Shown here: one piece after another, positions 1 to 28,346 of the stretch
Position numbering within the stretch: position 1 is the first letter of the stretch
Layout of the letters: every line of letters starts with the position of its first letter
Source of the DNA: a virus
Length of the DNA: 28,346 nucleotides
Virus record (IMG/VR): IMGVR_UViG_3300013132_000199
Span: 1-28,346 of that record
Reading direction: 5' to 3' (one strand)
Notes under the pieces: model-generated
Database searches by the model: none
What the model was told of the DNA's origin: nothing
The model's input: only the letters and a program-made list of their open reading frames with translations
Program-made: the position numbers and the translations under genes

Positions 1-471
1 ATAGGAAATCAAGGACCTATAGGACCGATAGGGCCACAAGGGCCAAGAGGGCCACAAGGGCCAATTGGTCCTATAGGACCGATAGGAAATCAAGGACCTA
101 TAGGACCGATTGGACCACAAGGACCACGCGGACCACAAGGCCCCATAGGCCCGATTGGACCAATCGGTCCAGGAGGACCGGGAGGTCCGGGAGGACCAAT
201 TGGACCTATAGGACCACAAGGACCACAAGGACCACAAGGCCCCATAGGCCCAATTGGACCGATCGGTCCAGGAGGACCAGGAGGACCAGGCGGTCCAATC
301 GGTCCTATAGGACCACAAGGACCACAAGGACCACAAGGCCCCATAGGTCCAATTGGCCCAATCGGTCCAGGAGGTCCCATTGGTCCTATAGGACCACAAG
401 GACCACGCGGACCACAAGGCCCCATAGGTCCAATTGGACCGATTGGGCCGCAAGGACCTACCGGACCTAGC
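1..471 (+). repeat. Tandem DNA repeat coding for the collagen stalk
   Basis: The Gly-Pro-X stretch is built from long DNA units as well as 9-base triplets. A block starting near 109 recurs near 208 and 307 (period 99 bases, 33 residues) and again near 388 (81 bases, two triplets fewer). Each unit has a GPQ/GPR part, a GPI part and a GPG part. The units differ at synonymous and a few coding positions, such as CGC or CAA. This suggests growth and shrinkage by unequal recombination or slippage. Confidence 0.8.
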
Positions 472-1173
472 ACAGCTATTAATGCCACAGCAACCACAAC
501 CAATGCCACGTATTATCCAGTTATGGTTGCAGCCGCGGGCAGCAATCAAACTCCTTTAGTTAGAACCACAGCTACAGCGTTTAGTTTTAACCCCAGTACA
601 CAAACAATGGCTGGAGTTGCGTCTTTATCGGGAACATCAACTAACACCACAATTACTACCAGTAGCTTTAGTTGGGTATTTGATAATACTGGCACATTCA
701 GAAAAACTTTTACATCTGGTACAGGAAATATTGGTTCTAGTACAAACACTTTTAATACAGCATTTGTTAAAGCAACTTCTGCGCAATATGCTGACTTGGC
801 AGAATATTATCTGTCAGACAAACCATACATTAAAGGCACTGTGGTAGAATTTGGAGGCCCAAATGAAATTACAGCCACAATTTCTAACCATAGTCCAAAA
901 ATCGCAGGAGTAGTAACTACTAATCCTGCTTACTTGATGAATAGTAAGTTGACAGGAGAACTTGCTGTACCTATAGCCTTGCAAGGCCGTGTGCCTACTA
1001 TGGTAGTAGGTCCGGTTGGTAAAGGTGACAGACTAGTCAGCAGTGATATTCCTGGAGTAGCTCAACGGTTAAACGCTAACTTATATATTCCCGGGTCAAT
1101 CATTGGTAAAAGCTTAGAAGAATATCATGGAGACATTCCTGCCGTAATCGAGGTTGTAGTAGGAAGAGTTTAA
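1..1173 (+). CDS. Collagen-like tail fibre protein, 5' end missing
   Basis: The frame is open from base 1, so the start lies outside the window; 390 residues are visible. Residues 1 to about 157 are an unbroken Gly-Pro-Y collagen repeat with Y mostly Ile, Gln, Gly or Arg. There is no Lys, and Pro is always at X. Such repeats form trimeric stalks in phage fibres. The rest is a Ser/Thr/Asn-rich beta-type region, then a C-terminal domain from about residue 259 that begins with [10 protein letters not shown] and ends in EVVVGRV. From memory, this YADLAEYY-type ending recurs in fibre proteins of marine T4-like phages, sometimes next to chaperone-like ends. The role is probably host recognition or a virion appendage. 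The next gene follows after 3 bases. The collagen call is certain; the fibre role is inferred from architecture and position. Confidence 0.85.
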
Positions 1174-1176
1174 CAA

Positions 1177-1782
1177 ATGACTACTTTAACTGGCGGTGTT
1201 ACTATTACTGGAACAAATATAAGTGGACTTCAGACTGAACTATTGGGTTATAATTCAGATCCTGCAACCACCACTGCCGGCCCGGTGAATGCTTATTACC
1301 GTAGAATGGTTGTAAAAATAATATATACTGCAGCTGAATTAAATTCAGCTGGTATTTCGGGATCTACTACATTGAGAGCCTTAGGGCTTTTTGTAACAAA
1401 TGCTCCTACTAGCAGTTATCAACCTTATCCAAATTATACAGTTGGTATGCAGAACACAGCATCTGCAGTTGGCTCAGATTTGACTTCAGGGTGGACTACC
1501 GTAAGAAATGCTGCTAATTTTAGTTTCACTATTAATACCCCAGGATTATTAACTATACTTGAGTTTAATACTAACTTTACTTGGAACGGAACCAGTAATT
1601 TGGCTATAGGATTTGCTTGGGGTCAAATTCCTACTAACTATGTTTCTGCAGGCGCAGTTCGCTCCAATACGTCGGGATCTTTTCGTGCCGCTGTAGCAGA
1701 TTCGGCAGGTACATACGTATTAACGGATGCAGCTTCATCAACCATATCTGGCCGACCAACTATTACTTTATATCGGATTTAA
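1177..1782 (+). CDS. Putative extracellular beta-domain protein (fibre accessory or adhesin)
   Basis: This is a 201-residue protein starting 3 bases after the fibre stop. It is rich in Thr, Ser, Asn and aromatic residues, with almost no charged helix-type sequence, as expected of a virion surface beta-sandwich. From about residue 40, features such as YRRMVVKIIYTAAEL, GLFVTNAP, NYTVGMQNT, GWTTV and FTWNGTSNLAIGF resemble, from memory, a beta-sandwich domain found in secreted Bacteroidetes-type proteins (pattern: sensor of averaged strands, GWTTV, then F-W-G-T-S-N). Its place directly behind the fibre suggests a fibre tip, adhesin or decoration. No catalytic motif is seen. The domain resemblance is a judgement by eye. 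Confidence 0.6.
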   Translation: MTTLTGGVTITGTNISGLQTELLGYNSDPATTTAGPVNAYYRRMVVKIIYTAAELNSAGISGSTTLRALGLFVTNAPTSSYQPYPNYTVGMQNTASAVGSDLTSGWTTVRNAANFSFTINTPGLLTILEFNTNFTWNGTSNLAIGFAWGQIPTNYVSAGAVRSNTSGSFRAAVADSAGTYVLTDAASSTISGRPTITLYRI

Positions 1783-1784
1783 TC

Positions 1785-1955
1785 ATGGACATTTTTATCA
1801 TTCTTTTACAACCAAATAACTCAGACAGTAAGAATGTTGGTATTATAGGAGTTTACGATACCGTTCAAAAAGCTGATTCGGCAATGCAAGAATTGATTTC
1901 TTCAGGAAAGTGGCAAACGGATGAACTTCAAGTAATTCCCCAGACAGTTCAGTAA
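1785..1955 (+). CDS. Small hypothetical protein
   Basis: A 56-residue frame begins with ATG 2 bases after the previous stop and ends in TAA. It starts MDIFIILLQPNN and continues with a GVYDTVQKADSAMQELISSGKW segment split between a strand and a helix. Short phage proteins with a 'YDTxxKA' helix of this type are common behind structural genes, but I cannot assign a role. The tight spacing to the gene upstream and in-frame, phage-like codon use support it being real. Confidence 0.55.
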   Translation: MDIFIILLQPNNSDSKNVGIIGVYDTVQKADSAMQELISSGKWQTDELQVIPQTVQ

Positions 1956-1973
1956 AATTTAGCTGCTATTGTT

Positions 1974-1990
1974 TTTCTATTAAATAGAAA
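1974..1990 (+). promoter_or_regulatory. Candidate late promoter core inside a small hairpin
   Basis: TTTCTAT at 1974-1980 can pair with ATAGAAA at 1984-1990 around the loop TAA. The central CTATTAAATAG is an inverted repeat and contains TTAAATA, close to the T4 late core TATAAATA. It lies about 30 bases before the ATG at 2016, in the 60-base gap before the sugar and oxygenase gene run. No clear Shine-Dalgarno precedes that ATG. A weak AT-rich hairpin is an alternative reading. Confidence 0.4.
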
Positions 1991-2015
1991 CATATATCTG
2001 TATTTCTAGTTTTTT

Positions 2016-3074
2016 ATGTCCTTTACTTTACACATTCTAACCAATCCTTCTGGCATTACTCATACAAACTATAGAATGGAGCCATTCAATGTGGCTGCAC
2101 TAAAGTTTATCGAAAACATGCAACAACGCGGATACAATCTTGTTCATTACGGACATGAATCTGCCGGAGTCCCATGTGAAAATGCGGTCTGTGTGACCAA
2201 CAAAGAATTTCCTCCACCCGAACATGGAAGCTTACTAAATCATCAACCTAACCTAATAGGTGTTCATAATAATCGAGCCACAAAAGAAGTGGCAAAACGT
2301 AAACGACCCGGAGACATGTTACTGGCGTTTTATGGCCGTGCCAATAAACCCACAATGGATGATCATCAAGATTTATTCTGTTTAGAGCCCAGCATTGGAT
2401 ATCCGCCAGACGCAGTATATAGTAAATACCGAGCATTTGTTAGTTATAGTCAGATGCATTACTATTATGGTTTGCATAAAATGCTGTTAACCCCAAGTTG
2501 GTATGACGCAGTGATACCTAATGCATTTACTCCCAGCGAATTTGAATTTTGCGCAGACAAAGATGATTACTTTGTGTATTTAGGTAGAGTAAACTATGAC
2601 AAGGGCATTGATCTTTGTATTCAAGTTACAGAACGATTGGGCAAACGTTTATTAATTGCGGGGCCTACAAAAGACCTGTCTCATTTAAATTACAGTCAAG
2701 TGCCCAAACACGTAGAATTATTGGGTTATGTAGATCCAAAAAAACGCAGTGATATACTTAAACACGCCCAATGTTTAATGGCTCCTACTCATTACGTTGA
2801 ACCATTTGGTAATATTGTGGCCGAAGCACAATTTTGCGGAACTCCTGTTCTAACTACAGATTGGGGCGGTTTTGTTGACAGTGTAGTGCACGGTGTAACC
2901 GGTTTTCGATGCAAAGATTTTGGTAGCTTTGTACGTGCTGCAGAAAGAGTGCATGAGTTAGATCCACAAACATGTAGATCATGGGCAGAACAAAATTTCA
3001 GCGATGAAGTTGTTCACGACAAATTTGAAGATTGGATTCAAAAAATAGCAAGGCAAAATTTTTATCATGTATAA
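2016..3074 (+). CDS. Family 4-type glycosyltransferase (GT-B fold)
   Basis: This 352-residue protein has the two-lobe layout of retaining GT-B glycosyltransferases. The C-terminal lobe begins near YFVYLGRVNYDKGIDL (about 188-203), the usual start of the GT4 nucleotide-sugar domain. It continues through LLIAGP and VELLGYV to the E-x7-E donor-binding motif at E262 and E270 (EPFGNIVAE), followed by GTPVL and GGFVDSV. It would transfer a sugar from a nucleotide donor to a glycan or protein. It is the first gene of the sugar block and overlaps the cupin gene by 8 bases, so the two are probably translationally coupled. Donor and acceptor are unknown. Confidence 0.85.
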   Translation: MSFTLHILTNPSGITHTNYRMEPFNVAALKFIENMQQRGYNLVHYGHESAGVPCENAVCVTNKEFPPPEHGSLLNHQPNLIGVHNNRATKEVAKRKRPGDMLLAFYGRANKPTMDDHQDLFCLEPSIGYPPDAVYSKYRAFVSYSQMHYYYGLHKMLLTPSWYDAVIPNAFTPSEFEFCADKDDYFVYLGRVNYDKGIDLCIQVTERLGKRLLIAGPTKDLSHLNYSQVPKHVELLGYVDPKKRSDILKHAQCLMAPTHYVEPFGNIVAEAQFCGTPVLTTDWGGFVDSVVHGVTGFRCKDFGSFVRAAERVHELDPQTCRSWAEQNFSDEVVHDKFEDWIQKIARQNFYHV

Positions 3075-3477
3075 AATTTATAGTAAATCAAATCCGTTAA
3101 TTCTTTGCCACTTAGTAAATCGTTATGCCGAAATAACAGAAAGAACCAATGTAGCCGAAGATCATCAATTTTTACAATTAGCAACACTGAAAATGAAAAA
3201 AGGACAAACATTTCGTCCTCACCAACATATTTGGAAAAATACCACAAGACCCTGTATAATTGCACAGGAAAGTTGGGTAGTAATACAGGGCAGTGTAGAA
3301 TGTAAATTCTACGACATAGACGGTAAATTTTTAGAATCTCAAATTATTCGTGCAGGCGATTGCAGTATGACATTCGAAGGTGGTCATACTTATGAAATAT
3401 TAGAAGATGACACAGTGGTGTACGAATATAAAACAGGCCCTTATACAGGACAACACAACGACAAGGTTTTTATTTAA
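3067..3477 (+). CDS. Cupin-fold protein, sugar epimerase/isomerase-like
   Basis: This is a 136-residue single-domain cupin. The first motif reads FRPHQHIWK (two His for a metal), followed by WVVIQGSVECKFYD and an RAGDCSMTFEGGHTYEIL second motif. The ending EYKTGPYTGQHNDK is typical of small cupins found with nucleotide-sugar genes and often labelled sugar epimerases or WbuC/FdtA-like. A 3,4-ketoisomerase role (as FdtA has in amino-sugar pathways) fits the neighbouring aminotransferase and acetyltransferase, but the residues visible do not prove it. It overlaps the GT4 gene and abuts the next ATG directly (TAA then ATG). Confidence 0.65.
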   Translation: MYKIYSKSNPLILCHLVNRYAEITERTNVAEDHQFLQLATLKMKKGQTFRPHQHIWKNTTRPCIIAQESWVVIQGSVECKFYDIDGKFLESQIIRAGDCSMTFEGGHTYEILEDDTVVYEYKTGPYTGQHNDKVFI

Positions 3478-4098
3478 ATGACTAAATTATCAAATGTTCC
3501 GTTATGGAAACAATTGTTTTCTACAAGTCGTGTTGTAGATAATTTTGTTTTTAACGGCGAAGAAATTGATTGGATTGCAGATTATTGTTCAAAATTAAAT
3601 ATTTCTCAAGGTGGGCTGTTTGAATCTAATCCAGATTATTCCACGAGACAGGCAAGAACTGGATGGATTGATATGCCATCTCCTGACACCCAGTGGATCT
3701 ATGATAGATTAAATGCTGCAGTTGAACGGCACAATGATTATACCTTTAATTTAGAATTAACAGGTATTCCTTACATTCAATACGCAGAATACAGTCAAGG
3801 AGGCCATCATGACTTTCATATGGATTTAGCATTTGATGTTCCTACAGTATATGATTATAGAATCAATGAATACTTTAGAAAATTAACAGTAGTTATATTA
3901 TTGACACAGCCTGAAGTAGACTTTGGTGGTGGTCAATTTCAAATTAATATGAGCATGGAAAGAGCACCTGTCCAAATTGGAATGACTAAAGGCAGCGTTT
4001 TACTATTTCCATCATTTTTACTACATAAAGTTTGTCCAGTTACATGGGGATTAAGAAAAACTTTAACTACGTGGGTATTAGGACCAAAACTAAAATAA
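3478..4098 (+). CDS. 2-oxoglutarate/Fe(II) oxygenase, prolyl-hydroxylase type
   Basis: This 206-residue protein has the layout of small 2OG-Fe(II) dioxygenases of the prolyl 4-hydroxylase/PKHD group. It has an iron-binding H114-x-D116 (in HHDFHMD), then LTVVILLTQPEVDFGGGQF, the usual strand and 'GGxF' turn after the motif. A distal iron ligand H183 lies in FPSFLLHKV, and an Arg/Lys near residue 192 would bind the 2OG carboxylate. It should hydroxylate a protein or small substrate using O2 and 2OG. It sits between the cupin and acetyltransferase genes, abutting the former. The substrate cannot be read; the fibre's Gly-Pro repeat or a sugar-linked target are candidates. Confidence 0.8.
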   Translation: MTKLSNVPLWKQLFSTSRVVDNFVFNGEEIDWIADYCSKLNISQGGLFESNPDYSTRQARTGWIDMPSPDTQWIYDRLNAAVERHNDYTFNLELTGIPYIQYAEYSQGGHHDFHMDLAFDVPTVYDYRINEYFRKLTVVILLTQPEVDFGGGQFQINMSMERAPVQIGMTKGSVLLFPSFLLHKVCPVTWGLRKTLTTWVLGPKLK

Positions 4099-4102
4099 TA
4101 TT

Positions 4103-4639
4103 ATGATAGTAGGTAAAGATGTTATAATTAGTCCTTTAGCAGAAATTACAAGACCCAATCTGTGTCAAATCGGTAATCATGTTGCTATAGATGCTTTTTT
4201 CTATTGCAGTACACGATTACATATTGGTGACTATGTACACATTAGTCCGCATGTTGCAGCAATTGGTGGCAAAGACACTGGGTTATACATAGAGGATTTT
4301 TGCTTTCTTAGTGTTGGATCGAGATATATTTGTGGCAGTGAAATGTTTTATGGTGACGGATTAATAGGTCCTTTAATTCCGCAAGAGTACAAAGATAAAC
4401 AACTCTTACAACCGATAACCTTACGAAGATTTAGCGGAGCATTGGCTAATAGTGTAATTTTGCCTGGGGTTGTAATGGCTGAAGGCAGTGTGTTAGGTGC
4501 TAACAGTTTGCTTAAAGAAAATACAGAACCTTGGACAGTATATGCAGGAAATCCAGCCAAGCCAATACGTAAAAGAGCAAGCAGTAAGGCATATGAATAC
4601 GCAGAAAAATTGGGATACAAGTATAATGACAAAATTTAA
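4103..4639 (+). CDS. Left-handed beta-helix (hexapeptide) acetyltransferase
   Basis: This 178-residue protein shows hexapeptide-type coils, for example ITRPNLCQIGNHVAIDAFFY, LHIGDYVHISPHVAAIGG, ANSVILPGVVMAEGSVLGANS, and the characteristic ending WTVYAGNPAKPIRKR. This is the LacA/NodL/WcaF-type acetyl-CoA-dependent acetyltransferase family, normally trimeric and cytoplasmic. It would acetylate a hydroxyl or amino group of a sugar. Its 3' end overlaps the aminotransferase gene by 14 bases, which favours a shared pathway: amination followed by N-acetylation. A plain O-acetyltransferase is equally possible. Confidence 0.82.
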   Translation: MIVGKDVIISPLAEITRPNLCQIGNHVAIDAFFYCSTRLHIGDYVHISPHVAAIGGKDTGLYIEDFCFLSVGSRYICGSEMFYGDGLIGPLIPQEYKDKQLLQPITLRRFSGALANSVILPGVVMAEGSVLGANSLLKENTEPWTVYAGNPAKPIRKRASSKAYEYAEKLGYKYNDKI

Positions 4640-5321
4640 TAGTTGGCCCAGTGGTCGATTACCCACAAATTTTCAAAGACCCGAACTCGAGCAAGTCCGA
4701 CAATTAGGATATGAGTGGTCAGATCCCCGCGATGTTGTTGGTATTTTTGAACGTAAAGTAGCAGAGTTCGCAGGATCACGATATGCTGTGGCAGTGGACT
4801 GTTGTACAAATGGTGTATTTTTATGCTTAAAATATGTACAAGCCAGCGGCCAGATTGAAATTCCAAAACACACCTATCAAAGCATTCCAATGAACATTAT
4901 GCATGCCGGATGTACACCTGTGTTCAGGCAGGAGGAATGGTCGGGAATGTATCAATTACGACCATATGATATTTGGGATGCGGCTACAAGATGGCGTCGG
5001 GGCATGTATCGGGGAGGTTTGCATGTTTGTAGCTTTCAAATTAAAAAACGTGTACCAATTGGCCGCGGCGGCATGATATTAACGGATGATTATGAAGCTT
5101 ATCAATGGTTGGATAAGGCAAGATATGACGGAAGAGACCTTTCAGTTAGTCAATGGGAAGACGACGGAGACATTTGTGGATGGCACATGTACATGACTCC
5201 TGAGGATGCAGCCCGAGGAATTATGTTAATGGATCAAGTTCCTGAAGATAATCCAGACTGTGGCGGGTGGGACAACTATGCAGATTTAAGTCAAAAGAAA
5301 CTTTTTAAAAATTTAATATGA
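4626..5321 (+). CDS. Short DegT/DnrJ/EryC1-type PLP aminotransferase
   Basis: At 231 residues this is well below the usual 360-400 of sugar aminotransferases of this family. Family landmarks are kept: FAGSRYAVAVDCCTNGVFLCL (cofactor phosphate region), IPKHTYQSIPMNIMHAGCTPVF, YDIWDAATRW in place of the PLP-ring Asp motif, and SFQIKKRVPIGRGG, where K140 or K141 should bind PLP. It probably aminates a 4-keto- or 3-keto-6-deoxy nucleotide sugar, such as the product of the next gene. I chose the ATG at 4626 because upstream GTG and ATG codons would give a much larger overlap with the acetyltransferase. The stop overlaps the gmd start (4 bases, ATGA). The missing C-terminal domain leaves activity uncertain. 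Confidence 0.75.
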   Translation: MTKFNSWPSGRLPTNFQRPELEQVRQLGYEWSDPRDVVGIFERKVAEFAGSRYAVAVDCCTNGVFLCLKYVQASGQIEIPKHTYQSIPMNIMHAGCTPVFRQEEWSGMYQLRPYDIWDAATRWRRGMYRGGLHVCSFQIKKRVPIGRGGMILTDDYEAYQWLDKARYDGRDLSVSQWEDDGDICGWHMYMTPEDAARGIMLMDQVPEDNPDCGGWDNYADLSQKKLFKNLI

Positions 5322-6289
5322 AGAAGAAAGCGTTAATTACAGGTATTACCGGTCAAGATGGTAGTTATTTAACAGAATATCTATTAGAACTTGGATATGA
5401 TGTTTATGGTATTGTTCGTAGACACAGCGTACCAGAAAATCAGAGCAGTAGATTGCAACACGTAAACGATAATATAACAAGAATATATGGCGATTTGACA
5501 GACGAGTGGAGCATTGCAAAAGTAATTACAGAAGTTCAGCCTGACGAAATTTATAATTTGGCTGCAATGAGTCATGTCAGAATTAGTTTTGACATGCCCG
5601 CTTTTACTATTAAAACAAATAGTTTAGGTGTGTTAAACATGCTAGAATCGTACAGACAATTTTGTCCGACGGCTCGATTCTATCAAGCCAGCAGCAGCGA
5701 AATGTTTGGTAATAGTATAGACACAGATGGGGTACAGAGATTAACTACTCCGATGACTCCAGTCAGTCCCTATGGTTGTAGCAAAGTAATGGGATTTAAT
5801 CTAACAAGGCACTATCGTGATGCATATAAATTACATGCTTGTAATGGTATATTGTTTAATCATGAAAGTCCACGTAGAGGTACAAACTTTGTTACTAATA
5901 AAGTAGTTAAAACTGCAGTGGAAATTCGCAGAGGATTGACTGATCGATTGGAATTAGGTAATTTAGACAGCAGTCGAGATTGGGGGCATAGTTATGATTA
6001 TGTTCGTGCAATGCATTTACTGTTAAATCATGACACTGCCCGTGATTGGGTTGTCGCCACCGGTGAAAGTCATACAGTAAGAGAATTATGTCAATATGTT
6101 TTTAATAGTTTAAACTTGAACTATGAAGATTATGTAATGCAAAATCAAAAATTTTTGCGACCCGAAGAATTAAAATACCTCAGAGGCGACAGCACAGACA
6201 TACGCCAACAATTAGGTTGGACTCCGAAATATACCTTTGAATCTATGTTAGACGAAATGATTGCGTATTGGATGAAAGAAATCAAATGA
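5318..6289 (+). CDS. gmd: GDP-mannose 4,6-dehydratase
   Basis: This 323-residue short-chain dehydrogenase-fold enzyme converts GDP-mannose to GDP-4-keto-6-deoxymannose, the branch point to GDP-fucose, GDP-rhamnose and GDP-perosamine. The NADP-binding G9-x-x-G12-x-x-G15 (ITGITGQDGSYL), the SSSEMFG catalytic segment (S125-E128) and Y152-x-x-x-K156 (YGCSK) are all present. The family-typical FNHESPRRGTNFVT and LGNLDSSRDWGHSYDYV also match Gmd closely. E. coli Gmd is about 50 residues longer. No GDP-fucose synthase (WcaG type) is visible in the window. It overlaps the aminotransferase by 4 bases and the next gene by 4 (ATGA). Confidence 0.95.
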   Translation: MKKKALITGITGQDGSYLTEYLLELGYDVYGIVRRHSVPENQSSRLQHVNDNITRIYGDLTDEWSIAKVITEVQPDEIYNLAAMSHVRISFDMPAFTIKTNSLGVLNMLESYRQFCPTARFYQASSSEMFGNSIDTDGVQRLTTPMTPVSPYGCSKVMGFNLTRHYRDAYKLHACNGILFNHESPRRGTNFVTNKVVKTAVEIRRGLTDRLELGNLDSSRDWGHSYDYVRAMHLLLNHDTARDWVVATGESHTVRELCQYVFNSLNLNYEDYVMQNQKFLRPEELKYLRGDSTDIRQQLGWTPKYTFESMLDEMIAYWMKEIK

Positions 6290-7134
6290 AAAACTATGTA
6301 TTTGTAATGCCCGGCGGTGGCCCTTTTAGTAGATTTTTACAGTGTGGAATTATTCCACTGGCAGAACAACGCATAGAGTTTGATAATGCGTTTTTAACTT
6401 TAAGTCCATTCGAGGAAAATACCAACAATGACGAATATTTACAAGAAGCAGTAGATCATATTGTTCGAAACAGAACTAATATGGAAAATTATGGTATTGC
6501 TCGGCCATATGATCATATTATGAGTTACGTATTAGATCAGCACGTAGATAGGACATATGAATTTCATGGATACTTACCATTTGGAAAAATGTATACCAAT
6601 GAAGATCCCATTGAGTACAGTCCTATGCTTAATGAATATCGTCGCGTGTTAGGTAAATTTCATATACAAAACGAAATCCGAACCCGCGTGGACAATCTTT
6701 GTAATCTGGTTAACATTGGTAAAAAAACTTTGGGTGTGCATGTCAGAATGACATCCATGTCGGTACACGCCAATGTTGGGAATGTAACTTTTGAAGATTA
6801 CTGTAATGCAGTCGACGAAGAGTTAGCTACAGGATTATATGATGGTATCTACGTTGCTACAGACAATGTAGAAAGTCTCGTTAAAATGGAGCAAAAGTAT
6901 TCTCATTTGATTCGATATTATCCTTACTTACTTAGATTGCCCAATGAACAAATAACAGAACGATGGCAATGGTCATGGGAATATGATATGTTTTTCCAAA
7001 AAAAGTTTTGGCAAGAAAGTTTTATGGAAGCGATGACACTGGCCAGATGTGGCGGATTAGTATGTAGAACCAGTAATTTTAGCAATGCTGCTATTGTGTT
7101 TAGTAATTCGATCGACAGAGTTCGGCGCATATGA
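6286..7134 (+). CDS. Fucosyltransferase-like glycosyltransferase (GT23/GT65-like fold)
   Basis: I chose the ATG at 6286, which overlaps the gmd stop as ATGA; an in-frame TTG at 6268 would add six residues. The 282-residue product has LGVHVRMTSMSVHA (G150, H152, R154). This matches the H-x-R motif that binds the GDP-sugar phosphate in alpha-1,6-fucosyltransferases (NodZ, Fut8) and O-fucosyltransferases. A later LARCGGLVCRTSNFSNAAIVFS resembles their C-terminal donor-binding segment. Coupling to gmd supports a GDP-6-deoxyhexose donor. The acceptor is unknown. The family assignment is by motif only. Confidence 0.65.
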   Translation: MKNYVFVMPGGGPFSRFLQCGIIPLAEQRIEFDNAFLTLSPFEENTNNDEYLQEAVDHIVRNRTNMENYGIARPYDHIMSYVLDQHVDRTYEFHGYLPFGKMYTNEDPIEYSPMLNEYRRVLGKFHIQNEIRTRVDNLCNLVNIGKKTLGVHVRMTSMSVHANVGNVTFEDYCNAVDEELATGLYDGIYVATDNVESLVKMEQKYSHLIRYYPYLLRLPNEQITERWQWSWEYDMFFQKKFWQESFMEAMTLARCGGLVCRTSNFSNAAIVFSNSIDRVRRI

Positions 7135-7892
7135 AACATGCGTTTTTTGTCACTAGCAGCATAGAACTGGATCAAAGTAAACCATTCAAAGGTACTAAAT
7201 CCAGGACTGTGTTTTCTACTAGAGAACGATTGGAACAGACGATTCGAACGTTACAAAGTTGCCATAGTTTAGATCCTCACGCAGATGTTTATCTAATAGA
7301 CAGCAGTGTAACTCATTTTGCAGAACTATATCAAATTCCTAACTTACATTATTATAAGTTAGAACAAATTAATTCAGAAATTGCTGATACGGTTCGAACG
7401 TATCCTAATAAGTCATATTGCGAATGCTTAATGATTTTAGAGTTTTTTAAGCATTATAAATCTACATTAAAACAATACGATTTCATTACTAAATTATGCG
7501 GTAGATATTTTTTTGACGAAACATTTAATTTATCACAATACAATCAACAAAATGTTGGAAAATTTTTCTTAAAGACTCCGATGTCGTGGTCGGGGCAACA
7601 TATTGACTTTTTAACTGAAGAACAATTGCCCAAAGATTTACTAGTCAACGGCGAACTAACTGGGACTTATACTGTAGCACATGGCTTACATAGAGACAGA
7701 CTTGATCATTATGAAGCACTAATGTTTGCATGTGCTCAGAGTAGTATGAAACATGCAAAATTTTATTATCAAGATGTTGAATATAGTTTGTATTACTTTT
7801 TAAGACTTTTTAATCTATTAGACGATGTTGTAATTGTGCCATGGGATGTACACGGCCAATCGGGTGTTACTGGGAAATGGATGAAATATTAA
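7131..7892 (+). CDS. Putative glycosyltransferase, family not recognised
   Basis: This 253-residue protein starts with ATGA overlap and ends sharing one base with the next start (TAATG), inside the sugar block. It starts with a strand-like MKHAFFVTSSIEL, has a long basic helix, then ADVYLID and YDFITKLCGRYFFDETFNL. The 'K-x-x-GRY' segment recalls phage and capsule glycosyltransferases of the WavE-like kind, where it follows the sugar-binding region. No clear DxD motif is visible. The operon position is the main argument for a glycan role. Confidence 0.45.
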   Translation: MKHAFFVTSSIELDQSKPFKGTKSRTVFSTRERLEQTIRTLQSCHSLDPHADVYLIDSSVTHFAELYQIPNLHYYKLEQINSEIADTVRTYPNKSYCECLMILEFFKHYKSTLKQYDFITKLCGRYFFDETFNLSQYNQQNVGKFFLKTPMSWSGQHIDFLTEEQLPKDLLVNGELTGTYTVAHGLHRDRLDHYEALMFACAQSSMKHAKFYYQDVEYSLYYFLRLFNLLDDVVIVPWDVHGQSGVTGKWMKY

Positions 7893-8695
7893 TGCATCCT
7901 GTTAAAAGAATTGGCTATATGCCTGCATATGGGCAAAAACATCCTTACGATTTTACAAGAAGTTTCCCTCAACGAGTTTCTGTCTGCTTTGACAATGTTA
8001 ACGCAGACCCCGAAGCAGACATTAACGTATTGGTACAAAGTGAACCTCCTAATCTGTACATAAGATTTTATGGTATGGTAGTAGAAAATCAGCATAAATT
8101 TGATTTAATATTATCATATGATCCCAGAATATTAGAATTAGACAACTCACAAGAATTTTGTGCAGTAGGCAGTTGGATCAGTAACAATATCGAAATAAAA
8201 AAACGAAATCAAATTAGTTTTTTGATGAGCAGTAAAATTAATGGTGCTCCTTACAGAATGCGGTTTAAGATATTAAACAGGCTAAGGCATAAAAAAGTTA
8301 TTGGAGATTTTGAATATCTATTTCATCGTAGTCCGCCACTGGTTCCCAGTAAAGATCCGTTTTTTGCAAATGCAAAATTTAATATTGCTTGTGAAAATCA
8401 GGACATGCCTAATATGTTTACTGAAAAATTATTAGACTGTTTTAAAACTTACACAGTGCCAATCTATTTTGGTTGTCACAATGTCGACAAATATTTTAAT
8501 CCAAAAGGTATATTGCAATTTCAAACTATAGAAGAATTTGATAGAATTATTGAACAGTTACATCCTGACATGTATGATGACATGATGCCTTATGTATTAG
8601 AGAATTACGAATTAGCACGACCCTATTGGGAAAAAACTGCTTTTCAAAGAATAGAAGATGTAATAGAAAAATTCATCGCAGAGTCAAAACAGTAA
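7892..8695 (+). CDS. GT10-type alpha-1,3/1,4-fucosyltransferase-like protein
   Basis: I chose the ATG at 7892, which shares one base with the preceding TAA. The frame could also begin at ATG 7841 or 7877, inside the upstream gene. The 267-residue product has the C-terminal GT10 signature (about 160-215): FNIACENQDMPNMFTEKL, then PIYFGCHNVDKYFNPKGIL. This corresponds to the F-x-x-x-x-EN ... TEKL ... VPIxxG ... FxP ... I pattern of bacterial and animal alpha-1,3-fucosyltransferases that use GDP-fucose. The N-terminal part (VNADPEADINVLVQSEPP) also fits the family's 'EPP' segment. Together with gmd it makes 6-deoxyhexose transfer the likely theme of the block. Confidence 0.8.
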   Translation: MHPVKRIGYMPAYGQKHPYDFTRSFPQRVSVCFDNVNADPEADINVLVQSEPPNLYIRFYGMVVENQHKFDLILSYDPRILELDNSQEFCAVGSWISNNIEIKKRNQISFLMSSKINGAPYRMRFKILNRLRHKKVIGDFEYLFHRSPPLVPSKDPFFANAKFNIACENQDMPNMFTEKLLDCFKTYTVPIYFGCHNVDKYFNPKGILQFQTIEEFDRIIEQLHPDMYDDMMPYVLENYELARPYWEKTAFQRIEDVIEKFIAESKQ

Positions 8696-8700
8696 ATACA
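8691..8700 (+). promoter_or_regulatory. Candidate late promoter core
   Basis: AGTAAATACA, containing GTAAATAC, overlaps the stop codon of the fucosyltransferase gene. It lies 21 bases before the ATG at 8720, a spacing like the late elements before gp18. It matches the T4 late core TATAAATA at seven of eight positions. It could give the oxygenase gene group separate late expression. Chance occurrence is possible because TAA followed by ATA is AT-rich. Confidence 0.35.
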
Positions 8701-8719
8701 GTTATCAATTGTCCATAAT

Positions 8720-9277
8720 ATGAGAACTAATCTAATTATAACAGATGATTTTTACGGTGATCCTGACGCAATCCGTGAATTTGCATTACAACAAAAATAC
8801 GATGTAACTGGGAATTTTCCTGGTGCAAGAACACGAAGTTTTTTAACTTCAGACATACAAGAAACCATACAAACGATTGTATGGTATGCAGGAGGGGAAG
8901 TTACTAATTGGTATAATGATCACGGATATACTGGATCGTTTCAATTGACCTATGCCAGTGATCGTAGTTGGATTCATACAGATCATTTTAATAAATGGGC
9001 TGCAGTATGTTATTTAACTCCAGATGCTCCAGTTACTGGTGGCACTGGAATATTTCTATACAAAAAAAATCGTGCAATGACTTCTGCAGAAATGAATAAT
9101 GAATCATATGATCCACAGGATATGACTAAATGGGAAAAAGTTGACACTATAGCCAACAGATATAACAGATTAGTAATGTATCGGGGAGATTTATATCACA
9201 GTAGTTTGGATTATTTTGGTAGCACAGCGCAGGATGCAAGATTATTTCAAGTATTTTTCTTTGACACACAATATTAA
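8720..9277 (+). CDS. 2OG-Fe(II) oxygenase-like protein (DUF6445-like), copy 1
   Basis: This 185-residue protein looks like a compact 2-oxoglutarate/Fe(II) dioxygenase. It has an H86-T-D88 iron motif in SWIHTDHFNKW, then YLTPDAPVTGGTGIF (the strand and glycine turn that follow in this fold). A distal H160 lies in GDLYHSSLDYFG, and an R174 in ARLFQVFFF could bind 2OG. The sequence style (DDFYGDPDAIREFAL at the start) matches what I recall as DUF6445, common in marine phages. The next gene is clearly a paralogue. The substrate is unknown. Confidence 0.72.
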   Translation: MRTNLIITDDFYGDPDAIREFALQQKYDVTGNFPGARTRSFLTSDIQETIQTIVWYAGGEVTNWYNDHGYTGSFQLTYASDRSWIHTDHFNKWAAVCYLTPDAPVTGGTGIFLYKKNRAMTSAEMNNESYDPQDMTKWEKVDTIANRYNRLVMYRGDLYHSSLDYFGSTAQDARLFQVFFFDTQY

Positions 9278-9279
9278 TC

Positions 9280-9831
9280 ATGAGAATTCAAACAATTGTA
9301 ATCGACGATTTCTACAGTAACCCCGACGGGGTTAGACAATTTGCTTTGCAACAAGAATTCAAACACTGGGAAAAATTTCCAGGGCTAAGAACAAGATCAT
9401 TTTTAAATGAATCTACTAAAGTGTCACTAAGCCAGATTTTATACAATGCAGCAGGCGAAATTACTAATTGGAATGATCGTGATGGTCTGACAGGTTCGTT
9501 TGAATTAGCAACAAGCAGAGATCGCAGTTGGATTCATACTGATCATTTTAATACTTGGGCAGGATTAATTTATTTAACTCCAGATGCACCATTAAGCGGT
9601 GGAACTGGAATTTATAGATATAAACGCACAGGGGCAACACGAGCATCCGAGTTACCCGAATATGAAAGTCAAGACATGACCAAATGGGAATTGTGTGATG
9701 TAATAGGTAATAGGTATAATAGATTAGTTCTTTATCACAGCGATTTATTTCATAATAGTATGGATTATTTTGGTACTGATAAAGAAAGCGGGAGATTGTT
9801 TCAATTGTTTTTTCTAACCACTGAGTATTAA
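9280..9831 (+). CDS. 2OG-Fe(II) oxygenase-like protein (DUF6445-like), copy 2
   Basis: This 183-residue paralogue of the preceding protein starts 2 bases after its stop. It keeps the same layout: DDFYSNPDGVRQFALQQ start, H86-T-D88 in SWIHTDHFNTW, YLTPDAPLSGGTGIY, H158 in SDLFHNSMDYFG and an Arg in GRLFQLFF. Both copies keep all expected iron and 2OG ligands, so both are probably active, perhaps on different substrates or sites. The two copies are about half identical by eye, so the duplication is not recent. Confidence 0.72.
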   Translation: MRIQTIVIDDFYSNPDGVRQFALQQEFKHWEKFPGLRTRSFLNESTKVSLSQILYNAAGEITNWNDRDGLTGSFELATSRDRSWIHTDHFNTWAGLIYLTPDAPLSGGTGIYRYKRTGATRASELPEYESQDMTKWELCDVIGNRYNRLVLYHSDLFHNSMDYFGTDKESGRLFQLFFLTTEY

Positions 9832-9832
9832 A

Positions 9833-10360
9833 ATGATTATAAATCGTTTATCAAATTTTTTAGAACCAGATGTATTACAAAGCCTTAAACAAAAATACGA
9901 AAACGCTAAGGGCACTCCCGCATTTGAAGTTAATAATATGGGAAGATGGGGAGCAGGATTAGAATCGGGCAGTTATAGTCCAGTGTTAATTTTGCCATTG
10001 GAGGAATACAGGCAGTATTTTATTGACAAGTATTGTGCAGTTGATCCGATATTTAAAGACTATCAAAACTTAACAGTGTTTATGCACATCTGGTTACCTG
10101 GCAGTCAAATTAATTGGCATCACGACGAAAGCGGTACTACCCCAAGATTAAGCAGCACAATTTATATAAATGATCACTGGAATTGGAATTGGGGCGGAAT
10201 GTTTTTATACGATCATGCTGAACTTGGCCAAGGATGGGTATTTCCACATCCTAATACAGCTATTTGGTTTGTGCCTCCCCTATGGCATAGTACATCGATG
10301 GTAACACTTGCAGCAGAATTTCCCAGATTAAGCATTCAACTATTTTTTAACAAGAGTTAA
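9833..10360 (+). CDS. 2OG-Fe(II) oxygenase-like protein
   Basis: This 175-residue protein begins one base after the previous stop. The iron motif is H96-H-D98 in INWHHDESG, preceded by a hydrophobic strand (LTVFMHIWLPGS). It is followed by STIYINDHWNWNWGGMFLY, the family's strand plus 'W-x-x-x-x-GG' turn. The distal H152 is in PPLWHSTSMV and the 2OG-binding Arg in PRLSIQLFF. This is the prolyl-hydroxylase-like core at its minimal length. It differs in sequence from the DUF6445-like pair, so it is a separate lineage rather than a third copy. Confidence 0.75.
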   Translation: MIINRLSNFLEPDVLQSLKQKYENAKGTPAFEVNNMGRWGAGLESGSYSPVLILPLEEYRQYFIDKYCAVDPIFKDYQNLTVFMHIWLPGSQINWHHDESGTTPRLSSTIYINDHWNWNWGGMFLYDHAELGQGWVFPHPNTAIWFVPPLWHSTSMVTLAAEFPRLSIQLFFNKS

Positions 10361-10361
10361 T

Positions 10362-10946
10362 ATGGATCTAGATCATTGGTTTCCTTCTGTTATCGGTAGA
10401 AGTTTTCATCCTGAATGGGTCAGTCCTATGATTAACACCATGGATACCACCTTCGAACAACTGGACGGACATTTAAATACCAGTTTTTACTATAATGGTA
10501 GAACTACTTATGGCACTCGAAATTTGTATTACGAATCGGCTTTTAAAGACTTCGGTGAATTTATATTAAACAAAGGTAAAGAATTTTTAAGTCTGATGGG
10601 CTACGATGAACAAGCAGTTAATTGGCGACCATATTTGTTTGCCAATAGTTTTAAAGAAGGCAGCAGTCATCCCAAGCATGCTCATAGTCAATGCAGTATT
10701 AGCGGAATTTTTTATTTAAAAACTCCTGAAGGTAGTAGTCCTATTGTTTTTTATCCCAATCAACCTTTTAAAGATTTTTTTGACTATATGTATGCAGTCA
10801 AAGATCCTACTAACTGGTATTCGTTGCAAGAAACTCAGTATAAGCCTTATCCGGGATTATTGTTGATGTGGCCTTCCTGGTTATATCACGAAGTTAGGCC
10901 CAATGGTAGTAAAGAACCAAGAACCAGTTTAGTTTTCAATCTTTAA
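10362..10946 (+). CDS. 2OG-Fe(II) oxygenase, TIGR02466/2OG-FeII_Oxy_5-like
   Basis: This 194-residue protein has a start one base after the previous stop. HPKHAHSQCSISGIFYLKTPEGSSPIVF and PSWLYHEVRPN...RTSLVFNL match the conserved pattern of the putative 2OG-Fe(II) oxygenase family common in marine phages. Candidate ligands are H106 or H108 and H176. An acidic iron ligand like the usual HxD is not obvious, as is often so in this family. The gene ends the plus-strand block and its 3' end overlaps the minus-strand Nudix gene by 11 bases. The function in phages is not established. Confidence 0.75.
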   Translation: MDLDHWFPSVIGRSFHPEWVSPMINTMDTTFEQLDGHLNTSFYYNGRTTYGTRNLYYESAFKDFGEFILNKGKEFLSLMGYDEQAVNWRPYLFANSFKEGSSHPKHAHSQCSISGIFYLKTPEGSSPIVFYPNQPFKDFFDYMYAVKDPTNWYSLQETQYKPYPGLLLMWPSWLYHEVRPNGSKEPRTSLVFNL

Positions 10947-11370
10947 GATTTTGTATTGTATCGATTTTTTGTCGTATATTTGCGTTAGTTAAAATTCTTA
11001 CAATACCTGGGTGTAACGGTTGGGGATAATCATCTAAACCTACCCAGCAATATCCTTTATGCTCATCGTTAAGTTCAGGCACAAATTCTTCGTCAACTTT
11101 GATTAAAAAAGTATGATATATAAATTTTTCATTTGAGCTGGTATATTTTTCTATAGGAATTATTTTAGCTTGATAAATTGCTCCACCCAGTTCTTCATTG
11201 ATTTCCCGGTGTAATCCTGCCATAATAGATTCTTCGGGTTCTATTTTACCACCAACTAACCCCCAAGTGTCAGCAAACTTGCCATTACTTCTTAGTAAAA
11301 ACAAATACCTTTTGGTTTTGCTACATAGAATTAAAGCACCACAGCCTAATATTAGATTGTCAGTAACCAT
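10936..11370 (-). CDS. Nudix hydrolase
   Basis: This is a 144-residue single-domain Nudix protein. The Nudix box runs from G41 through E47 to R55-E56-I-N-E59-E60-L-G62 (GGKIEPEESIMAGLHREINEELG), with the acidic residues that bind Mg. It would hydrolyse a nucleoside diphosphate linked to another group: a nucleotide sugar, oxidised dNTP, dinucleotide polyphosphate or RNA cap. It is the last gene of the minus-strand block; its start overlaps the end of gp15 by 19 bases. Expression with late tail genes is unusual for a nucleotide-pool enzyme. Confidence 0.88.
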   Translation of the reverse strand: MVTDNLILGCGALILCSKTKRYLFLLRSNGKFADTWGLVGGKIEPEESIMAGLHREINEELGGAIYQAKIIPIEKYTSSNEKFIYHTFLIKVDEEFVPELNDEHKGYCWVGLDDYPQPLHPGIVRILTNANIRQKIDTIQNLKD

Positions 11371-12968
11371 TTTCCTGACGGGTAATACCCTTCATAACTT
11401 TTGATCCAAACAGACCCGTTCCATCGGTACTGTACACCAGTAGTAAGGTTAGTTACGTATTGAGTTTGTGTTTCGTATCTTGAGTCGAACACCACTGACC
11501 AGTGCTGTCCGTTAAATTCGATAATATCATTGGCATATGCTTCTAATGGAGTGTCGTCTATACCCATCCAATTATAAACTGCTTGTGCGCCCGAAGCAGT
11601 TACGTAATCATTGACTAAAAGATATCGAGTGTTTATAGCCAAATCTTGTAGATCTCTATTAGGTCTACTACTTAATGGATCAATGATTGCATTCACCGGT
11701 TCCAATGTATTTGTAGGTATGCTATCTATATCGGGAGTCCATAATAAACTGGTATCATCTACAGGGTTGTATGCTACGGTGCCTACTACTTCGTTGCCGT
11801 CGTCTAATTCTAATGTAATACTGCTAATACCGTTTACTAAATTTCCGTAGACATTGATTAAATCTCTCCACGCTTCACTGGCTCCGGTTTTAGTAGTTGT
11901 AGCAGTAAACACAATCTTGTCACCTATGTTACCAGTTATAACATTACTGGCCAATACTGTATCTCCCCGAACTTGTAGTACAACACAATTGGGAACTGTG
12001 GTAATTGTTGGATCGACGTTACTGGCTATGCTAAGGCCTGAAATTCGCATGTTGGCTTGAATGTCGTCGGTATCAGTTAAAATAATAGATGTATTAGCCG
12101 AAACGTTCGCAACCAATTCTTTAACTATTTGTTGTCCAAAAGCATCCTGTACAGGTTGATTGTATTTTACAAGTCTTAGTTCATTTTCTAATAATATAAC
12201 TCCATAGTTTAGTGGAGTATAATATTGTCTGCTTAACAATTTAGATTCGTCGTAAATTGAATCTGCCAGATTACCTGATCCATCAAAAACATTGGCAATT
12301 ATTCGTTGAATAACTCCCAATTTTCTGACCAACGCAGGAGCACTAATAAAAATAGGCAATTCAAATGTCAATGAAGCTACATCAATTGGATTTTCTGTAC
12401 CCAGGGGTACAGTTCTTGAACTCCATTGTACATCTGTTAGTAACACATAAGATATGCTGGTCCAATCGATATAGTTATCTGTGCTTTGTATTTCTAAAGC
12501 AGGATTGAATAGTATGCATAGCTGTTCTAGCAATTGTAATTTTTGTTCAGTATTACTGGTCCATATATCTAATTTCAACGTTAATTTGTATGGAACAGGC
12601 ATTAATCTATCAACAGTTAGAATATCTCCCTGGGTAGTGCTGTATGATCCAGTTGCGGTATCGTAATATCTTTCTCTAATGTTTAACTTTCCAACATAAC
12701 TGGGATTTTGCAACCTTGCACGATCATATGTTAGCCCGCTGACGTACACTGCCATTGCAGGCACACTGTTCATTACATTTTCACTGTTTTCTTTAAGTAT
12801 GGATGATACTTGCCTACTGCTATCTCCATAGATCACAGGTACACGTTGTAGTGCAGTGATTCCATTGCGATCTCGGCCGAATTCAACTTGAAAATTTGAT
12901 ACCATTCTTATAAATTGAATGATATATCTACGTATTTGTTGGTCATAAAAAAATTGCTGTAGACTCAT
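11352..12968 (-). CDS. 15: gp15-like tail sheath stabiliser/tail completion protein
   Basis: In T4, gp15 caps the tail and joins it to the neck. The first 250 residues match its pattern: FFYDQQIRRYIIQFIRMVSNFQV start, RVPVIYGD, VYVSGLTYDRARLQNP, MPVPYKLTLKLDIWTSNTEQKLQLLEQLCILFNP, and a TFELPIFISAP end. T4 gp15 is about 270 residues; this one is 538. The added half holds a beta-rich domain (VSANTSIILTDTD, GDKIVFTATTT) and an aromatic C-terminal module (about 464-524: FNGQHWSVVF and YRWNGSVWIK). Its ATG shares one base with the gp14 stop (TAATG). The call is confident for the N-terminal half; the extension's role is unknown. Confidence 0.85.
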   Translation of the reverse strand: MSLQQFFYDQQIRRYIIQFIRMVSNFQVEFGRDRNGITALQRVPVIYGDSSRQVSSILKENSENVMNSVPAMAVYVSGLTYDRARLQNPSYVGKLNIRERYYDTATGSYSTTQGDILTVDRLMPVPYKLTLKLDIWTSNTEQKLQLLEQLCILFNPALEIQSTDNYIDWTSISYVLLTDVQWSSRTVPLGTENPIDVASLTFELPIFISAPALVRKLGVIQRIIANVFDGSGNLADSIYDESKLLSRQYYTPLNYGVILLENELRLVKYNQPVQDAFGQQIVKELVANVSANTSIILTDTDDIQANMRISGLSIASNVDPTITTVPNCVVLQVRGDTVLASNVITGNIGDKIVFTATTTKTGASEAWRDLINVYGNLVNGISSITLELDDGNEVVGTVAYNPVDDTSLLWTPDIDSIPTNTLEPVNAIIDPLSSRPNRDLQDLAINTRYLLVNDYVTASGAQAVYNWMGIDDTPLEAYANDIIEFNGQHWSVVFDSRYETQTQYVTNLTTGVQYRWNGSVWIKSYEGYYPSGKWLLTI

Positions 12969-14347
12969 TAATTATCTGCCTTTGGGGTCAAAGCTTTACT
13001 GAGACTTTGGCGAACAGGTTGTGTACGACCTTCATCATCAACAAATGTTTGTGTATTATTTACAAATATACTGCGTTGAGTACGATTATTAGGACCAGGA
13101 GTAAGATCAGTTCTTACATTGTCTTCGATTTTGACCCATCTTGTACCGTTGAATCTGAATAGTCTATTAGGGGTATAATCCGTTCTGAGAACAAAATCTC
13201 CTATACTTGGATTGGATGGGAAACTGGTTCCTGCTGTTGCAGGCCATCCATTTGGAGGAATGCCGTCCCCACCGCCATAACTGGGCACAGAAGTGTCAGG
13301 TGTAGTGGCCTGTGTTGCTGCAAAATTAAGAGATGAATCCACAGTCATTTGTGTCATATCTACTTGTAAGCCAGTAGGATCACCTGGGCTGCCGTCGGGA
13401 TTAATAGGTTCGATATAAAGGGGATCGATGTCTGTGCCACTTTTTGGCACATCTACTTCTGCTTGCCTGATTATGGCATCGTTTATGTCTAATAGTTTAT
13501 CTAAGGTACTAATATAATTTGCCAATGGTGTAACATTTCCTTGACTGTCAACGCCAGTAATTTGATTTATAATGTCTTTGAATTCTTGACTGTCCACTAA
13601 CGGGGTCATTTTGACACGTAATAAATGAGGCCACCAAGTTTGACTAAATCCTTCAGCTGCAAAAGTAACATCTTGTACTACGTAATATCTTTTTAACAGT
13701 GCAGGGACATCTGCATTTAATGGATAGTAATCTTTTCGATGTTGTAATTCTAATACATCACCTGACATAATTTTTCTACCTAAAATTGCTACAATGTCAT
13801 TTAGATGAAAAGTCATGTATATAGTGTCGGCGCTTAAAAAAATGCCAAACTGTTGCAAATCGAAATCATTATCAGTGACAGTATAAATTCCTCGAAGAGT
13901 GTAAACAGAACTATCATATTTCCTGTCTCGATTTTCTAAAAATAGTAAGTCTTGTATATTTGTTGCACTTTGATTTTGATATTCAGGAGTGGTGTTGTCC
14001 TTCCAGAATACTGTAACTGCTTGTCCTGAACTAATTGTTGAAGTTACATTACTGCTCAATGAAATACTGTTAGCAGACAAGTTAGAAGAAATTATCACAG
14101 AGTTGGCACCAAGTCCTACTCCTTGAACAGTTTGACCTACTTCGAATGGAGCCACGTTACCAAAATACAAAGTGTTGCCTGTAGTAGTCGAATTGGCAAT
14201 CACATAAGAATTGGCTTGAGGCACTGTTCCGACGTATTTGTGTAGCAGTATACCCGTACCCCCTACAGTGAACTGCTCGGAAATAAGTTTGTCAAAAAAT
14301 TTATAATCATTGGTGTGGTTTTCACGCCACATACTTAATCTGGGCAT
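12968..14347 (-). CDS. 14: gp14-like neck protein
   Basis: This 459-residue protein lies directly upstream of gp15, in the T4 gene order 14-15. It starts MPRLSMWRENHTNDYKFFDKLISEQF and has RDRKYDSSVYTLRGIYTVTDND and FQ-type tail landmarks: ILGRKIMSGDVLELQH, PALLKRYYVVQDVTFAAEG and WWPHLLRVKMTPL. These fit T4-like gp14 (256 residues in T4), which sits in the neck with gp13. Two additions are visible: a Ser/Thr/Asn-rich beta insertion at about 38-118, and a C-terminal region with GDFVLRTDY...LFRFNGTRWVKIED (about 380-406). A late promoter core lies 20 bases upstream. The position and GDVLEL...RYYVV pattern carry the call. Confidence 0.72.
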   Translation of the reverse strand: MPRLSMWRENHTNDYKFFDKLISEQFTVGGTGILLHKYVGTVPQANSYVIANSTTTGNTLYFGNVAPFEVGQTVQGVGLGANSVIISSNLSANSISLSSNVTSTISSGQAVTVFWKDNTTPEYQNQSATNIQDLLFLENRDRKYDSSVYTLRGIYTVTDNDFDLQQFGIFLSADTIYMTFHLNDIVAILGRKIMSGDVLELQHRKDYYPLNADVPALLKRYYVVQDVTFAAEGFSQTWWPHLLRVKMTPLVDSQEFKDIINQITGVDSQGNVTPLANYISTLDKLLDINDAIIRQAEVDVPKSGTDIDPLYIEPINPDGSPGDPTGLQVDMTQMTVDSSLNFAATQATTPDTSVPSYGGGDGIPPNGWPATAGTSFPSNPSIGDFVLRTDYTPNRLFRFNGTRWVKIEDNVRTDLTPGPNNRTQRSIFVNNTQTFVDDEGRTQPVRQSLSKALTPKADN

Positions 14348-14364
14348 ATGCTAATCCAATATTA

Positions 14365-14374
14365 CATATTTATG
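14365..14374 (-). promoter_or_regulatory. T4-type late promoter for gp14-gp15-Nudix
   Basis: On the minus strand this reads CATAAATATG, seven of eight positions matching the T4 late core TATAAATA. It is near-palindromic. It ends about 20 bases before the gp14 ATG, leaving room for a short leader. It is the only visible promoter for the minus-strand block. Confidence 0.65.
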
Positions 14375-14414
14375 GCTAGATTGACAATTAAATTCCTAAG
14401 CTATATAATGTAAT

Positions 14415-14681
14415 ATGACTGATATGCTAAATTGCGTAGCAAGAATGTATGATTGCCGCGACAAAATTGCGGCATTTCCCGTCGGCCGAGCCAAAATAGA
14501 CTTGCAAAAAATGTACAATTCTGTTACAATTGCACATCGTAATGCCAATAAGCTTTGGGTACCTTGTAACAGAACCCAAAAAATTTCTGCAGAATATGCG
14601 CATGCTGCTCAACTTTTTGAAGAATCTATAATTAATTTAGAACAGTATTTGTTATTGGCTCATTTAATGAAGGATCATTGA
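14415..14681 (+). CDS. Small hypothetical protein
   Basis: This is an 88-residue, probably all-helical protein (VARMYDCRDKIAAF, FEESIINLEQYLLLAHLMK). It starts at an ATG after a TATAATG-like AT-rich stretch and runs divergently from gp14. Its stop is one base before the next gene, whose Shine-Dalgarno (AAGGA) lies inside this gene's last codons. It has two Cys near the N-terminus but no zinc pattern. I do not recognise it. Confidence 0.6.
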   Translation: MTDMLNCVARMYDCRDKIAAFPVGRAKIDLQKMYNSVTIAHRNANKLWVPCNRTQKISAEYAHAAQLFEESIINLEQYLLLAHLMKDH

Positions 14682-14682
14682 C

Positions 14683-15849
14683 ATGCCAACAGTTGCCGGA
14701 ATTAAGATTAAGACTAAACCTCCCCGTGTTCGTAATCCCTTGTTTGCGGATGAAAAATACACCGGCGGAGAACCCGAATGGCCGGCTGAAGCAAAAGACT
14801 GGTCCGAAGAAGATTTTGATCATTTACTGCGAAAAAGTTTTTTTTATTACAACTATTATTATAATCAAAAAGACACTAAAAAATATGTAGAGGATTGGAC
14901 AGAAAAATCTGGACTGTTTACTCAAGAGCAGTCCAAAGCGTTTAAACGTGCCGCAGACCGTAGCATACCCATGACAGTGTGTAGTTTGGTCATGGCACAT
15001 CGTGCAGGAATGCCGTTTAAATCTGCACACGTCGATTTCATAGTAAAGTCTGTGTCTAAGGCAATCAGTAATGATACAGGAGAATGTGTTACCGCAGTAG
15101 TTAAAGACGACAGAGAAGATCACAAGCCTAATATTCAAGACAGAATGGCCGAACGAACGTCTGAACTGTTGGGGGAAATTGAAGGCATTTTTGATGATGT
15201 TATCAAAAACAAAAAAGTAAATTTTAAGCCTTATGATTTTCTAACTGCAAATAAGGTAATACAGGCACAATTGCCTAAATATCAAGATCTGTTTGTTGCA
15301 AGAAAATTTGAACTAGAGCTTGCGCAATCTAAAAAAGATGCACAGTTAACTGAAGCGTATAAACACTACAAAGTAGCAGATTTCAAAAGAATCATTGCAT
15401 GGCTAGATTTAATGCTGTTGGCAGTGGATGAATATCGTAAAGTTAAACAAGCTACTAAAAAAGCCCGAGTCAAAAAAGCACCCACCAAAGAGAAGTTAGT
15501 TTCAAAACTAAAATACGCCAAAGAGTTTAAAGAACTTAAATTAGTCAGCGTTAATCCGGCGGAAATTGTTGGAGCAAATGAACTTTGGATCTATAATATC
15601 AAAACAAGAAAATTGGGCAAATATGTAGCAGCCGGGCATAGTCAACTCAGTATCAAAGGTACCAGTATTGAAAATTTCGACACAGATCGAAGTGTGAGTA
15701 AGACTTTACGCAAGCCCGAAGAAAAACTTAGAGAGTTTTCCAAAGCTGGGAAAATTGTTTTGCGTAAGTTTTTGGACGACATTAAAGCAACTGAAACAAA
15801 ACTTAATGGCAGAATCAGCACAGACATTGTGTTACTAAAGGTTGCTTAA
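14683..15849 (+). CDS. Conserved-looking phage protein of unknown function
   Basis: This 388-residue Lys-rich protein has a good Shine-Dalgarno (AAGGA about 8 bases before ATG). The N-terminal third has an aromatic run (FFYYNYYYNQKD) and a helical region (TEKSGLFTQEQSKAFKRAAD). The middle is helical and highly basic (KQATKKARVKKAPTKEKL). The last 130 residues are strand-rich (ELKLVSVNPAEIVGANELWIYN, RKLGKYVAAG, LSIKGTSIENFDTD). The basic middle suggests contact with nucleic acid or assembly with other subunits. It lies between gp14 and gp13, so a virion or late role is plausible. I recognise no family. Confidence 0.7.
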   Translation: MPTVAGIKIKTKPPRVRNPLFADEKYTGGEPEWPAEAKDWSEEDFDHLLRKSFFYYNYYYNQKDTKKYVEDWTEKSGLFTQEQSKAFKRAADRSIPMTVCSLVMAHRAGMPFKSAHVDFIVKSVSKAISNDTGECVTAVVKDDREDHKPNIQDRMAERTSELLGEIEGIFDDVIKNKKVNFKPYDFLTANKVIQAQLPKYQDLFVARKFELELAQSKKDAQLTEAYKHYKVADFKRIIAWLDLMLLAVDEYRKVKQATKKARVKKAPTKEKLVSKLKYAKEFKELKLVSVNPAEIVGANELWIYNIKTRKLGKYVAAGHSQLSIKGTSIENFDTDRSVSKTLRKPEEKLREFSKAGKIVLRKFLDDIKATETKLNGRISTDIVLLKVA

Positions 15850-15855
15850 ACTCGA

Positions 15856-15890
15856 TCCTGTTAGCTAAATATGGTTAACAGGACTTTTTT
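15856..15890 (+). terminator. Hairpin plus T-run before gp13, with late-core loop and RBS in the arm
   Basis: TCCTGTTAGC (15856-15865) pairs with GTTAACAGGA (15874-15883) in a 10-base stem with one G-T pair. The loop TAAATATG is followed by C and six T, the form of an intrinsic terminator. The loop holds a TAAATA late-promoter core. The right arm holds AGGA, seven bases before the gp13 ATG at 15891. Transcripts reading through would end here or hide the ribosome site, while a late transcript starting just after the loop would free it. Confidence 0.65.
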
Positions 15891-17054
15891 ATGACTACAG
15901 CAAACGTCACCATTCAACCCAATTTACAAAATGATCTAAGTCTGAGAACTTATAATCTTGGGGGGCCTGGCCCTATTAGTCAGGACAGTGCAATTGCAGC
16001 AGCAGGAAATATCCAAACGCTGAACCAACTGCGCAATGAAATGATAGACTATATTAGGTTACGATTAGGTGACCAAATTGTTGATGTTGAATTGGACAAA
16101 GAGCATTATGAACTTGCAATTAAGCAAGCATTAACAAAATATAGACAAAAAGCACAAAACGCAGTCGAGGAAAGTTATGCGTTTTTAGATCTGTTGCCCG
16201 AAGTGCAAGAATATATTCTTCCGAATTATATTATGGAAGTTAGACAAATTTTTCGTAGAGGTATAGGTAGCACCACAGGCACAACAGCCAGTCAATTTGA
16301 ACCTTTCGCTTCGGGATATTTAAACACTTATATGTTAGTGGCTGGTAGAGTTGGCGGATTATTAAACTACGAATTGTTCACTCAATATCAAGAACTGGCT
16401 ATGACCATGTTTGGTGGGTATATGAACTACACATGGAATCGTGTAACTAAAAAACTTACTCTTGTAAGAAAAATGCCCGAATATGGACACACGTATTTTA
16501 CCATTAATAGCTTAACCGCTTCGGGAACAGCAATTGGTAGCACCATTACTATTACATTGGGACAGCCTGTAGTAATAGCAGCGGGAAATAGTTTGTATAT
16601 TCAAAATTGTCCAGTTAGTGGATATAGTGGTCAATATACTGTGGTGTCTGTTAATAACACTAATACGGTAATTACACTACAAGCAACCCAGTCGTTGGGT
16701 GCAGCAAGTGTGACAGGATTCGGTTTAAGTCAAACACAAATTTGGAGTCCTGAAGTTGACGGACTTAATAATACCGAAAGCGTACTGCTTTGGATTTTTA
16801 ATTATAAACCGGACAGTATGTTACTAAGTGACCCTCAAGTTTATCCTTGGTTACAGGAATATGCGTTAGCATTTTGTAAAAGCATATTAGGACAGGCACG
16901 TGGCAAATTTGCAAGTATTGCAGGCCCGCAAGCTGGAACGCAATTGAATGGTACGGCATTACTGCAAGAAGCACAAGCCGAAATGGAAAAATTGGAAGAA
17001 GATCTGAAAAATTATGTTGATGGCAGTCAACCGTTAACATGGTGCATAGGCTAA
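15891..17054 (+). CDS. 13: gp13-like neck protein
   Basis: This 387-residue protein has the T4-like gp13 pattern (309 residues in T4), the neck protein above the portal that accepts the tail. Landmarks are NEMIDYIRLRLGDQIVDVELDKEHYELAIKQALTKYRQ, then EVQEYILPNYIMEVRQIFRRG. The end part is ESVLLWIFNYKPDSMLLSDPQVYPWLQEYALAFCKSILGQARGKF. A beta-type insertion (about 204-281: ITITLGQPVVIAAGNSLYIQN and VVSVNNTNTVITL) is absent from T4 gp13. gp14 and gp15, normally just downstream, lie on the other strand to the left. The start is set by AGGA seven bases upstream. Confidence 0.82.
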   Translation: MTTANVTIQPNLQNDLSLRTYNLGGPGPISQDSAIAAAGNIQTLNQLRNEMIDYIRLRLGDQIVDVELDKEHYELAIKQALTKYRQKAQNAVEESYAFLDLLPEVQEYILPNYIMEVRQIFRRGIGSTTGTTASQFEPFASGYLNTYMLVAGRVGGLLNYELFTQYQELAMTMFGGYMNYTWNRVTKKLTLVRKMPEYGHTYFTINSLTASGTAIGSTITITLGQPVVIAAGNSLYIQNCPVSGYSGQYTVVSVNNTNTVITLQATQSLGAASVTGFGLSQTQIWSPEVDGLNNTESVLLWIFNYKPDSMLLSDPQVYPWLQEYALAFCKSILGQARGKFASIAGPQAGTQLNGTALLQEAQAEMEKLEEDLKNYVDGSQPLTWCIG

Positions 17055-17075
17055 ACCGATATCCCACGTCAGCGT

Positions 17076-17083
17076 AATAAATA
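17076..17083 (+). promoter_or_regulatory. Late promoter core abutting the endonuclease start
   Basis: AATAAATA fits the T4 late core at seven of eight positions. Its last A is 6 bases before the A of the ATG at 17089. Using the T4 rule (core at about -13 to -6), transcription would begin on the start codon itself. No Shine-Dalgarno is seen. Confidence 0.5.
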
Positions 17084-17088
17084 ATAGT

Positions 17089-17919
17089 ATGAAAGAAATA
17101 CTATTAGAAATTATATCTAACGACCATTCTTACAATAAATCTGCTACTAGGTATTTGTATAAAACGCATCCAAAGATTTGGGATGAAATATTACAACTTA
17201 CTTCTTTTTTACCTGATGATGCTGCACCAAAACAAAGGGTTTGGCACATTCTAAATGATATCTATAAACGACCCGTTTGCCCTGTTACAAAGGAGTTTTT
17301 AAAATGGCGAGAGAAAAAATATGACAAATATTCCTCCGTTGATGCAAAAAACAGGGACATAGGCAATGTACTCAGTAAAGTTTTATCAAATGGAAATCAT
17401 TGGAGGAAAAAGGATCAAGAAAAATCTAAATTGGCGAATGAAAAATTTTCTACAGGTTTAACGTCGGGACGAATTACAATTGATAGATCTAAACGTGATT
17501 CTAAAACAATTTATAATAAATCCAAAATCACATGGATGAAGAAATATGGAGTTGACAATCCTGCAAAATCCTTAAGCGTGCGCAATAAAATCTCTAAATT
17601 AAAAATAGAAAAAGGTGCAACGCCTAAACATTTGAGAAGTTTGCGTAAACTGTATTATGATTCAGTTTGGTATTTCACAGAACAAAGTTGGAAAAATCAC
17701 TTTGATAAGATAAATCCATTAAGGATCGATAGATCAAAAAATGCTTTAGATCATATTTTTAGTATACAGCAAGGATTTATAGATAATATCCCTCCTTACA
17801 TCATTGGACATTGGACAAATCTAAGGATTATAACTTTAAGTGAAAATTCTAAAAAAGGTATGAAATGTTTTAAGACACAAGACGATTTGTTTACTGATTT
17901 TTTCAATAATATTGTATAA
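17089..17919 (+). CDS. Homing-endonuclease-like protein (HNH/His-Me finger type)
   Basis: This is a 276-residue basic protein. The C-terminal region NALDHIFSIQQGFIDNIPPYIIGHWTNLRIITLSEN, with D221-H222 and a later N, has the DHI...SI..GF...P...H..NL pattern of phage HNH-like endonucleases. A middle segment, ITWMKKYGVDNPAKSLSVRNKISK, matches the 'KYGVxNPxxSxxVxxKI' DNA-binding repeat often found in phage homing enzymes. The free-standing position right after gp13 fits a homing gene that spreads by cutting the equivalent site in relatives. It is Lys-rich and looks more AT-biased than the flanking genes, by eye. A late core precedes it directly. Confidence 0.75.
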   Translation: MKEILLEIISNDHSYNKSATRYLYKTHPKIWDEILQLTSFLPDDAAPKQRVWHILNDIYKRPVCPVTKEFLKWREKKYDKYSSVDAKNRDIGNVLSKVLSNGNHWRKKDQEKSKLANEKFSTGLTSGRITIDRSKRDSKTIYNKSKITWMKKYGVDNPAKSLSVRNKISKLKIEKGATPKHLRSLRKLYYDSVWYFTEQSWKNHFDKINPLRIDRSKNALDHIFSIQQGFIDNIPPYIIGHWTNLRIITLSENSKKGMKCFKTQDDLFTDFFNNIV

Positions 17920-17961
17920 AAATTTTTATTCTGCTATTATAGTAAAAAGGGTTTTTAGATA

Positions 17962-18558
17962 ATGATTATCGGGCTTGTGGGTCTCATAGGATGTGGCAAG
18001 GATACCGCCGCGGATTATCTTGTAAATTTTCATGAATTCCGTAGAGATAGTTTTGCTGCTACATTAAAAGACGCGGTGGCAGCAGTGTTTGGTTGGGATC
18101 GTGATCTATTAGAAGGTCGCACAAAACACGCCAGAGAATGGCGTGAACAAATAGACCCGTGGTGGAGCCAGCGATTAAATATGCCCGAACTAACTCCTCG
18201 ATTAATACTACAACTTTGGGGCACAGAAGTATGTCGTCAAGGATTTCATGATGCAATTTGGATCGCAAGTTTAGAAAACAAACTGAGACAAGCTCAAGAC
18301 AACGTGGTAATCAGTGATTGTAGATTCCCTAATGAAATAGCAGCAATTCGATCAGCAGGTGGACGAGTAATTAGAATTGTTCGCGGTCCAGATCCTGAAT
18401 GGTTTAAAACTGCAAGATTTCATCCAGAGGCTATGAAGCAAGATTGGCCTGAAATTCATGCAAGTGAATATAGTTGGGCCGCAACAGATTTTGACCGCAT
18501 AATCGAAAACAATGGATCAATTCAAGATTTATATGACGAACTTAAAAATCTGGTGTAA
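17962..18558 (+). CDS. 1: Deoxynucleoside monophosphate kinase (T4 gp1-like)
   Basis: This 198-residue protein has a P-loop GLIGCGKDT (G7 to T15) at the very start. It continues with EGRTKHAREWREQID, LILQLWGTEVCRQGFHDAIWI and VVISDCRFPNEIAAIRSAGG. This is the pattern of T4 gene 1 dNMP kinase, which phosphorylates dGMP, dTMP and modified dCMP to feed phage DNA synthesis. T4 gp1 is about 240 residues, so this is a compact version. A short AAGGG lies about 12 bases before the ATG. Its 3' end overlaps the minus-strand HNH gene by 17 bases. Confidence 0.88.
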   Translation: MIIGLVGLIGCGKDTAADYLVNFHEFRRDSFAATLKDAVAAVFGWDRDLLEGRTKHAREWREQIDPWWSQRLNMPELTPRLILQLWGTEVCRQGFHDAIWIASLENKLRQAQDNVVISDCRFPNEIAAIRSAGGRVIRIVRGPDPEWFKTARFHPEAMKQDWPEIHASEYSWAATDFDRIIENNGSIQDLYDELKNLV

Positions 18559-18913
18559 TTGGACTTTCCCGCCACGGCAATGTACTATTTGCTATTTCTA
18601 TTCTACAATTTAGACAAACAGATTTAAGATTGACCGATACAGTATTTTTTAAATTTCCATCTACGTGATACACTGTTAACTGTTTGTCGGGAAACTTTGC
18701 AATGTAGCCGCATTTTTCACAATGCGGCTTTTTTCTATAACCAGATTTAAACCATGCAGGAGGTTTTGGTTTTAGTCTTTTACCTTTACGTATACAACTA
18801 TCGCATAATTTCCTATAATGGTAAGCGTCATTTTTTATGTAATTTACTGCAGCAGGAATACAGTTACATACAGCACATAGTGGTCTGGGCATAGAATTAT
18901 TTACCGTCGTCAT
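18542..18913 (-). CDS. Zinc-ribbon HNH endonuclease-like protein
   Basis: I chose the ATG at 18913 (123 residues). AAAGG lies eight bases upstream; MPRPLC at 18892 and a TTG at 18958 are alternatives. Four CxxC pairs are present: C13/C16, C37/C40, C65/C68 and C100/C103. The core VYHVDGNLKN...VNLKSVCLNC (H83, D85, N95) is the phage HNH form with structural zinc. It may cut DNA as a small homing or packaging-associated nuclease, or bind zinc only. It lies antisense between gp1 and gp18, a typical site for a mobile endonuclease insert. Only one clear catalytic His is visible, so activity is uncertain. Confidence 0.72.
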   Translation of the reverse strand: MTTVNNSMPRPLCAVCNCIPAAVNYIKNDAYHYRKLCDSCIRKGKRLKPKPPAWFKSGYRKKPHCEKCGYIAKFPDKQLTVYHVDGNLKNTVSVNLKSVCLNCRIEIANSTLPWRESPITPDF

Positions 18914-18920
18914 TAAGTAA

Positions 18921-18934
18921 ACCTTTGCAAAGGT
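18921..18934. promoter_or_regulatory. Perfect 14-base palindrome upstream of the HNH gene
   Basis: ACCTTTGCAAAGGT is fully self-complementary. It lies 8 bases before the HNH start and contains that gene's Shine-Dalgarno (AAAGG on the minus strand). It could fold and hide the ribosome site, or be a dimer-binding operator. On the plus strand its AAAGG can instead pair with CCTTT at 18946-18950, leading into a T-run before gp18, a weak terminator. Confidence 0.3.
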
Positions 18935-18963
18935 AGTGCAATAAGCCTTTTTTTCCAAGTTTC

Positions 18964-18973
18964 GATAAATATC
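18964..18973 (+). promoter_or_regulatory. T4-type late promoter for gp18
   Basis: GATAAATATC has seven of eight matches to TATAAATA and is near-palindromic. It lies 25 bases before the gp18 ATG, with a strong Shine-Dalgarno (AGAGGAAG, 18983-18990) between. This is the clearest late promoter plus ribosome site in the window. Confidence 0.75.
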
Positions 18974-18996
18974 TTAAACGATAGAGGAAGAATAAT

Positions 18997-21900
18997 ATGG
19001 CTTTAACTTCTCCAGGTGTACAAGTTACAGTTATTGATGAAAGTAATTACGCGCCAGCTGCTACAGGATCGGTTGCTTATGTGCTATTAGTAACGGCTGA
19101 AAACAAATTAGCTCCAGGCGGGTCTGCTTTTGCTGCTGGCACGCTTAAAGAAAATGCAGGCAGAGTATATACAATTACTAGTCAACGTGATTTAAGCACT
19201 ACTTTTGGTTATCCAATTTTCGAAACTACTGCAGGCGGTGCAGCTATCAACGGCGACGAACAAAACGAATATGGTTTATTGGCTGCTTATAGTGCACTTG
19301 GTGTCAGTAACAGAATTTATGTACAACGTGCAGATGTAGATTTAAGCGCACTCGAAGGAACTACGGTACGCCCGTTAGCTAATCCCAGCAATGGAAATAT
19401 TTGGTTAGATGTGGCTTCTAGTAGATGGGGCATTGCAGAATGGAACAGTGCTACCCAAAATTGGGTAACAAGAAATCCTAGCGTTATTACAAGTACAGAT
19501 TTTTTAGCAGCTGATAACTTTACACCAAATGTTAACTTTGGTTCAATAGGTGATTATGCAGTAAATGCTTATGACCCCTACAACCCAGTATTCTACAAAA
19601 TTTATGATAACACCTGGCAACAAGTGGGCAATGCTTCATGGCAAATTGGAATTCCATCAGTAACCGGTACAGTTACAAATCCTACAATCAGTACTGGTGG
19701 TACAATTACAATTAATGGCTCGTCTATTATTATTTCGGGCGGGGCAGATTTAACCACAGTTAGAGATACCATTAATAGTGCTGCAGTAGCTGGAATCTTA
19801 GCAAGAATAGCAAACAATCAGTTAGTAATCAGTGCTAACAGTGCAGCAACCGGTAATGTGGCCAACATACAAAATGTATCAGGTAGCACATTAACTGATT
19901 TAGGAATTACAGCTGGAGCATATCCTGCTGCAGCTACCAGTATTGCACCCTATACTAATGTGCCAAGTTGGCAAGGTAATGCATTTGTTGGTAAGCCGTC
20001 GGGCAGTGTATGGCAAATCGCTACTGCTAATAGAAGTGGTATGAACATGGTTGTAAAAGAGTTCGATTCTACTTCTGTAACTTGGGATACACTAAGTGTT
20101 AATGGTTACGCTAACATTTTTGCAGCAACTTTTGGTCTCGATCCCACTGGGGGCGGAGCAAATATTAATGAAGGCATCGTGTTTAACCAATATGATCCTT
20201 ATGGTAACAGCGTATTGGCTAACTACATTTGGCGTAGAAAAAACACCGGAACAACTACAATCACTGGTAATACAACTAGCCCAAGTGCTGCCAATATAGG
20301 TGCAACTTTTACAGTTACAACCAGAGCCAATTTAACATTATCAAATTTGACATCGTATACTGTTACGATTTCTAGTGCAACAGTTAATGGATTTATTCAG
20401 GCTGTGGCTGCTGCTAATATTCCGTATGTGACTGCAAACTTAAGTACAACTGGTGCAATGACATTGGTGCATCAAACTGGCGGAGATTTATTGTTAGTGG
20501 ACGGTGCAGGAACTCCATTGGCTAACATCGGTATTAATAGTGCAGCCACAAATGTTTACGCAACACCCACAGTGGGGGATGCAGGTTTATACGGAACCAA
20601 TTGGGAACCATTAGAAGAAAAAACTTACACTCCAAAAGCTACTCAACCTTATGTTGCACCTGCAAACACAACATTATGGTATTATAACACTCCAAGCAGG
20701 GTGGATATCATGGTAAGTAATGGTACTGCATGGTTAGGATATCAAAATCTCACAAATGATATTCGTGGGTATAACTTATCGCAAACTAACCCAACTGGTG
20801 TAATTTTATCGACGGAAGAACCGACTACTCAAGACGATGGAACTGCATTAGTATACGGTGATCTTTGGTTAGATACCAGCGACTTAGAAAATTATCCAAA
20901 ATTATATCGTTATCAGAATGTAAACGGTATCGACCAATGGGTGCTAATAGATAATACAGATGCTGTAAGTCAAAATGGTATCATATTTGGAGATGCACGC
21001 TGGGCTACTAGTGGAAGTGTTGATCCTGCTATAGACACTATTCCAAGTATCACAAGTTTGTTAACCAGCAACTATGTTGATTTAGATGTACCGGATCCAC
21101 AACTATATCCAAGAGGAATGTTATTGTGGAATACCAGAGCCAGTGGATATAATGTAAAAGAATTTAGAACTAATTACTTTAATGCTGCGGCATATCCCAA
21201 TGAAAGTTTACCTGCACAGAAAAATGCGTGGATCAGTGTAAGTGGTTTTGATGTGTCGGGAGTTCCAAATTTTGGTAGAAAAGCACCAAGAGGAGTAGTT
21301 GTTGCTGCTCTTAAAGCATCAATTGATTCAAGTAGTGCATTAAGAGAAGACGCAAATCAGTTTAATTTAATTTCGTGTCCTGGGTATACAGAACTTATCC
21401 CCAATATGATTACATTAAATGAAGACAGAGAAAATACTGCATTTATTATCGGTGACACTCCGTTAAGACTAGTGGCTACAGGAACAGATATTCAAGCTTG
21501 GGCAACAAATTCTGAAAGTGTCACTCAAACGGGGGAGGATGGTTTAAATACTATAAGTCCTTATGTTGGAATTTACTATCCACAAGGTCAAACAAACGAC
21601 TTAAGTGGAAATGCAGTTGTGGTTCCAGCAAGCCATGCAGTATTAAGAGCCATGCTGAAGAGTGACAATATCAGTTATCCATGGTTTGCACCTGCAGGAA
21701 CACGTAGGGGGTTAATTGACAATTTAAATGCAATTGGATACATTCAACCTACCAGTGGGCAGTTTATTTCAATTGGGGTCGAACAAGGTTTAAGAGACGT
21801 ACTTTACACTAATAAAATTAATCCTCTTACTTTCTTACCAGGAAATGGATTACTAATATATGGACAAAAGACATTGAGTGCTACTCCAAGTGCATTAGAT

Positions 21901-22251
21901 AGAATTAATGTGGCAAGATTGGTTAATTATTTAAGACAGCAACTAAATGTTCTTGCAAGACCGTTCATTTTTGAACCAAATGATCCTATTACACGAAATC
22001 AAATTTTAACAGTTGTTAACAGTTTGCTCAATGATTTGATTACAAAGCGTGGAATTACAGATTATCTTGCAGTATGTGATACAACAAATAATACTCCGGA
22101 ACGTATTGCCAGAAATGAATTATATGTAGATGTAGCAGTTCAACCCACAAAAGACGTTGAATTTATCTACATTCCAATTAGATTGAAAAATCCTGGTGAA
22201 ATTCAAGGAGGAAACTTAGCCTCAGCCTCAACCTTAGGAACAGGAGCATAA
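18997..22251 (+). CDS. 18: gp18-like tail sheath protein, enlarged
   Basis: This 1084-residue protein (T4 gp18 has 659) forms the contractile sheath. The start MALTSPGVQVTVIDES and the C-terminal third (RGVVVAALKASIDSSSALREDANQFNLISCPGYTE, VVVPASHAVLRAMLKSDN, YPWFAPAG, RGLIDNLNAIGYI, RINVARLVNYLRQQLNVLARPFIFEPND) are sheath hallmarks. The middle carries extra domains: residues about 228-308 and 418-515 look like flagellin-hook IN-type modules (TITINGSSIIISGGADLTTV..IN..A..G). Trp-rich stretches such as GDLWLDTSDLENYPKLYRYQ (about 622-653) lie between. The insertions presumably sit on the outer sheath surface. The stop is one base before the gp19 start, so the two are coupled. Confidence 0.95.
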   Translation: MALTSPGVQVTVIDESNYAPAATGSVAYVLLVTAENKLAPGGSAFAAGTLKENAGRVYTITSQRDLSTTFGYPIFETTAGGAAINGDEQNEYGLLAAYSALGVSNRIYVQRADVDLSALEGTTVRPLANPSNGNIWLDVASSRWGIAEWNSATQNWVTRNPSVITSTDFLAADNFTPNVNFGSIGDYAVNAYDPYNPVFYKIYDNTWQQVGNASWQIGIPSVTGTVTNPTISTGGTITINGSSIIISGGADLTTVRDTINSAAVAGILARIANNQLVISANSAATGNVANIQNVSGSTLTDLGITAGAYPAAATSIAPYTNVPSWQGNAFVGKPSGSVWQIATANRSGMNMVVKEFDSTSVTWDTLSVNGYANIFAATFGLDPTGGGANINEGIVFNQYDPYGNSVLANYIWRRKNTGTTTITGNTTSPSAANIGATFTVTTRANLTLSNLTSYTVTISSATVNGFIQAVAAANIPYVTANLSTTGAMTLVHQTGGDLLLVDGAGTPLANIGINSAATNVYATPTVGDAGLYGTNWEPLEEKTYTPKATQPYVAPANTTLWYYNTPSRVDIMVSNGTAWLGYQNLTNDIRGYNLSQTNPTGVILSTEEPTTQDDGTALVYGDLWLDTSDLENYPKLYRYQNVNGIDQWVLIDNTDAVSQNGIIFGDARWATSGSVDPAIDTIPSITSLLTSNYVDLDVPDPQLYPRGMLLWNTRASGYNVKEFRTNYFNAAAYPNESLPAQKNAWISVSGFDVSGVPNFGRKAPRGVVVAALKASIDSSSALREDANQFNLISCPGYTELIPNMITLNEDRENTAFIIGDTPLRLVATGTDIQAWATNSESVTQTGEDGLNTISPYVGIYYPQGQTNDLSGNAVVVPASHAVLRAMLKSDNISYPWFAPAGTRRGLIDNLNAIGYIQPTSGQFISIGVEQGLRDVLYTNKINPLTFLPGNGLLIYGQKTLSATPSALDRINVARLVNYLRQQLNVLARPFIFEPNDPITRNQILTVVNSLLNDLITKRGITDYLAVCDTTNNTPERIARNELYVDVAVQPTKDVEFIYIPIRLKNPGEIQGGNLASASTLGTGA

Positions 22252-22252
22252 T

Positions 22253-22879
22253 ATGGCAGCATCGTCGTTAGAAAGATTCACAGTACCGTTAGGCGGAAAT
22301 CAAAGCTCTGGGATCCAGGGCTTGTTGATGCCAAAATTAAAGTATCGTTTTAGAGCGTTTTTTCTAAACTTTGGCGCTCCTGGTTCTGCTACTACAGAAT
22401 TAACAAAACAATTGATGTCATTTGCTAGACCTCAGGTGCAAATGGAACCGATTGAAATCCCAGTATATAATAGTAGAGTTTATATTGCAGGCAGACCAAG
22501 TTGGCAAGTTAGTCAAGTTGTCGTCAGAGATGATGCTGGCGGGAATGTGTCAAGAATTATTGGTGAGCAACTACAAAAACAATTTGACTTCTTAGAACAA
22601 GCCAGCGCAAGTAGCGCCATTGATTACAAATTTACTGCCTCAATTGAGATGTTAGACGGAAATAATTTAGCCGAGGGCGATCCTGGTGTATTAGAAAAAT
22701 GGGATTTGTATGGTTGTTTCCTTAGTGATGTTAATTACGGTGACGCAAGTTATTCGGAAAATGATCCAATGACCATTACTATGTCAATTCGTTACGACAA
22801 TGCAATCCAAACAGTTGGGGCTGGTGTTGGTACTCCTGGTATTACTAGATTTAATCCAGCCGGAGGTATTACAGGCTAA
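22253..22879 (+). CDS. 19: gp19-like tail tube protein
   Basis: This 208-residue protein (T4 gp19: 163) directly follows the sheath gene, with AGGAG six bases before the ATG. Tube-fold landmarks are PKLKYRFRAFFLNFG, QLMSFARPQVQMEPIEIPVYNSRVYIAGRPSWQ, and VVRDDAGGNVSRIIGEQLQKQFDF. The end part is KWDLYGCFLSDVNYGDASYSENDPMTITMSIRYDNA. It polymerises into the inner tube through which DNA passes. A strong terminator lies right after it. Confidence 0.95.
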   Translation: MAASSLERFTVPLGGNQSSGIQGLLMPKLKYRFRAFFLNFGAPGSATTELTKQLMSFARPQVQMEPIEIPVYNSRVYIAGRPSWQVSQVVVRDDAGGNVSRIIGEQLQKQFDFLEQASASSAIDYKFTASIEMLDGNNLAEGDPGVLEKWDLYGCFLSDVNYGDASYSENDPMTITMSIRYDNAIQTVGAGVGTPGITRFNPAGGITG

Positions 22880-22897
22880 TTAGTCTACTACCAAAAT

Positions 22898-22926
22898 AAA
22901 AGCCTGCGCAGAGCAGGCTTTTTTTT
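22898..22926 (+). terminator. Intrinsic terminator after gp19
   Basis: AAAAGCCTGC-type stem: AAAGCCTGC (22898-22907) pairs with GCAGGCTTT across a GCAGA loop, followed by a run of T. This is the strongest rho-independent terminator in the window and closes the gp18-gp19 unit. Confidence 0.92.
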
Positions 22927-22927
22927 A

Positions 22928-22935
22928 GATAAATA
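22928..22935 (+). promoter_or_regulatory. Late promoter core abutting the tube-like gene start
   Basis: GATAAATA (seven of eight to TATAAATA) lies right behind the gp19 terminator. Its last A is 6 bases before the A of the ATG at 22941, so the T4 spacing rule puts +1 on the start codon. No Shine-Dalgarno is present. Confidence 0.6.
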
Positions 22936-22940
22936 ATTTT

Positions 22941-25322
22941 ATGGCTGCTTTATATAATTCGGGATTGAAACCATTAGGCAATAATCCTACTCAACCCTAT
23001 CAACATGCTGCAAAATTGTTTTTAGAAGACAATTTTCGTCTTGCACCTAAACAAAGTTTTTTATATTATGTAGTAATTAATTTCGATCCTTCGGTAAGGG
23101 AAGCCGAGGGTATTTTTGCTAATCTTGTAAGCTTTGCAGAACGTTATCAATTTTTTGAAACTGGTATGTTGGTAAAACGTGCCGAACTTCCTAAGTTTCA
23201 AATTGACACAAAAATTTTAAATGCTTACAATAGAAAGAATGTGTTAACTACTAAAATTAATTATGAAAATGTAAATCTAACTTTTCACGATGATGCTGCT
23301 GATGTAGTTACTAATTTTTGGAATGACTATTATACTTACTATTTTAGAGATAGTGATTATGATCCATTGGCATATAGACAGTTGAATAGATATAATCTAA
23401 GATCCAAAGTTGGCTGGGGTTTTAGTCCTAGAAATCAATCTTTACCTTCTTTGCTTAGTAACATACGAATTTTTAGTTTGCATAACAAAAGATTCACCGA
23501 ATATATGCTGGTGAATCCAGTTATTACTCAATGGCGACATGGAGAATTGGACAGTTCAGAAAGCACCGGAATTTTAACTAATACAATGACAGTTAATTAT
23601 GAAACTGTAAAGTACTTTACGGGCTACGTAGATCCAGTAGTAGTCGATGGGTTCACCTTATTGCATTACGATAATCGTCCAAGTCCATTGGCAACAAGTA
23701 CCACTAATTTTTACTCTAGTGCAGGAATTTTAGGTGTTATAGACGGAGTAGCAAAAGATTTAAAAAACCCAGATGGCACAAACGGTGCAGGTGGGCCTTT
23801 AAGTAATTTATTAACACTATACAAAACATATAATAATCTAAAAGGTGTAAATTTTAAAAATGCAGTAAGTGCAAGTTTAGGACAATTAGTTGGCGGAGTA
23901 GCTAATCAAGTTCTTAATGGAAGAAATCCTTTTGCTTTCCCAACAACAGGATCTAATAGTACCAGCCAAGTTGCGGCTGCACCAGTCCAAATTGGTAACT
24001 CAGGAATAGCCAGAATAACCGATGCAAATGGTGGTAGTCTTATTGCTGCATCTGCTCCTGGAGTTAATAGCGGATCTAATATTATTGATCAAGGTCTGGC
24101 ATTTGTTAATCGCGGAATACAGACCGGTATTAATGCTACAACTAATTTTGTAAGAACAGGATCCATTTTTGATTCAACAAGTAGTGGAGGAAGAATTGCA
24201 GTAAATGCATCTACATTACAAGTACCAACAGGTTCAGCGACGGGAATTTTAACTGATTCATCTGGAAGAGCTGTTTCATCCTTTACAACTTTAGGAGCAC
24301 AGGCTGGGACTTTCAATCCCAGTAATATAGAACAAAATAAAGTATCTACTCAAACAACATTTGACGAAGTGGGAAATAAGTATTTTATTAATACATATCA
24401 AGATGGAACACAGGTAACCTTAGACAGTAACAATCGTATTTTATCTACTTTCCCGGGCCGTGCATCCAATGCAACAAATATTAATACTAATCCAATTGAT
24501 GCAAGAACTTTAGCAGCTAATGGAGGAACTATTAATCAAGCTGGGCCACAGTATAGAACCGATCCAAAAACAGGGTTAGTGTACACAGTAGGAGGAACTA
24601 CTAGTGCTCAAATTACCAATACATTAACGGGTACAGCAGGTGTGGCCAGCGGTTTGGTTGCAGGACAGGCAATTAATGCACAATTAAATAAAAGCTTTTT
24701 AGGCGACAGTGTAATTGGAAGAACTGTTAGTGCAGCTATTGCTACCTCGACAGGTTCTGCAATTGGTCGTGCAGTAAACAATGGTCTACAGCCTATCGTG
24801 AATACTGCGTCTGGTGCAATTGTACAAGGATGGGATAAAGTAACAGGCGAGATTAAAAATGTGGTAGGAAGTTGGACTGGCACAGGTGGATATGACCCAC
24901 AACAACCATGGAAAAATGTCGTAAGCAGTGTAGAAGAAGTGGACGAAGAGGGCTTTGTCAGTGTTAAAACAACTTATAAAGATGGTACACAAGTATTTGA
25001 AGATAATGAAGGAAATCAACTGGGTGTATTAAACGGGTCAAACAATGGCGGGTTATTAAGTTTCTTTAATAAAACACCTGGGCAAAATACAGATGACATT
25101 GCCAGTTCTCCGGGTGTAGGAAGTTATTTAACAGATGGCAGCGGCAACCCAGTATATAGTCAATCTGGGGAAGTATGGAATTATACTGGGACAGAACAGG
25201 ATACTTCAGATTATGTTAGCAGGGAAGGTTATTACGAAAGTTCTTCAGAAGGACCAAATATTGAACCTTGGACTCCTACTTCAGACGATGATTCTTGGTC
25301 AGAGTGGAGCGATTGGGGTTAA
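22941..25322 (+). CDS. Tail tube-fold baseplate/tail protein (gp19/gp54-like) with long C-terminus
   Basis: This is a 793-residue protein. The first 230 residues resemble the tube fold: KQSFLYYVVINFDPSV, MLVKRAELPKFQIDTKILNAYNRKNVLTTKINYENVNLTFHDDAADVVTNFW and WGELDSSE..LTNTMTVNYETVKYF. In T4, gp54 shares this fold and starts the tube on the baseplate, so a gp54-like role fits, though another tail protein is possible. From about 240 to 793 the sequence is Gly/Ser/Asn/Thr-rich. It includes Ala-Gly helical stretches (GVASGLVAGQAINA, SAAIATSTGSAIGRAV) and two YxDGTQV..D.N repeats. It ends in an acidic Trp-rich tail (DDDSWSEWSDWG). Expression is from the leaderless-type late core before it. Confidence 0.7.
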   Translation: MAALYNSGLKPLGNNPTQPYQHAAKLFLEDNFRLAPKQSFLYYVVINFDPSVREAEGIFANLVSFAERYQFFETGMLVKRAELPKFQIDTKILNAYNRKNVLTTKINYENVNLTFHDDAADVVTNFWNDYYTYYFRDSDYDPLAYRQLNRYNLRSKVGWGFSPRNQSLPSLLSNIRIFSLHNKRFTEYMLVNPVITQWRHGELDSSESTGILTNTMTVNYETVKYFTGYVDPVVVDGFTLLHYDNRPSPLATSTTNFYSSAGILGVIDGVAKDLKNPDGTNGAGGPLSNLLTLYKTYNNLKGVNFKNAVSASLGQLVGGVANQVLNGRNPFAFPTTGSNSTSQVAAAPVQIGNSGIARITDANGGSLIAASAPGVNSGSNIIDQGLAFVNRGIQTGINATTNFVRTGSIFDSTSSGGRIAVNASTLQVPTGSATGILTDSSGRAVSSFTTLGAQAGTFNPSNIEQNKVSTQTTFDEVGNKYFINTYQDGTQVTLDSNNRILSTFPGRASNATNINTNPIDARTLAANGGTINQAGPQYRTDPKTGLVYTVGGTTSAQITNTLTGTAGVASGLVAGQAINAQLNKSFLGDSVIGRTVSAAIATSTGSAIGRAVNNGLQPIVNTASGAIVQGWDKVTGEIKNVVGSWTGTGGYDPQQPWKNVVSSVEEVDEEGFVSVKTTYKDGTQVFEDNEGNQLGVLNGSNNGGLLSFFNKTPGQNTDDIASSPGVGSYLTDGSGNPVYSQSGEVWNYTGTEQDTSDYVSREGYYESSSEGPNIEPWTPTSDDDSWSEWSDWG

Positions 25323-25325
25323 AAT

Positions 25326-25694
25326 ATGCAATTAAATTCACCGACAAATCTTAATACTTCAGGATTTACAAAAACTACTACATACTTTAACAATTACTTT
25401 TTGCAACCGTTAGATATAAGCCAAGAAGTAAATGACAGTATATTAAGTTACTTCGAGCAACAAACAGGTAACAAAGACAGCGCCAAAATTCTTGTGCAAA
25501 GTGTAATTGAAACAGCTCAATTGCAAAGGGAAGATCCCTTACAAGTCCTAAACAAATTTATGAAATTACCTAAAGGTGATTTAAATGTAATCATGGCATT
25601 ATATTTGAATAACTCAAGAGTTAACACCAGTTATTTAGGAGTAAAAACTCAGCCACAAATTAATGAATATGCAGTAAGAACGGTGATTTATTAA
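25326..25694 (+). CDS. Hypothetical phage protein upstream of gp4
   Basis: A 122-residue helical protein sits between the tube-like protein and gp4, with 3 and 1 base gaps. The helical part is EVNDSILSYFEQQTGNKDSAKILVQSVIETAQLQREDPLQVLNKFMKLPKGDLNVIMALYLNNSR, ending in a strand-like AVRTVIY. Its place suggests a small structural or assembly protein. I recognise no family with confidence. The start has no strong Shine-Dalgarno but GGGG lies 8 bases upstream. Confidence 0.65.
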   Translation: MQLNSPTNLNTSGFTKTTTYFNNYFLQPLDISQEVNDSILSYFEQQTGNKDSAKILVQSVIETAQLQREDPLQVLNKFMKLPKGDLNVIMALYLNNSRVNTSYLGVKTQPQINEYAVRTVIY

Positions 25695-25695
25695 T

Positions 25696-26133
25696 ATGTC
25701 TAAATACAGTCAGGGCAAATATGAAATACAAAATCCTACAAAATATGTAGGGCGTAAACAACCGACTTATCGTTCGAGTTGGGAATTTGCATTTATGAAT
25801 TTTTGTGATCGCAACCCTTCAGTGCTTAATTGGGCAAGTGAAGCATTGCACATAAATTATCGTAATCCTTTTACTGGCAAAAATACAATTTATGTGCCTG
25901 ATTTTTTAATCGTATATCAAGACCGTAACGGAAAAAATCACGCAGAAGTCATCGAAGTAAAACCATCAAAAGAAACTACAATGGAATCGGCCCGCAGTGT
26001 GAGAGACAAAGCAGCAGTGGCATTAAACATGGCCAAGTGGGAAGCAGCAAGAAAGTTTTGTGCAAGCCAAGGTATGACTTTTAGAGTAGTAAATGAAACA
26101 GACATTTTCCATCAAGGAACCAAAAAACGGTAA
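25696..26133 (+). CDS. 4: gp4-like head completion protein
   Basis: This is a 145-residue protein like T4 gp4 (gp50/65), needed to finish the head before tail joining. GKYEIQNPTKYVGRKQPTYRSSWEFAFMNFCDRNPSVLNWASEALHINY matches the family start. P68-D69 in YVPDFLIVYQD and E87-V-K89 in AEVIEVKPSKE form a PD-(D/E)xK nuclease core, as in TnsA-type endonucleases to which gp4 has been compared. It might trim DNA at the head vertex. It ends at a TAA that is part of the next late promoter core. Confidence 0.9.
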   Translation: MSKYSQGKYEIQNPTKYVGRKQPTYRSSWEFAFMNFCDRNPSVLNWASEALHINYRNPFTGKNTIYVPDFLIVYQDRNGKNHAEVIEVKPSKETTMESARSVRDKAAVALNMAKWEAARKFCASQGMTFRVVNETDIFHQGTKKR

Positions 26134-26140
26134 ATACCGT
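26127..26140 (+). promoter_or_regulatory. Late promoter core in a small hairpin before gp16
   Basis: ACGGT (26127-26131) pairs with ACCGT (26136-26140) around AAAT. The centre GGTAAATACC is a near-palindrome holding TAAATA, with its last A 9 bases before the ATG at 26145. By T4 spacing a transcript would have only about 3 untranslated bases. Readthrough transcripts would carry the hairpin instead. Confidence 0.4.
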
Positions 26141-26144
26141 TACT

Positions 26145-26636
26145 ATGACGCGTAAACTCGAAGAACTTTTTAATTTACCAAAAAATCTCCCAGAAGAAAC
26201 CACAGCTGAACAAGTTGCAGAAGTGTTTCAGGAACACCAAACTGTGTTTAAAGATATCGATACTGCTATAGACAAAATTGACAGTGCATTGCCTACTGTA
26301 AGAGATTTAGACACCAGTGATCAGGAATTAGATGAATTAGCTAATCTTGCTAAAGATAGATTCAATGACTTAATGGATCTTGGCATGAATATGGAAGCAC
26401 GTTTCAGTGGACAAGTATTTCAAACTGCAGGTGTACTTTTAGGGCACGCAATTACAGCTAAACAAGCAAAATTGGATAAAAAATTGCGTATGGTCGATTT
26501 GCAGTTGAAAAAAATGCGATTAGACCACCAAATAAAACAAGACGGTAGCGACACAAATACTGCTATAGAAGGTGAAGGCATGGTAGTGGATCGTAATACG
26601 CTGTTAGCCCAAATATTGAATAAACCAAAACAATAA
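26145..26636 (+). CDS. 16: gp16-like small terminase subunit
   Basis: This is a 163-residue helical protein (T4 gp16: 164). DLDTSDQELDELANLAKDRFNDLMDLGMNMEARFSGQVFQTAGVLLGHAITAKQAKLDKKLRMVDLQLKKMRLDHQIKQ matches the central oligomerisation region of T4-like small terminases. It recognises and regulates DNA packaging with gp17. The large subunit gene is not seen to the right in this window; two possible cargo genes come next instead. The start uses the ATG right behind the hairpin described upstream. Confidence 0.82.
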   Translation: MTRKLEELFNLPKNLPEETTAEQVAEVFQEHQTVFKDIDTAIDKIDSALPTVRDLDTSDQELDELANLAKDRFNDLMDLGMNMEARFSGQVFQTAGVLLGHAITAKQAKLDKKLRMVDLQLKKMRLDHQIKQDGSDTNTAIEGEGMVVDRNTLLAQILNKPKQ

Positions 26637-26649
26637 ATTTATTATTTCG

Positions 26650-26657
26650 AATAAATA
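26650..26657 (+). promoter_or_regulatory. T4-type late promoter for the cargo-like gene
   Basis: AATAAATA (as ATAAATAT, near-palindromic) lies 20 bases before the ATG at 26677, with AGGA at 26667-26670. It starts a unit after gp16. Confidence 0.65.
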
Positions 26658-26676
26658 TCTAATATTAGGAACAAAA

Positions 26677-27297
26677 ATGAAATCGTTTCGAACTTATCTT
26701 ACCGAAAGTCATAAAACATTTGATTTTAGGATTAGACTAGCATGCGAATTGCCAGATGATTTACTATCAAAAGTTAAGACTGTATTAGAAGCTTATAAAC
26801 TAGATAGTATCACTAAACCTAAACGTTTACCTATTCAAGAAACTCCTGAGTTTCCAAATTTGGGCCCTGTGGAGATTCATGTTATGGATGCAGTATTTCA
26901 TTACCCCTGTAATGATGAACAAGTTCGAACATTGATCGCAGAACGTGCAGGAATTAATTTAGCATGCATCCGCGTTACTCCGAAAAATAGCCCCTATGAA
27001 GCAGCTCGAGAAGGATTAGAACAAAGTAATATAGGCAGCAAAGCTGGTGACTCTGTCTTACTACAAGACAATATGGAACGTGAACGTCCAGGAGCTGGAG
27101 GCAAAGAACTAGTAGGCGATGCTCGTATTCCTAATCTAATTAAAGAATTAGAAGAAACACGAAAATATCAATATACCCAAGCTGAAGGTGCGCCGACACA
27201 AAAGGCAAAAACAACAAACGATTTACCAGTAGGAAAAAACAGTCCCTTAGGTGGACATAAACCTAAATTACCGCCGGCAGGCCGTGGAAGAAAATAA
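26677..27297 (+). CDS. Putative head-packaged protein with a capsid-targeting leader
   Basis: This is a 206-residue protein with a good ribosome site. Its first ten residues MKSFRTYLTE closely match the T4 internal-protein leader MKTYQEFIAE in length and pattern (MK[ST][FY]xx[FY][IL]xE). The T4 prohead protease gp21 cuts after that Glu (LxE or IxE). The mature part begins SHKTFDFRIRLACELPDDLL, forms a compact alpha/beta domain to about residue 105, and ends in a Gly/Pro/Lys-rich tail (NSPLGGHKPKLPPAGRGRK). An internal virion protein, ejected with DNA, or a prohead core component, is the likely role. From memory, leaders like MKSFKxFL are common in marine T4-like phages. Other LxE/IxE sites inside, such as LIAE, would also need to be protected. 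Confidence 0.65.
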   Translation: MKSFRTYLTESHKTFDFRIRLACELPDDLLSKVKTVLEAYKLDSITKPKRLPIQETPEFPNLGPVEIHVMDAVFHYPCNDEQVRTLIAERAGINLACIRVTPKNSPYEAAREGLEQSNIGSKAGDSVLLQDNMERERPGAGGKELVGDARIPNLIKELEETRKYQYTQAEGAPTQKAKTTNDLPVGKNSPLGGHKPKLPPAGRGRK

Positions 27298-27299
27298 TT

Positions 27300-28346
27300 A
27301 TGAGCAACGACATTTACAAAATTCTTAATAATTTTAATAAATTAACTGAGCAAAAGCCCGAGTCTGCTCGGTCTCCTGAAGCCAAGCCTAAAACCAAACT
27401 GCAAGAAAACATAGAACAGATTGACAGCAAATATACACAATATCGTCAAACATTGATGGAAATGGACAAGTCTCAAAAACCACCTGGCCGAGATGGTGCA
27501 AGTACGGATACTGACGCAGGGCCCCAGGGTGTTGCTAAACCTATCAAGTCTTCAGATATGGCTAGACATGCAGGAAAAACTCTTAATAAAGCAGTAAAAA
27601 AATCAAGAGGTCTTAAAGAAACACAGCAAGGTGTGGCGGAAGGCTCTTTAGAAGAAGTCAGTTTAGATTTAGCCAAACGGGCCAGAGACAAGGCTGAGTA
27701 TTTTGTTGACATGGACTATGACGACATGCGGTATCGGCCCTACGGTTATAGTGAAAAACAAAGAAGCAAATTTCAGAGATACATTGACCGTAAAGAACCC
27801 CGAGCTAAGGGAGATCGAGATTGGGATCCACCAAAGAAGAAAGGTGTGGCGGAGGGCACGGCTGTGCCTTGGCAAGTTGTTATAAATGCCTTAGCTAGTG
27901 GATATCCGGATTCAGATCCTACAGACAGCCTGGCTCCCATAATGCGTAAATATGGTGTAGAGTTTGATGACTTAAATCTTTTAGCTAGAAGAAATGGCTA
28001 CAATGATATCTATGCTGTGTTGGATGATTTTGGTCAAAAACAAGGTGTGGCGGAAGGCTCCTTGAATGAGTTCGCTCCTGGTAAACAAGGTGGCGATGGT
28101 GATTATCTAAGGACTTTGGCCAGTGCTTGGTATAATGACACATTCAACACTGGTAGCCTACAACAGGGCATTAAAAGTCAAGAAGATGTTGAGCGTGTGT
28201 TGGCACGTGGCATTGTATGTCCTGATGGCAAAACAAGAAAATACAACATTGACTACAATGGTGACTTTGATGGTGTTCAAATCTACAGCGATGACTATTA
28301 CGAACATGGCGATGTAGACGGTAGTACCGATACACGAACCGGTCGA
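27300..28346 (+). CDS. Modular protein with repeated GVAEG linkers, possible packaged polyprotein, 3' end missing
   Basis: The frame is open from the ATG at 27300 to the last base (349 codons, no stop). The N-terminus MSNDIYKILNNFNKLTE17 ends, like its neighbour's leader, in LTE. A hydrophilic first segment follows, with a partial linker QGVAKP. Full GVAEG linkers occur at residues 111-115, 182-186 and 249-253. They separate segments of 71 and 67 residues, plus one of at least 97. The segments are unrelated: a Tyr/Asp/Arg-rich one, a helical one (VINALASGYPDSDP, IMRKYGVEFDDLNLLARRNGY), and one starting NEFAPGKQGGDGDYLRTLASAWYN. V-A-E-G resembles the T4 prohead protease site I-A-E/A. From memory, GVAEG-type linkers recur in uncultured marine phage proteins; their function is not known to me. 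Confidence 0.7.
   Translation, partial: MSNDIYKILNNFNKLTEQKPESARSPEAKPKTKLQENIEQIDSKYTQYRQTLMEMDKSQKPPGRDGASTDTDAGPQGVAKPIKSSDMARHAGKTLNKAVKKSRGLKETQQGVAEGSLEEVSLDLAKRARDKAEYFVDMDYDDMRYRPYGYSEKQRSKFQRYIDRKEPRAKGDRDWDPPKKKGVAEGTAVPWQVVINALASGYPDSDPTDSLAPIMRKYGVEFDDLNLLARRNGYNDIYAVLDDFGQKQGVAEGSLNEFAPGKQGGDGDYLRTLASAWYNDTFNTGSLQQGIKSQEDVERVLARGIVCPDGKTRKYNIDYNGDFDGVQIYSDDYYEHGDVDGSTDTRTGR
27628..28061 (+). repeat. Three dispersed copies of the GVAEG linker DNA
   Basis: The 17-base core AAGGTGTGGCGGA(A/G)GGC occurs at about 27628, 27841 and 28042, all in the same frame. The first and third are also followed by TC and Ser. Spacings are 213 and 201 bases. The segments between differ, so the identical linkers stand out at DNA level. 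That would allow recombination between copies to add, lose or swap modules. Confidence 0.75.

Follow-up and report, generated by a model that had tools for sequence, protein, structure and literature searches.

The last gene in a 28,346-nt stretch of DNA (the window) from a giant freshwater bacterial virus is, on strong support, a cassette polyprotein in which the linker DNA marks the points where modules are exchanged. This conclusion follows from shared segments that are bounded by linkers, from permuted module orders and from the occurrence of one module (M1) in a gp22-like scaffold gene for which empty sites are also found. Our preferred reading, with a probability of about 60%, is that this gene of a T4-like jumbo phage specifies internal head proteins strung together as a cassette polyprotein, from which the S77 prohead protease releases the modules to be injected with the DNA.

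Results

A modular gene among head genes

The initial annotation of this DNA had described GVAEG linkers at residues 111-115, 182-186 and 249-253 between unrelated segments, and this layout was confirmed in the open reading frame at 27300-28346 (Table 1). Mutual similarity was not evident among its four segments, M0 to M3. At the DNA level all three linkers are exact matches to GGTGTGGCGGARGGC, a sequence absent elsewhere in the window; the chance level for this sequence at up to three mismatches was a mean of 0.33 sites per shuffled window. In the overlapping contig L124 the gene is 65 nt longer and stops within a fourth linker (LDE-GVAEG).

Table 1 Positions of the polyprotein gene, its parts and selected neighbouring genes in the window.
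Feature	Position	Strand	Remarks
Tail sheath, Rak2/PA5oct/Atu_ph07-type	18997..22251	+	Nearest sheaths in T4-like jumbo phages, among them PA5oct and Atu_ph07
T4 gp4-type head closure / TnsA-like protein	25696..26133	+	Head gene
Putative virion structural protein, neighbour gene	26677..27297	+	Weak phrog_14802 match
Modular polyprotein gene	27300..28346	+	349 aa, last ORF of window, 3' end cut by contig end
M0	27300..27629	+	Residues 1-110; conserved leader MSNDIYKILNNFNK and first segment
Candidate cleavage site LQE36/N37	27399..27410	+	L[QEA]E/[NS] in relatives
Linker 1, GVAEG	27630..27644	+	Residues 111-115; E114/G115
Module M1	27645..27842	+	Residues 116-181
Linker 2, GVAEG	27843..27857	+	Residues 182-186; E185/G186
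Module M2	27858..28043	+	Residues 187-248
Linker 3, GVAEG	28044..28058	+	Residues 249-253; E252/G253
Module M3	28059..28346	+	Residue 254 onward, truncated by contig end

The leader MSNDIYKILNNFNK is common to about 20 relatives, each of them downstream of the same neighbour gene. E17, which closes the LTE at residues 15-17, had earlier been proposed as the leader cut; this did not hold, as the position is not conserved and relatives have LIEQ or VAQE there. In contrast, the position of residues 34-37 is kept in relatives as L[QEA]E/[NS] (the slash marks the putative cut), and judged by conservation LQE36/N37 is the better supported candidate for leader cleavage.

The type of tail sheath places the phage in the T4-like jumbo lineage, and the gp4-type gene places the polyprotein locus among head genes. 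Upstream of the polyprotein lie this gp4-type head closure gene, a small protein weakly resembling an internal head protein and the putative structural protein that adjoins it. The latter has a weak homologue in PA5oct gp202, which is annotated by ESI-MS/MS. The gene that follows in PA5oct, gp203, is the syntenic counterpart of the window polyprotein and carries a structural-protein annotation based on ESI-MS/MS; sequence similarity between the two is limited to a short motif. An [LM]xxLAG motif, possibly a core-binding motif, was seen several times per protein in gp203 and in the GVAEG-free polyproteins of L149, L150, L166 and L171.

Several other features of the window were recorded. Its first open reading frame (1-470) has long collagen-like GPxGP repeats and a non-repetitive C-terminal part, and is probably a tail fibre. 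By inspection, a cluster of glycosyltransferase-like, sugar-nucleotide and 2-oxoglutarate oxygenase-like genes (2016-10946) lies within the structural region, and two HNH endonuclease-like genes (17089-17919 and 18542-18958, minus strand) lie near the sheath gene; in PA5oct a Hef-like homing endonuclease adjoins the sheath gene. A second tail-tube-like protein of 793 aa (22941-25322) is extended at its C terminus by a long stretch of low complexity.

The linker is conserved as DNA

Scanning IMG/VR with the 20-mer CARGGTGTNGCNGARGGCWC returned at least 120 stretches, and among the matches listed 136 of 136 fell in the GVAEG frame of a long open reading frame, so the linker is more than a chance word. 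Ninety-eight of these 136 were in open reading frames with at least two linkers of the form G[VIM]xE[GA], and several contigs had two polyprotein open reading frames each. Among the matches listed, the segments running from linker to linker numbered 293 (median 75 aa) and formed 184 families, 24 of which were present in three or more contigs. Detailed tracing covered the window lineage and a subset of the carriers. Matches in GTDB bacterial genomes were scattered and seldom repeated (82 of 118 in the GVAEG frame) and were set aside as carriers because they look like chance. Among isolated phages, tblastn searches of INPHARED gave no match for the polyproteins of L124 and L087; for another carrier and one GVAEG-free relative, the matches were confined to single short domains from cyanophages and other phages.

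The conserved stretch is approximately AACAAGGTGTGGCGGAAGGCTC, about 20 bp with sharp edges, and all 209 distinct linker contexts are in one frame. In 57 linkers outside the search pattern, the valine was encoded by GTG in 95% (25% background) and the alanine by GCG in 93% (11% background). Spelling the GVAEG peptide without G at third positions gave 28 matches in the whole collection, half of them out of frame and including one clear polyprotein (L102) and one possible (L428); matches to synonymous codings of the peptide do not rise above background. Together with the codon bias, this indicates that the linker is preserved or propagated as a DNA word. Two other candidate functions were rejected: the logo downstream of the linker shows no start codon enrichment that would indicate internal translation starts, and the RNA folds no better than shuffles, with no significant hairpin.

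Modules are exchanged at the linkers

Modules are permuted between relatives. The window has the order M0-M1-M2-M3, and L125-L127 have M3-M1-M2 and, after these, other modules, at 95-100% identity, which excludes a module order that is always the same. When all polyproteins were compared at the protein level, 31% of the interior segments shared by two of them had a start no more than 3 aa from a linker in each (null 0.1%); 38% of left breakpoints at the DNA level are at a linker (null 0.08%). Shared modules differ between contexts, with a median DNA identity of 85%. A further insertion, at a pre-existing V-D-E site, is seen in L067, which has a module at the place of the lone KSVDEES of L008.

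M1 also occurs in L125, L139, L141, L143 and L145, and in the gp22-like scaffold of L134/L203. In the gp22-type prohead scaffold gene of L203 it is inserted in frame, as VVNM-KGVAEG-M1-PPKK-QASSGNK, and both L204 and L278 have the empty site VVNM-QASSGNK. The right junction of this insertion is without a linker, and no target-site duplication was seen when L203 was compared with L204 and L278. The earlier proposal that conserved linker DNA lets modules be swapped is therefore borne out by breakpoints at linkers, by permuted orders and by M1 in different genes.

Separately, compared with L228, the gp22-like open reading frames of L225-L227 have an N-terminal insert of about 80 aa that lacks GVAEG linkers. 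Insertions may be generally frequent at the scaffold N-terminus.

The linkers resemble prohead protease sites

In 7 of 21 large carriers we found a T4-type head block consisting of the portal, gp67-like and gp68-like proteins, an S77 protease, a gp22-like scaffold and Gp23, arranged in T4 order, with E values of about 1e-96 to 1e-100 for full-length Gp23 and 1e-26 to 1e-29 for the protease. The S77 protease was found in only these seven and lies outside the window contig. The other 14 large carriers are linear and may be incomplete; five of them have a window-type sheath or a T4-type portal, and no HK97-type S78 protease was found in the large carriers lacking S77.

The capsid proteins of the seven carriers have L-x-E/[NS] near the start of the T4 mature chain; P3 is leucine in these sites versus valine in the linkers. 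In variant linkers the P1 glutamate is nearly fixed and P2 is tolerant, and a hydrophobic-x-E/small site is retained even where the DNA of variant linkers and of module ends differs. The end of M3 has an invariant L-x-E across 17 aligned relatives of 50-98% identity. Leaders like the T4 capsid-targeting sequence (CTS; hydrophobic-x-E, then a small residue) were found in 57% of carriers versus 21% of control open reading frames, with the glutamate at position 8-9 in most of them, resembling the T4 sequence; in the window leader, LTE17 is not conserved and LQE36 is. Hydrophobic-x-E/small sites were also 3.3-fold over shuffles in seven relatives of the window gene without GVAEG. In an AF2 model of M1-M2, linkers were below pLDDT 50.

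It is therefore likely, given S77 and gp23 in seven carriers, the candidate L-x-E sites at the capsid-protein propeptide, the CTS-like leaders, the conserved P3 and P1 at module ends, the site enrichment and the disordered linkers, that the prohead protease cleaves these proteins. From this indirect support we infer that the linkers are cut by a T4-type S77 protease.

We consider it rather unlikely that the linker is a DNA recombination joint only, the protein being packaged or used uncut or acting as core scaffold. A function at the DNA level would suffice for the frozen synonymous linker sites and for the breakpoints clustered in the linker, and the constant frame would follow automatically. 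Against it, linkers and module ends of different DNA keep hydrophobic-x-E/small, and GVAEG-free relatives are enriched for such sites. The carriers are, moreover, head genes, and in T4 the S77 protease acts on capsid, core and internal proteins (PMC9958956).

Modules are maintained as proteins

Across different carrier genes, dN/dS of M1 was mostly 0.02-0.1 where dS was near 1. Similarly, M3 had a median dN/dS of 0.12, and values for the two modules together were mostly 0.02-0.24. M1 and M3 are thus under strong purifying selection. In the AF2 model of M1-M2, M2 is a helical domain (pLDDT about 70-87) and M1 is poorly defined. M3 was modelled as a small alpha/beta domain (pLDDT 75, pTM 0.69), for which a fold search returned no significant match to a known fold. 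Some modules match GNAT acetyltransferases, a cytidine deaminase or DUFs, and most are without a recognisable domain. Pfam scans of 27 polyproteins gave no peptidase above the cut-off and one sub-threshold C39-like match.

These data bear on whether the modules are disposable core filler, chopped by the protease and lost from the head, so that their identity matters little. T4 gp22, gp67 and gp68 are degraded (PMC9958956), and M1 within a gp22-like scaffold would fit this idea. The strong purifying selection on M1 and M3 and the modules that match GNAT acetyltransferases or a deaminase argue against it, and we regard it as improbable.

Selection for protein sequence also speaks against the modules being selfish mobile mini-elements that sit in disposable head proteins and are moved by a dedicated nuclease or recombinase recognising the linker word. 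The precise in-frame insertion into gp22 with its empty sites, the linker conserved as DNA and the homing endonuclease gene in the syntenic block of PA5oct would all suit such an element; the gp22-like insertion lacks a visible target-site duplication, however, and a recombinase or endonuclease was not consistently noted beside the arrays in an unsystematic look, which leaves this explanation with a slim chance. That errors of metagenome assembly at short repeats produced the permutation has only the slightest probability. In favour of this, every carrier comes from a metagenome, contig L124 stops within a linker, and misjoining at a repeat that is in frame would leave the reading frame intact. 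Against it, arrays are found again in separate IMG/VR records, many of them belonging to different datasets, with 99.8-100% identity across 383-964 aa; modules shared between contexts vary in sequence; the gp22-like insertion has no linker at its right junction; and the 20-bp repeat is shorter than usual assembler k-mers.

Discussion

Modules of about 60-120 aa are joined in frame by the DNA-identical word AACAAGGTGTGGCGGAAGGCTC of about 20 bp, and we propose that they make up a cassette polyprotein of internal head proteins that would be built into the prohead core. After prohead assembly, the S77 protease would cut V-A-E/G after the glutamates and free the modules within the head. By analogy with T4, the freed modules may stay with the DNA and enter the host at ejection, for example to act against its defences. 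The most probable route of exchange would be recombination between linker words through their short homology. T4 recombines in this manner at other places (PMC9391042), and identical joints would thus be enough for shuffling. More tentatively, and at slightly less than even odds, a single word of about 20 bp could serve both as the recombination joint for gathering and reordering cargo modules and as the site where the prohead protease separates them within the head ahead of injection, in a combinatorial, integron-like kit of injected effectors.

If true, this would reveal how sets of injected proteins are put together and quickly exchanged by large phages, a process from which new counter-defence proteins would be likely to arise. 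Searches can also use the linker word as a tag; it delimits at least 184 families of small, mostly uncharacterised modules. The proposal makes the testable claim that a T4-type head protease has a role beyond capsid maturation.

In the journal papers searched, those available without subscription, we found no description of GVAEG linkers or of a shuffled phage polyprotein of this kind. In T4, gp21 cleaves the core proteins and trims the leader off internal proteins (PMC9958956). The T-even internal proteins are a diverse, injected defence set sharing only the CTS, and IPI* among them is an injected inhibitor of 76 residues (PMC3012670). The likeness to IPI, IPII, IPIII and Alt of T4 lies in small diverse proteins, T4-type heads, a short N-terminal leader that here may likewise end in hydrophobic-x-E and, in carriers, the same protease family (gp21, S77) and head operon. 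In T4, however, these are separate genes whose products are cut once after the CTS, whereas here many modules share one open reading frame with repeated internal candidate sites and DNA-conserved joints.

Multiple prohead protease cuts per protein are known from gp22, gp67 and gp68 and from the long propeptides of SPN3US and phiKZ head proteins, and one module is inserted in a gp22-like gene here. The cuts in those proteins remove scaffold or propeptides, and exchangeable folded modules between cuts are not described for them (PMC9958956, PMC5694885, PMC10052503).

Polyvalent proteins similarly combine several unrelated domains per polypeptide with extensive mosaicism, and have been proposed to be delivered with the DNA, their proteolytic release being compared with that of polyproteins (PMC5512222). 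The mosaic trait is found here as well, with at least 184 families, permuted, among 293 segments. Polyvalent proteins depend on peptidase domains of their own and on large known domains (PMC5512222), whereas the protease inferred here is a separate prohead protease, the modules are small and the joint is uniform and DNA-identical; Pfam scans of the 27 polyproteins revealed no clear embedded peptidase that could release them.

PeSL promoter/stem-loop cassettes of T4-like phages place short conserved DNA words between exchangeable modules, and these words are thought to mediate module shuffling (cited in PMC4503421). PeSL is an intergenic promoter and stem-loop, whereas the linker word has no significant hairpin, lies within a reading frame and encodes a peptide. 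Parts of the system thus resemble T4 internal proteins, polyvalent proteins and PeSL, and its uniform, in-frame, DNA-conserved joint differs from all three.
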